The notes beneath the pieces are model-generated. The model saw nothing but the letters and a program-made list of their open reading frames with translations. It had not been told where the DNA came from and did not search any database. A stretch of DNA of 64,000 bases from Rhododendron vialii. Lineage: Eukaryota; Streptophyta; Magnoliopsida; Ericales; Ericaceae. Location: positions 32,701,001-32,765,000 of the forward strand of contig NC_080568.1 of NCBI RefSeq assembly GCF_030253575.1. The letters run 5' to 3'. The position numbers and the translations under genes were made by a program. This document shows positions 1 to 64,000 of the stretch, piece after piece; the stretch's first letter is position 1, and every line of letters starts with the position of its first letter.

Positions 1-411
1 TATGTTGGATAAAATCAACTTTAAATTCAGATTCCTGTAAATGTTCAACTAGAAAAATGAGAATTGACAAGTAAATCAAAATGGTTTTATTGCCTCAGGT
101 ACGTGCAAAGAATCAATCCAATACAACTCCACAATCATCAACCAATCAAAGAAAAATAAACACATAATTGCCTCATAAATCAACTCCATGCACAATATAT
201 TCCAACACCAAAAAGTTAAGTAGCATGTGAGGACAAGACCAAAACTGAGGCCTTCGAGTAGCACGTTCAAAAGCAGGGGAGAAACACCAGGGGATTAGGA
301 ACAGCAGCATCGTCTGAGCTCCAAGAGCAAGAATGAGGCCCCAATAACAGAGGCATCAACTGAGCCAAATGGAGTAGCCCAGGATTTTGGGCCACAGCAT
401 GAACGTAGAAG
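1..411. other. No gene recognised at left edge
   Basis: AT-rich sequence with only short, unsupported open frames. I see no splice-consistent coding exon and no recognisable domain. It could be the degraded continuation of the enoyl-CoA hydratase relic to its right, but nothing legible connects them. Confidence 0.4.
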
Positions 412-725
412 AAGCATCAATTTAGGTCTTAATCATTTTTCAAGATAGCCTCTGCGAGAGCGTGACCCAGGTCGAGGCCATTATTGATAACCGTCTTATA
501 ACTCAAAACTTAAGCCTTGGATCATTTTCAAGATAGCCTTTGCAACTTCCGGGCTTTCTTCTGCAATTCGCTTTCATCAACAAGATGATTCACCAAACCT
601 CACCTCTCAGCTTGTCCTGCAGTTAAGGGCCATAGCTGTTAAAGACACTTCACCTTCAAGAGCTCTATTGGGTCCTATAATGCGTTACAACTTCTGAGAA
701 AGGCCCCACAAAGGACATATTCCAA
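412..725 (-). pseudogene. Enoyl-CoA hydratase relic (ECHIA-like)
   Basis: Read on the minus strand, this stretch gives consecutive pieces of the C-terminal part of a plant enoyl-CoA hydratase: IIGPNRALE, then VSLTAMAL, TAGQAER, GLVNHLVDESELQKKAR, VAKAILKMIQGL and YKTVINNGLDLGHALAE. The pieces match the order of the crotonase-fold C-terminal helices of the plant beta-oxidation type (At4g16210-like, from memory). They sit in different frames and are interrupted by stops: the expected Trp before GLVNH reads TGA, and at least two small indels lie near 540-560 and 500-515. The active-site half of the enzyme is absent. It is a dead fragment; I cannot tell whether it is a retrocopy or a decayed multi-exon gene. 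Confidence 0.75.
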
Positions 726-2003
726 ACCTGAAAAATTAAAAACAAATATATACATGAATCCTCGTTAGATGGGAAGAAATGAAGAACCAAAACACCAAAT
801 GTTTCAACAACAAGAATTCTACCTGCCATAGTTCAGTCAAATGAAAACCAAACCAGTTGACACCCATTGTCTTCGCAAATGCATTATAAATAGACAAAAT
901 GACCCTTGAGATATACAACACCCATGCTATGCAGAATTACACACCCACCTGCAGATATAAACCCAATCCAAAATGCCCCATGACGTGATATTCAGAGTCC
1001 AAAGCAGCATCCCTTGACAGTAAGTTAGTAACACTTATTGACAGCAAAACTCCTAGATAGTGATGCTCCATTTCACCAAGGAATCCTTGAGCAAATATTG
1101 TGTACCCCAAATACTCCTTGACTCATACACCCTCATTTCACTTACCAAAGACTTGACACATAACTCAGTGATCAAAAGACAATACCCATGCTGGCACACC
1201 ATGCAGAACTTGCACTGCCTCGATTTAACCCCAATAAAACTCAGACCCGTTACTCAAAACACCCCCCTTTCGATCAGAATCCCCGCTTTGAACCCACACC
1301 CCATGTCAAATTCAATGACCCCATAACACCCCTTTGGAGCAGGATACCAACATTGAAGCTACACCCTATGACATATGATCCCATGACATATCCCTCTCAT
1401 GTAAGATTCACCCACATGACACAAACATAATGAAACAAACTTCACCGACAGATAACTCCCATGACACATTCAGACACACCCAACAGTGAAACCAATCCCC
1501 ATGACATATTGATACATCTTACCTTCAGGAAATTTTTTGGACAAACTCAGGATTAGAGGTGAACAAGCCAAGCAAGAGGTTGATCAAGTTTTGTTTGAAA
1601 GCTTAACAAGCTTCAAAAATATGTTCAAGCATAGCATGTTTATGAGACGAGCTAATCTTAAATGAGTTTTAATCGAGCCGAACATTAGCCGATCACGAGT
1701 AGTTTGAATTTTTCATATGTCTCGAGTAGTATGTATTTTACATATCTCATAAGCTATACGAGCCGAGTAGTAGCTTAATTGAGCTTGGTTTGAACCTCTC
1801 ACGAACTTCAAAGAGGGAAGGCTTTACTCTCTCTCTTTTCTTCTGTATTTTTTTTGTTCATGTTAATTATGTATGTAGAAGGAAAGCCGGAAGTTCACAC
1901 AAAAAACATATCTTCAGGGGTTGTGTAAGTCCAAACTAAAAGCAAACAATTTCGTTCTAAGAACCTAATAAATCTCCAGCAAAACCAGTGCTCTGCCACA
2001 GCT
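726..2003. other. Intergenic; degenerate CCATGACAY words
   Basis: No gene seen. About 1190-1520 holds loosely repeated words of the type CCCATGACAYA, giving chance open frames with many His/Pro/Thr codons. About 1550-1810 has GAGCTTG/GAGCCG-type words often seen in decayed plant transposons, but I cannot define ends. Confidence 0.4.
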
Positions 2004-2011
2004 GGTCCAGT

Positions 2012-2540
2012 TAGGCCTGTCAATGGGCCGGATCCGATCCGGATCCGACAGATCCGGATCCGGATCCGATAAGACACAATCCGATCCGGATCCGATAAGA
2101 CTCAAATCCGATAGTGGTAATCCGGATCCGAATCCGAAAAATCCGGATCCGATCCGAAAATCCGAATCCGATCCGGAAACTTTTTTTACTTCAAAAATTT
2201 TAGCAAAAAAAAATATTTTTTTCAAAAAAATACAATTTTTTTTTTCAAAAAAAAATTATTTTCCGAAAAAAAATTTAAAAAATAAAATAAAAATAAAAAT
2301 ACAACTTCTTAAACATTTTTTTTTTCAAAATAAAAATTTTACTATTTTTTTAAAAAAAATTAAAATTTTTTAAAAAAATGAAGTTCGGATTCGGATTGAT
2401 AACGGATTTAATCCGATCCGATCCGGATCCATATTGAATTACCGGATCCGGATTATCGGATTATCGGATCGATGTTATCGGATTCGGATCCGGATCCGGA
2501 TCGGATTTTTCGGATCGGATCCGGTCCATTGACAGGCCTA
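2012..2540. mobile_element. hAT-like MITE filled with GGATCC/ATCCGG repeats
   Basis: The element starts TAGGCCTGTCAATGG and ends with its inverted form CCATTGACAGGCCTA. Perfect 8-bp target duplications GGTCCAGT flank it (2004-2011 and 2541-2548), the hallmark length for hAT elements. Inside the termini on both sides are long runs of overlapping GGATCC/GATCCGG words (2029-2180 and 2400-2525) that are inverted relative to each other. The centre (2185-2390) is almost pure A/T. It has no transposase and is non-autonomous. Confidence 0.85.
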
Positions 2541-2678
2541 GGTCCAGTAATACACACAAAGTCCTTGACAATTGCCTGAATTTAAACATGCAACGAAAAC
2601 TATACAAAATTGAAATTAACGGACCTGTAACGATGGAGTAGTGAGAAGCCGAATAGTTGCTTCTCCGCTGAACCACCA

Positions 2679-2681
<3 letters not shown>

Positions 2682-2716
<35 letters not shown>
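2682..2716. repeat. (TC)n microsatellite
   Basis: About 17 uninterrupted TC units. No gene start is evident immediately downstream. Confidence 0.9.
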
Positions 2717-2720
<4 letters not shown>

Positions 2721-2768
2721 TAGGGACGTTTCTTCGTCGGAGACTCGGAGTGAATCTATTGTTTGCTA

Positions 2769-3215
2769 AAATGGGTTTGATAATGTATGGCCAAATCTAT
2801 TTTCATAAAAATAAATTCACTTTTATCATCTGCGATTATGTATCTTTCAGAATTCGATTGAAATGATATTTGACCGTGTTTATCTTCTTTACAAGCTCTA
2901 AAATTTGAACGATTTCGATCATGGAGATCAATCGAAATGAGATCACAAATTAACATATTCACAATGCAGATCCATAAATTGCGGGCAACGTCGTTTTCTT
3001 GAACAACTCCTCTCCGTCGTTGACACAATGGATTTGATAGGGTGTGGCCAAGTCTATTTTCGCAAAAACAAATTCACGCTTATCGTCCCCGATTATGTAT
3101 CAATGAGTACTCGATTAAGAGGATATTTGATTTGGTTTATGTTCTTGACAATCTCTGAAACATGAAGGGTTTCGATCACGGTGATAACCTGGAACGAGTT
3201 CACAATTCGTCAAAT
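2769..3215. repeat. Diverged 258-bp-period direct repeat
   Basis: Two copies (about 2769-2955 and 3027-3215) align along their length with many substitutions: ATGGGTTTGATA/ATGGATTTGATA, CTATTTTC.CAAAAA.AAATTCAC and GATTATGTATC occur in the same order and spacing. The repeat spacing is about 258 bp. No coding frame is shared by both, so I call it a non-coding tandem duplication of moderate age. Confidence 0.7.
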
Positions 3216-5084
3216 TCATGTCTCAAGTGACTTCTCAGTTTCAACTTGCGAAGTCCTTACAAATACGGACGACGTCGGTTTTGAGATATCTCCCGTGATC
3301 AAGCCGCGAGTTTTAAATGGAACCCAGTCGACGCCATTTAGATAAAGCTCGCGTCTGTTATGCGCGAGTTTCCAATGAATGCCAGTACATGCAAATAACC
3401 GAACCGAACACCAGTCGTCGTCCCCATTTTCCCCATGATTTCTCTCTCTCTCTCTCTGGGTGTGTATACATACTGTATTGCACTGAATCGTCGTTCACAA
3501 ACGGGTGTCAATCCTCTCCAAACTAATTGTGGCCTCACATTTTCGGGTATGCAAAATCTCAATTTTCGTCCGGATTGTGTACAATTCAAATGAGGCTATC
3601 GATTTCATCACTTTATGCTACCTAATTAATTCAGGTCTATCTTCTTTGTCGTACTTGGATTTTTATTCCTTTTTTGCAATTCTTGTTATTGCCACCAAAA
3701 CTATAATTTTCCCTTTCTCTAGAAGTACCTCTGTGGAACATCTCCGAGTGTTTGGAAAAGTGTCCGTATAGGTGAATTTGGAAGTCTTATTGCCTTGTGT
3801 TGATTAGCTGATGGATCTTTGGCTGTGGTCGGTTCTCTCACAACAGAGCTCGATAGTGATATGAGGATAGTTGTTAAAAACCTACAATCCTATAATTTGT
3901 ATTGTCTCCTTCAAAAAAGGAATCTCTCTAATGGAGTTGTTAAAAACCTACAATCCAACAATTTGAAGTGAAGATCAAGATCGGGCTTTGTTGTTGATTG
4001 ACAGAATTTAAATTGACAATCTCTATAACTTTTATATGGAAGAGCTGATGTCTCTTGCCCAATTATGGCTGGATGGAAATGAGAATTTTCAAACACAATT
4101 GATAGGGATGGCAATATGGCACCTATCAACATGGCTAATGGATGTTTTTTTTTGAAACTCAGAACCACAATGGGATGAAATTCCAGAGATTATCAAGATT
4201 AGAATAGCATTTGGGGTGAAAATGAAGTGGGGAACGAATGACTTTTTTTTGGGCAAGTGGGAACGAATGACTTTAGCAGCAAGGACTTCATCTATAAGCT
4301 TAAGGCAATAAAGGAATCTCTCTAATGGAGTTCGAGGGTATGCTGTTGAAGTTGCACGGCTTCGATCTAGGGACTTTATTGGTGTGTGTTGTGTAGCAGT
4401 GGGTGGGTGTGTGGTGCATCAGTGAGTGACTGAATGGGTGTGTTTTGTGTAATTGTGTGTGCGTGTGCGTGTGGTGTGTAGTGTTTGTGTTGTACTGTGG
4501 GCGATTCATGCTACTGTTGCCGGAGCTTGACATTAGACTGGCGGTGTAGACAATAATATTGTGAAAAGTGAAGGAGAAAACTTGTTCCTGAAAACTTAAG
4601 TACTGGTGTGTTGAAAAACGCTTGTTCTATTATGAACTTGCAAGTCAAAACCAAAAATCATGCCTGTAGTTATCTAGGAACGGATCTCGTCTATGCTTTT
4701 TTGATTTTTCTACTCGAATTGTGATATGCTTGTCTAGGAACTGTTCTTGCCAGTGATTCTATTTGTGGCATACTTATATTGTGTATCCTCTTTTGAAGTT
4801 TCTGGATTCTCAGCCGTGCTTTTGTATCTTGGGGACTACTGCTGTTCTAAGTGACTAGTACTGTTCTTAGATTGGCAAAAGCTTGTTTAAACATTTAGAC
4901 ACTCTTAAAACCAATCTTCTTGTAACATGTCTGGGCATAAGACTGACAGAAGCATACTTTGAGGGAGGATTCAGAATTTCTTGAAAGTAAATAGAGGAAA
5001 AACAAAGTCAAATTAAGCTACAAGTTGGTTAAGAATTTCTTCATTGCCCAATTTTATGTTAAACGTTGCTCATTATCTTAACAG
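3216..5084. other. Intergenic; TG-rich tract and short duplications
   Basis: No gene seen. GTTGTTAAAAACCTACAATCC occurs twice, 69 bp apart (about 3867 and 3936). About 4380-4494 is a TG/GTG-rich low-complexity tract that produces spurious Thr/His-rich frames on the minus strand. Confidence 0.45.
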
Positions 5085-5242
5085 GGAGAGTCGTTTTGCT
5101 AGCTGGGATTCTAACTATTATTGTGGTCATTTCCTTGACACTATACGTGTTCTGGGCCGCCAAAAATGGCTGCGACTTCCATGTCCTGGGGCCGTTTCTC
5201 TTCACCTCCCTCTTGGTGCTCATTGCTTTTGCTCTGATTCAG
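5085..5242 (+). pseudogene. Isolated exon of a LIFEGUARD/BI-1-like gene
   Basis: One open exon encodes GRVVLLAGILTIIVVISLTLYVFWAAKN...DFHVLGPFLFTSLLVLIAFALIQ, which matches the two central membrane segments of plant LIFEGUARD proteins (BI1-like, TMBIM family; cell-death and ER-stress membrane proteins). It keeps a good acceptor (TTAACAG before 5085) and donor (CAG|GTTTGTGG after 5242). I find neither the upstream exons (N-terminus) nor the downstream exon that should start FFPLG. The exon is 158 nt and open, but it stands alone, so it is a captured or left-over gene fragment rather than a working gene. Confidence 0.7.
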
Positions 5243-5444
5243 GTTTGTGGAACTGTCTTTTCCTTATTCCAGGGGAACTCTATAGTTTTCCACCATACCA
5301 TGAATGTGTACGTGACAAGAAAATGAGAACATTGGATCGATCGGAACGTAGTTTCAGCCTTGCAAATTGTCAATTATGTTATTTACCATAAAAAAATGAG
5401 AGAGAAAGAAGTTTAGAATTGAATTTGGCTTGTCTTCGGTCCAC

Positions 5445-5620
5445 GTTTGGACTACAGAGCAGCGATCGAAGTGATCGCAACCGTCGGATGGTATTTTTTA
5501 ACAGCCGAGATTAAAACAAAACTTTTTCGGGGAAAAGTTTTTAAAAATCTGGACCGTTGAATGCAAAGATGAACGGCTAGAATGCAACTGCAGGGAAGCC
5601 GCGTCCTTTAGAATTACTTC
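5445..5620 (-). mobile_element. MITE fragment, same family as 32472-32686
   Basis: Contains AACCGTCGGATGG...TTTTTAAAAATCTGGACCGTTG. The core (ACTTTTTCGGGGAAAAG TTTTTAAAAATCTGGACC) matches, on the opposite strand, the core of the insertion at 32472-32686. Ends here are not sharp. Confidence 0.5.
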
Positions 5621-6268
5621 CAAAAAAAAAAAAAAGATGTTTAGAATTTGATTAGAAGAAAACTAAGGTTGAATCGTTAAACTAATAGTAATTTCAATCA
5701 TTCTATGCCTGAGCTAGAGACAGTATATGAAACCAATAGTACTTCACTAATAACGAGAGAAAATATGGTCACGACATCAAAAGAAGTACTCCACTTATTT
5801 AAGCTGCATAAGCTAAGAGCAAGATACATAACTCGAATATTTATGATACGAATATCTCCGTTGATCCAGGTCAAAATATAGAGTTCCTTAATTTTTAGAA
5901 TATAATTAAATTGAGAATCTCCCAACCCAAATACGATGTATGACATATGATTGGAATGTATATATTTTCAAGAATAACCTTGATGGCATCAATTTTTTAA
6001 ACGGCAAAAAAGAAAAAAATTATAATCTTTGAAATTGTTACAAAGACTAAAGGAACAAGAATTTGACGGCATCGTATCATAAATCTGAGAATAATATATT
6101 CCTAAACCTAAGAACAATGCTGTGCCCAAAAATCGGAGACTCAATCCCGAAATTGACAAGAAGCCAACCTTGATGGCATCATTGATAATGAGGTATGTAA
6201 TGACATTAGCGGAAAAAAAATATCTTCGTCAACATTGATACAAAATGATCTTGTGGTCGGGTGTTCTC
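5621..6268. other. Intergenic, nothing recognised
   Basis: AT-rich sequence without a recognisable gene. The phrase CAACCTTGATGGCATCA occurs near 5969 and again near 6166, a small dispersed duplication. Confidence 0.4.
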
Positions 6269-6284
6269 CGCTCCATATCCATTT

Positions 6285-6558
6285 TTTTTTTATTCAAACA
6301 CAATTCATATCATTTCAAAGAAGTCATACGACAACTACAGATATCCATCCGAAAGCAAGGACAAGAGAAACAACCAGAACCATCCAACAAAGAATGAACA
6401 AGAAAGATAAATGTCTAAGACCAGGAACGACCTCACACCGCCAAAGAAGGTCGGGACACGTGGAATATGAAATCCAGACACTCAATCGCCTAAGGATTGG
6501 TGAAAACCCAAGCCACAGATAGCAGTAATCTTTGACGGATATCAAAACAGCAGAAGCA
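6285..6558 (-). mobile_element. 5'-truncated L1-type LINE insertion
   Basis: A 16-bp direct repeat, CGCTCCATATCCATTT, flanks the insert at 6269-6284 and 6559-6574. On the minus strand the insert ends in a poly(A) run (T run at 6282-6291 on plus). Target duplication plus poly(A) plus 5' truncation is the signature of target-primed reverse transcription. The 274-bp insert contains no recognisable reverse-transcriptase motif and looks like LINE 3'-terminal sequence. Confidence 0.85.
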
Positions 6559-6599
6559 CGCTCCATATCCATTTGGCCAGGTTATAGTTTAGCCCTGCA

Positions 6600-7450
6600 T
6601 CCCCGCACCAGATAGGGTTATTAATATCTAGACTCATTCCAATATACAAATGTAATGTATTGTAAAACAAAATTTTCATGATATAATAAGTACATGTTCC
6701 GATAAAAAATATATGTCATTTAATCCGGCCCCCCATCGGGTCAAAATTTTGACTCCACCACTGAATATATTCATTTCTCTTTGTTTTCATGATGTACCCT
6801 TCTCAAGTTATCTATCAATAAAAATAAAAATAAAAAGACTCAAGGCCCATTCGGAAACCAATTTGTTATTATCCATTATTCAATAATTTTCATTTGGAAG
6901 CTAGTGAGAATAAATTTTCTCACAATGCATTTTGAAAACTATATCAAGAATATCAGCCTCTCAAAATAATCTCGTTGATCAGATATTTAGTTATTTAGTA
7001 AATATAATTTCGGGGTTAATTTATCTTGGACTATAAGACACTTGGACACTCTGAATCCGAACCCATTTATTCCATTTGTCTTTAGATAGATGAACCTCGA
7101 AATCATTTTCCGATTAACTTGAATTTTCGTATAAACTAATGTTAATTTCTTGCCATAGTCTAAAAAGTGAACAACTTCGATCTCATGTGCGTGCTCGAGA
7201 AGAGCCCGCAAATGGACACTCAATCCCGAATCTGGGGATCATATAGGGCGGGCTGCTCTACAAGATTGTAGTGTATGTTCATTACGTCAATTGTTCATCT
7301 CAACTTCTCTGGAAGAGTTTATTTTAAATCCGGATCGTTAGAAAATACTTTTGGACGACTTAATAGATGATGGCTACAGTCCTGTGTATTGCACCTATGC
7401 ACTACAGGGTTCCGAATCCCTCAATCCCTTGAGCGGACTATAGAAGAGCC
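6600..7450. other. Intergenic, nothing recognised
   Basis: AT-rich sequence with no gene, no clear repeat boundary and only short chance frames. Confidence 0.4.
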
Positions 7451-7458
7451 AAGCCTTA

Positions 7459-7870
7459 GGGTTCGTTTGATTAGCAAGAAAAGTATAATGAAAAATGAAA
7501 ATGATAGAAAGTAAAGTAAAAGAAAAGAAAAAGAAAATGTATTTTTTTTCACATCTGTTTGATTAGGATAAAAGTTTTGTAAAAAAAATAATAGAAAAAT
7601 AAAATATCATTGTTGAAAAGGAGGAAAAGTTGCCCAAATTAAAAGAAAAAAGGTAGAGTGAAGAGGGTAAAAAAGGAAAATAGAGTAATTATTATTGAAA
7701 TTTTTTCTGCACATTTTGTGAGAAAAAGTGAGGCAAATTCTCAAGCTTTAGAGGGTTGTACGAAAAAATTCATTATTTACCACTTTTTATAATATTTTTG
7801 CTAAGTGAATACCAAAAAAAAAAAATTTGTTTTTTTCTTCTTATTATTCTCTCGCTGATCAAACAGACGC
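7459..7870. mobile_element. Tourist-like (PIF/Harbinger) MITE
   Basis: Imperfect terminal inverted repeats GGGTTCGTTTGATTAGC (left) and GCTGATCAAACAGACGC (right). TTA sits immediately outside both ends (7456-7458 and 7871-7873), the 3-bp target duplication typical of PIF/Harbinger elements. Non-coding, A-rich interior, 412 bp. Confidence 0.8.
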
Positions 7871-7928
7871 TTATTTTAATTTTTTGGTACCTGGTCTCTC
7901 TCTCGAGTAGTCTAGTGTCTCACACACG

Positions 7929-8143
7929 GAAATTTTCAATGCCCGGGACATATCCCATGGTACGCGTATCGGAGTCGTTTATTGCATTTTTAGATAGTTT
8001 AGATTTGGAGCGAGAAAAATAAGAGAGAAAGTGTAAGAGTGAGAAAAGAAAGAAGATTTCAATATGAACCGTTCGAAAGTGCATTGGACCGCTCGAATAT
8101 GCCGAACGGGTGATATAGCTGCCCGGCACCGAAAAATTTCTCC
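7929..8143. mobile_element. hAT-like MITE, GA-rich-core family, copy 1
   Basis: Ends GAAATTTTCAATGCCCGGG and GCCCGGCACCGAAAAATTTC are inverted relatives. The flanks carry CACACACG on both sides (7921-7928 and 8145-8152), compatible with an 8-bp duplication, though the setting is CA-rich. The interior has the family's GAGAGAAAG tract and GAACCGTTCG/GGACCGCTCG words. Relatives lie at 12646-12712 (deleted form), 26371-26611 and 37563-37790. Confidence 0.75.
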
Positions 8144-8164
8144 TCACACACGCACACACGGAAG

Positions 8165-9687
8165 AGTTCTGTGGAGAAACAGATTACAAAAGCTGACATT
8201 TTTATTTTCCTGCGAAACTGGTTCCGGAGGGAAGTGGTAGTACTCCAGTAATCTAGTGAGCTCCAAGAGCCTCCATCATTTCCCTCTCCGATGGCCCCAC
8301 TACTTTCCGTGTGTTAATGGGTACAGCTTTTCCTCTCGATTTCCCCATACATTTCCTGATTCATCTCATCTAGGGTTCATGTTTTCTCATCAAGTTCTTC
8401 AAAAAAAATTCTTCGATTTGTGGGAGATTCAGGGATTCCTGATTCTGTATAATGTTGAAGGTATGTACGGGATCTCTTGCCTTTTCTTGAATTTGGTCAT
8501 TAATGTTTGTTCTTCATGATAACCGGTGTTCAGAAGCTGAAATTTTTGCTTCATCTGGCGTTTAATCAAATTTATATACTCACTATACTAGATTTCCTTT
8601 AATGGCTTCTTGGTAGCGATTTGATTCACTTATCTGATCGTGTAGTTTTGATTACTTTGGCCTTAATGATTCACACTGTTTGCATACTGAATTTTGCCTA
8701 TTCTTTTGTATTGTATTGACTACATTACGTTTCATTTGATGGGTTTTGGTTAGAATTTTGATTTACTTCTTTGGTGGTGGTGTAAGTTGGATTTTCTTAG
8801 CCTTAATCGTCCATGTGTCTCTACGCGTAATGGCTATTAATTGTGATGCAACAGTAAGGCAATTTAGTTTTGCTTGAAAACACACTTCTCGAAATCTGCA
8901 AGTTTTGGTGCAACATTGATCAGAATGACGTGCTAAGTTTTGGCCTTAATGATATCCAATGTTTAGATTCTGGAAGCTGAATTTTTGACTCGTCTGTTGT
9001 AATGTACCAATGTGTACTATGTATTAACTATATTGGATCTCCTTTAATGGGCTTTGCTTGCCTCTTCTGGGTATAAGTTTGATTCACTTTTATGATTGAG
9101 AGTCTGGAGTGTTTGGACTACTTTGGCCTTAATCGTTGGTGTGTCGCTACGATTACTGGCTATCACTCATCGTGCAATAGCTAGGTAATCTAGTTTGGCT
9201 TGAAAATGTGGTCATTCTGCTCTGTTCAGGTCCATACTTCTCGAATCTGCAATTATTGGTGATCAGAATTAAGTTTAGTCGTTCGCAAGTACCTTGCTAC
9301 AGTAAGACATTCATGACTTATTATCCTTTGAGCTTTTCAAAGCCCTGTGTAACGCATGACTGTCCACTCATGTGATATGAAGTTCTTCCTGTAGTTAGGA
9401 ATTTGTTATGTGCGCGATTGATCCTTCATTCCTTTTTAAACAAGGAAACGAAACAAACTTATTTATGACTCTATCTATGCCACATCTTACTTGTGCGACA
9501 GAATAACTACTGTCTATTCTGGTGGATATCAGCTACCAAGTGTCTCAAGATGTTTGGTACAACTAGTTAAGTGCGTAAGATATGTCTGCCATTTGGACTA
9601 ACAAGGTGATTGGAATAGATTGGATATTATTTCACCATTGATCTATGCTGTCTGTCTCTGTCCATCATATTCAGTTGGCGAACTTTG
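8165..9687 (+). other. Leader exon and 5'-UTR intron of RING gene
   Basis: A C/T-rich leader (about 8190-8459) ends GTTGAAG|GTATGT. The next acceptor, CATATTCAG at 9666-9674, places nine to fifteen untranslated bases before the ATG at 9688. The intron (8460-9674) is T-rich, as expected of plant introns. A diverged copy of its distal part together with the start codon lies at 16500-17345. The transcription start is not defined by sequence alone. Confidence 0.65.
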
Positions 9688-11991
9688 ATGGAATTTCCCT
9701 TTCCTGAACAAAAAAGTGAACTTGATCCTGATAGACACCCTTTGCTAATGGAGAGATTGGAAAACCATAATGACAGTGAACATATCATTGACATAGCAGT
9801 GAGATCTCATGATGATCATCCCTCTGGAGTGGACCCACCACAGCTTGAAGAAATACCATCAATAAGAACAATAGCGCCAACTTATCAAACATTATTGTCT
9901 TCTTCGAACAGAGGAAACTCCAGGAATTCTTCATCTATAGCGAGAGGTGATGGCTATGCTGGTCATGGCAGAAGCACATTAAATTCTAGGTTATGGGTTT
10001 CCGTTGAGCTATTTGTTACTGTTGGTCAAGTTATCGCCTCTGTTGTCATTTTATCGTTGTCGAGAAATGAACATCCGCGGGCTCCACTATTTGAATGGGT
10101 TGTGGGTTACACAACTGGGTGTGTTGCAACAATCCCTATTCTTTATTGGCGTTATCGTAACCGCATGAGGGCTACTGAGCAGGATTCAATCAGGTCATGG
10201 CACGGCTCTTCTCAAAATAACCCATCATCTGAACCTGCTTCTTACACAGCTAGTTCAATTGCTCAAGGTTCAGAAGAGGGAAACCGTCAAACTGGGAGTT
10301 CAGCACCAAGGATTAGTTGGATTTCCCCACATTTGAGCCCACGGTATGGTCTCGCTTGTTCATGCTTATGTAGTGAACTGTGGAGAATTGAGATGCTGCT
10401 ATTGTTTGTATCACTATCAAGACTGCGTAATTTAACGTTTATGATATTCTCATTATTTGTTGTCATACATAATCAAGAAGAATATGTGTTTTTTCAGTTC
10501 TTAGACTCAATAAAAGTTCACATAATGTTCAACAATGAAGGTGTAAACTTTTGCAACCGTTTAGCCCATCAAGATAAGTTTGACTGGGCATCAATAGAAT
10601 TGGCAATTTGAGATGATATTTATTTTTACTTTTCTACAATTTTTATGTACAAAAACCTAGAGTCTAGGACCGCTGTATGCCAAAACTACCACAGATCTGA
10701 CACGAAAGAGGACAAAATTGTGATAATAGTGGTTGAATTATACTAAAATGTGAAGTCAGGCCTTTCTGGAGTCATAAGTATAATCCTATACATTTATTCT
10801 CCATCTGCAAGGTCCAAAGGACCTAAATCCAATTACTTCTCTTTTGTGTAATGTGCATTCATCATCTTTTCAACTCAGCAAGTGACAAAAATGTCCATTC
10901 TTGGTGATGCCTTTGATCAGTGATTCAGTAGTCTTTTCTGCTCCCAAATGGTATAATATGCTTGGTTTAGACTTTAGTGAAGAGTTGGTTTCTCATTTGC
11001 ACCTTCAACAGCCTGGTGGATCGTTTCAAGATGGCCTTGGATTGCTTCTTTGCAGTGTGGTTTCTTGTCGGTAACGTATGGATCTTTGGAGGTCACTCTT
11101 CTCCCTCTGAAGCTCCAAAATTGTACAGGTATCAGGAAATCATATATATTTCTGTTCCATTTCTATTGGCTTTCACCTTGGTTTTACATTTCTAACTGTT
11201 GGTGGGGCTCATTCCAGGTTATGTTTAGTGTTCCTGACATTTAGCTTTATTGGGTATGCCATGCCATTCATACTATGTGCAACAATATGTTTCTGTTGGC
11301 CCTGCATAATATCAGTCCTTGGTTTTCGAGAGGATCTTTCTCAAACCAGAGGAGCCACCCCAGAATCCATAAATGCTCTACCAATTTACAAGTTCAAGTT
11401 TACAAAAACTGGGGATAATCAGGAAACCAACTCAGGTATTAGCGATGGTGGCGTTTTTGCCGCAGGAACAGAAAAGGAACGTGCCATATCAGGAGAGGAC
11501 GCTGTAAGTTTATAAACAGAAACGTGGCTTCTGATTTTATGTTCTTCAGTTTGGGTAACTCTTAAGTGGTCAGATTTTGAGTAAGCCCCAGCATTTCACT
11601 ATTTTTTTCCAAGTCAAAAACCTCATGAATTCCAAAATTTTCCTTCTGGCAGCTTCTGGAGATAACTTCATATCCAAACCCGTGGCTAAGTTTCAAATTT
11701 CATGATGAATTGCCTTACTGTTCAAAATTTGCCCTTTTGGTGCAGGTTTGTTGTATTTGCTTGGCAAAATATGCAGAAAATGATGAATTGAGGGAGCTAC
11801 CTTGCTCCCATTTTTTCCACATAGAGTGTGTAGATAAATGGCTGAAGATCAATGCATCGTGTCCTCTCTGTAAATACGAGCTTGGTGAGAGCAATGGGAA
11901 TGCATCACCATCGGCCAGAAACTCCAGCCCTCACCAGAGTGAGAGGAGACCAGGCAATGGTGAAGGTGTGTACGGGACAACTATGATATAG
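9688..11991 (+). CDS. Membrane RING-H2 E3 ubiquitin ligase (At4g11680-like)
   Basis: Coding exons 9688-10343, 11012-11128, 11218-11503 and 11746-11991 join in frame (all GT-AG) into 434 residues. The N-terminal ~100 residues are polar. Membrane segments lie at about 102-125, 133-155, 225-246 and one or two at 259-294. The C-terminal RING-H2 finger, residues 355-395, has spacing C-x2-C-x14-C-x-H-x2-H-x2-C-x10-C-x2-C, so all eight zinc ligands are present. Architecture and motifs FKMALDCFFAVWF and GFREDLSQTRGAT match the plant At4g11680/At1g12760/At1g63170 family, presumed membrane-bound E3 ligases with no substrate I can name. Retaining intron 1 would extend the frame to 10611 and give a shorter protein without RING. 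Partial relics of this gene lie at 16500-17345 and 32995-33497. Confidence 0.93.
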
Positions 11992-12411
11992 TTTTTGATT
12001 TCTGTAACCTGAAACTGGTATTGAAGCTTCGAGCAAAAATTATTCCGGTAGACAGAAAGGCCTACAAATTGTTTTTCAGAGACTCAAGACTTTGGAATCT
12101 ATTATAGGAAGAACCCTCGAATCCATGAGAAATATATAGAAATTGTATAATGTTATTGATTCTGAAGGATCCCAATGAAAGGGTACAACTTTATTTTTGA
12201 CCCACAAATTAATAACCATCAAAAGAAACCACAGTTGAGATGAAAACACAACTTTCTGGAAGTACAATCACCATTGCTCTCTTGGCTGGGGCTGACTTCT
12301 AATGGCAGGTATACCATTCGTTTGGGATAAAGGAGGCCCCTAATGGCACGTACCATCCGATTGAGAGAGAATTGAGTATTGCTTCTGGAGTAATATATAA
12401 CTTTCCAAAAC
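11992..12411. other. 3' flank of RING gene
   Basis: Probably the 3' UTR and downstream flank of the RING gene. The first ~60 bases after the stop are conserved in the relic at 33420-33497. Nothing else recognised. Confidence 0.5.
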
Positions 12412-12884
12412 TCATCCCAGCCTCTTAACCAAGAGATTGACTCCAGATTTGGGCTCAAGAACCAGCCTAACAGCCGGTGAGTGGATATAGTTTGGTGAAA
12501 CGGGTAAAAGGGTGATTTGACACTACAAGAGCAAGTAGCACTTTCAGTTAGATCAAGGCCAAGTTTTGACCCAAGCAGACCCTGGCCCGACCCCGAACGG
12601 CATGTACATGTGGGGAAGCTTGCACACGCCAGTGATCCCATCGGCTAGGGAATTTGTTGGGTGCCGGTAGGGTACCATACACGTGGTACCCGCTCGGCAA
12701 CCAAAAACTTCTCCATTGGCAAACCTTTCCCAGTCCGTGCGGGTTGTTAGGACCAGAGACTGCAGGTTGATGCCCTTGGGCATGAGGTGCGACCCGAATT
12801 TCATGTCTTTTAAGCCTTCTCTTGACGCCACGGGTACTGGTGGGATATAGACGCAGGGGTTCATTGATCACCATTGCTGGGCTG
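12412..12884 (-). pseudogene. CYP714-like cytochrome P450, last exon, broken
   Basis: On the minus strand an acceptor TGTGCAG near 12884 precedes a last P450 exon. In order, in shifting frames, one reads MVINEPLRLYP (K-helix ExxR region), VPVASREGLKDMKFG, MPKGINLQSLVLTTRTD, ERFANG, GITGVCKLPHMYMPFGVGPGS (heme-binding loop; the canonical Arg/Thr-Cys is altered), LGQNLALI and finally SPNYIHSPAVRLVLEPKSGVNLLVKRLG with a stop at 12412. The sequence style is that of CYP714 enzymes (gibberellin oxidation in known members). Defects: the usual DPEIWGPDA..FNP stretch is missing after TTRTD, frames shift at least twice, and a 67-bp MITE interrupts the exon after FANG. Upstream exons are not found. Non-functional. 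Confidence 0.85.
12646..12712. mobile_element. 67-bp hAT-like MITE inside the P450 pseudogene
   Basis: Near-identical 8-bp repeats CCATCGGC (12638-12645) and CCATTGGC (12713-12720) flank a 67-bp insert whose ends TAGGGAATTTGTTGGGTGCC and GGCAACCAAAAACTTCT are imperfect inverted repeats. The ends resemble those of the MITE at 37563-37790, so this looks like an extreme deletion derivative of the same family. Confidence 0.7.
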
Positions 12885-12889
12885 CACAA

Positions 12890-13302
12890 GTACAAGTGAA
12901 GTATGGAGTGAGTGTTTTACCAAATTTCTTTAACCCAAAAATGAACCATTACAAATACTACTCAAGATGTGCTTGGTTACTCCATCGAATAACAATATGT
13001 AAGGACATAGAAATTGATCATACTATTCTATCCATCTAGGAGATATCGATTGGTGCATGTTGCGGGCTGGTTGTGGAAGGGTGGTGATAGCGGGAGAGGA
13101 TTAGGAAAGGGCTGAGACGGTGGGCGGTGTCACGATGTGGCTGCCATTACCGGCAGGTGGAGGTGAGATGGTGATTATCTATTTTCAAATAGGGTTTAGT
13201 CCTTAAGCGTGGAGTATTATTTGGTTCAATGACAATTTGTATTCTTTGGGACTCCTAAAGTAGGGATTGTTTGGATTGGATTTTCAATTCTAATGGTCAC
13301 TC
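12890..13302. other. Intergenic, nothing recognised
   Basis: Between the P450 relic and a foldback element; no gene seen. Confidence 0.4.
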
Positions 13303-13594
13303 AGCATTCTTATGAACTTAACTTAAATTTAAAAGTTGTCCTTATTTGAATTTTTTTTACATTTGTTAGTTTCGTTTGAACGGGAGGAATCGCTTTTTGA
13401 CTTAAAAAGTAGTTATTTCTCAAAATATTTGGATAAAAGTAAAAAAAAAAAAATTACTTTTTCGATTTCTTTTGTCGAGACGAATCAATAATCAACAAAA
13501 ATTTGGTACAAAACTAACAAATACAAACAAAATTCAAATAAGAACAAAATTTTCAAATTTAAGTTAAATTTAAATTAAGTTCATAAAAATGCAG
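13303..13594. mobile_element. Foldback MITE, GACGAGAGGAATC family
   Basis: The two halves are inverted copies: GCATTCTTATGAACTTAA at the left matches TTAAGTTCATAAAAATGC at the right, and further in CTTATTTGAATTTT...TTTGTTAGTTT mirrors AACTAACAAATACAAACAAAATTCAAATAAG. The core carries the family's GGAGGAATCG.../TCGAGACGAATC words next to AAAAAGTAAAAAATTA-like tracts. Relatives lie at 25990-26190 (half), 28060-28640, 28850-29115 and 37877-38277. Confidence 0.75.
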
Positions 13595-13944
13595 CCTAAA
13601 TAGTACTACTAGTACGAGTAAAAGCGAGCAAGACTTTAATCAATCGCCCCTCTAAAAATACGCTAAAAGAGAGACCCCAAAGAGTTGTGCGTAATTTTTT
13701 TTTAAAGTGGGTTTATAAAATTATATCCATTCAAAATGAGCTCATTAAATTAAATGGGAAAAAACAAATTGACTATAGGAGCATAATTTTGGTACTAAAA
13801 ATACAGAAAAGTCATCTTCCAAAATAATTAGTGTAATTCTCAATTTTCAGCGTCTCCCTCTCTCTCTCTGCGTCTGCAGAAGAGCTCTCTCGATCTGGAT
13901 AGACGATTCTGCTCTGCAACGATCAGACCAAAACGAAAGAGAAA

Positions 13945-15114
13945 ATGTCGGACTGCTACCTTCCTCCAGAAGTGCTCACGGACGTCCTACTGAGGCTTCC
14001 CGTCAAGACCCTGTTGCGATGCAGGACCGTATGCAAGGACTGGTACGCTCTAATCAGAAACCCTAATTTCATTTCTCAACACCTCGAGAAAACCTTAGCC
14101 ACTCCTCCTCCTCCTTACGCACTCGTTAGGTACTGCACCGAGGACTCCAACCAACCTTCTTCTCACCTCGTAGAGCATTACACTGTCCGATTCGACCACG
14201 ACAACACTTCTTTCGATGAGTACACAGAACCCTCTTTCCCGTTCAAGAGCTTGGGCTCTTGTTTCGAAGTCGTAGGCAGTTGCAACGGTTTGGTCTGTCT
14301 CTTTGACGGCGTGTCACGAGACGAGTCGGATCAGTTGCTTATATGGAACCCTTTGGTTGGAAAAAGCGTGGTGGTTCCTGTACCGAGGGACAGAAGCGAC
14401 AGCTTTAGCTTTAGCGCTGGACATTGTTGCAATTTAGGGTTTGAGTACGATGAGTTGAGAAATGATTACAAGGTGGTTGGGATTATGTCACTAGAAGTCC
14501 AAGGGCAGCCCTGGGCTGGGGTTTACTCTCTCAACTCCGGCATTTGGCGAGAGATTAGTACTAAGGGCATTCGGATAGGTCCCCCCTTCGACGACCCAGT
14601 TGCCTATTTGAATGGGGTTGCGCATTGGTATGCATGCGATAGGAGCAAACCGTTGGAAGACACCAAGCGTTCCTGCATTACGACGTTTGGGTTTGAGGAT
14701 GAGGAGTTTGGTGAGTTGACGTTACCGGAGTTTGGTGTGGTAAGTGGGGCCATGATGAGGTTGCAGGACTCGCTTAGTTTAATCGACATTGCTCCATACC
14801 CCGAAGATAGTAATAATTTCATTTGGTGGGTTTGGTTGATGAAAGAGTACGGTGTGGGAGAGTCTTGGACTTTGCTGTACAGAGTTCACACTGGTGACGC
14901 GTTGCATGGTTTGGTTGGCTTTAGAATGAATGGTGACCTTGTCATGGCGACTGACGAGGGATCCTTTGTTACCTATGACCCTGAAAGCGAACAGGTCAAG
15001 GATCTTGGAATCCACGGCATTGAAGAACAAGAAGGACAGTCCATCGATTCACTTTACATGGGGAGATACGTGGAGAGCCTTGTTTTGCTCGACAGGACTC
15101 CTGTACCTACATGA
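13945..15114 (+). CDS. F-box protein, CPR1/FBA-type
   Basis: A single-exon gene of 389 residues starting MSDCYLPPEVLTDVLLRLP. Residues about 5-45 form an F-box (LPPEVLTDVLLRLPVKTLLR, then CRTVCKDWYALI), which would bind an ASK/SKP1 adaptor in an SCF ubiquitin ligase. Residues ~100-330 carry the F-box-associated (FBA) region: VVGSCNGLVCL, LLIWNPLVGKSVVVP, LGFEYDELRNDYKVVGI, VYSLNSGIWREIS, YLNGVAHWYA. This is the layout of CPR1/CPR30-like proteins, some of which destabilise immune receptors in Arabidopsis; the target here is unknown. The start is supported by a C/T-rich leader (13856-13890) and by the F-box beginning five residues in. Length is normal for the family and there are no breaks. Confidence 0.92.
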   Translation: MSDCYLPPEVLTDVLLRLPVKTLLRCRTVCKDWYALIRNPNFISQHLEKTLATPPPPYALVRYCTEDSNQPSSHLVEHYTVRFDHDNTSFDEYTEPSFPFKSLGSCFEVVGSCNGLVCLFDGVSRDESDQLLIWNPLVGKSVVVPVPRDRSDSFSFSAGHCCNLGFEYDELRNDYKVVGIMSLEVQGQPWAGVYSLNSGIWREISTKGIRIGPPFDDPVAYLNGVAHWYACDRSKPLEDTKRSCITTFGFEDEEFGELTLPEFGVVSGAMMRLQDSLSLIDIAPYPEDSNNFIWWVWLMKEYGVGESWTLLYRVHTGDALHGLVGFRMNGDLVMATDEGSFVTYDPESEQVKDLGIHGIEEQEGQSIDSLYMGRYVESLVLLDRTPVPT

Positions 15115-15955
15115 GGAGTGCAGCACACAGATCATCCAAGAAGTTGGATAGGTTTGTTATGGTTGCACTGTAGACTGTGGAACATCCAAGAAGACCTGTC
15201 GTTAAGGCCCTCAATGAAGAAGGTTATAGAGATGCTGGAAGGAGTTACTGTCCCTCTGTGTCCCTCTCCATTCACTAATTTAGGCTGAATCTGCCTTCTG
15301 TTGCGTCACCTAATGTAGTTTATTGTCATGCCAGTATTTGCTTGCCTATCTTCCCTCTGGCTACTCGTTTCTTGTTCTTCATTTTGTTTGTGCAGGATTT
15401 CCTTTCAATCTTATGTTTCTTGTTTCTGCTAGGATTCACTAAAAGATGGTAATGTTTGATATTTCAGTTGTATGTGGTTCTAGTAATGCTATGTATTCTA
15501 TGTCTTTGAGTCTTTCATGTGCAATGTGGTTTGATTATTAGCCTATAAGGTTTGGCATAAGTTACCATTTTTAGACTTCTGTTGAGCCGTCAAATTGTAC
15601 TGCTACTAATGAATGCTGGTTTTTTCTTTCACTATGAGGCTTCAAATTGAAGGGATGCATGGGAATATTGCTATTACACTGCTCCATGTTGGGGCTGCAT
15701 ACAAATGAAAAGGCACACTCTTACAATTACATGAACAATTGGAAGGAAATAAAGAGCAATGACTTGAATTATGTAGGGTGGAACAAACTTGCATATGTGC
15801 AAAGGAGAGGAGAGAACCAACTGAATGCAAAGTACGAACTTCTGGAAGAGTGCGATCGAAAGGGGGTTTTGTGTTGGGCCAGCTTAAGCCTCCTTGGAGG
15901 CATTCTTTGGTAAAATAATTAACTCAAAACAATCAGAGGCAGACAGTGAGTGCAC
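15115..15955. other. 3' flank of F-box gene
   Basis: T-rich sequence consistent with the 3' UTR and downstream region. An open frame at 15647-15913 has no family resemblance and no splice context, so I do not call it. Confidence 0.45.
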
Positions 15956-16190
15956 CTTTATCAATATGAGAACTTTGGAACGTTGCTAAAGGCAAAAGAG
16001 TTTTATATGGGCGCATTCTTGAAAGTGAGTCCTTCCTCAATAAGATTTTTCTGTTGTGATTTGAATACTTCTAGGTTTTCTTAGGTCTGTTCAGCTGTCA
16101 TGTTCAATTATTCGGTATCTTGTTGAGGCTGGACGGGCTGATTTCATTTGCTTCTACTCGCAGGCTGGCCCGGGAACCAAAGTGACAAAG
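15956..16190 (+). repeat. Duplicated exon-like segment (with 25540-25797)
   Basis: Matches 25540-25797 in order: TTGGAACGTTGC, CGCATTCTTGAAAGTGAGT, CCTCAATAAGATT, GGTCTGTTCAGCTGTCATG, TTATTCGGTATCTTGTT and GGCTGGAC.G..TGATTTCATTTGC. The shared CTTGAAAG|TGAGT looks like an exon end with a donor. I do not recognise the protein. Confidence 0.6.
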
Positions 16191-16499
16191 TGGAACTATT
16201 ACCGACTATATATACCTTCACCATTTTACATTCTTTCTTGTATAATGCATTATATATAATCTTTGGTTTTTTTTTTTAGTAACTAGAAATGCTCATATTT
16301 GGTTATGTTATATAAAAAGGATAAAGAGAAATTTTTGAAGAGCTAAGGGAAAATTTTGAAATTTTTTGAAGGACTAAATTTAGCTTTATTTGCGATTTTA
16401 TAATCAAATTTTGCTATCTCCACTGTTACTACCAAAAAAATGAACAAGTTGACTAAATAATATGCAAAATTTGGGGGTGTCCGGCCCTTCCAGCCCCCA
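16191..16499. other. Spacer between duplicated segments
   Basis: AT-rich spacer with no gene and no recognisable repeat. Confidence 0.35.
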
Positions 16500-17345
16500 A
16501 ATGACGTATAAGTTTGATTCACTTATATGATTGTGTATGTTGGATTGTTTTGGCCTTAATGATGTCCAATGTCTGGAAGCTGAATTTTAGCCTCATCTGT
16601 TGTAATGTACTAATGTGTACCATGTATTGACTATATTAGATCTCCTTTGATGGGTACTGCTGAAGTTTTTGCCTCATTTGGGTATAAGTTTGGTTCACTT
16701 CTATGATTGAGAGTCTGGAGTTTTTGGACTACTTTTGCCTTAGTGGTCGGTGTGTTGCTACAATTACTGGCTATTATTCATCATGCAATAGCACGGTAAT
16801 CTAGTTTGGCTTGAAAATTGTGGTCATATGCTCTGTTCAGGCGCATACTTCTCGAAATCTGCAATTTCTGGTGATCAGAATTAAGTATTCTTTCGAAAGT
16901 GTGTACTAGTACCTTGCTATTGGACATTCATGACTTATTATCCATTGAGCTTTTCAAATCCCAGTGTAACACAGGACTGTCTACTTGTGGGATATGAAGT
17001 TCTTCCTGTTGAAGTACAAGGAGTCTATGAATTTCTTATGTGCACAGTGATCCTTCATTCCTGTTTGAACAAGGAAACAAAACATATTTATGACTCTATG
17101 CCACATCTTACTTGTGCGACAGAATAAGTACCGTCATTTCCTGTGGATATCGGTTGCCAAGTGTCTCAAGATGTTTGGTACAACTCGTTAAGCGCTTAAG
17201 ACAAGTCTGCTTTTTTCACTAACAAGGTGATCGGAAGAAGCTTATAGACTGGATATTATCTCACCGGGGATCTATGCTGTCTGTCCATAACATTCAGCTG
17301 GCGAACTTTCATGGAATTTCCCTCTCCCACCAAGGGCGATGGAGA
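16500..17345 (+). pseudogene. 5' relic of the RING-H2 gene
   Basis: A diverged copy of about 8940-9720: GTATAAGTTTGATTCACTT, TGGCCTTAATGATGTCCAATG, GGAAGCTGAATTTT, GATTGAGAGTCTGGAGT, TGTCTCAAGATGTTTGGTACAA and GGCGAACTTTCATGGAATTTCCC occur in the same order as in the RING gene's leader intron and start codon. After the ATG (17311-17313) the similarity persists for only a few codons (MEFPSP...) and then stops. It is a promoterless remnant of the RING gene's 5' part; the matching 3' part occurs at 32995-33497. Confidence 0.8.
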
Positions 17346-18130
17346 ATCATATATCAGGGTGAAGTCTTATGTCTCTTATGAATACAAAGAACTAGTTGAA
17401 CTAGCAGTTCTGTAATGTGATCTCTATGTTTCCATCATAAGCATTATTGACTCATCCTCTTCATGCTTCTCTAAGGAAAAGATATGTTCTTGTTTGATCA
17501 TTTGTTTTCTCTGAATCCATTAACTCTTTCTTCTACCTTTGTGCATGAAACAGAAAAATGCCTGCATCTTGATGAAATTGTTCTTATTAGAAACTGTATA
17601 ATTGTGCATTTTGAAAAACATAGTCTGAATTCGGAGACGACAATCAATTTTTAAGAAAAGTAAATATGTATCTCAGTTTTGATGTTTGTTATGTGAGGCT
17701 TGTGAGCCATCTTGTTTTGATATGTATGGCAGGTTTAATACAGTGGTTTTGATGTAATTGTTAAGAAGAATGGGATGATACAAGTGTGTGGACTCTAAAA
17801 AAATGTGTGGTGAAAAAGGGCATTGGGGCTCTACGTGGCGGTACCCCAAGACTACTGGACCTTCGCCAGTGGGATGAAGTTGTAAGTATCCATCCTTGCT
17901 TGTTACGAGATATTCTTTTTTTTTTTTTTGAAATCCTACTATTCAATTGAATCGAGCAAAAGTATGATATTGACTCTATTCTATTCAATGGCTCAAACAG
18001 TAGCATATATGAAGTTTTTAACAGAATTGATCCATTTTTTTAATATCTCATGTGATCATCCTAACTATTAGTCAAAGCCACATGGAAATTTTCTATGGTA
18101 CGGAGTAAGAAATTTGTTGACATGTCCATT
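17346..18130. other. Upstream region of KMD copy 1
   Basis: No gene. From about 17880 on it aligns with the upstream regions of the other two KMD copies (CCATCCTTGCTTGTT, GAGCAAAAGTATGA.ATTGAC, TTTTAACAGAA.TGATCCAT), without the foldback element that they carry, so it serves as the unoccupied reference. Confidence 0.55.
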
Positions 18131-18132
18131 TA

Positions 18133-18270
18133 TATGGTCTTGGCCATTTGAATATGTCTCTCTACATTAACTCTCTCTGTTTGACTGTTTCTCTATATTT
18201 CTATGGTCTTGGCCATTTGAATATGTCTCTCTACATTAACTCTCTCTGTTTGACTGTTTCTCTATTTAAC
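18133..18270. repeat. 69-bp perfect tandem duplication
   Basis: The segment beginning ATGGTCTTGGCCATTTGAAT and running through CTCTGTTTGACTGTTTCTCT occurs twice in a row with a 69-bp period. KMD copies 2 and 3 have one unit each at this position (near 29129 and 38453), so the duplication is specific to copy 1. Confidence 0.9.
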
Positions 18271-18314
18271 CATTTCTAGAACCAACTCACGGCTTACCTC
18301 AGTGTATCTATCTT

Positions 18315-18322
18315 ATATATAC
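18315..18322 (+). promoter_or_regulatory. TATA-like box, KMD copy 1
   Basis: TATATATA lies about 30 bp before the CT tract and about 160 bp before the start codon. Similar boxes precede copies 2 and 3. Confidence 0.5.
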
Positions 18323-18350
18323 ACACGTTTTTGAACTTGTCTCGCACCCC

Positions 18351-18352
<2 letters not shown>

Positions 18353-18399
<47 letters not shown>
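18353..18399 (+). repeat. (CT)n in KMD copy 1 leader
   Basis: About 23 CT units following CACCCCAA, in the presumed 5' UTR. The same tract in copies 2 and 3 has about 10 and 26 units. Confidence 0.85.
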
Positions 18400-18401
<2 letters not shown>

Positions 18402-18475
18402 GTTCCTAGTCTCTAAAGTTTAGAAAGTGCCTTTTTTTAAATCTCAGTTTCTTTTGTTGGTGCATGAACTCTTTC

Positions 18476-19543
18476 ATGGAACTCCTTCCGGGCCTACCAA
18501 ATGACGTCGCCCTTGAATGCCTAATTCGCATTCCTCTTGACCAAATCTCCCTGGCTGCCTCCGTATGCAAAGGTTGGAAGGCCGAGATTGAGCTGCCGGA
18601 GTTTCGTCGGAGTCGGAAAAAAGCCGGGTTTGTCCGATCGGTCATAGTGGTGGCACAAGCTTGGATATACCCGACCCGACCCGCCCACCTTGCAATGCTT
18701 TCAGGGCCTCCTTTTTATCGACTCGCTATCTGCGACCCGAAAACTGAGTATTGGTCTGAGTTGCCGCCGGTGCCAGGGTTTTTGGACGGGATACCAAGGT
18801 TTTGCCACCTTGTCGGAGTTGGATCGGAGCTGGTGGTGATAGGCGGTTGCAATCCATTCTCGTGGCAGGTTTGCAATTCGGTGTTTATTTACAACTTCCT
18901 CTCTGCCACGTGGCGTTGTGGAACCGATATGCCAGGTGGGCAAAGATTATTCTCTGGATGTGATTCTGATTTTGTTCAGATGGTGTACGTTGCGGGTGGT
19001 CATGACGAGGACAAGAACGCTTTGAAATCTGCATTGGCATATGATGTGGTAAAAGATGAATGGATCCAATTGCCTGACATGGCGAAACCACGAGAGGAGT
19101 GTAAAGGTGTTTTTCACCATGGTAAGTTCCACGTCATCGGTGGGTACCCCACTGAGAGCCAAGGCAGTTTCCAGCGAGATGCCCAAGCGTTCGATGTGGC
19201 CACTTGGCAGTGGGACTCGGTACAAGACGACTTCTTAGAAGCTGCCGCGTGTTCGACGACTTGCGTGGAGGGTGGTGATTCGCGGCTGTACACTTGCCAT
19301 AACAACAATGTGACTGTGCGTGATGGTGCCGCTTGGCAAGTCCTAGCTGGACTACCAGCTGAGTTGTGCAACGTTGCTCACGTGGCAGCGTGGCAGGGGA
19401 AGTTGCTAGTGATTGGTTCCGGAAGATCTGGTGGGCCCCACACAGCCTATGTGATGGATTTGAAGAATTACAAGTGGACAAAAGTTGTTGTACCAGAAGA
19501 ATACTCGGGCCATGTGCAATCAGGTTGTTGCTTGGAGATTTAA
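18476..19543 (+). CDS. KMD-type F-box/kelch protein, copy 1
   Basis: Intronless, 355 residues from the MELLPGLPNDVALECLIRIP start; an additional in-frame ATG at 18464 (MNSF...) is unique to this copy and would add four residues. Residues 1-45 are the F-box with the family's opening MEL(I/L)PGLP; the rest holds kelch-type repeats with GG and W marks (VVIGGCNPFSWQ, VYVAGGHDEDKNALKSALAYD, FHVIGGYPTESQGSF, LLVIGSGRSGGPHTAYVMD). The family (Arabidopsis At1g80440, At1g15670, At2g44130, At3g59940) acts in SCF complexes against type-B response regulators and phenylalanine ammonia-lyase; that role here is inferred from family. Intact. Closest neighbours are the copies at 29365 and 38743. Confidence 0.93.
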   Translation: MELLPGLPNDVALECLIRIPLDQISLAASVCKGWKAEIELPEFRRSRKKAGFVRSVIVVAQAWIYPTRPAHLAMLSGPPFYRLAICDPKTEYWSELPPVPGFLDGIPRFCHLVGVGSELVVIGGCNPFSWQVCNSVFIYNFLSATWRCGTDMPGGQRLFSGCDSDFVQMVYVAGGHDEDKNALKSALAYDVVKDEWIQLPDMAKPREECKGVFHHGKFHVIGGYPTESQGSFQRDAQAFDVATWQWDSVQDDFLEAAACSTTCVEGGDSRLYTCHNNNVTVRDGAAWQVLAGLPAELCNVAHVAAWQGKLLVIGSGRSGGPHTAYVMDLKNYKWTKVVVPEEYSGHVQSGCCLEI

Positions 19544-20640
19544 AATCCATAGGCCACAGCTAAACTTTTGTTTCTGTACAGATAGAGATGCACAAATGTG
19601 GGCAACCCGCCAAGGCCTTTTCTTCTGGTAATTATTCAGTGCTTACGTATGACGGTCTGAGGGTAAGTTTCACCTTTTTTGTGTGGTTCCAAGGGTTCTA
19701 AATACGTTTTTATCGAATTACTGTGGAAGTTTTCCTCTTTTTCTTCTCAACCAAATACTAGTCTAGATCTATTCATGTGTTCAGATTGTACCTCGGCTTA
19801 CGAATGATTTTTCTTCTCTTTTTGCATGAAGTTTTTTCAAATATAATAGTGTATGAAAATTGTTGCGGTGCCCGACATCAGGAGTATCGAATGATACTAA
19901 CGTGATAAATCATTTTTTACCAAAAAGAGTTGAAGTGCCTAAATCACTTGTAACGGTCGAGTATCGGAAATAGACCGATGCATAACAGGAACCGGCCTGT
20001 TGCGGATACGATTTTCCATCTCTACGGTATATCGGGATGTAATGGTATTGGAAGGCTAAATTATCATTACGTACCGGCCAATAAGATAGGTCATGGCCGA
20101 TATTCAAAACCTTATCTAGTCATTGCTGTAGTTATTGAGTACATAAGTTTGGAATGACTTGATTGTTGGTGTAACATGTCGCTCTACAATTTAGGCTTCT
20201 TGAATGATTTTGGACAGGAATTGAATGAAATTTAGAATGCAATATGAATATACTTACATCCATTCTAATTTCTACATGTGGTTGTGGTCCTTGTGGATAG
20301 GAATTAGTCTCGAAAACGGAACTCTCTTTCCAATTCACGACTTGGGTGGTTGATAGACTAGAATGATGATGACTCGAGGAAAATGAAGCTTATAATGATG
20401 ATGACTTGACTAATGTGTCAATGCCAATAAATGCCGTTACGGTGCCTCGTTGGAATGGATACTGTAATCAATACGCCTAGAATACCGATATGTATAGCAA
20501 AAATGAGATGGAATATCGCCCTTTCGTGTCTTTAGAGGTGATCCCAGGTGCCTCCAACCATTTGGTTGTAGGAATCAAAGGTCCCGCCAGTGTGAGGATA
20601 TGATAATAAAGGCTGCAAGCTCCATCCTGCTGTTGTGGTC
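19544..20640. other. 3' flank of KMD copy 1
   Basis: The first ~210 bp align with the 3' flank of the chimeric pseudogene (34019-34600), where a foldback MITE is inserted; here the site is uninterrupted near 19580-19592 (GATAGAGATGCACAAATG). The remainder to 20640 is intergenic with no gene. It ends at the LTR element's target TGGTC. Confidence 0.55.
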
Positions 20641-21288
20641 TGTTTGGACCATATATTCACCGTCCGTCGATAATCGACCGAAAGGTGGCGATTATGGAAA
20701 TGCAACCTATTTTATTATTATTAGAATTGGTATTTGTATTTGTATTTTAAATAACATGTGCAGGACACTTGGCGTATCTCTATTTACTTGGAGGTTAAAA
20801 AGACACTTGGCTTGTTCTTACACATTTGGAAGTTAAAATGACACTTGTCATGCTCCTACACATTTGAAGGGAAGTGGGAAGTTATTTGGACAAGTGGAAG
20901 CAAAGAAAAGAATAAAGAGTAGTGGGAAGTTTGGAAGTTATTTCCTGCACATCTTTGTTTTTCTATAAATAGCCTTTTTAGGCTTCATTGTAAGGACACA
21001 CAAACAACGCCAATCAGGCCTTTATCTTTTCTTTTCTAGGAGTAGAATTAACTTGTAATTGTTCACTCAATCATCTCGATTGGTTGTTCTTCTACTTTGA
21101 GGGTTAATAAAGTCCATTTTGTTAATCTTCTTTCATACTTCATCCACTTCATTGTTTGTTTCCAAAGAAGTCCTGAAATACGGCAAGGAACCAAACTCCA
21201 CTTTTCACATCCACATTCCAGCAAGCTTACAATACAGTTTCCCGTCGATTCTCCGTCGATTGGAAAGAAAACAAGAATTTTGGTAACA
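20641..21288 (+). repeat. 5' LTR
   Basis: 648 bp, TG...CA termini, TATAAAT at 20964-20970, followed directly by the primer-binding-like site. Nearly identical to the 3' LTR. Confidence 0.92.
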
Positions 21289-22018
21289 ATTTTGGCGCTA
21301 GAAGGAGGGCTCATTACTAATTTGGAAGTGAGCAATGGCACCAAATGGCTCAGAGATTGAATCGTCTGACTTGATTCAACGATTTGCGAGGGTTTTAAAT
21401 GATCCAGAGAGTGAAATAGCCAAAACATTGATGGCTATGTTTAAAGTTGCAATGGCTCGAAATCAGCCAATAATGGAAGTACCAATTAACGTAAACGTTA
21501 ACCTTGGACAAAGCAGTGGATGTCCAAATCATGTTACTGAGGTACATTTTTCTCAAGTATTTGAAAATCCAATTTTTGAACCTAGGCCTAGCCCAACAAG
21601 GCCAACGGATTTTTATCAACCACTTCCAAATACTAGTGGAAGTAATGGGGTTGGAAGTCAATGTGGTAATGACCAAAATGAAACCATTCCCATTGGTTTC
21701 AAAGTACCGCATGGATTTGGTACTAATCAAAGTCAATATGTGCCTCTTATGGCACACTACACATCAACCACAAGAACCCCAAAATTATTTGTTCAATTAT
21801 TGATCAACAATATTCGGAAGAGGTATGGATTTTTTAGAAGCCATCTATATTGGTATCCGTATTGGTTTTGGTTGAAACATGCCCAATTTTGGTTAAAAGG
21901 TATAGATAATGTTCATTGCTTTTCTACAATTTTTGGCAAATATAAGTGGCCAATTTGGCTACAGTTTTGTCTGTGTCATTACTAAATTTGAAGTAATGGT
22001 GGAGATCGATGTGAAAAT

Positions 22019-23600
22019 GAAAGCCTTGCACATAAGGCTTGAGTAATTTGCGAAAACGGAATAACGGCCATGTGTTGGCCAATTTTGGGATCGCTCTGGA
22101 AAAAGGAAAAGAGCCAACAGAAATGGATAATGGCTTGATTAAATAATGGCCAATTCTTAACTCTGTTTGCATATATGGTTGATTTCTGGAAAAAGCAAGA
22201 TCAAATATTAATAAAAGCCTCACAAGGCTTGACAATTTATTCATGCAAAGAAAAGCCATTCGTTGGCTAATTCTCAGTGGTTTACATCAGAAAAGAACCA
22301 AAACTGTTTACCGTCGTGCATTGAAAAATTTCGACAGACACTGTGACTATTTAATTGAAAGCGTGATCAATGTTGTCTTTGCCTCTTGCTAAGATTTGTC
22401 GTTTATAAAGGTTGAACATTAATTCAAGCAACCTGTGGGCTTTATAGCCATGAATATTAAAATATAGAAAGCCATAACTGTGGTTCTGAAAAGTTTTGCC
22501 TTTGAATGAGGCAAAAAATTCTTCAAGTTCATCTTTTGAACAGTTCGTTTTCCGATAAAACAAAATAATAATGGCTTATATTTATACACACGTCCATATT
22601 GTTTAAGGATGTGGAGGAGAAACAGAAGCCAATAATGAAAATGGCTCGCTCTTATATTTGGCCAAAGATAGGCCAATGGCTACTCAATAAATTTTTCGGT
22701 CCAGATTTTACAAGAAAATCAGAACACATGTGGCCAATTATGAAATGAGAAATAGCCCTCTTTTGATATGGAATTTGCATGGGGGGCAAACTCAAGCCAA
22801 ATTACGCAATGCAAATGGCTTTGGTGTTGAAACTCGACGGGAGTTGAATATAATTCGACAGAAAAGTCTTGCAAGGCTTGAACAATTTATGGGCAAAGAA
22901 AGCCATTTGTTGGCCTGTTCAATGCTCGGAAGAAGGATAAGACCATTACGGCCTATCCCATACGGATATCTTCTCCGATTAAAAACGAATCGACAGAGAA
23001 TCCTCCCCAACCTCAGCTGTTCTATCGATTGCCTTCTATCTGTTGTTAATATGAATAAAAGACAAAAGGGTTACGTCGGCCATGCATTGGCCATTTATTG
23101 GACCATTCTGGGTTGGAAAATTTTGGAATCGACAGAGGTCCAATGGGAATGAGTCGAATTTTAAGCATTGCATTGAAGTTTAAATTATTCGTCCAAAAAA
23201 TAGGCCATGTGTGGTATGTGGATGTTTGGCCTTAAATCTGTACACAAAAAAAGGTTCTTAATCAATTACGTACACGGCAAGATGTAGACGGTTATCTTTT
23301 AAAGGCCCTCATGGCTTTGTTTGGAAAGGCAGAATACTCAAAAGAATGCCAGAAAACAAAAGTAGGGATTATGATTTTGGGCGCTACTCATGATCTTAAA
23401 AGGCCTTCTAGTTTATGATTGTACTGTTTTAAAAGAGGCCATGGTTTATCATTAGAGATTGGAAAATTTTGAAAGGTCTTGTTGGCATCTACATCTTCAT
23501 CCAGATTTTAGTAAGTATGATTGAAATGAGAAATAATCCTCTTTTGATATCGAGTTTGCATGAGGGGCAAACTCATCTTTCGAAGAGCCAATGTGGCTCG
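22019..23600. repeat. Hairpin-forming internal repeats of the LTR element
   Basis: A ~60-bp unit with consensus AAAGCCTTGCAAGGCTTG followed by CAATTTATG.GCAAAGAAAGCC and ATT.GTTGGC recurs at about 22019, 22212 and 22861; a second unit (GAAATGAGAAATA.CCCTC) occurs near 22741 and 23525. Many short perfect arms occur: AAGCCTT/AAGGCTT, GGCCAT/ATTGGCC, GAGCCA/TGGCTC, TTTGCCT/AGGCAAA. Confidence 0.65.
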
Positions 23601-24276
23601 AAAGTGTGAAACTCAAAGCAAGTCAAGTTATGAGGATAATTCGACTAGAGTTTTTAATTTAGACCATAAATAGTCGATGTACAAAATGATCCACTATGGG
23701 TTCATGCATGGATATTATAAAAGCAGATTCTCATCAATTGGCATGCATATAGGCTTCGTTGAGTAAATGTATTCAATCCACGTGCTATTAAATTCTGTAA
23801 TTAGACCCAGTTACCCATGGTTTTTGTTACCGTCGATGGGTTTTTGTTACCGTCGATGGGAACACTCTTACGTCGATAATGGACAAGGCTAAGGAAGTTG
23901 ATGCCTAATAGTATGTCTATGATATGCTTAGACCATATTTCCTGTTTTCCTTCAGTAATCAATAGGATATATAGGTGAAGCAAACTAATCGACGGAAGCA
24001 ATATTATCCCATCATTATCGACAGAGGGAATATTGCCTCTTAAAAGTCAAACTTGGTTTTCGACGGCAGAATTCAGCCTTGAAGGCTTTGTTCAGCCAAA
24101 AAGTAAAAAGATTGGTGTAAAATTTATCTAAAAACGCTTCGAGAGTTGGGGGGCAAATGTTTACACCGTATAGAGTAAATACCCGTCGATATAGACAGAG
24201 GGGTGATTTAAAACGTACTAGTTCATTATTCACTTGGGTTACGTTAGCACTTCACCCAAATGAATAAGGGGGGCAT

Positions 24277-24924
24277 TGTTTGGACCATATATTCACCGCC
24301 CGTCGATAATCGACCGAAAGGTGGCGATTATGGAAATGCAACCTATTTTATTATTATTAGAATTGGTATTTGTATTTGTATTTTAAATAACATGTGCAGG
24401 ACACTTGGCGTATCTCTATTTACTTGGAGGTTAAAAAGACACTTGGCTTGTTCTTACACATTTGGAAGTTAAAATGACACTTGTCATGCTCCTACACATT
24501 TGAAGGGAAGTGGGAAGTTATTTGGACAAGTGGAAGCAAAGAAAAGAATAAAGAGTAGTGGGAAGTTTGGAAGTTATTTCCTGCACATCTTTGTTTTTCT
24601 ATAAATAGCCTTTTTAGGCTTCATTGTAAGGACACACAAACAACGCCAATCAGGCCTTTATCTTTTCTTTTCTAGAAGTAGAATTAACTTGTAATTGTTC
24701 ACTCAATCATCTCGATTGGTTGTTCTTCTACTTTGAGGGTTAATAAAGTCCATTTTGTTAATCTTCTTCCATACTTCATCCACTTCATTGTTTGTTTCCA
24801 AAGAAGTCCTGAAATACGGCAAGGAACCAAACTCCACTTTTCACATCCACATTCCAGCAAGCTTACAATACAGTTTCCCGTCGATTCTCCGTCGATTGGA
24901 AAGAAAACAAGAATTTTGGTAACA
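24277..24924 (+). repeat. 3' LTR
   Basis: 648 bp copy of the 5' LTR, preceded by a polypurine tract and followed by the target duplication TGGTC. Confidence 0.92.
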
Positions 24925-24929
24925 TGGTC

Positions 24930-25539
24930 TCGAAATATTAATTCTCATGTCTACAGGTATGCCTCCATAAAAACAGAGGAGAAATGGATGGATGGAATGG
25001 TCATTCTCCTATTTTGCGTTTATTTTGTTGGTGAACCAAACATAAGAATGGGTATTCCATTACAAGGACCATTCCGTTCCATTCCGACCAGCTTTCCATT
25101 AAACTGCACATAAGCCGTAGGTTAGAACGATATTTGGTGAATGTCCTGGAATTTGTGCACAATCAGGCATTGAGAAGTCCAACAAGCACTCGGAGCAGGC
25201 AAAATGCCTTTATAGATAGCAATGGAGAACTCCTGAACTCAGACTTTGCGAGCTTTATAGCATCTGAAAACAACGATACACCAGTTCCTTCCAACGGGAA
25301 TGAAAAATCTCCAAAAACGAAGACTAGCATTCGGCTGTAAAAGGGCTCGGTTTTCTTTGAATTAGTCAAATACAAGCTAATGTTGGAATACTGATACTGA
25401 ATTTTCTGCCAGTATGCATTCCTTTACAAATATTATGGTTTAAGCTTGTAATATCTTCATTTGACAGTCAGCATCATGCGAGTTCGGAACCAAGTTTGGA
25501 CAATGATTTTCCGCACAAGGCCAAGCACTAGAATCAATA
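24930..25539 (+). other. Unrecognised, possibly exon-bearing fragment
   Basis: An open stretch at 25134-25340 reads Asn/Ser/Thr-rich protein (NQALRSPTSTRSRQNAFIDS...). It is followed by an acceptor-like TTTGACAG at about 25462-25469 and an exon-like piece to the shared CTTGAAAG|TGAGT at 25580. I do not recognise the family, and the exon-like piece has a stop in the frame that best continues it. Probably a gene relic. Confidence 0.35.
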
Positions 25540-25797
25540 CGAGACCTTGGAACGTTGCCGCGCGATGCGCATTCTTGAAAGTGAGTGCTTCCTCAATAAG
25601 ATTATTCTGTCACGATTTGATTTTCGCTGTCTGTGCTGGAATAGTTCTAATTAAGTTTTCTAAGGTCTGTTCAGCTGTCATGTTCAATTACTATATGTTT
25701 CAAAGAACCACTAGTTTGGGTGTCTTGTTATTCGGTATCTTGTTAAGGCTGGACAGGTTGATTTCATTTGCTTCCACTCGCACGCTGGCCAGGTGAT
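25540..25797 (+). repeat. Duplicated exon-like segment (with 15956-16190)
   Basis: Second copy of the segment at 15956-16190, with an extra ~30 bp (CTATATGTTTCAAAGAACCA) near 25693. Both copies are followed at some distance by GTGAGCCATCTTGTTT..ATATGTAT (17705 and 26289), so a larger block was duplicated. Confidence 0.6.
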
Positions 25798-25989
25798 GTA
25801 GAACAAGTAGCGGCTGAATTCATGGATCAATTGGACTGGTCGAAGCGTCGGAAGGCCAAACAAGCTTTAATTGCGGATTATTTGATTTGGCAAAATTTGG
25901 ACTAGCTCGGAACTTGATGGGCTGACTTAAAATCATGTTGCGGTCAAGACTCACCGCCCTAAGTTAGCGATTAGTAGCAAATAAACCAC

Positions 25990-26190
25990 AAGGGGTCCAA
26001 AAAGCCGACTTTTGGGGCTTTATCTTGGATATTTTAAAAAATATTTCGGTAAAAATCATTAGTATTTTTTTACTTTTCCAAATCGTCTTTGACAAGACGA
26101 ATCAATAATTCAAAAAGTAAGTAGAAAAACTAACAAGCGCAATGAAAATTTGAATAAAGACAAACTAAGAAAAAATCCAAAAATCTTAGC
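25990..26190. mobile_element. Partial foldback MITE (GACGAGAGGAATC family)
   Basis: Shows the family core (ACTTTTCCAAATCG...GACAAGACGAATCAATAATTC) and one arm (AACTAACAAGCGCAATGAAA, then TTTGAATAAAGACAAACTAAG). The other arm is missing or too decayed. Confidence 0.5.
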
Positions 26191-26370
26191 TGAACTTAGC
26201 CAACCATATAAAAAAAGCCCAAAAATCTTAGCGAAAGTTAGCCTAGTATTAACTAGTTTGACGAAAATTTATCGAGCTACCACTTATGTGAGCCATCTTG
26301 TTTCTATATGTATTCGCATATTGAGATAAGTGTGTACTTGAAACTGCTAAAAGAGGATAGAAAAGCTTTT

Positions 26371-26611
26371 CAACAATTTCCAGCCACAAACACCGTAACC
26401 AGCCACAGTGCCGGATGAGTATATCTCACGTGAGATTCGTTTGGCACATTCGAGCTGTCCAATACATTTTTGGACGGTTCGGATTGAAACCCTCTCTTTC
26501 CTCTCATCCCCACACTCTCTCTCCAAATCCATGCTGTCCAAAAATGCAATGGACGGCTCAGATGCTCCGAGCGAGCACCACGTGATACCCACACAGCATT
26601 GAAAAATTGCC
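26371..26611 (-). mobile_element. hAT-like MITE, GA-rich-core family, copy 2
   Basis: In inverse orientation to the copy at 37563. It shares CACGTGGT, GAGCCGTCC, TTGGACAGC and a GAGAGAGAGTGTGGGGATGAG tract, and terminal GGCAATTTTTCAATGC versus CAACAATTTCCAGCC. The ends are more degraded than those of the other copies and I see no clean target duplication. Confidence 0.65.
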
Positions 26612-27008
26612 TACTGTTTTCAGCCTCTAAATGGAAGTTCCACCAAAATGATAAAATTCTCCCTTCTGTTAAGATTTTTATTTCTTAAATACTTTATCAT
26701 TTTACAAGACAGGTCATCCTCTCCCAATACATTATCTTTAACTCAAAAAATAAGTACTATTTCAATTAGCGAAACAGGTCAGAAGTGCTAGGACTGCTCC
26801 ATGTGGGGCCCACTCCAGGCTCCACAAAATACAGAAAAATAATCCTCAGTTTTATTCTTACGAATTTAGAAAACATACCTACCGATATACGATTGAACTG
26901 ATTTTTTTTAGGGCTCCATAAAAAAATACTTATTTTAAAATTTAAGAATATTTTTCTATATTTTAAAATGGTGCGGTGATCCTAGACTTAATAGATGGTG
27001 TAATAAAA
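26612..27008. other. Intergenic, nothing recognised
   Basis: AT-rich sequence between two MITEs; no gene. Confidence 0.35.
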
Positions 27009-27010
27009 TA

Positions 27011-27248
27011 CTCGATCCGTCCCACTTTGTTCAGTCTGTTTCCTTTTTGAAACATCCCAAAAAATTGTCTATATCTCACAATCTATAATGTTTTTTATGA
27101 TTTCGAAAACTTTGTTTAATAAAATAAATTGAGATCTATCAAACAAGATCCATATTAAATATATAAAATATTATAGATTGTGAGATATAGACAATTTTTT
27201 GGGACGTCCAAAAAAGAAAACAGACAGAACAAAGTGGGACGGAGGGAG
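27011..27248. mobile_element. Stowaway MITE 1
   Basis: TA duplications at 27009-27010 and 27249-27250. The termini CTCGATCCGTCCCACTTTGT and ACAAAGTGGGACGGAGGGAG are Stowaway (Tc1/mariner) ends. Inner arms ATTGTCTATATCTCACAATC and its complement make a long hairpin. Confidence 0.92.
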
Positions 27249-27552
27249 TATGGTTTTAGACCAAATTTTCGGATTCATAGTGCTGTGAATTTGAATCATT
27301 CATTTTCTTTCATGGACTGGATTCTGGCCCCTTTCAGCTAAGGTTCTTATTTTTTAAGTACGTATTTTTCGCTTTACGAGATAAGTCATTCTCTCACGAT
27401 CCACCATCTTTAATTATAAAAAATAAATACTTGTATTTAGTTGGTGGAACAGATCCTTCACTTATCTATCATTTTTGTTACAAAAAGAGGAAAGAGACAA
27501 AGATATAAAGCTTCAACTGCCACTCGGGCAGAATTACAACTTGGAGTACTAT

Positions 27553-27626
27553 GTTGTTGACTTGGGTATTTATGCCCAAACCTTGCATCGTTGTTGACTT
27601 GGGTATTTATGCCCAAACCTTGCATC
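27553..27626. repeat. 37-bp tandem duplication
   Basis: GTTGTTGACTTGGGTATTTA, continuing to CCAAACCTTGCATC, occurs twice in tandem. The homologous place upstream of KMD copy 3 (near 37395) has it once. Confidence 0.9.
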
Positions 27627-27629
27627 CGA

Positions 27630-28059
27630 GACAGATTCCTCTCTGAAAATACTACGAAAACATGAGAGAATCATCAGACGTAGTCCTACATTTTACTACA
27701 TTTTAAAGGTGATGTCGGTACAACAGATTTCTTATCTTTTTATACGTTTTACTACAATCGATAGACTTTGCGCTTCATATCGACTAGTTTGATGAAAAAT
27801 CACGGAGCCGACGCTGATGCAGACAAATTAATGCGGTGGGTTTGGTTTAATTGAAAAGAATTTGGCATGGAGATGACACAATTATATTTCCTCTTGCTTA
27901 GCAGATTAACATACTCAGAAGCTTACGGAAGCAGTGATTTGGATCTGTCGGCCGGTTGACTCTGAAACCCACACCCAACTTGCCACTTGGCGTTCACCAG
28001 TTGGATAGTAATTAGTACGTTATTTTTTTTAATTTTTTTTTGACAAGAATTAGTACGTT
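27630..28059. other. Start of KMD2-side duplicated block
   Basis: No gene. Aligns from about 27552 with 37390-37830 (GGAGATGACACAATTATAT, AAGCTTACGGAAGCAGTGA, GGATCTGTCGGCCGGTTGAC). The unoccupied target TGAAACCC of the MITE at 37563-37790 is at 27963-27970. Confidence 0.6.
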
Positions 28060-28640
28060 AGTTTGTGTTCCTAAAAAAACAAAAAACCTTGGTTTTGTCC
28101 TCATTTAAAAAAAATATCGCTTACGTTAGTTTTGCACCAAACTTTTACGTATTATGCGCTCGTCTTGAAGAGAGGAATTGGAAAAGTAAAAAATTATGAC
28201 TTCCACACAAATATTTTGTGAAATACTCCCTCCGTCTCATTTTCATTGTCTTTTGTTCTGTTTGTCCTTTTTTTTTTTATGTTTTTCCCTATATCTTTTA
28301 GTGTGGATCTTGAAAAATATGCAATATAGATCTTGATTAATAAATCTCGATTAGTTCTATAATACAAAGTTTTCAAAATTATGAAAAACATTATATATTG
28401 AAAGATATAAGTAATTAAAAAATAGCACTCAATTCAAAAATGGACAATGAAAATAGGACGAAGGGAGTAAATATCAAGAAAAACCAGAAAAGCTGACTTT
28501 TTTATTTTATTTTTCTTGAATATTTACCCAAATATTTGTGTAGATGTCGTAATTTCCTCTCGTCAAAACGAACGCACAATACATAAAAATTTGTCGCAAA
28601 ATTAATACATATGCAATTTTTTTTTTCAATGACGACGAAA
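28060..28640. mobile_element. Foldback MITE interrupted by a Stowaway
   Basis: Arms around CGCTTACGTTAGTTTTGC...GAGAGGAATTGGAAAAGTAA on the left and GTAATTTCCTCTCGTCAAAA...TTTGTCGCAAAATTAATAC on the right are inverted copies. A Stowaway MITE (28226-28467) sits at the apex. The uninterrupted relative is at 37877-38277. Confidence 0.75.
28226..28467. mobile_element. Stowaway MITE 2, nested
   Basis: TA duplications at 28224-28225 and 28468-28469; ends CTCCCTCCGTCTCATTTTCA and TGAAAATAGGACGAAGGGAG. The matching empty TA is at about 38055-38056 in the paralogous foldback upstream of KMD copy 3. Confidence 0.9.
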
Positions 28641-28849
28641 TCAAAAAATTATTGCCAACAAGTGGTATTTTTTTTCTCCCACGTACGCCATTGACTTTAA
28701 CAGAACTGATCCATTTTTAAAAAAAATATGTTCGCTCAATTATATGTTAAAAGGCACATGGGAATCTCCTTTGGTACTAATTGTTCGGTTAATAGTCAAA
28801 TGTCTTTTTCTTTTTTCTTTTTTTTTTCTTATTCAATTTTTTTTGTGCA

Positions 28850-29115
28850 TTTGTTAGTTTTTATTAATTTTTTATGGATTATTAATTCTTCTTGACGAGA
28901 GGAATCTAAAAAATAAAAAATTACGATTGAAACCTAAATTTTTGAATAAAAAAAAAATAAGTCAATTTTTTCGTCTTTATTCAAAATAATTTGGGTTTTG
29001 ATCATTATTTTGTACTTTTTAGATTCTTCTCGTCATGACGAAGCAATAATTCACAAAAAGTTAACGAAAAATTAATAAACAGGAAAAAAATTTGAATAAG
29101 AAAAAAAAATTAAGA
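28850..29115. mobile_element. Foldback MITE specific to KMD copy 2 upstream
   Basis: Inverted halves: GTTAGTTTTTATTAATTTTT, then CTTGACGAGAGGAATCTAAA on the left, and TTTAGATTCTTCTCGTCATG, then AAAAATTAATAAAC on the right. Absent from the upstream regions of KMD copies 1 and 3 at the corresponding place (CATGGGAATGGCCATT... in copy 3). Confidence 0.75.
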
Positions 29116-29244
29116 AAATTATTTGCAATGGCCATTCGTATGGTCTTAGCCACAGGAATCTGCCTCTCTCCATTAATACTCTCCTAAAACAACCATTCCC
29201 CGCAGCACAACATTTATGCAGAGTTTTATCTCCAAGCAATCTCT

Positions 29245-29252
29245 TTATATAT
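29245..29252 (+). promoter_or_regulatory. TATA-like box, KMD copy 2
   Basis: TTATATAT in CTCTTTATATATGCATACAC, about 40 bp before the CT tract and 120 bp before the ATG. Confidence 0.5.
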
Positions 29253-29286
29253 GCATACACATTCTTGAACTTGTTTCACACCCCAA

Positions 29287-29306
29287 CTCTCTCTCTCTCT
29301 CTCTCT
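29287..29306 (+). repeat. (CT)10 in KMD copy 2 leader
   Basis: Shortest of the three homologous CT tracts. Confidence 0.85.
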
Positions 29307-29364
29307 GAAGTTTAGAAACTGCCTTCCCAATCTAAGTTCCCTTCTTTGGTTCTTGAACTCTCCC

Positions 29365-30432
29365 ATGGAACTCATTCCGGGCCTACCAAACAACGTCGCC
29401 CTTGAATGTCTTATTCGCATTCCTTTCGATCAAATCTCCGTTGGCTCCGCCGTATGCAAAGGTTGGAAGGCCGAGATTCAGCTACCAGAGTTTCGCCGGA
29501 GTCGGAAGCAGGCTGGGTTGGCCCGATCGGTCATAGTGGTTGCACAAGCTTGGCTATTCCCGACCCGGACCGCCCACCTTGCAATGCTTTCGGGGCCTCC
29601 TTTTTATCGGCTCGCTATCTGCGAGCCAGAAACTGGGTATTGGTCTGAGTTGCCGCCGGTGCCAGGGTTTCCTGACGGGATACCAATGTTTTGCCACCTC
29701 GTCGGGGTCGGATCGGAGCTTGTGGTGATAGGTGGTTGCGACCCATTCTCGTGGCAAGTCTCTAATTCGGTATTTATTTACAACTTCCTCTCTGCCACGT
29801 GGCGTTGTGGAACCGATATGCCAGGTGGGCGAAGATTATTCTCTGGGTGTGCTTCAGATTATGTCCAGATGGTGTACGTTGCAGGTGGTCATGATGAGGA
29901 CAAGAACGCTTTGAAATCCGCATTGGCATATGATGTGGTAAAAGATGAATGGATCCAATTGCCCGACATGACGAAATCACGAGAGGAGTGTAAAGGTGTT
30001 TTCCACCATGGCAAGTTCCACGTCATTGGTGGGTACCCCACGGAGAGCCAAGGCAGTTTCCAGCGAGATGCCCAAGCGTTCGATGTGGCCACTTGGCAGT
30101 GGGACCCGGTACAAGACGACTTCTTAGAAGCTGCCACGTGTCCGACGATTTACGTGGAGGGTGGTGATTCGCGGCTGTACGCGTGCCACAACAACAACGT
30201 GACCGTGCGCGATGGTGCCGCTTGGCAAGTCCTGGCTGGACTACCAGCTGAGTTGTGCAAGGTGGGTTTCGTGACAGCGTGGCAGGGGAAGTTGCTCGTG
30301 ATTGGTTCGGGGAAATATGGTGGGCCCCACACAGCTTATGTGATGGATTTGAAGAATTACACATGGACAAAACTAGATGTACCGGATGAATACACGGGCC
30401 ATGTCCAATCAGGTTGTTCCTTGGAGATTTAA
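29365..30432 (+). CDS. KMD-type F-box/kelch protein, copy 2
   Basis: Intronless, 355 residues, starting MELIPGLPNNVALECLIRIP; the upstream in-frame codon is TTG, so 29365 is the first ATG. It has the same F-box and kelch layout as copies 1 and 3. Copy-specific changes include the F-box segment VGSAVCKG (VAASVCKG in copy 3), RRLFSGCASDYVQ for QRLFSGCDSDFVQ, TIYVEGG for TTCVEGG, and a C-terminal YTWTKLDVPDEYTG for YKWTKV.VPEEYSG. All kelch glycine pairs are retained and the frame is open. Expected role: substrate adaptor of an SCF ligase in cytokinin or phenylpropanoid control, by family. The leader has the shortest CT tract and an extra foldback MITE about 250 bp upstream. Confidence 0.93.
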   Translation: MELIPGLPNNVALECLIRIPFDQISVGSAVCKGWKAEIQLPEFRRSRKQAGLARSVIVVAQAWLFPTRTAHLAMLSGPPFYRLAICEPETGYWSELPPVPGFPDGIPMFCHLVGVGSELVVIGGCDPFSWQVSNSVFIYNFLSATWRCGTDMPGGRRLFSGCASDYVQMVYVAGGHDEDKNALKSALAYDVVKDEWIQLPDMTKSREECKGVFHHGKFHVIGGYPTESQGSFQRDAQAFDVATWQWDPVQDDFLEAATCPTIYVEGGDSRLYACHNNNVTVRDGAAWQVLAGLPAELCKVGFVTAWQGKLLVIGSGKYGGPHTAYVMDLKNYTWTKLDVPDEYTGHVQSGCSLEI

Positions 30433-31625
30433 AATCCATATAGGCCGCAACAAAATTGTTTGTCTTTCACACATTTGTGTAAGAAGTTTTCTGTTTTCCT
30501 CCCTTTAATTCTCCTTCCTTTTGACCAGTGATGATTGAAGCAATCCAAGCCTAGATTTATTCTCCCTTTTGACCAGGGATTGAAACAATCCAAGACGCAC
30601 TGTTTGGGCCCCTGCAGTCTGGCCATTGATTATTGATGGATGACTATTTATATATTGTAGAGCTCGTCGATTAGAATCACTTAGTCACATTGATCGAATA
30701 CCACTTATTTCCTAAAATTGGAGCGCATTTGTCTGGTAAAAAATGTGTTGCGCACACTATATTATAACTTGAAGAGATAAATGTGCTTTTAGATCAGGTG
30801 TTGATTTTTATTCAATCAACTTGATTTTTTTTTGCAACAATGTTATTTACACAATAATTCAAACATAACAACTTACATAACATCTCACATATATGTGGAG
30901 TTCACACATAGTAATGTGTGAAATGTTGTGATATATATCATTTTTGTTTGTTGTGATAGTTCTAAACAACGAGGTCTACAACATCGATGAGTCCGATCAT
31001 CGAAGTGGACCCCGAAATGGAATCATAGATGGCTGGACTGCACTCTGTTCAGTCCACTTCCAATCAGAGCTGGCCCTGATTTTTCGAGATTTAAAAGCAT
31101 ATATATTAGAGATGAGACCTTTCTTTTGTATGGTACCCCTAAAATATGTAAATTTTCGGAGGCCTAAAATGGCCGGAGCTCGACTCTGCTCGATCGCAAC
31201 CTAAGAGAAGCCACCTAGCTCCTATGTAAAATTGTCTTACGTCTACGAAAGACTCGTGTGACATGTGCGTGGGCATGTGTGTACAAAGGCATGGTCGGAA
31301 TTTTAATATATTGAGTGACATACAGCCCAATTAACCTCCTAGTTTAGCTCCCTTAATACTATGCATGGTACAATGCACCTCAATTAACAATATTAACCTT
31401 CACGCCAATCTATGATTTCTTAACCTTAAAAGTTTATGTCGTACGAAACAAGTCCACAATTATTTATAATTAAGCCTATATAATTACTCTGCCACTTCTA
31501 AGCCATAACAATTAGTATAATTAAGCCTATATAGTTTAACAGTAAACAAAAACAGCACCTAGTTGGATAATGAACATTTGATTGTCGTCGTGGTGGCGAC
31601 AGCGGCCACTTTCCCCACTTGGTGT
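30433..31625. other. 3' flank of KMD copy 2 (duplicated block)
   Basis: No gene. Aligns with 39811-41350 beyond KMD copy 3 (GACCAGTGATGATTGAAGCA, AAAATGTGTTGCGCACACTA, TAAATGTG.TTTTAGATCAG, GCATGGTCGGAATTTTAAT). It holds unoccupied sites for the LINE tail at 40189-40438 (TCACATTG at 30685-30692) and for Stowaway MITE 3 (TA at 31391-31392). Confidence 0.6.
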
Positions 31626-31631
31626 CAGGGA

Positions 31632-31822
31632 TGGATGCAAGATTTCAAAATTAAGTGCGGGAACATTACGTAAACTTATAGCATATGAAAGGCAATGTAA
31701 GCTTGGTCAATATAAGTTGGCGTTAGGAACGGATATGCAAGATTTCAAAATTGAGTGCGGAAACATTACGTAAATTTATGGCATATGAAGAAAGGCAATG
31801 TAAACTTCGTCAATATAAGTTG
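31632..31822. repeat. ~106-bp diverged tandem repeat
   Basis: GCAAGATTTCAAAATTAAGT to GTCAATATAAGTTGG is repeated once with small changes (second unit from about 31738, with an added AAG). No equivalent is visible beyond KMD copy 3. Confidence 0.75.
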
Positions 31823-31829
31823 TAAAGAT

Positions 31830-32471
31830 ATATACCATCAAGACTATTCTTACATATATAAGCAATCAAAGTATTGCTAAAAATAACATTATTTTTCTCA
31901 AAACTATTGGTTGGACACGTGTTGAGTTGTTTAAAATAACGATTTTAACGTTTTGAAATAAAAAAACCTACTTTAATTCTACTAGAAATTTGAAACGTGG
32001 GTAGGACGGTTGCCCGAGCTCATCCCGTCCTTTGGTCGTCCTAACTTGGCCTCATTTGCAGCGTGGACGTGATCAAATGAATGTGTGGTTCTATTGTACC
32101 ATTGAACAAGATTGCTACTCCATTATATAAAAAATGTAGCAAGATTGTGTTAAATCAGTTGGATTTGGATTTGTCATCAGTGGAATCATCAAATTATTGG
32201 AATTGCTTGGGAGACAAGAAATTGAACTCCTAACGCACACCAGGACTCAACTTACATATATATGCATATAATATATATGTTCCGAACATGTCGTGTGTTT
32301 CACTAACTAAAATATATACTTATATTTTTAATTAAAGTGATGTATAGTGAGAGAATGACTTATCTCGTAAATCGAAAAATAAGTACTTAAAAAATAAAAA
32401 ATTTAACGGAACAGGGTCTTAGAGTGTTCTAGAGAATGAATCACACGAACAAATTGATAGTATAACTACGG
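31830..32471. other. Intergenic, copy-2-side block
   Basis: No gene. The last part (CTTAGAGTGTTCTAGAGAAT...ATTGATAGTATAAC) aligns with 41398-41450. Confidence 0.4.
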
Positions 32472-32686
32472 ACCAGGGGTTGTGCTGTGCACCAGTAGGT
32501 TTACTGGTGCACAACACGGTGCTGTGCGATCTCAACCGTCCAAAAGTGTTATGGATGGTCCAGATTTTTAAAAACTTTTCTGGGAACTCTTCCTCGAAAA
32601 AGTTTCATTTTAATCCGGACCATTGATTACTGAGACGGATGGTCCAAATGGTGCAAAGCACAGTCCCCGCTTCGCTAAATTTTAGA
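32472..32686 (+). mobile_element. MITE with GGGGTTGTGCTGTGCACCA ends
   Basis: Near-terminal GGGGTTGTGCTGTGCACCA (left) and TGGTGCAAAGCACAGTCCCC (right) are imperfect inverted repeats. The element is present on the KMD2 side and absent on the KMD3 side, where ATTGATAGTATAACCAAAT is directly followed by AGAATAGACATCTTAACAAT (41440-41475). Confidence 0.7.
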
Positions 32687-32994
32687 ATAGACATCTTAAC
32701 AATTTTTGTTCGTATTGTTGACATTGTTAATTGGTAGCTCAACTGCTCAAGGGTGAACCCCCCTGGCATTATACAGAGACCCCCATCCTATAGTGTATTA
32801 TTACATGATGCGACTTTTCGTTAATTAATCTCTCGTTTTAATTAAGGTTGGAGCTACCCTGAAAACTTCTTCACCTAGCTAGCTAGGAATAGCACCGTTG
32901 ACTTTTGCAAATTGAGTTTAGTTTCCAACAAACTTGATGTTTATGTTCAATGATGATATTGAATGCAGAAATTGTAGTTCAAAAGCAAACGCAG
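32687..32994. other. End of KMD2-side block
   Basis: Aligns with 41455-42120 minus a MITE. Contains the unoccupied target GTTCAATGATGATATT (32945-32960) of the MITE at 41672-42089. No gene. Confidence 0.5.
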
Positions 32995-34018
32995 ATGGTG
33001 GCGTTTTTGCCTGCCGCAGGAGGAACAGAAAAGGAACGTGCCATAGACATAGGGAGAGGATGCAGTAAATTTATGAACAGAAACGTGGCTTCTGATTTTA
33101 TGTTCTTCCGTTTGGGTAACTAGTAAGTGGTCAGATTTTGACTAAGCCCCAGCATTAGACTCTTTTTCCAAATCGAAACCTCATGAATTCCAAGTGTTTC
33201 ATGTTTTATGATGAATCGCCTTAACTGCTTAAATCTGCCCTTTTTTGGTGTAGGTTTGTTGCGTTTGATTGGCAAAATAAGGAGAAAATGATGAATTGAG
33301 GCTGCAGCAATTAACCTTGCCAGCTCCCATTTTGTAAATATATATGAGCTGGTTGACGAGAGCGATGGGAATGCATCACCATCGGCAAACAAACTCCAGC
33401 CCTCACCAGAGTGAGAGGAGAACTATGGATATATTTTTTGATTTCTGTACCTGGAAAGTGGTATTGGAGCAGGCTTCCAGCAGAAATAATTCCAGTACAT
33501 AGCCGGTGGTCATGACAATGACAAGAATGCCCTGAAATCTGCGTTGGCATATGATAGTGGTGAAAAGATCAATGGATCTGATATCCTGACATGGCGAAAG
33601 CGCGAGAGGATCGAAGGTAAAGATGTTTTCCACCAAGGTAAGTTCTACGTCATCAGTGGGTACCCTACCAGGATGCAAGGCCTTTTCCAGCGAGATGCCC
33701 AAGAGTTCGATGTTGCCACTTGGCAGTGGGACTCGGTACAAGACGACTTCTTAGAAGCTGCCATGTGTTCGACGACTTGTGTGGAAGGCGGTGATTCGCG
33801 GCTATACACGTGCCATAACAACTGGACTACCAGCTGAATTGTGCAAGGTGGCTTTCGTGACAGCGTGGCAGGGGAAGTTGCTAGTGATTGGTTCCGGAAA
33901 TTCTGGTGGGCCCCACACAGCTTATTTGATGGATTTGAAGAATTACAAGTGGGCAAAAGTTGTTGTACCAGAAGAATACTCGGGCCACGTCCAATCAGGT
34001 TGTTGCTTGGAGATTTAA
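32995..34018 (+). pseudogene. Chimeric RING-KMD pseudogene
   Basis: From about 32995 to 33497 the sequence follows the RING gene from within exon 3 (GATGGTGGCGTTTTTGCC) through intron 3, exon 4 and about 60 bp past its stop. At 33495-33505 it switches to KMD codons (GGTGGTCATGACAATGACAA, i.e. AGGHDNDKNALKSALAYD) and continues to the KMD stop at 34018, with KMD 3' flank beyond. Both halves are dead: the RING part has lost zinc ligands and has insertions, its first Cys pair reads with a stop shortly after, and the stop region lies between the two parts. The KMD part has shifts near 33555-33610 and a deletion removing the NNVTVRDGAAWQVLA segment near 33825. The C-terminal 60 codons (33840-34018) are open. 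No F-box is present. Confidence 0.88.
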
Positions 34019-34059
34019 AAATCCATAGGCCGCAGCTAAACTTTTGTTCATGTATAGAT

Positions 34060-34447
34060 GAGTCCTGCTACCGGTACAGATTTTTGTGCATAGATTGTGC
34101 ACAGATTTCGTTGTGGGGCCCACCACGGGTCCCACACAAATCATCCAAGCCGTTCATTAAATGTAAAATATTTTTTCAAGGGTCTCCGTAAAAAATAAGC
34201 TCAATCCAATATCTATAGGTGCTTCATCCAACTATCTAGCTTTTCATTCAGATTTTCGGATAATGAAAAGTTATACGATTGGATCGAGCATCTATAGGTA
34301 TCGGATTGAGATTATTTTTTACGGGAACCTTTGAAAAAATATTTTACATTTAATGAACGACTCGGATGATTTGTGTGGAACCCGTGGTGGACCCCACAAC
34401 AAAATCTGTGCACAATCTGTGCACAGATTGTATGTGTGTGTAGCATT
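34060..34447. mobile_element. Mutator-like foldback MITE, copy 1
   Basis: Long inverted arms (~170 bp each): CACAGATTTCGTTGTGGGGC...AAATCATCCAAGCCGTTCAT on the left and ATGAACGACTCGGATGATTT...GTGCACAATCTGTGCACAGA on the right. The loop has CTATAGGTGCTTCATCCAAC. Near-identical to 41672-42089. The homologous place after KMD copy 1 (about 19580) is unoccupied. Confidence 0.85.
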
Positions 34448-35095
34448 TGCACAAATGTAGGCAACTCGCCAAACCCTTTTCCTCTGGTAATTATTCAGAG
34501 GTCTGAGGGTAAGTTTCTCCTTTTTGTGTGGTTCTAAGGATATACGTTTGTATCGAATCACTGTAGAAGTTTTCCTCTTTTTCTTTCTCCACCAAATACA
34601 TGGTTCGGTCGAGAATGAGGAGGCGTGTATGAAATTAGTTGGAACAATTTCTTAACGAGTTATTCCATGGTTCGGTAGAGAATGAGGAGGTAAGATTTTT
34701 GGTTAAACGAATCATTTATGATGACACTTTGAAAAGTAACGATTAGAATCAACAGTCTAAAGCTTTATTTTTTGTAAACTATAAACTATAATGTTTGTAA
34801 ATTAGCGCATGTAGTGACTAAGTAGTTGATTTAAAAGATTTTGCAAGTATTTTATTCTATTCTTAAAAAAAAAAAAAAAGAAGAGAAAGGTTAAGTTCCT
34901 TTCATTTCAACACTATTGAGTGACTTACCCAAAAAAAAAAACCTATTGAGTTTTTTTGTGACACAATCCTAATTTTATTTAAAATACTATATATGCGAAA
35001 ACTTAAAATTCTGTCACCACACTTGGATTGGAAATAATTTTTATTGTCTACGATAATTTAGAGAAACCGATCAGAGACCAAATATTGTTGTGTGC
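34448..35095. other. Intergenic, nothing recognised
   Basis: The first ~150 bp are KMD 3' flank (like 19590-19760); GGTTCGGT.GAGAATGAGGAGG occurs twice (34604 and 34669). No gene. Confidence 0.4.
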
Positions 35096-35109
35096 AGCCG
35101 TGAATAACT

Positions 35110-35225
35110 GTTTTTTTTTTGTCAAATGTGAGAAAATTATATTGATAAACGTCCAACGGCACTTACAAAACAAAGATCATTACAAAAGAATTTGGACAAA
35201 GCCAAACTAATCGTTTAACTGTGGA
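35110..35225 (-). mobile_element. Short L1-type LINE tail insertion
   Basis: A 14-bp target duplication AGCCGTGAATAACT flanks it (35096-35109 and 35226-35239), with poly(A) on the minus strand (T run after 35109). The 3' end reads ATATAATTTTCTCACATTTG before the A-run on minus, typical of plant L1 tails. Confidence 0.85.
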
Positions 35226-35239
35226 AGCCGTGAATAACT

Positions 35240-36130
35240 ATTTACGGACGTGAATCGATCCGGAAAAATTTCATTAAAATTTGAACTGTCCAATGCCGAA
35301 ACCGAATGCCAAAACCGACAGCTGATGTCATTCTTCTAGAGTACTAGTACGAATCAGTGTCGGCAGGCAGAGATATTTTCCCGAAATGAAACGTTTGGAA
35401 AATGGAACCAAATACTCTCCAACTGGTTTGGGTGCTCCTTCAATGCCATAAATACTGGGTAGTTGTATTATGGTAGTAGTAGTATATATGAGGTGTACTG
35501 TTCACGGCCACCAGCACCCTCTCTTTCTTCTACCGGCAAACCCCCTCTCTCTCTTCTACCGGCAACCACCATTTCCCACACAAACTCCTCTCACACCTCT
35601 CTCCCTCTTCCTCCCAGCCGAATACCGCCCTCGATCTCGCACGCAACTTTGATCGTCAGACCACCACCTCCTCCGGCGAGTCACCCCCTCCGGTGAGCCG
35701 TTTCATTTCAGTAAACATGCACCTCCACCGTATCACCATTACCACCCTCGATCACCTACTGCCAACGCCATCACCACCCGAAATAGCACCACCACCGTGC
35801 ACTCACCCAACCACCACCACCACAACATTACCACCTATCGGTATCACCACCACACCCGACCCCAGAGATTTTCGAGGCCCTAGGCAGGATTTGAAAATGA
35901 GGCCTCTCATGTGTACGTATAGTATATAATGTAACTTTTCAATATGAGAAGCTAATTTGGGTCTTGAAGTTAACAATATGGACACCTTCTCAATCTATAG
36001 GAGAAAATGCATTAACCCCTCGCATTTACGACGCGTAGACTTTTTTTCTTTTTTCTTTTTGCCAAGTATATATCAGTGGAGGTTAAGGGGAGTTAGGAGA
36101 CTAGACCATAAGGGTTCCAAAGGCTCCACA
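35240..36130. other. C/T-rich region, no gene recognised
   Basis: About 35510-35860 is rich in CCACC/CTCTC and gives proline- and histidine-rich frames in two phases, none with domain character. The part around 35864-35930 (TTTCGAGGCCCTAGGCAGGA...ATGAGGCCTCTCATG) resembles words at 31075 and 40735, probably fragments of one repeat. Confidence 0.4.
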
Positions 36131-36134
36131 GCCC

Positions 36135-36235
36135 TGGACCACACAACGCTCCTCATGGGGCTTAAACACTATCCTCCCACAAGGAAAGGAACATGAGATG
36201 CCATTGGGCTACAAGCCCGTTGGCCGACGTGGAGA
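36135..36235 (-). mobile_element. tRNA-like SINE head (tentative)
   Basis: On minus, GTAGCCCAATGGCATCTC fits a pol III A-box (TAGCCCAATGG) like that of the sequence at 61370. The B-box is weak. Tentative. Confidence 0.35.
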
Positions 36236-36419
36236 CTTTTTTTCTGTCAATCAGTAGGAGAGATCATTACGTCATATAGGAAACACAAAATACAAACATG
36301 AGGCACTACATCAATTATATTGTATGAGAGTATACGAGATAACTAAGCCCCATAACTCAACTACTACAAGCCCTCATTAGGGGAAGAAATAATCTCAACA
36401 AAAGAATACCCATACGCAG

Positions 36420-36505
36420 GTAAAAAAACTTGAACTCTTGACCTCCTAATGTGATGCAAGAGTCCTGACCAGCTAAACCAGTTGGTTAGCTAATGTGTAG
36501 ACTTG
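36420..36505 (-). mobile_element. tRNA-like SINE head (tentative)
   Basis: On minus, TTAGCTGGTCAGGACTC followed ~20 bp later by AGGTCAAGAGTTCAAGTTT resembles A- and B-boxes. Tentative. Confidence 0.4.
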
Positions 36506-36616
36506 AAGGGCATTGGTCTTTCTTAATTTTCAGATTACAGAAAAGAAACAAGATATAAAGGTTCTACTGCCACAGAGTCAGAATTACAACTTACAGTATA
36601 TATATATATATATGGC

Positions 36617-36980
36617 GGTTCAATAGACAACTATTTACACATTTAAAAAAACACATCATAGTTCCTGATCAAATTTTGATGATCCGAGCCACTCAATGTG
36701 ATCAGAACGTGATTTTAAGGGTACTTGCGAGAAATCAGCAAAAAAAAGACCGAAAAGGCTTGATCTGAGCGGTTTTTAGCTTAAATTTAATGAACGGTTC
36801 AATTAAAAACTACTTAAAACAAGCACTTCTCGGTCATTTTTTTTTGCTAATTTCACGCGGGCACCCTTAAAATCATATTCTGCACACATTGAACGATTCG
36901 GATCATAAAAATTTGATCGGAAACTATGTGATTGAGATTTGGGGTATTTTTTTAGGTGTCTAAATAGTTGTCCATTGAAC
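36617..36980. mobile_element. Long-arm foldback element A
   Basis: GGTTCAATAGACAACTATTTA at the left mirrors TAAATAGTTGTCCATTGAAC at the right. Inner arms (GATCAAATTTTGATGATCCG / CGGATCATAAAAATTTGATC) and ATTTTAAGGGTACTTGCG/CGCGGGCACCCTTAAAAT are also paired. It is embedded in a (TA)n tract on both sides. Confidence 0.8.
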
Positions 36981-37048
36981 AGTCCCGATATATATATATA
37001 TATAATGAGTCCCCTCCAAGTAAGAATATCCTCATTTAAATAAAATAC

Positions 37049-37342
37049 GGACGTCCCCTTTTCTCATCTTTTCCAATCAAATTTCGATGATCCGAGCCGC
37101 TCAATATGTTCAGAACGTGATTTTAAGTGTACCATATGAAATCAGCAAAAAAAATTACCAGGAAGGGCTTGATTTGAGCAGTTTTTATTTGAACCGTTCG
37201 ATAACATACAAACAAAAACTGCTCGGATTAAGCCCTTTCTGGTCTATTTTTTTGCTGATTTCTCGTGGATACCCTTAAAATCACGTTCTGAACATATTGA
37301 CCGGCTCGGATCATCGCAAATTGGTCTGAAAAGAAACGCCCT
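37049..37342. mobile_element. Long-arm foldback element B
   Basis: Related to element A: arms ATTTCGATGATCCGAGCC...AACGTGATTTTAAG and CTTAAAATCACGTTCTGAAC...CGGCTCGGATCATCG. Outer bases GGACGTCCCCTTTTCTC / AGAAACGCCCTTAAC are less well matched. Lies ~70 bp from element A. Confidence 0.7.
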
Positions 37343-37562
37343 TAACTTAATAAGTTAAAGACGCCCTTATTGAAAGTTTTCTATATATGTGTGTGTTGTT
37401 GACTTGGTTATTTATGCCCAAACCTTTCATCCGAGACTCCTCTGCGAAAATATGGAATGGAAATGACATAATTATATTCTCTTGCTTAGCAGATTGTAAC
37501 AGACTCTCAGAAGCTTACGGAAGCAGTGACTTGGATCTGTCGGCCGGTTGACCCCGAAACCC

Positions 37563-37790
37563 GAGGAATTTTTGAGTGCCAAACGGACACCACGTGGTAC
37601 TCGAGTAGCGCATTCGGGCCCTCCGTTTCGGTTTTGAATTGGACAACTTGAATTTAGAGAGAGAAAATGAGAGAAAGAGGAGATAGAGTGGTGAGATGAG
37701 AGAAGAGAGATAATTTCAATCTGAGCCGTCCAACACACTTTTGGACGACCCGAATGCGCTAGTATCCACCCGGCACCTAAAAATTTCTCA
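37563..37790. mobile_element. hAT-like MITE, GA-rich-core family, copy 3
   Basis: Ends GAGGAATTTTTGAGTGCC and GGCACCTAAAAATTTCTCA are inverted repeats. The 8-bp target duplications are CGAAACCC (37555-37562) and TGAAACCC (37791-37798). The paralogous block near 27963-27970 has a single TGAAACCC followed by ACACCC, i.e. the pre-insertion site. The interior has GAGAGAAAATGAGAGAAAGA and two GGAC.GCCG/GAGCCGTCC words. Confidence 0.92.
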
Positions 37791-37876
37791 TGAAACCCAC
37801 ACCCGACTTGCCACTTATCTATCCTTGCTTGTTGTAGAATATTTAATTCTTGTGTGTGTAAACCTATATTCAATTA

Positions 37877-38277
37877 GGGGCGTTTTCACTAAACAATAAT
37901 TAAGTTGTTGACAAACAACTTTTTGGTTTTGTTCTTATTCAAAAAATTCGCGTACGTTAGTTTTGTGCCGAACTTTTATGTATTATGCGTTTGTCTTTAC
38001 GAGAGGAATCGAAAAAGTAAAAAATTATAACTTTTACACGAGTATTTTGTGAAATACCAAGAAAGAACCCGAAAAGCCAACTTTTTTGGTTTTTCTTAGA
38101 TATTTTCTAAAATACTTGTGTAAAAAAAATAACTTTTTATATTTTCGATTCCTCTCGTTTATACAAATCCGTAATACATAAAAAAGTTTTTCGCAAAACT
38201 AACATGCAAAAAAAAATATATATATATATTTTGAGTAAAGACAAAATTAAAAAATTGTTGTTCACAACTTATTGCCC
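37877..38277. mobile_element. Foldback MITE (GACGAGAGGAATC family), uninterrupted
   Basis: Outer ends GGGGCGTTTTCACTAAACAA and TTGTTCACAACTTATTGCCC. Inner arms TTTACGAGAGGAATCGAAAA / TTTTCGATTCCTCTCGTTTA. Homologous to 28060-28640 without the nested Stowaway. The corresponding place upstream of KMD copy 1 (about 17945) lacks the element. Confidence 0.78.
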
Positions 38278-38540
38278 TGAACAAGCAAAAGTATGACATT
38301 GACATGGAAACCAATTGGATTTTTTTTTTTTGTCCCACGACTTAAACAGTAGTTATATACTAACATGGTATTTTTAACAGAACTGATCCATTTGTTTTAA
38401 AATATGTTGCTCAATTATACTAGTATGTCAAAAGGCACATGGGAATGGCCATTTCTATGGTCTTAGGCTCTTTAGCCACAGGAATCTGCCGCTTTCCATT
38501 AATTCTCTCTCAAAACAACCATTCCCCGCAGCACAGCATG

Positions 38541-38548
38541 TATATATA
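38541..38548 (+). promoter_or_regulatory. TATA-like box, KMD copy 3
   Basis: TATATATA in CATGTATATATACGCGCAG, about 75 bp before the CT tract. Confidence 0.45.
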
Positions 38549-38613
38549 CGCGCAGAGTTTTAATCTCAAAGCAATATTAGCCAGTAAACATTCTCGAACT
38601 TGTTTCACGCCCC

Positions 38614-38615
<2 letters not shown>

Positions 38616-38668
<53 letters not shown>
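38616..38668 (+). repeat. (CT)~26 in KMD copy 3 leader
   Basis: Longest of the three homologous CT tracts; preceded by CACGCCCCAA as in the other copies. Confidence 0.85.
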
Positions 38669-38671
<3 letters not shown>

Positions 38672-38742
38672 TTTTGTTGTCTCTGAAGCGTAGAAACTGC
38701 CTTTACAAGCTAAGTTCCCTTCTTTGGTTCTTGAACTCTCTC

Positions 38743-39810
38743 ATGGAACTCATTCCCGGCCTACCAAACAACGTCGCCCTTGAATGTCTTATTCGCATTC
38801 CTTTCGATCAAATCTCTGTGGCCGCCTCCGTATGCAAAGGTTGGAAGGCCGAGATTAAGCTACCCGAGTTTTGCCGGAGTCGGAAGCAGGCTGGGTTGGC
38901 CCGATCGGTCATAGTGGTTGCACAAGCATGGATATACCCGACCCGAACTGCCCACCTTGCAATGCTTTGGGGGCCCCCTTTTCATCGACTTGCTATCTGC
39001 GAGCCAGAAACTGGGTATTGGTCTGAGTTGCCGCCGATGCCAGGGTTTCTTGACGGGATACCAATGTTTTGCCACCTTGTTGGGGTCGGATCGGAGCTTG
39101 TGGTGATAGGTGGTTGCGACCCATTCTCGTGGCAAGCCTCCAATTCAGTGTTTATTTACAACTTCCTCTCTGCCACATGGCGCTGTGGAACCGATATGCC
39201 CGGTGGGCAAAGATTATTCTCTGGATGTGATTCAGATTTTGTTCAGATGGTGTACGTTGCAGGTGGTCATGATGAGGACAAGAACGCTTTGAAATCCGCA
39301 TTGGCATATGATGTGGTAAAAGATGAATGGATCCAATTGCCCGACATGTCAAAACCACGAGAGGAGTGTAAAGGTATTTTCCACCGTGGTAAGTTCCACG
39401 TCATCGGTGGGTACCCCACGGAGAGCCAAGGCAATTTCCAGCGAGATGCCCAAGCATTCGATGTGGCCACCTGGCAGTGGGACCCGGTACAAGAGGACTT
39501 CTTAGAAGCAGCCACGTGTCCGACGACTTGCGTGGAGGGTGGTGATTCGCGGCTGTACACGTGCCATAACAACAACGTGACCGTGCACGATGGTGCCGCT
39601 TGGCAAGTCCTGGCTGGACTACCAGCTGAGTTGTGCAAGGTGGGTTTCGTGACAGCGTGGCAGGGGAAGTTGCTCGTGATTGGTTCCGGAAAATCGGGTG
39701 GGCCCCACACAGCTTATGTGATGGATTTGAAGAATTACAAGTGGACAAAAGTTGCTGTACCAGAAGAATACTCGGGCCATGTCCAATCAGGTTGTTGCCT
39801 GGAGATTTAA
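38743..39810 (+). CDS. KMD-type F-box/kelch protein, copy 3
   Basis: Intronless, 355 residues from MELIPGLPNNVALECLIRIP. An in-frame open stretch continues upstream to 38674 but without an ATG, and the F-box starts directly at 38743, as in copy 2. Kelch signatures are intact (VVIGGCDPFSWQ, VYVAGGHDEDKNALKSALAYD, FHVIGGYPTESQGNF, LLVIGSGKSGGPHTAYVMD). It is a mosaic: the N-terminal third resembles copy 2 (LPNNVALECLIRIPFDQISV, ARSVIVVAQAW, EPETGYWSEL), while the middle and end resemble copy 1 (QRLFSGCDSDFVQ, YKWTKV.VPEEYSGHVQSG). Family role as for copy 1: SCF substrate adaptor. Confidence 0.93.
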   Translation: MELIPGLPNNVALECLIRIPFDQISVAASVCKGWKAEIKLPEFCRSRKQAGLARSVIVVAQAWIYPTRTAHLAMLWGPPFHRLAICEPETGYWSELPPMPGFLDGIPMFCHLVGVGSELVVIGGCDPFSWQASNSVFIYNFLSATWRCGTDMPGGQRLFSGCDSDFVQMVYVAGGHDEDKNALKSALAYDVVKDEWIQLPDMSKPREECKGIFHRGKFHVIGGYPTESQGNFQRDAQAFDVATWQWDPVQEDFLEAATCPTTCVEGGDSRLYTCHNNNVTVHDGAAWQVLAGLPAELCKVGFVTAWQGKLLVIGSGKSGGPHTAYVMDLKNYKWTKVAVPEEYSGHVQSGCCLEI

Positions 39811-41049
39811 AATCCATAGGCCACAGCAAAATTCTGTGTCCTTTAACACATTTGTGTAACTATTCTGAAACCATTTGCATCGAATTACTGAAGAAGTTTT
39901 CCTCCCTTTATTCTTCCTTTTGACCAGTGATGATTGAAGCAATCCAAGCCTTGCTTTTTTCTCCCTTTTGACCAGTGAATATGATTGAAGCAATCCAAGA
40001 CTAGATCTATATTCTCGTTCTTGGATTGTATTGTAAGCTCACGAATCATTTTTCCTCCTTTTGTGCGACGTAGTCAACAACATATGGCGGATTATCTCAG
40101 GTTTGGTCCTGCAGTCTGGCCATTGATGATAGTATTATTGTTTATGTTGTAGAGCTCGTAAATTAGAATTACGTAAAAAGTCACATTGTTTATGTACTGA
40201 ATTTATTTCGATCTGAGTATTATTAGACTCATTTAGGTTGTTTAGGCTTCGGCCTTTTCAGGAGGGTTTCATCCCTTTTGAGTGTCCTCGATTGCTTTCT
40301 TGGCAATCGTTGGTTTGGATCTTGGATTGAGAAGATGATTGTTCTTAGAACATGATGTTGTTTCCTTACTCCTATTAGTCTTGTAACAATTTCAAGATTA
40401 ATAAATTCTTCTTCTTTTTTTGCTGTTCAAAAAAAAATTCACATTGATCGAATACCGTTTATTTCCTAATCGGAGCACATATATCTTGTAAAAAACGTGT
40501 TGCGCACACTAAATTACGTACAACATTAAGAGATAAATGTGTTTTTAGATCAGATGTTGATTTTTATTCAATCAACTTGATTTTATTTGTGATAGTTCTA
40601 AACGATGAGGCCTACAACATTAATGAGTCTGATAATCAAAGTGGACCCGAAATGGGGTCATAGATGACTAGATTGCACTTCGTGCAGTCTACCCTCAATC
40701 AGAGCCGGCCCTAATTTTTTTAGGATAAAACATATATATCAGAGATGAGGCCCTTTCTTTTGGTTGGTACCCCTAAAATATGTAAATCTTTGAAAGCCTA
40801 AAGTGGCCGCCACTCGACTCTGCTCCCAACCCAAGAGAAGCCACCTCCTATGTAAAAAATTGTCTTTTGTGTGTGTGCATGTGTGCGTACAAAGGCATGG
40901 TCGGAATTTTAATCTATGAGTGACATACATATATATGTCAGCAACGAGAGCCTGTCGCCTGTCGCACGTTGTTTTAGTCGAACTTCCTAGTTTAGCCTAA
41001 ATATGCTACAATGCCAGGTAATACTAATGCCATGCCGCAAATTACAATA
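39811..41049. other. 3' flank of KMD copy 3 (duplicated block)
   Basis: Aligns with the KMD copy 2 flank except for a LINE tail (40189-40438). No gene. Confidence 0.55.
40189..40438 (+). mobile_element. L1-type LINE tail insertion
   Basis: TCACATTG occurs at 40181-40188 and 40439-40446 around an insert that ends in AATAAATTCTTCTTC and an A-run (GTTCAAAAAAAAA). The KMD2-side paralogue has the site once (30685-30692, TCACATTGATCGAATACC). Confidence 0.85.
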
Positions 41050-41283
41050 CTTCCTCCGTCCCATTTTCTGTCCTTTTTTGATATTCGTATCAATTTTCAA
41101 TTGTTTATATTTTCTAATATGAATCTTCAAAAATATGCAATATAGATCTTGTTTGATAGTACTCGATTAGGCCTATAATACAAAGTTTTCGAAATTATGA
41201 AAAACATTGTAGATTGGGAGATATAAGCGTTTAAAGATCGGCACAAACAACGAAAATAGACAATCAAAATGGGACAATGGGAG
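41050..41283. mobile_element. Stowaway MITE 3
   Basis: TA at 41048-41049 and 41284-41285; ends CTTCCTCCGTCCCATTTTCT and AAAATGGGACAATGGGAG. The KMD2-side paralogue is unoccupied at 31391-31392 (ACAATATTAACCTTCACG). Confidence 0.9.
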
Positions 41284-41671
41284 TATTAACTTTCACGCGG
41301 GTGTTGCAATCTATCATTTTTTAATTAATCCGAATGACCTGTTTCGTAAAGCAGAAAAATAAGTACTACTTAAAATACAAGAACCTTAGCGGAACGAGGT
41401 CTTAGAAAGTCCTAGAGAATGAATAACGTGAACTAATTGATAGTATAACCAAATAGAATAGACATCTTAACAATACTATATATGTATTAATTGTTGATTA
41501 TACAGATCACGGGGTCTTAGGTACAGTGTATTATTACATGATGCGACTTTTAGCTAATTAATCTCTTGTTTTAATTAAGGTTGGAGCTATCCTGGAAAAC
41601 TTCTTCACCTATGAATAGCACCATTGACTTTTGTAAATTGAGCGACAAACTTGATGTTTTGGTTTAATGAT
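41284..41671. other. Duplicated block remainder
   Basis: Aligns with 31393-32950 on the KMD2 side with several indels, including absence of the MITE found at 32472-32686. No gene. Confidence 0.5.
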
Positions 41672-42089
41672 GAGAGTCCTGCTACCGGTACAGATTTTTT
41701 GCACAGATTGTGCACAGATTTCATGGTGGGTCCACCACGGGTCCCACGCAAATCATCCAAGCCGTTTTTTTTTTGAAAGGATCTCCAAGCCGTTCATTAA
41801 ATGTAAAACAATTTTTCAAGGGTCCCCGTAAAAAATAAGCTCAATCCAATACCTATAGGTGCTTCATCCAACCATCTAACTTTTCATTCAGATTTTCGGA
41901 TAATGAAAAGTTATACGATTGGATCGAGCATCTATAGGTATCGGATTAAGATTATTTTTTACGAGGACCCTTGAAAAAATATTTTACATTTAATGAACGG
42001 CTCGGATGATTTGTAAGGAACCCGTGGTGGGCCCCACAACAAAATCTGTGCACAATCTGTGCACAGATTGTATGTGTGTGTAGACTTTC
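41672..42089. mobile_element. Mutator-like foldback MITE, copy 2
   Basis: 9-bp near-identical target duplications TTTAATGAT (41663-41671) and TGTAATGAT (42090-42098). Ends GAGAGTCCTGCTACC and TGTAGACTTTC; ~170-bp inverted arms as in 34060-34447. The unoccupied site is TTCAATGATGATATT at about 32946-32960. The 9-bp duplication suggests a Mutator-like element. Confidence 0.88.
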
Positions 42090-42149
42090 TGTAATGATGA
42101 TATTAAAGGCAGAAATTTTAGCTCAAAAGCAAATGCAGAGTATTCTAGG

Positions 42150-42913
42150 TGTGCACGAGAGGACTCGGGATTTGAATTCGAGGGGCCAAACCTAAATCAC
42201 ATAACCTGCAGGCGGGTATGGGAGCGTGAGTGTAAAAACGCCTTTTAAAAAACCTCCCAAATAACTAAAATCCGTGAGTACGTACAAGAAGTGAGAGCAC
42301 AAGTGCAGAACAAAAATTAAGAGTGTGAATGAAGGCTATTTTACAGAATTATGTGACTAATGGCCAAACTATGAGAGGAATTTTTTCATACAAAAACAAA
42401 TTAATTCAGAATCGTAACAATACGAACTATACTCACAAAATACAACATAATAGATACTTAAATCTCGTGTAATGAAAATGAATAGGGTAGTTATTTTCAC
42501 ACTCCCTTCTTTTTATAACTACACTTCATTTTTTGTCATCTTATGATGTGAATTTACAGTGTTGTCCTTCCCAAGTGTAAAAGAGTATATAAATGAAATG
42601 TTAATTTTGTAAACTCACATCACAAGAGAAAAAAGTACATAAAAGAGGAGTTTGAGAATCAATTACCAAATGAATATGGCCTATAAATCGCAATATTTAG
42701 GACAAAATTCAGAACTATATATAATACTACGAACTTTACTAGTTTGAAAAGTTTGAGATGTTGCTCATGATCACGTACGTGCATTATGTAACTTATAGAG
42801 TGCGACTACATATCCTATGGGTGCATATTCTTTCACTATGCTTTTATGGAAGCTAAAAACTTTAACAAACAATTTATGAACTGGTTAGTCCCGTCCAACC
42901 AATATCATCTGAG

Positions 42914-42976
<63 letters not shown>

Positions 42977-43095
42977 TTTCAAGTTTCAACATTAACCCCG
43001 TCAAATCAACGAGCGATCAAAAAGTTAATACAAATACCGGACGCAGAGAGATTAACCCACAAGGAAAGGTAATAGAGGGCGAAATTTTCAATTTA
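42150..43095. repeat. Direct duplication, left copy
   Basis: Aligns with 44160-44750: GAGGACTCGGGATTTGAATT, GGGGCCAAACCTAAATCACA, AATCGTAACAATACGAA, TTTTCACACTCC, CCAATATC.TCTGAGATT and CCACAAGGAAAGGTAATAGA appear in order. The left copy has extra sequence, including the AT tract. Non-coding. Confidence 0.8.
42916..42975. repeat. (TA)~29 microsatellite
   Basis: About 29 TA units inside the left duplicate; the right duplicate has GATTGTATATTC at this place. Confidence 0.92.
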
Positions 43096-43234
43096 GGTTC
43101 TTATGATGCGGATCATGCTTGTTGTTTATTGGCATGTTCATAATAGTTGCAATAGTTTTTCTAAAGAGGCTGGTGAATTTGTGAGTTGCGCATCTGTGTT
43201 GCATACTACGTAAGAGAGTTGCTTTAGATGGGTT
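43096..43234. other. Spacer
   Basis: Short unique sequence ending in the LINE target site GCTTTAGATGGGTT. Confidence 0.4.
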
Positions 43235-43352
43235 TTTTTTTTTGGACGAACAAGATAATCCAATGTATATATAGAATAAAACAAAGTACGAAGAACCGGA
43301 ACTCCATCGGTCCGAAAATACAACAAAAAAAAATACAACGGCAGTGTCGGAA
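43235..43352 (-). mobile_element. Short LINE tail insertion
   Basis: 14-bp target duplication GCTTTAGATGGGTT (43221-43234 and 43353-43366), poly(A) on minus (T run from 43233), ~118 bp. Confidence 0.85.
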
Positions 43353-43470
43353 GCTTTAGATGGGTTGTATTGTATGATGTTAGAAAATGCATTGAAATTT
43401 TTGGGTCTAGAAAATATATAGTGGTATTTCTGTTGCTTTTGGTGTGGTTTGAATGGTCAAAAATGATAGA

Positions 43471-43727
43471 GGTACAGAAATTTTGGGACCGAATCCGGAC
43501 CGACGGCCGCCGGCGAGCCATCTCCGGCCAGCGGACGGCCGATCCGAGCCGTCCAAAAATTCTAAAAAAAAAAACCGAGGGGCCCCTACGCGGGAATCAA
43601 CGTCATCCGAGGTGTGTAGGGTGCTTGATCGGAGCACCCCTTTTCGTATGTGTATATGTATATCCGGTGGCCGGAGATGGCTCGCCGGCGGCCGTCGGTC
43701 CGGATTCGGTCCCAAAATTTCTGTACC
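43471..43727. mobile_element. GC-rich foldback MITE, copy 1
   Basis: Near-perfect terminal inverted repeats of ~60 bp: GGTACAGAAATTTTGGGACC, then GAATCCGGACCGACGGCC, at the left and the complement ending TCCCAAAATTTCTGTACC at the right. Unusually GC-rich for the window (CCGGCGAGCC, GGCCAGCGG). Non-coding. Confidence 0.88.
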
Positions 43728-43820
43728 TGTAGTGTTACTCTTGAATGGTACATCGTATGCCTAACATTTGAGAGTAGTACTTATAGAGCACAGATGATGG
43801 AGAGTTTCTGTCCAGAAAAC

Positions 43821-44093
43821 CTATAGATACCGACGGCTCCCTCGCAGAAATCGTATCGATGGCCAAGTCGGGCCGTCTCCGGCCACTGGACGACCGATCC
43901 GAGCAATCCAAAAATTCTATTAAAAAAAACGAGGGGGCCCATGCAGGAATCAACAACATCCGATGTGTGCAGGGTGCTTGATCTAAACACCCTATTTTTC
44001 GTGTATATATGTATGATCGGCCGTCCGGTGGCCGGAGACAGCCCGGCATGGCCGTCGGTACGATTTAGGTGAGGGAGCCGTCGGTACCTATAG
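43821..44093. mobile_element. GC-rich foldback MITE, copy 2
   Basis: Ends CTATAGATACCGACGGCTCC and GGAGCCGTCGGTACCTATAG; shares GGGCCGTCTCCGGCCACTGG, CCAAAAATTCT, GAATCAAC...CATCCGA.GTGTG and AGGGTGCTTGATC with copy 1. Different outer ends, same internal family. Confidence 0.82.
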
Positions 44094-44159
44094 CAAAACT
44101 CATCTCTGTCGTAGGCCCGCCTTTTCTCGTACCCTGATTTTAGAAATAGGTGTGTGCAC

Positions 44160-44750
44160 ACTAGTACTACGTACGGGAGGACTCAGGATTTGAATTCAAG
44201 GGGCCAAACCTAAATCACATAATCCGCAGGCAGGTGCGGGAACACGAGCGTAAAAGCCTCTAAAAAACCTCCAAAATAAGTAAAATTCTTGGGTACGAGA
44301 AGTGAGGGCACAAGCGCAGACAGAGCAAGAATTGAGAATCGTAACAATACGAAATATGCTCACAAAATACAATATAATAGAAACTTAAGTCCCATGTAAT
44401 GAAAATGAACAGAGTAGTAATTTTCACACTCCTTTTTTTTATAACCACACTTCATTTTATGTCCTCTTATGATTGAATTTACCAAGTTGTCCTTCCCAAG
44501 TGTAAGAGTATACAAATTAAAGATTAATTTTGTAAATTGACATCAAAAGAGGACAAAAAAATGTGATTATGAAAAAGAGGAGTTTAGTCCCGTCAAACCA
44601 ATATCGTCTGAGATTGTATATTCTTTCAATATTAGTCCCGTCAAACTAACGGGCGCTCAAAAAGTTAAAAAAAATACCGACACATCCTTTAAGATCTAAA
44701 GAGATTAATCCACAAGGAAAGGTAATAGAGAGGGCGAAACTTTCAAGAAC
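44160..44750. repeat. Direct duplication, right copy
   Basis: Shorter partner of 42150-43095, without the TA expansion. Confidence 0.8.
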
Positions 44751-46038
44751 TTGCAATCCAGCATTCCAATACCTAGAAAGCACCAGTTAAAAAAATCACC
44801 AGGACAGTTTACAAAACCCAAGGAACAACCATCAGCACAAAGTCTTTCTAAAACCTTAAAACTGTCAAATTTTAATAAGAATCCCTATACTTTGTTACCC
44901 TCAAACCAAGACATTGACCAAGAAACTTTTAGGACACCAATGACACCATACATAAAATAAAAACCAATGAGATTCCAACCCTAACCACAGAAGTTAGAAC
45001 TTCACTAATAAATAAACAAATAGCAGCTGCACAATACTCTTGTCTTCAAATTATATGTTAATGTCTAATCCTGGAAGAAGCCTTCCAACAACTCTCACAA
45101 GGAAAACAAAGCCACTGGGAAAACCTGAAAGGAAAGACAGGAATATTGTAAAGATGTCCAATTTCTAAGATCCAATCGAAAACTAGAAAGGTTCTCCAAT
45201 CCTTTGATGCATAATCATACCGCACATTTGCACAAAGAACTGCTGCCCGTCACAGGCTGCGGTGAGTTCCTTTAAATGACCACAGCATGAGCCAGGCATT
45301 TGTCATACATACCTGAGAGGGAGGGAGGGCATTTAAAATGGAGAAAAATGCCCCAAAATCATATCTACGCAAGGACTCAGGAGTATACTGAGTCCACATA
45401 ACTTCACAACAGAATCCAGGAAATGGGCCGAGGCATCAGCTTCTAAAAATTTAAACAAACCTGCTCCACTGCATCTTATGGGAAATTAAGCTACCCTTAA
45501 CATAAACTCAACTCAAACAAACATCTGCGTATGTTCAAAATCCACAACTACAGATATCCGAGTATTTCTAGATTCTACTCTAGTCATCACTTTGTGGAAT
45601 GGATCAAGATTTCTGAAATTATGGAGAAATATGAAACGATTGCCATCAATGTAAAACCCAGAACTATGAAGTGCAGTTCTTCACAGGTGAGGTCTCAAAG
45701 TCAAAAGGAATCGAGATGATTTATCTAAACATAATGCTGGAACATACAAATATACGGACCCTTTTCATATTGAGTCAGTGACAGTCACATGTAAATTGGA
45801 CAAACAAGTATAATGCAAATGAGCACTGATCAAGTACAAACTCATTACCTTAATTATCATGGATTATACTGCGGCCCAGAGTGCTCCAGAACAATGCTGG
45901 ATATCACAACGGGCCTGTAAGGAGGCCTGCAGCACCAGGAAATCCCTAGTCAGAAATTTGAAGCTCCAAAACGTGCAGTAGTTCACAGAGAAAATTTTAC
46001 CTGTATCAGCTTATCCAAATATGTTTGATAAATGTACT
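44751..46038 (-). other. Probable 3' UTR and flank of CASC3 gene
   Basis: After the CASC3 stop (46039) the exon seems to run to 46002, where GATACAG|GTAAAAT offers a donor, suggesting a 3'-UTR intron. No coding gene is seen. An open frame at 44751-44960 has no recognisable features. Confidence 0.4.
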
Positions 46039-49000
46039 TCACTGGCCAAAATTCATCTCCGTATATCTGCACAGAAACAAAAAAAAAACAAACAAACAAA
46101 CGTTTAAAATAAAAGGCCAAGAGACAATTACAGCATAAGGTAGGAATGGAATCTAAACAGAGATGACAGCAGGAAATGATATTTTCTGCACTGAGGATAG
46201 ATTGTGGCATTCAACTTGCCTTCGGGTATTTTTTTGCCGTTGACCAAACTCATCACTCGCTGCTTCTGGATACAAGAATGGTAAGTTAGCACGACTCAGT
46301 GGAAACTAATGAAGTCAACCAAGACTAAGTTCTAGCAAATACAATCATTTCAGAAAATGAAAAAGGCATGTTACCAGATCTCTGTGAAGCCTTCCACTCA
46401 TTGTTGGGCTTATTTGCATTGGTTTCTATGCTGAAACAGAAGACTCCATATTAATCTCTCGTAAATCAAATTGAAAGAATATTAACACGTAACTTTCTAC
46501 AAAAAAAAAAAGTGTTCCGTTTTAAAGTTTAGTGAAGTGCAATTTTTCATCTGCAATTAAAGCAAGTATCTCAAAGAATAAGGAACTCAAGTCACACATC
46601 CATGTCGAGGGTTCATTCATGCCTATGCTTGACTAGAGCCAAAAAAAAAAATTAGCGTTCACAAAACGAGAGAAAATAATGAGACATGCGCTGCTTGAAT
46701 CCAACTCCCAACACCTTCATTCGTAGCCATGTGTCCACCCCATCTATTCACAGGAGAACCCACAGATAAAGGAACTTGTCTCTACCCTTCATTTTGGTTT
46801 AGGTCCTACACGAAGCGGGAGCGGGAGCGGGAGTGGGGGCGGGGGAGCGGATGATCACAGAAGTGTGGGAGCGCTATTGAGAGCGGTTAGGAAAAATTAT
46901 TAAAATTATAAATATATTTTGGAATTTTATATTGTTAAATGTCAATATAAAAATATTATTCTACCATATAAAATATTACTATTAAAATTATAAGTTTCTA
47001 GTTATATTTCAACATTTTTATTGTAGCACATGATTACACAATAGAGCTCTTGTGCATATTAAGTAGGAGTAAAAGTTAAGGGCATTAATATGACTCTAGA
47101 AGGTTAATATCAGATGTCCTCACTAACAAGATCAAAACAACTTTAAAGGTACCAATTGCAACTTGAATCGTAAGTCTCTCAACCGTTTTTGGGTGTAAGT
47201 TCCCGTATAGGTAAGGAACGAGTTCCCGTCGTCATTGGGACGGGTTTCTTGGAGTTTCCTTCGACGGGAACGCGGAAACGCGTTTCCGTCGAAGAAACGT
47301 GGGCATAGTTGAAGGTTTCTGCAACTAAATGTCAAAGCAACTTGCGTATTTATTCCTATAACAGTATGTGACGTTACATGCGCCTAGACTGGTAGACATT
47401 CACCCGAAAATCATAAGAACCCAGGCAGATACAAGAGCGGAGCCAAAGCACGTCATAAACGGGTACCCTAAATGACGGAATCCTGCCTATAAATTTCCAC
47501 AGATGAAACAAGAAGATTCTTTCCGCTATTGGGATCACGAATGAACGCCACAGATGGCACAAAAAGGATATCAAACCAAGTCCATCTAAATACAAAGTAT
47601 CTTTGCACTTATATTTGGATAATAAGCCACATGACAGTTAAAAGAGACATCCAATAGAAGAGAGGAAGGGTAATCCCAACTCAGGACCCTATAAGAGTTC
47701 TAAGCTTCCACACTCTGTTAATATATGCTTTCAACTTGAAGAAATCACCTTAATAATTGACTCAAAAGAGAAACAAAACTTTGTTCCAAGCAGAGGTAAC
47801 CAAACAAAAAGGTTGGATTTGAATTTCATAACAATATGCCAAGACTAGAAAACCAATGCAACTAACCTGGAAGCTCCCGAAGAAGATGTCTGTCCCGACG
47901 GGCGGGAGTGATAAGCACCATCAACAGCAAGATAAGGTGAACCGTATGCTGCCCCCAAAGCACCCGCAGCACCAGCCAAAACTGGTAGCCTGAACACAAG
48001 GATGATATGAAAAACGTACAAATCAGCATAAAGAATGACAAAAATACAAAAAGTTAGAGAAGCAAAATAGCAATTTCTAGTTTAGCAGGTAAATGTCACT
48101 ATGGTTGTACGTATGATGAACACGTCTCCAAGACAGTGAGGGGCCATCGAGAAAGCACCTCATATCCTACGGGATGACGAATCTCTTCGTAATTCTAAGA
48201 ACTACATTACCACGAAAGTGTAGGTACGGTACTTTAACTAGGAGAGACTGACGGAAGCTGTGGGATCTCGAATGCTAATACAAAGTCGATGCATCAAGCA
48301 TTAGTGTCATACTGTCACGCTAACCTTTAGAAGTTCAAAAATGTATTACAAAAAACTACAGTATAATCAATATTTTTAAGGAAACAAGTTTAGAATTTTG
48401 CCTATAGAATCATGTTTATACATGTCAAACTTGAAGAAAAGAGCCTCTAAAGTATCAAGCTGTATTCCTTCCTTGACACCTTGTCACGAAGTTTCAGACC
48501 CTTCCAAATATAAGAAACCAATACTCAGAAACAATCCCTTGCCCGTGGAGGTAGTGTGTGCTTGAGCACATGTGCATTTGTATCATCACGCGTTTGATAC
48601 GACAAGTATTCCGACCACATAGCCCTGAAGATCGAAACACACAGCCGTACAAAACTTTCAGTACTTACCGCGTAGAATTTGTTACCCCTTCTCCCAAATG
48701 TTAGGGAGCCAGAGGACAGAACAGAAGGTTCATAGTCCTGTCAAAATAACTCAAGCCTACAACTCATCAACTCTCTTCCATGCCACACATGAAAAAAAAA
48801 GTGACAATTACCTAGTAGACCTATCAACTCATCCTTATTGATGATCCATTTCGATATCTAAACTTGATCACTTTCCTGTAGTAAAAGCAACAAAAGGGGG
48901 AGAGCTGTATACACTCAGAAAGCTCATAATCTGAGAGCTGTACACCCACGAGCATGTATACATCACCCATAAGCCAAAATGTACGATACAGATAATGGTC

Positions 49001-52000
49001 AATCCTCCACCATCCAGCAAAAGGGAAAAAGGGGCTATGCAAAAGTACAGATCCATTCAAACCATGTTTGGGGGACCTTAATCCCTCAAATAGTTATCAT
49101 CTCTCTAGCAGCTCCACAACTTTCAAGGCAAACTTCCACAGCCAATTGTTAAGATTCTACGATTGTACTGCTAGCTTTTGTACAATCTGTATGCTTTCCC
49201 GATTATCCCTAAAGCTCAAGAATGAGATAGCTTCCGCCCAAACCTGTGTTAAGATTCTTAAATTCCTAAATGATGAGCTTCTAAGATGTATCATTCAGCT
49301 TATTAAAAAATTGGTAGTTTAATCAGATCCACAAAAACGAATGGCATATGAGAAACTAAACTAGGTGCCTAAAGCCTAAGAATTAAAAGCAGGAAAATGC
49401 AACAAATAACATTACACTTAAGAAAATGGATAACTGTAATACCAAGTCATCTCAGAGTTTCCCATTCCAAGTTGAGGTTGACCAACATAACCAGGGAAGG
49501 CCATGCCAACAGCCGGAAGTCCCATACCACCAGGATGCTGGCCACCAAACTGCATTACTGCAAGTCATCCATTAAAAAAATATATATCAAAAAGAAGTTT
49601 AAACTTTGAGTGGGAGATCATCAAGCAAACTGTAAAAGAACAAGCCATAATCTTGCGATCTCGATATATTTCACAATCCATAAAATTATCAACTACTACT
49701 CTAAGTTTTGAGGAGAATAAGGGAATGCGGGTTAACACTCAAAACCGATACTAAATGAAACTGAACTTAGGCTCATGTTTGTCATCCTTGCCAAATGAGG
49801 GCATCCGGACAATGGCAGTTTAGTGAGAAAAATATTCCAACAACTTTTTATTGTTTGTGTTGAATGTCTAAATCTGACAAGTAAAATATGATTGTGAAGA
49901 TTCACCTGGTAAGAACGTGAAGTTCGGATCACCATGACCACCGCCCATATTACCAGAGGCTCCCATGACCTGAGCACCATATGGAAAAGAACCCCTTCCG
50001 CTGCCTTGAATGCTTCCTCTTCCTTTTCCAACCAATGTAGTCTTGGATTTACCTGATTCTGAAGGAGATCCCATTTCTGCAGATTGGAAAGACTTTATTG
50101 ACAAAGCCGCTTTTGGCGGAGAAGAAGTCTGAGATCCACTAACAGGAGACTGTCCTAACTGCTGAACAGAAGCTTGCAAAGAAGGTTGAACTCGTGTTTG
50201 AACTGGATTTCGCTGCACATTGTGGAGTTGGGTTGGCGGAGAAGCTCTATTGACTTGAATATGAGGTGCTACCCCTCTCCCCTGAGCCCTTGACTGAAGA
50301 GGTTGAGTAGTATTCACTAAAGAAGCTCCAGAAAACGGCAACTGTGAGCTCGTTGAAGGCTTTCCACCAATCGCAGAAGCAGAGTCATTAATACTAAGCT
50401 TTTCCATACCAATGGAACCAACTACACTCTTTCCTCGCACCATTGTATTGGTATTTGGAAGGTTCCGACTCGTAGCTTTTTCATCCCTTTTCTGAGTCAA
50501 GCTGGGTTCTTTGTTGGAAGAGCTAGAAGGATAAAATGGAGGGGAAGCAGAATTCAAGCTTGAAGCAAACAGTTGCTTCCTAGAAGGAGCTGGGTCAGAT
50601 TCCGAATTTGATGAGGCCATAGATGCTCTCCCAGAAGAATTGTGCAATGTTTTCTCAATTGGCCTCCCAGATCTACTAAACACAGCAAAGTTACAGCACA
50701 TGATTTAAATAAGCATGATAAAACTGAGAAATAGAATAATTTATAACTCTCAAATGTAATATATACTCACGGTTTATGTTGCATTGGAGGTACTCCACCG
50801 TAGTTCTTTCTAGAAGGCTCATACCTTCTAGGGCCTCTGCCTCTCACACTCTTTGGTCCCTGGTTCTGGTTGTTATTGTTGTATGTTTTCGACTTGTTTC
50901 CTCCACCAGGATATCCACGATCTGCACCTCGATTTTTCTCACGTGCTCGATAACGACCTCTAGAGTTCCTTGTACCCTGAAATTGAAAATTTCAGATATT
51001 ACAAAAGGCAGATTTTCAAATGGTGTCATTCAGAGCCAATTCAACAATCATGAAATCTTAACCTCTTCATAGTGCCGTTCCTGGACAGTTATCTCCTCAA
51101 ACTTGTCATGCCCCCATTTTCTCTCGTCCTTTGACTCCCATAACTTCTTTCCAACAAATGTCCGCCTAAACAGATAGGAACAATAAAAAACAAACATAGA
51201 GCAGATTTGTGTCATTGAACTCGGAGCAAAACTGACATATTCCCGGACAACAAATAAAAAAGAGACGACAAAGAAGTAAAAGGAAAAAAAGTCATACAGG
51301 GGTCAGATTTTTTGATGTCAAAGGCTATACATAAAGATTAAAAGAAAACATGAAAATTACATATAGCGTTGTATCTGGAGGTGTACAAAACAAAGCCATC
51401 ATCGGCGAGAAAATACTAAAGTCCCGGTGACAGAATCTTCACTACAAAGCAAGCAATTTTCTCTCCGGACATAAGAATCCATAAAATGCCAATCTCTTGT
51501 TAGTCATTGCTGCAACTATAGCAGTTGGTGCTCCACATGCACAAACTGATTCCTCAAGTTTCTCAAGTTTTATTCATGATTGCTCGATTCTTGGTTTTAT
51601 TTCTTTCATTAAATCTCATAACTTATTTATCAATGAACGAAAAATAAGTCCCCTGACTTCTGCACCATTTTCGATGAAGCACGAACACTCCATTTCAGCT
51701 GCCAAGCCTGTCACAACATCGTCTGACACATGTCAGGTACAAACAAGCAACGTCAGGTAACATGTTTGCACGTTGTGTTATGTATCTTATTATTTGTTGT
51801 TTGTTGGACAAATTAGGGGCACACCTCCGACACCAATCCTCTGTCCAGTACATCTCAAGAAATGTTAGAGCCAACGCTTGGTGTATATTTGAATATTTCT
51901 TAGTCAATTAGTGAGTAATAAACTAAGTTCCATTAGTTTGTTATGAGGCAAATGAATTTGAAGTTTCTCTTCCTTGTTTTATTACAGTTTTAAAGATTAT

Positions 52001-53982
52001 GAGATGCAATAGAGTGCTACTTATAGGATTGCTCCAATCTAAACTTCGCTCATGTATGTGACTGGCCAAGTTACTATCAGAAACAGTGAAACACTAAACC
52101 AACCGGAGCCTTATATCCCAATCACTTAGGGTCGGCTACATGAATCTTTTTCCTCCATTGAGCAGGGCCACTTGTTCACGCAATCCCATTATACTCATAT
52201 CTTTGCGCACCACAACATCTAATGTCAATTTAGATCTATCCCTCCCCGTAGCATTGCTACCCAAAACTATAATATCCACTCTCTTAACTACTGCATCTCC
52301 TGGTCTACGGTAGACATGCCCAAACCACCTTAGCCTATTTGCCCTCAACTTCTCCTCTATAGGTGCTACACCTACCATCTCACGAACCGTTTCATTTCTA
52401 ATCCTGTCTCGTCTAGTCTTACCATACATCCACCTCAACATTCTTATTTCCGCTACACTACTATCAGAAACATTAAGGGCCCATTTGTTTGACCGTCTAT
52501 AAGCATCGATTTGGACTGTACTCCCTCCGTCCCATAATATTTGTCCGGTCCGCAAAACGAGGACTACAAAATAATGCATTTCTTTCAGAAAAAAATTTAA
52601 ATTTTTTTCATAAGTTAAAAGAACTCGTCGAGATCTAGTAAATTGTTGAATTTTTTTTCAACTTTTCTTAAAAAAATAGTATTATTTTTACGTCTCCGTT
52701 TTGCAGACCGGACAAATATTATGGGACGGAGGGAGTATTCAAGGGACCACACATCCAGTGTTTGGTTGAACTTGTTATGACCCTGATAAAACATTTAGGA
52801 AGTATGGGATATACAATACCACGGATGGTGGTGATACACTGATACTATATTCATCTCATGACTAGTAATTCGATGGGATTACCGCTTCACTATTAGTTTC
52901 GTCAAACAAATAGGCCCAAAATACGTCATGTTCGCATCTAGGAAAAGCTTATAGGCATGTTTTCGAAAGCTGTGGATACACACTATAGATTATATATTGC
53001 TGCAGATTGTCGATTTTGAATTTTAGTAGAAGAAAATAAACGTGTTTACTATAGATGTGAAATTATCACCCCAAACCCAGCTTTTTGAAATCAAATTCTA
53101 GACCTTTTTTCACCTTCTAGGAATCAGCTAGAATCCAAAATCTTTTCAAAAGAATTTTTGACACACACTCACAAGTCACACTAGCTTTTTAAAAGCTAAA
53201 ATCTCAAAATGAGCTCCTAGAAATTTTTGTAAACCCGCAATGTCTTCTTCATGAAAGTTGTCCTGTCGCAGTGCTGCCAATTACTTCATCCATATGCATA
53301 CAAGCAAGAAACATCCACAGACCCACTAATACCCCCTATAAACCAAATGCCTGTTCGACGATATGGCTCTCGATACAGAAAACATGACCCTCAAGAAATT
53401 ACACAAACAGTAATATAACTCAATTCTATTAAGCCACTGAGAGATAAAAACTCAATGCCAATACCTGTTTCGCCCACCGACATTGCCTCGGAACCTGTCG
53501 TCGTGCATGTAGAAAGCACCCGCTGTCGGCACCGCAAACGGCTCGTTCTCTTTCTTCTCTCCCTCCTCCTCCTCTTCCTCCCCAACCTGATTCACTCCCT
53601 CAATCTCCCCCCCTCTCTCCTCCTCCAATTCCTTCCCCACTTCACCTCTATTTTCGCCTCGTCTCACTTCGTAATCTTCAACCACCGCTACTACCTCCTC
53701 CTCTTCTTCATAACCCTCCAACTCTTCTCCCTCTACCTCCAACTCTTCTTCTTCTTCTTCTTCTTCTTCGTCATCGTACTCGGCCGGCGCGCCCTGACCG
53801 TCCGATTCGACGTCCGACTCGATCACAGCCCTCGATTCAACCTTCCCCTCTCTCTCATCCCCTTCTCCTTCTTCTCTCTCCTCCTCGTCATCGCTCGCCT
53901 CTCTCCTCCGCATCGTTAACGACCGCTTCGCCTCCTCCGGATCACTCTCGTATTCCACATCTTCCTGCCCCGAACCCGCCAT
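46039..53982 (-). CDS. CASC3/MLN51 (Barentsz) exon-junction-complex protein
   Basis: Nine coding exons on minus: 53982-53465, 51165-51063, 50976-50771, 50675-49906, 49557-49443, 47989-47867, 46430-46375, 46265-46220, 46066-46039. They join in frame to 654 residues. The N-terminus (MAGSGQEDVEYESDPEEAKR) is highly acidic, with a Glu run encoded by a TTC/TCT repeat at 53741-53770. Residues ~150-207 are the eIF4A-III/RNA-binding SELOR region: AVPTAGAFYMHDDRFRGN, GGRNRRTFVGKKLWES, KWGHDKFEEITVQERHYEE. An RG-rich region (~208-276) and a long Ser/Pro/Gln region follow. The C-terminus ends EFGQRQKNTRRYTEMNFGQ, as in plant homologues (At1g15280, At1g80000). Introns are GT-AG except that after exon 8, which is GC-AG. 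Expected role: fourth exon-junction-complex core partner in mRNA surveillance and translation. Confidence 0.93.
46218..46219 (-). other. GC splice donor of CASC3 intron 8
   Basis: Minus-strand sequence CCGAAG|GCAAGTTG: apart from the C the donor fits the consensus, and the reading frame continues correctly only with this junction (RR split codon, then YTEMNFGQ). Confidence 0.8.
46431..47866 (-). other. CASC3 intron 6 with repeat debris
   Basis: Contains a G-rich run of GGGAGC units at 46813-46860 and a palindromic stretch around 47215-47300 (TTCCCGTCG...CGACGGGAACGCGGAAACGCG). Probably decayed MITEs; no coding sequence. Confidence 0.45.
47990..49442 (-). other. CASC3 intron 5
   Basis: T-rich on the sense strand; no coding exon or clear element recognised. 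Confidence 0.5.
52096..52468 (-). mobile_element. RTE-type LINE, 3'-terminal fragment
   Basis: On minus: IRMLRWMYGKTRRDRIRNET, then GVAPIEEKLRANRLRWFGHV and YRRPGDAVVKRVD, the characteristic C-terminal tail of plant RTE reverse-transcriptase proteins. It ends with the 3' sequence TGTAGCCGACCCTAAGTGAT and ATAAGGCTCCGG. Heavily 5'-truncated; the frame is open here, although the coding region is only the last ~110 codons. Confidence 0.88.
52477..52917. mobile_element. Tourist-like MITE split by a Stowaway
   Basis: GGGCCCATTTGTTTGAC at the left and GTCAAACAAATAGGCCC at the right are 17-bp terminal inverted repeats; TAA precedes the left end, and the right flank AAA is not a clean match. Without the nested Stowaway it is about 225 bp. 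Confidence 0.72.
52521..52735. mobile_element. Stowaway MITE 4, nested
   Basis: TA at 52519-52520 and 52736-52737; ends CTCCCTCCGTCCCATAATAT and ATATTATGGGACGGAGGGAG are perfectly complementary, with arms continuing through TTGTCCGGTC. Confidence 0.93.
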
Positions 53983-54024
53983 CTCAAAAACCCTAACTCT
54001 GACCTCAAATTTTCCGAACAACAA

Positions 54025-54347
54025 ACGAAAAATCGAATCTTTCTCAACTAATACGCGACGAATTTCGCAGAGAACGAGGTGTCAATTTGGATTGCCTGTG
54101 ATCTGCGTAAGGCTACGGCAGGGTGGGGGAAAATCTAAACCCTAGACTTTTTTTTTGATTTTTTTTTCTTTTTGGTGATTTGGTGCGTCGAATTTTTGCA
54201 AGGGATTGGATTGACTCGAGTCTCTCTCTCTAGTTTGGGAAAAGAACTGGAGCAGTCCAGCCCAGCATTTGGTACGATTTATAATCCGGCCCACTTTGGT
54301 TATTATTTTCAAGAGCAACTTCCTGGCCGGTTCTGTCTGGGTGAAGA
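54025..54347 (-). promoter_or_regulatory. 5' UTR/promoter side of CASC3 gene
   Basis: Leader and proximal upstream region of CASC3. There is a T-rich stretch at 54149-54173 and a CT tract at 54222-54232. No TATA box is convincing. Confidence 0.4.
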
Positions 54348-55193
54348 ATAGCCCACTAGGTCCCACTCAAAGAGCTCATAGTCAAGTAAGTCCTTTTCAT
54401 TATTTTGTTGACAAAACTACCCTTCGCAAAAAATAGGCGATTTGAGAGACGATCCAACCACCACCACACCACCACGACGCCGCCACCACTACCACCACCA
54501 CGTCGCCGCCGCCACCACCACCACCACCACCACAATGCCGCCGCCGCCGCCCCCACCACCACTACGTCACCGCCACCACCACCATGCCACCGCGCCGCCA
54601 CCACCACCGGCGCCACTACTCCACCACCACCACCACTCCTCCACCACCACCACGTCGCCGCCACCACTACCACCACCACCACGACGCCACCACCCCCACC
54701 GCTACCATCACCACCACAATGCCGCCGCCACGACCACGACGCCACCATCGCTGCAGCCACCACCACCACCACGCCGCCGCCGCCACCACCACCACTACAA
54801 TTAACAGTGTTAAATTTTTGTCTAAATTAACAGTGTTAATTTTCGTCTAAATTCACACCCCAATTAACAGTGTTAATCCGCCACGATTAACAGTGTTAAT
54901 TGTGGTGGTGGTGGCAGCGGTAGCATGGTGGTGGCAGTGGTGGTGGTGGTGGTGATGATGGTGGAGTGGTGGTGGTGGTCATTGTGGTGGCGGTGGCGGC
55001 GTTGTGGTGGTGGTGGTGGCGGCGTGACGGCGGTGGTAGTGGCGCTGGTTGTGATGGTGGTGGTGGTGGTGGTAGTGGTGGTGTAGGAGGTTGTATGGGT
55101 TCATTTGTTTTTAAACAGGGGTAAAAATGTAAAATACACTCCACAGGATCTATTAGGAATTGCACTCTATAGAAAAAGGATCTAGTGGGCTAT
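54348..55193. mobile_element. Foldback element with CCA/TGG repeat arms
   Basis: Outer ends ATAGCCCACTAGGTCC and GGATCTAGTGGGCTAT are inverted repeats. The left interior (54462-54798) is almost only CCACCA/CCGCCG triplets and the right interior (54900-55086) is their complement TGGTGG, so the whole can fold back. Between them a near-palindromic 15-mer, ATTAACAGTGTTAAT, occurs four times (54800-54899). The His- and Pro-rich frames here are by-products. The CACTA/TAGTG words inside the ends recall CACTA transposons, but no 3-bp duplication is visible. Confidence 0.7.
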
Positions 55194-56879
55194 GAAATTG
55201 AAAAATAGGACCGGCCCAGAATTAACTCTATTTTCAAAGGATACGGCTTTTCTGTCGCTTGGGCCAGAACTGCACATCGTGGGGTTTGGCTTGTTCCGAC
55301 TCCATTTCGCGTTTATTCTAGCGCCCGATTTTCGTTCATATTGTATAGTTCGTTGAGTAAGATAGTCACGTGAAAATTCAAGTCAATCGAAGGCCGAACA
55401 ATATCTAAAGAGCACATTGATCTTTGTTGAAGTTGAAACCTTGTGTGCCCAACTCATTTATTCTCCATAGGAATGTGTTCCGATCAAATATTATTTGGAT
55501 TCCGGTTGACTTGAATTTTTACTTGACTACCATACTTATAGTGAGCATTAGGATGTGAAGGAAATCGATCATTAAAATGAACGCGAAATTGGGTCGGAAC
55601 AAGCCGGACCACAACCCCATAGTGTGCAATTTTTCCCCCAAAACGGCCAAAAAAAGTCATTTCCATTTTCAAATTGAATGAGGATCATTTCGAATTACCT
55701 CCTAGAATATCAGTTAAATTATCATAAAGACTTGGAATCTATCTTAATCTCAATTAAACACTTAAAGTTGTACAAATTCTTCCATCAAACCCTGTACCAA
55801 ACAAGAGATTATTCGACTATGCTGCAAACTACAATGCTTTTGGGGCCTTTTTCACCGTACGTTGGTGTGGAGTTCACACGCCTTGGAGTTGACCGCATAC
55901 CTATGTGTGATCGATGAGAGTGTCCCTGAGCATTGCTCCAAAAATATGGAATAACTTCACGTTGCAATCCTCATCAAATTCTTGATGGAATTCGGTAACA
56001 GTAGAAGTTATTTTTCTCAATTTTCTTTCTTTCTATTTTAACAGCCGTGAAACTAAACAGTTAATTTTTGTCATTGTTTCTCACCTCTTTTACTCTTACT
56101 TTTTCTTTTCCAAAGTTTCATACATATTCCGAAACAAAAAGAGAATACTTTAGGACATCTACTGCGGGGGGTGGGGTTTAAACTTTCATTCGTTTCTACC
56201 ATTTTAAGGACAAAAAGTAAATAAAATCATACTTGTTAGTTTTTTTTTTCCCAAAAAAATAATCATACCGGTAATGAATAGGACAGTAACTAAAAACGTT
56301 AGTACACTACAAAAACCAACGATCATTTAGTGATTGAAAACTTGGATTTTGATTGGACAATACTCAGGTTCAAGTTTCCATACCTTTTGTTGGGGCTGAA
56401 CATACTACTCACAACATCCACACGTGGAGAGACCTTAACTTTGGTCCCGATATAGTTGCGGAGATCCCCTAAAGATAATAGTGTGGCGTGACAATGCAAT
56501 ACTCCTTGGTGTAGGTAACGGGTACCATAGCTTCTTTTTTTCAACGATCATGAATGTCCGTATCAGCTTACGAACATTTGAAAAAAGTATCGATAAATTA
56601 TAAACTTAGATATCTTGAATTCAAAACTTTGACAATCTTTTGTTGTCAAGTCGCAAAAGAGAGAATGTCCCTTACCTTTTAGTTTCGGGGGTACGTAGCA
56701 TTACTGGTACTTTTTTGTTCTTTGTAGTTGACTTTTTTTCGAACAAGTCCATATCCATTTTACTTCTGGATCCTCTAGTACTTCAGATAAATAACAAAGA
56801 GGTAAAAGCGTAACTAAAATCCAAAAGGATTTCAGTAATGCTTAAATCTTATTCATGCAATCAGTAGGAGATTATCACT
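55194..56879. other. Intergenic, nothing recognised
   Basis: About 1.7 kb of AT-rich sequence. TAATAGTAAGTATGG-type hairpin words occur near 55330-55620 (GTCGGAACAAGCCGGACCACA mirrors GGCTTGTTCCGAC at 55287), suggesting another decayed foldback between 55285 and 55610. No gene. Confidence 0.45.
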
Positions 56880-57085
56880 CAATTAATGTTTAGCCCTAAG
56901 GATTAGTCTATTTGGTTTGTAAGTTTGCTCCCTATACAATTGACAAGTGTTCGATTCTTGGGGTAGGCCACAAAAAAGTAATTTTTTGTGAATCCCCTAG
57001 TCCTGGCATGGATGGCCTGCCTGTGACCGGACCGGCAAAGGAATTAGTTGAGGTGTGCATAAGCTGGTCCCGACACTCTGACCAG
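56880..57085 (+). mobile_element. Probable tRNA-derived SINE
   Basis: TTAGTCTATTTGGTTTG and AAGTGTTCGATTCTTGG resemble pol III A- and B-boxes. The 3' part GGAATTAGTTGAGGTGTGCA, then TAAGCTGGTCCCGACACT resembles a repeat common in eudicot genomes. Ends are unclear. Confidence 0.5.
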
Positions 57086-57133
57086 TGAAAATAAATATAA
57101 ATAATGCTCACTTCCTTAACTAGCTATATAGCC

Positions 57134-57140
57134 TATAAAT
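57134..57140 (+). promoter_or_regulatory. TATA box of Cys-rich gene
   Basis: TATAAAT, 83 bp before the start codon; a GA tract (57189-57222) fills the leader up to the ATG. Confidence 0.7.
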
Positions 57141-57187
57141 AAGGATACCTATGCATGAAATCTAAAACACAAGTTCTCTACAGAAAG

Positions 57188-57222
<35 letters not shown>

Positions 57223-57227
<5 letters not shown>

Positions 57228-57678
57228 TGGAAATCAAGGTAGGAGATTATCATGTGTTGCGGGAATTTGGATGGGATTGATCATAATACTACTAGTAGCT
57301 CAAGCACTCGTGGCGGAGGCAGCAGCTGATGATCAGACGGTAAATGAAAGCCCCTGCGTTTCGGCATGTCGGAAGAAATGCTTTGCATGTTATTTCAGAC
57401 GCTGTTATGTTCTTCCCTGGTGCTTTAACAAGTGCAAAGCTAAGTGCAGTGCAAGGGTTGTTTCTGAAGCCATAAATGTGCCTTTCAACTGTGCAAAACA
57501 CAAGTGCTCCAAATTTGCACCAGGTATGCCTATATATGTAACACCGAAACCTGGCTATACAATTGATTCAACCAAATTGTTGCACTGTATGATTCTCATG
57601 CGATTTGTTATTGTTGCAGATTTGAAGGAATTTGAAGTCTGTGCAAACAGTTGCAACCACGACTGCAACGCCAAATAG
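57223..57678 (+). CDS. Small secreted Cys-rich protein
   Basis: Exons 57223-57523 and 57620-57678 (CCAG|GTATGCC ... TTGTTGCAG|ATTTG) join to 119 residues. A signal peptide is clear: basic MAGNQGRRLS, hydrophobic core GIWMGLIIILLVAQALVAEA. The mature part has 13 Cys, many as C-x3-C or C-x2-C: CVSACRKKCFACYFRRCY, then PWCFNKCKAKC, NCAKHKC and finally VCANSCNHDC. It is basic in the middle. The pattern resembles plant thionin-like or hairpin-type antimicrobial peptides, but I cannot assign a family. The 96-base intron is a multiple of three without a stop, so the unspliced transcript would give a 151-residue protein with 32 extra residues. A short leader with a GA tract and a TATA box suggest a regulated, possibly highly expressed gene. 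Confidence 0.8.
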
Positions 57679-58496
57679 TCCTAGTGGTTCTTAACTTCCT
57701 ACTTTAGTCCTATCACAAAATATGAGCAACATATGTAGCTGTAAAGGCAATGTTTAATGTCAATATATCCTTCATGGATCCGATGAATGCTTCATCTTGT
57801 GTGGACCTGCTATCTGAAATTTGAACTAAAAAATGCGTTCAAATCTTGTCTTTGTGAAGCAGTGATGACAACAGAGATAAACAAGAAAAGATAGAGAAAA
57901 GACATGGATATGTTTAAACATCTTTTCTCAATCTTTTTTTCCTCGCTTTGCAAAACACTCTAAACAACGAAGATCCAAACACAGACTTCAGACAGGATAG
58001 TAAACATGCAATAAGCCATGGACATCCGCATATTTCCTGCAGAAGACCTAAGCATGTGAAAGCATATTAAAGCCCAATCCAGAGAGTGTAGCACATCAGA
58101 CTGTTCTTAAGTTCTTAACTTCATCAACCTGTTCCAAAAATAACGTTTGAAAACCAATACATCTATGACGATAACATAAAGACAGGAATTTCATGTATAA
58201 CTCAAGATTTATCAGACAACTCGAAAAATACGTTTGGCGATTTCCATGTCTTTAGAGCTACAAAGTAGAAACTTCGACCCGACGCCAGGATTTACCCAGA
58301 ATTTGAACAAGTCTACTGGGTAAAAACAACAACAAAATGGATAGGACTCTGCTAACTGTTCTTTATAGGCCATAGAAGTTACCAACCCCAAACAACCTCC
58401 TCCGTCTACTTCCTCCACCGCAAGAAAAGGAAACAGATGTCGGAAGTAACATTATGAGAGAAAAAACAGTTCTCTATCAACTAACTTGGACAACTT
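57679..58496. other. Convergent 3' region
   Basis: Contains the 3' UTRs of the Cys-rich gene (plus) and the NUP50-like gene (minus). No other gene seen. Confidence 0.45.
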
Positions 58497-59708
58497 TCAA
58501 TCATCTGACTCCTTGGGAGAATTTTCAGGTGTTTTCAAAACAGTAGCTGTTTTGCCTTTATGTTCCGTGACAGCAACACGAAACTCTTCAACAATAGAAG
58601 CATCCTTAAACTTCAAAGCAAATGTAGAGAGATCTCCCTTTCCTTCAACAGCACTATTCATGCAGGCAAAAGTGATGCCTCTCTTTTCCATATTAGTCAG
58701 CTTCATATCCGGGTATAGGCTTGCATTTAAAATCAACCTGTAGTTTCCTCTAGCTCTCATTACGAGTCTGGCTTTCCCTTTTTCGTTGGTCAGGACATTC
58801 ACCTTGAGTTCTCCCTTCCCTCGCTCCTTCCAACCACCTTCGACAAACTCAAATAGCACAGAATCAGCTGTAAAAACGACGTTTTCATTCTCTTCCCCTG
58901 TTTCAACCGCAACCTCCTGCATTGAGGGGATTCCACTTCCCTCACTTTTAGTACCAAGGGAAACCCCTGTTGTGCCAAAGAGGGAAGAATTTCCATTATT
59001 AGGAAGACTCAACCCAAAAGTAGGGTAGGAACCAGAACCTGGCGGAGATCCTTCTTTAGGAATTGATCCAAAAGAGAACGTAGAAGAGGAGAACCCAGTT
59101 CCGGTTAGTCCTGTGAAGGCGTTTTGGGTGCTTGAAAGTTGGTGAAAGGAACTTAAGGATGCAGCTTCCGCTTCTTTTTCTATATTGTCACCACCATGGT
59201 CTGTTTTCTGCTTGCTCTCTGTCATAGTACCCTCAGTCCCTTTGTTATCTTCATTCTCAGTTTTATCCCCTTCTGTTGCCTTCTCATATGCAAGTCCTGC
59301 TTTGCCGCCCTCCTCACCCACCTTATCAGGTTCCCTCTCACATACAACAGGCTCTGCACCTGCCTCATCGACCTTGTTTTCTGAAACTGATTCTTTGTTC
59401 TCATTTTTCTTTCCGTCAACATCTTCTAAAACTTTTTTATCATTTTCCACTTTTGGATTGGTGGAAGGAACCAAGCGAATCCCGGCGAAAGGGTTAGAAG
59501 AAGGGATTGACGGGGTCGACGATGGTTGATTCCGACGAACTTTGACAATTCTTCTATTTGCCAGCACCTCCTCACTAGCCTTCTTGAAAGTCCCAGTCTC
59601 TAGTTCAGAAGACTCTTCATCGTCATCCAGACCAGGGTTATCTCGTGATAGTTCCCTTCCAGCTGCCCTCTTCTTTGAAGGTGGGATGTTATTTTCTGGA
59701 TCCCCCAT
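58497..59708 (-). CDS. NUP50: NUP50-like nucleoporin with Ran-binding domain
   Basis: A single coding exon of 403 residues on minus, starting MGDPENNIPPSKKRAAGREL. Residues 1-75 match the plant NUP50 N-terminus (KKRAAGREL, then GTFKKASEEVLANRRIVKVR, NPFAGIRL), the region that in the family binds importin-alpha. A long acidic/Lys-rich linker follows, with FG-type dipeptides (FSFGS, PTFGLS, LFGTTG) at ~210-255. Residues ~283-400 form a RanBP1-type domain (VLFEFVEGGWKERGKGELKV, RLVMRARGNYRLILNASLYP, GITFACMN, FALKFKD). Expected role: mobile nuclear-basket nucleoporin helping recycle importin-alpha. A 5'-UTR intron (59746-61082) splits the leader. Confidence 0.93.
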   Translation of the reverse strand: MGDPENNIPPSKKRAAGRELSRDNPGLDDDEESSELETGTFKKASEEVLANRRIVKVRRNQPSSTPSIPSSNPFAGIRLVPSTNPKVENDKKVLEDVDGKKNENKESVSENKVDEAGAEPVVCEREPDKVGEEGGKAGLAYEKATEGDKTENEDNKGTEGTMTESKQKTDHGGDNIEKEAEAASLSSFHQLSSTQNAFTGLTGTGFSSSTFSFGSIPKEGSPPGSGSYPTFGLSLPNNGNSSLFGTTGVSLGTKSEGSGIPSMQEVAVETGEENENVVFTADSVLFEFVEGGWKERGKGELKVNVLTNEKGKARLVMRARGNYRLILNASLYPDMKLTNMEKRGITFACMNSAVEGKGDLSTFALKFKDASIVEEFRVAVTEHKGKTATVLKTPENSPKESDD

Positions 59709-60575
59709 TCAGAAGCCAAAAATAAACTGATCTGTGACCTGTCCTCTAAACAAAGGAAAGAATGTTATTTTCCACAGGAAAAAAGAACAAAAAACACCAA
59801 CAGACATGACCAATAGCAGCGCTCACGAAAGTCAAGTTTCCCTAAAACGAGAAAAGAAAGACTAACGGAAGCACAAATGGTACAGATTCAAAAAGACAGA
59901 AATATCAGTAGATATGGATTCATACTCATCAATGAGATCAATCAGCTATTTTCCAATCAAAATAGACTATACAGGCGTCCTACAATAGTAGACACTACCA
60001 GCATATGTATAAAGAAATTTTCATTTACTTTGCGTTTTGGAGAGGGTGACGAGTGACAACCCACCTCCAGCACCAACAAATTACAAATGAAGAATTAAAA
60101 ATTGCTAATAGCACTAGGTAACCATTACAATGCAAAAATATCGCGAAACGAATAATTTAATAGCACATTTATCATCAAATCCCATATGGTTTACTGGAGT
60201 CTATAATTATAATTACCTATTCTTGCCTTTGACTGAAACATAATCTGAAAGTGCTTAGAAATACATTGAGTGAGCTGTAAAGTGTGAGATTTATCTCATA
60301 TTAGATTAGAACAAATGAGCTATTAAGAAAATCAACCGGATTAGAAACCAGGTTAAGGATCAATGGGCAACTAATGGATCGACCAGAATGGCACCATTGA
60401 ATCTACAGATCTCACAGACACCTATATAGGAATTCGTTAAATGGAACTGAAAATCCTCAAATTCTTACGTAAATTCTGTTCTACACTTCTACTGAACAAA
60501 AGAGCGGAAGCGAACATAGTATAAGTACTTCCAATACAAAAGGGGAGAAAAGTAGCACAAAATATCGAATACGTA

Positions 60576-60776
60576 CCCCTTCTGTCTCAAAAAGATTGTC
60601 GAGTCTGCAAAAAGCGATCGGAAAAAAATAAATTTTATAAAGAAAATCTCAATTATTTTGTAAATTTTAAGAACTCATTATTTTGAGTAACTAGCAACAA
60701 AAAGCAAAAAGTGACTTTTTCCGACAAAAATGCATCATTTTTCAGCTCCCGTAACAATCTTTCGGAACGGAAGTGG
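60576..60776. mobile_element. Stowaway-like MITE 5, degraded ends
   Basis: TA at 60574-60575 and 60777-60778. Ends CCCCTTCTGTCTCAAAAAGA and AATCTTTCGGAACGGAAGTG are inverted but imperfect. Confidence 0.75.
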
Positions 60777-61041
60777 TATCATATGCGCACTCTAAAGACC
60801 ACACGTTATAGTTTCACATCAAACTCTAATGCCACTTTCTCCAAATCAAGAAACTAATTAAGGAAGCAACAACAGCTGCTACTTCAAACACAATTACATC
60901 GCTTTATTAAAATGACCCAGAATCACTCTATCTCAAATTGAAGGCACAAAGAAACAGAACGGGTTGTAAAAGAACGATGAAACAGAAAATCTGGCACCAC
61001 ATGAAGATTATATTTCCACCTATACATACATATATAAACAC

Positions 61042-61042
61042 T

Positions 61043-61078
<36 letters not shown>
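61042..61078. repeat. (GA)n microsatellite
   Basis: About 18 GA units just inside the leader intron of the NUP50-like gene. Confidence 0.9.
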
Positions 61079-61080
<2 letters not shown>

Positions 61081-61082
61081 AC

Positions 61083-61215
61083 CTGGGGAAAGGAATTGAA
61101 CTGTTATGCAGAATCAGAACATGTGGCTTCCAATCAAGTAACGACTGAACTGTCTTTACAAACCCTAGAACTTCGTTTCAGATATATCTTTTCTTTGCAA
61201 TAAAAAAAAGACGTG
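61083..61215 (-). promoter_or_regulatory. Leader exon 1 of NUP50-like gene
   Basis: Sense-strand sequence AACGAAGTTCTAGGGTTTGT leads to the donor at 61082. The TAGGGTTT (telo-box-like) word is common in leaders of housekeeping plant genes. Confidence 0.5.
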
Positions 61216-61369
61216 TATATGGTGGAATGCGTCGATCCGGTTCAATCTTATACCTTTACCGTCATGGGCCGGGCCGGAACCCAGTTCAAGTGATTTTTTT
61301 TCCCAATATTATATATATCGGCAGGAATTAGCGAGAAATGTTGGAGAGGAAGTTAATGAGTTAGTCCAC

Positions 61370-61480
61370 ATGAAATTCAGTAGCTGTCCATAAACCTGAA
61401 TCTCAAACGCCTCTGACGAGGCTCGAATCCTGACCTCCCTTGTGTGACGACCAAGAAATAACCGCTGGGCTACAAACACA
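61370..61480 (-). mobile_element. tRNA-like SINE head
   Basis: On minus: TGTAGCCCAGCGGTTATTTC (A-box TAGCCCAGCGG) and, about 30 bp on, GTCAGGATTCGAGCCTC (B-box GGATTCGAGCC). Typical of a tRNA-derived SINE 5' part; the tail is not resolved. Confidence 0.55.
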
Positions 61481-61489
61481 TTGGTTAAA

Positions 61490-63268
61490 TGAATGTTTAT
61501 TGAATTGGCCCACTTTAAAGTTTGTTTGGATTATGAAAAGGAAAAAATAAAAGAAGGGAAAGTTAACAAATTTTTTCTTCCACCGTTTGGCTTTGAGAGA
61601 AGGGAATTGAAGTTTTGTGCAAGGTAAAAATTTCCTCCCAGTTTCTTTTCTTAATTTTTTTTCCCGTTGTTTTTCTCAAGTTCCAAACCCACCGTTAGTT
61701 TTTTCATTATAACACAAAATGGATATGCGAGCTACCTTGCATAATTGCGGATAGTGTTGTATACAATAATTCTTATTACCACTTAAGTATTGCAAGAATT
61801 TCATTACGTTATGTCAAGGTTGAAGGTAAAAGTCTCACAGTGTATTACAAGCACTAAAAAATGTGCTTACTAAATGCCTATGATAAAGACTCAAACTCAG
61901 GCATTAAGCAAGAAATTTTAAGTATTTAGTCATTGAACCAAACATTTTAGTCTGGATGTTTTCAAGAATTAGGATTGAGAACTGTAGAAGTATTTTTCCC
62001 ATCAACAATTTGTATGAAATAAACATTGGAGGAGTGGAACTTGAGTTCTTTTATCTTTTTCTGTTTTTTTGGTAATGGATCTCGAGTTCAAATGATTTGA
62101 ATGACAAGCGTTTTTTCGGTATACATGCAAGAACACCAAAATATGTATTACTACAATATTTAAGGTGAATTCGAGAGAATTGAGCTCGATATCTAAACCA
62201 CATTTGAGTAGACACCCACGCATTTGGACTAAACTTGCAAGTTGTGAATTATTAGGTGAATTAGGAAGGAATTCACCAGAAGAATTAAATCTCTCTTGAG
62301 AGGAGTGCAAATTCACCTCCTTTTATGCATTGGATATGGTCAACAAATTCAAAGCTACACTTTGTCCTTGTTTTTATTTTATTTTTGTCTATACATTTTT
62401 AGAGGTCAATAAGTTAACAACTAATGGGCGTTTGAAGTCTCTCCGTAGACTCAAACATCAAAGCAGAGTGAAAACTGAGAGATACAACCAGATGAGCTAA
62501 GAATCACATCTATCAAAGTTACACTTGAGACTTCGAGGATTGCAATTTGGAATGTAAAATGGCTAATACCTCTATAATAGGGGAAATAGCTAAAAAGGTG
62601 CTACTTTTCTCCAAAGAATGCCATCTGAGTCCTATGGAAACTTTGGTAAAAATTAGTTCAAATGTCCATAGAAATGGAGACAAATAACCCAGTAAAATGT
62701 GTTCCAAATCCAACCAATTTTGCGGCAGGGGAAAGAGGAAACTCCAAAAGATGGTGTTATTAGAAACAAATATGCTTATAGCTGAAAATTTATAAGGGTT
62801 GGGATGAACTGTAATCATTATCATCATTCACCGTATAAATCATTCTACATTCACAATGGCACGTAAATTTTCGACAGGTAAAAAATTGGCTCAAAGAATA
62901 ATGCTAGAACAACTACCAGGAGCAAGTAAATGAATAACTATAAAAATAAAAGGGACTTGTCTATAACATATGCCCATGACAAAATTCCTCGTGCTACAAC
63001 ATCAACCACAGCAGTGTGACAACTGGTCCCGTAATAATCTTTTTTCAGGCAAACCTAGAAAGAAACAGAAAATAGACAAACAAATAAGTACATATATCAT
63101 GAAATTCAGAATAAACGGGGAAACAAATGCCACTGATTGACGAGGCAAGTCCGAGAAAATCGTGTGGAAAGTATTCAGCCGGTAGATATCACTTGCTGTC
63201 TTATTCCAGTAAAATCCATTTTGCACCAAGAACTCAATAAAAATTGCATTCTCGACTCCTAGAGATTT
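61490..63268. other. Intergenic, nothing recognised
   Basis: Several short open frames without domain character. GTTTGTTTGGATTATGAAAA at 61519 resembles a Tourist-type end, but no partner end was found. Confidence 0.4.
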
Positions 63269-63270
63269 TG

Positions 63271-63378
63271 GGGGCGTTTGGTTATCATTGTTTATGTGCT
63301 TATTCTGTGTCTAAATCTTGTGTCTGATTCGGACTCAAAATAAGCAAATGAATAATGATATAACCAAACATGCACTTA
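63271..63378. mobile_element. Short MITE
   Basis: GCGTTTGGTTATCATTGTTT at the left and AATGATATAACCAAACATGC at the right are imperfect inverted repeats around a ~60-bp centre. Target duplication not clear. Confidence 0.65.
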
Positions 63379-64000
63379 ATCTTCCAACTCTCAGAAGACC
63401 TGTACACATTGGCAGTCGAGTTTCTAGTCAGTAAAGATATAATTTAATGAAACAAACTTGTTTTCCACAACTCAAATCTTCTCTAGTCAGGTACATACCA
63501 CCAGAATCGAACGACAAAAAAAAAGGAGCGTTCCAATACCCCAACATCTGAAATCCTCATTAACATTCTTCAAATGCATATTATCATGTAATCTTATGTG
63601 AAGGTACTAGGCATCGTGATGTCATCTGAGAAAACCTAAAAGCTCCCATTCCAAAATGTATATGAAGTCTTTATATTTCCTGAATGGACCAATTTAAGAG
63701 ATAAATATATACTCCGAATGATCGACAAAGGGAAATGAGGCCTCCTAGATTGAAGAGAGTATCCAACAGCACGGTCATGGATCTCAACAACACTGCGGAA
63801 TATACTCTAATGCAAAGGATACAGCCGAAATATCCACTGCATTTTCTAATACATGTTAATGATCCCAATCCTCATTAAGGATGCATGCAAAAGATGGTTT
63901 TTGTATTTAAGTAATGAAAAAAGAATTTTCCCTTTCAAGCAGCAATTGTGTTCAAACCTTAGCAAACGAGATTGATACAACAGGGACTGACTGTCTTCAC
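63379..64000. other. Right edge, nothing recognised
   Basis: No gene that I can support; a gene on either strand could begin beyond the window. Confidence 0.35.

Follow-up and report, generated by a model that had tools for sequence, protein, structure and literature searches.

Transposon insertions and small deletions in the flanks of tandem kelch-repeat genes in Rhododendron vialii

Stowaway MITEs are classed as Tc1/mariner-like elements, and the two described here share their TA target duplication, CTCCCTCCGT-like inverted terminal repeats and length of about 240 bp, with nothing notable that sets them apart. For Mutator-like (MULE-derived) MITEs a 9-bp target duplication serves as a criterion, and such duplications are found here together with the long near-palindromic body of that class. 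That neighbouring duplicates carry differing small transposons reflects a normal and well-understood process, and the use of paralogues as related empty sites is a standard approach, as in Brassica rapa, where BRAMI-1 Stowaway insertions have been set against non-insertion paralogues (PMC3626606). The two cases are alike in that a MITE in one paralogue and an empty target in others confirms both the insertion and the TA duplication. They differ in that the Brassica study follows a single family across paralogues in the syntenic blocks of a triplicated genome, whereas the present locus offers tandem copies, several families and one apparent empty site that resembles a deletion. A further parallel, which is a lead only since it rests on likeness of description, concerns the MuTAnT elements that target TA microsatellites in Medicago (PMC4486113): the first foldback at 36598 has a TA microsatellite on both sides.

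The window, i.e., the whole stretch of 64,000 nucleotides that was analysed (contig NC_080568.1, positions 32,701,001 to 32,765,000, forward strand), holds three intact kelch-repeat genes, putatively KMD genes, as named in the earlier note (Table 1). Kelch_1 scores above the Pfam cut-off in all three, while an F-box is listed for copy 3 only, at 19.7 bits and thus under the cut-off of 20.5. No Rfam match at gathering scores was obtained within the window. The history that very probably accounts for the locus is a local duplication followed by independent transposon insertions, plus small deletions, in both blocks. In this scenario copy 1 arose from a first local duplication of a kelch-repeat gene, and a later duplication produced the two sister blocks that hold copies 2 and 3. 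The non-coding flanks of each block would then have been entered independently by non-autonomous DNA transposons that are unrelated to one another and by a single retroposon fragment, and small deletions would have accompanied the insertions.

Table 1. Positions in the window of the gene copies, duplicated blocks and one-sided or shared elements
Feature	Position	Strand	Basis or remark
Gene copy 1, intact kelch-repeat ORF, 359 aa	18464..19543	+	ORF list; Pfam Kelch_1 5.6e-24; outgroup to copies 2 and 3
Gene copy 2, intact kelch-repeat ORF, 355 aa	29365..30432	+	ORF list, Pfam
Gene copy 3, intact kelch-repeat ORF, 355 aa	38743..39810	+	ORF list, Pfam
Decayed 3' half of fourth gene copy	33495..34599	+	Carries another member of the 41674 MITE family (34060-34447)
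Duplicated block, copy 2	27488..32995	+	Alignment
Duplicated block, copy 3	36539..42139	+	Alignment
Foldback F1, copy 2, interrupted by Stowaway	28079..28661	.	Extent aligned with copy 3; the element itself may be wider
Foldback F1, copy 3	37876..38278	.	Absent from copy 1 (joined 17948^17949)
Stowaway MITE, copy 2 only, at TA within F1	28226..28467	.	Alignment, genome search
Foldback F2, copy 2 only	about 28780..29108	.	Empty site in copy 1 (18103^18104)
TIR MITE, copy 2 only, PIF/Harbinger-like candidate	32469..32674	.	Read from letters
Two related foldbacks, copy 3 only	36598..37385	.	Alignment; absent from the earlier list
MITE, copy 3 only, probably Mutator-like	37563..37789	.	9-bp flanks CCGAAACCC / ATGAAACCC; copy-2 site CTGAAACCC
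Copy-3-only stretch in the copy-2/copy-3 alignment	40009..40100	.	At least 40009-40066 matched in the 3' region of copy 1
5'-truncated poly-A retroposon tail (LINE-like), copy 3 only	40189..40438	+	8-bp target duplication TCACATTG
Stowaway MITE, copy 3 only	41050..41283	.	Target TA duplicated; empty site ACAATATTAAC in copy 2
Mutator-like MITE, copy 3 only	41674..42091	.	Flanked by TAATGATGA, a perfect 9-bp duplication (41665-41673, 42092-42100)

Copies 2 and 3 are sisters and copy 1 lies outside them. Copies 2 and 3 show a synonymous divergence of 0.153 from each other, as compared to 0.264 and 0.273 from copy 1 to either of them. Copy 1 alone deviates at 62 coding sites, copy 2 alone at 35 and copy 3 alone at 27, and all three differ at 4. 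The blocks around copies 2 and 3 are collinear paralogues, as the earlier note had proposed. Two-piece affine alignment, used after a MAFFT alignment that scattered the flanks and left the insert ends unplaceable, makes 27550-32995 collinear with 37386-42139 outside the inserts. Identity of the aligned non-coding positions is 87.5% (1697 of 1939), and the Kimura distance (K2P) between the blocks, 0.137, corresponds to about 6.9% per copy since the duplication. BLAST yields 21 pieces between the non-coding parts of the blocks, of which at least 2 are off-diagonal transposon-to-transposon matches; the 12 control stretches of 3.6 kb, with starts from 45000 to 58200 on the plus strand, yielded none. 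Compared with the limits originally given for the blocks, 27552-32990 and 37400-42130, the left edge lies further out, with 27488-27548 matching 36539-36598 at 82%. All seven inserts listed in the earlier note exist close to where it had put them: both Stowaways and the retroposon tail have exactly the ends it gave, while the ends of the other four have shifted, namely those of the copy-2 foldback (formerly 28850-29115) and MITE (32472-32686) and of the two remaining copy-3 MITEs (37563-37790 and 41672-42089). Additional larger one-sided stretches include 27652-27862, 30831-30950 and 31426-32352 in copy 2, and 36598-37385, 38261-38359 and 40009-40100 in copy 3.

Few of the sites have a counterpart in copy 1, so that for most inserts the direction of change is read solely from target duplications. 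The main competitor of post-duplication insertion is that part of the one-sided pattern is due to loss, i.e., that inserts predating the duplication were excised or deleted from one copy; we consider this possible, if doubtful. The copy-3 inserts argue against it. Three of the four have identical target duplications facing a single-copy site in copy 2 that contains no extra bases of the kind an excision might leave. For the retroposon tail, a fragment of 250 bp, the 8 bp stand twice in copy 3 (40181-40188 and 40439-40446, preceded at the latter by the A-run) and once in copy 2 (30685-30692), in agreement with the original call of a LINE tail, which we keep as LINE-like from the fragment's end. 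The 41050 Stowaway has an identical TA duplication and an intact single-copy site in copy 2.

The third of these inserts, the 41674 MITE, belongs to a high-copy family, and its copy-2 empty site is CAATGATGA (32948-32956). The ends predicted from that site hold across the genome: of 30 loci fetched, the window copy among them, 22 have identical 9-bp flanks at exactly these ends (one of the 22 in an A run), against 0 of 90 offset controls. The element lies 3.15% (K2P) from the consensus of 29 other fetched copies, a consensus built from those most like it, which could make it look younger. Because this value is below the 6.9% per copy accumulated since the duplication, the MITE is probably younger than copies 2 and 3, too near its family to predate the duplication comfortably. 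The member of this family in the decayed fourth gene copy shows no target duplication when read from the letters; its right end has apparently been cut by a few bases, and adjoining sequence is lost relative to copy 1.

The fourth copy-3 insert, the 37563 MITE, is flanked by diverged target duplications (7 of 9 bases match). Their register was tested on five sequences, namely loci L079, L080 and L081, copy 3 and the sequence at 7.9-8.1 kb of the window, the other 7 of 12 ending less than 9 bases past the right end. In that order, a 9-bp register with symmetric ends gives 8, 8, 6, 7 and 9 matches of 9, with the ninth base agreeing in 2 of 5, whereas 8-bp flanks set directly against the symmetric ends GAG...CTC give 4, 2, 2, 4 and 0 of 8. 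Allowing 8 bp plus one odd right-hand base gives 7, 8, 6, 7 and 8 of 8. Because the 9-bp register is favoured, the element is more likely Mutator-like, and the earlier hAT-like label, which would require the 8-bp duplication with its odd base, is disfavoured.

Insertion after the duplication, as claimed in the earlier note, is thus borne out for the copy-3 inserts; in copy 2 it is plausible for two of the three and lacks support for the foldback. The partner sites of the two differ by a further 3-4 bp: 4 bp (AATA) are present in copy 2 beside the 28226 Stowaway, and the site of the 32469 MITE differs by 3 bp. The latter element has CTA on both sides and CCA once in copy 3, the 3-bp duplication being short, and was plausibly gained after the duplication. 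The same holds for the 28226 Stowaway, which has 40 scored places among 3090 candidates in the genome and TA on both sides in 6 of 8 loci examined (window copy included; not L007 and L008). Its K2P distance to the consensus of 27 relatives, 9.5%, exceeds the per-copy divergence of the blocks, so that the comparison of flank and MITE divergence suggested in the earlier note places this element above and the 41674 MITE below the block value. Taken as a whole this excess would speak for loss, but just 8 of the 21 differences are private to the element (3.4%, 95% interval 1.5-6.5%), so that it may be older or younger than the duplication. The two Stowaways diverge from each other by about 24%, a value that was dropped as a clock: they belong to different subfamilies, since the 41050 copy is at K2P 0.27 from the 28226-family consensus. 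Besides this comparison, family statements on the 41050 Stowaway cover the window only, as do those on the 32469 MITE, the retroposon tail, F1 and F2.

Loss is also indicated elsewhere in the blocks. At the copy-3 site of F2, formerly taken as the unoccupied target of the copy-2 foldback, some 34 bp of flanking sequence are missing that both copy 1 and copy 2 retain, and the junction has AAT microhomology. Because of the missing flank, a deletion is the best reading of this site, with the real empty site in copy 1, and F2 may be older than the duplication of copies 2 and 3. Likewise, copy 2 has lost at least the stretch 40009-40066, which is no insertion in copy 3, since it is matched in the 3' region of copy 1. 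F1, which folds into one long hairpin in copy 3, is an older foldback common to both blocks and missing from copy 1, and the copy-2 Stowaway is nested in it. It is quite improbable, though conceivable, that the upstream region is a repeated target of one foldback family (F1, F2 and the elements nested in F1), whose hairpins would remodel the promoter regions in copies 2 and 3, e.g., via small RNAs, and help their expression diverge.

Gene conversion between the copies, which would have shifted or erased inserts, deserves very little credence. Coding identity between copies 2 and 3 (93.8%) does exceed that of the flanks, and in two of nine coding windows (120 bases each, the last 105) copy 1 is nearer to copy 2 (0.950 against 0.925) or to copy 3 (0.962 against 0.905) than these are to each other, so that the tree is not uniform along the coding region, as small conversion patches could cause. 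However, a dN/dS of 0.26 accounts for the greater identity of the coding part, fourfold-site divergence (27 of 161, 16.8%) and dS are in line with the K2P of the flanks, the highest window identity between copies 2 and 3 is just 0.967, and the discordant patches lie in the coding region, away from the inserts. An assembly artefact from collapsed or chimeric haplotypes is scarcely credible in an assembly of 13 contigs (those seen 34.8 to 49.1 Mb), the more so as the copies differ at about 12% of non-coding positions, presumably above what haplotypes would show.

The locus is a tidy and partly polarised illustration of how transposons come and go around tandem genes, and exact ends have been obtained for a high-copy Mutator-like MITE family. 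The main lesson is methodological: when only two copies are compared, a deletion can mimic an empty site, and it takes a third copy to reveal the deletion.

The window (contig 12, 32701001-32765000, of a 532.6-Mb assembly in 13 contigs) has a plant-like G+C content of 39.2% and carries three intact kelch-repeat genes and the decayed 3' half of a fourth. In a genome-wide protein search no other close copies were listed, the next-best relatives being two genes on contig 8 with 67% and 55% identity. Copies 2 and 3 are closest to each other (dS 0.153), with copy 1 as their outgroup at dS 0.264 and 0.273. A generic substitution rate of around 7e-9 per site each year would place the split of copies 2 and 3 some 10 million years ago. 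Two of nine coding windows depart from this grouping, with copy 1 nearer to copy 2 or 3 than these are to each other, and small conversion patches among the three are therefore possible. The genes look constrained, given their dN/dS of 0.17-0.26.

Features of the kelch-repeat region and its surroundings
Feature	Position	Remark
Kelch-repeat copy 1 (+)	18464-19543	intact
Kelch-repeat copy 2 (+)	29365-30432	intact
Kelch-repeat copy 3 (+)	38743-39810	intact
Fourth kelch copy	33495-34599	decayed 3' half
Foldback F1	28079-28661 / 37876-38278	copies 2 / 3
Foldback F2	28780-29108	copy 2
Stowaway	28226-28467	copy 2
MITE	32469-32674	copy 2
Foldback pair	36598-37385	copy 3; related to each other; TA microsatellite on both sides of the first; possibly a microsatellite-targeting element
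37563 element	37563-37789	copy 3; relatives at 7.9-8.1 kb (identical 9-bp flanks) and about 26444-26608
Retroposon tail	40189-40438	copy 3
Stowaway	41050-41283	copy 3
Mutator-like MITE	41674-42091	copy 3
Same family, second member	34060-34447	in fourth copy
Local duplicate pair	8620-9704 / 16513-17327	upstream of copy 1; 81% alike over 8937-9704
Tandem duplication, 69 bp	18128-18265	upstream of copy 1; recent, 98.6% identical
LTR element	20641-24924	between copies 1 and 2; young, with 648-bp repeats (99.5% identity) and TGGTC as 5-bp target duplication
Decayed fragment	32994-33497	abuts truncated fourth copy with 3-bp overlap; resembles 11444-12050
Putative RING-type gene	11444-12050	by eye
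Direct repeats	42155-42634 / 44173-44557	immediately right of block 3; about 83-87% alike
Two foldbacks	43467-43731, 43821-44093	between the direct repeats
Stowaway-like elements	27019-27249, 52521-52735	
Tandem and inverted repeat complex	54454-55094	self-matching in many registers

As an earlier note had proposed, the surroundings of copies 2 and 3 are collinear paralogous blocks: 27550-32995 can be aligned with 37386-42139 over the full length, with identity at 1697 of 1939 non-coding positions, and all 12 control stretches lacked a match to the copy-2 flanks. The homology reaches further left, to 27488 and 36539, past another copy-3-only insert, and divergence since the duplication is about 6.9% per copy.

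Several of the claimed empty sites are borne out. The Mutator-like MITE of copy 3 lies in a perfect 9-bp duplication facing a single-copy site in copy 2 that differs by one base; the copy-3 retroposon tail and Stowaway are likewise flanked by target duplications, each facing a clean single site in copy 2. The MITE ends set by the copy-2 comparison are those of the family: 9-bp flanks were identical at exactly the predicted ends in 22 of 30 loci (window copy included, one in an A-run), a sample biased toward copies resembling the window copy because it comprises the best-scoring of 40 scored among 2693 candidates, and in 0 of 90 offset controls. Flanks of the remaining eight mismatch at 3 to 7 of 9 positions, and in four of them (L018, L030, L036, L037) the matches end 1 to 6 bases before the element's end. 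Measured against a consensus of the other 29, the window copy has 12 differences in 390 positions (K2P 3.15%) and the member in the fourth kelch copy 11 in 388 (2.9%); the median for the 29 themselves is 1.3%.

The supposed copy-3 empty site of foldback F2 fares differently. F2 is missing from copies 1 and 3 in different ways: copy 1 is continuous at 18103^18104, with flank homology at 62/83 and 57/74 positions, whereas in copy 3 some 34 bp are missing that flank the insertion point on two sides and are common to copies 1 and 2. Because of this loss, and of a 3-bp AAT repeat at the junction that a deletion could have used, the copy-3 site is most plausibly a deletion scar, a reading based on short, diverged flank matches which are significant by BLAST in the same stretch (2.2e-8 and 1.6e-10). 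As the deletion could have taken the flank alone or flank and foldback together, F2 may have inserted before or after the duplication. F1, F2 and the stretches at 13315-13570 and at about 25997-26184 are related to one another. The fold of F1 is a long hairpin, much stabler than 100 shuffles (z -18), and at gathering scores the window has no match to any RNA family.

The copy-2 Stowaway sits inside F1, which is common to both blocks and missing from copy 1, where 17948^17949 are directly joined. The likely order would hence be the split of copy 1, insertion of F1, duplication of copies 2 and 3, and arrival of the Stowaway. Beside the element copy 2 holds four more bases than copy 3; the copy-3 site has no extra bases and so no excision footprint, and the claimed insertion after the duplication is plausible. 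Precise excision from copy 3 is a possible alternative, and dating is neutral on an insertion after the duplication: K2P from the consensus of 27 relatives (9.5%) exceeds the per-copy block divergence, but only 8 of 21 differences are private.

hAT elements make 8-bp target duplications. The 37563 element, previously labelled hAT-like, has symmetric ends GAG...CTC, and in the five of 12 sequences that extend nine bases past both ends (the other seven being too short on the right) the adjoining 9 bp agree at 9, 8, 8, 7 (the copy-3 element itself) and 6 of 9 positions. With a single odd base on the right, an 8-bp duplication is possible too, the ninth base matching in only two of the five, but the directly adjoining 8 bp agree at no more than 4 of 8. 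Since the 9-bp flanks match better than the 8-bp flanks, a Mutator-like element is more likely than a hAT element.

The earlier insert list had also omitted the copy-3-only foldback pair and three copy-2-only stretches (211, 120 and 927 bp), which could be gains or losses. The copy-2 MITE has CTA on each side, against a single CCA in copy 3 and an extra 3-bp length difference; a 3-bp duplication would suit a PIF/Harbinger candidate. Of the one-sided stretch 40009-40100, the part 40009-40066 at least was lost from copy 2, as copy 1 matches it in its 3' region (19754-19825 against 39992-40066, 71%).

It is established practice to use paralogues as related empty sites; the BRAMI-1 study in Brassica did so for a Stowaway family and non-insertion paralogues (PMC3626606). 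Nothing in the transposon behaviour at these blocks departs from the known range. The value is local: exact ends were obtained for one abundant Mutator-like MITE family, the label of a second family is put in doubt, and a third copy exposes an apparent empty site as a probable deletion, which provides a worked case.
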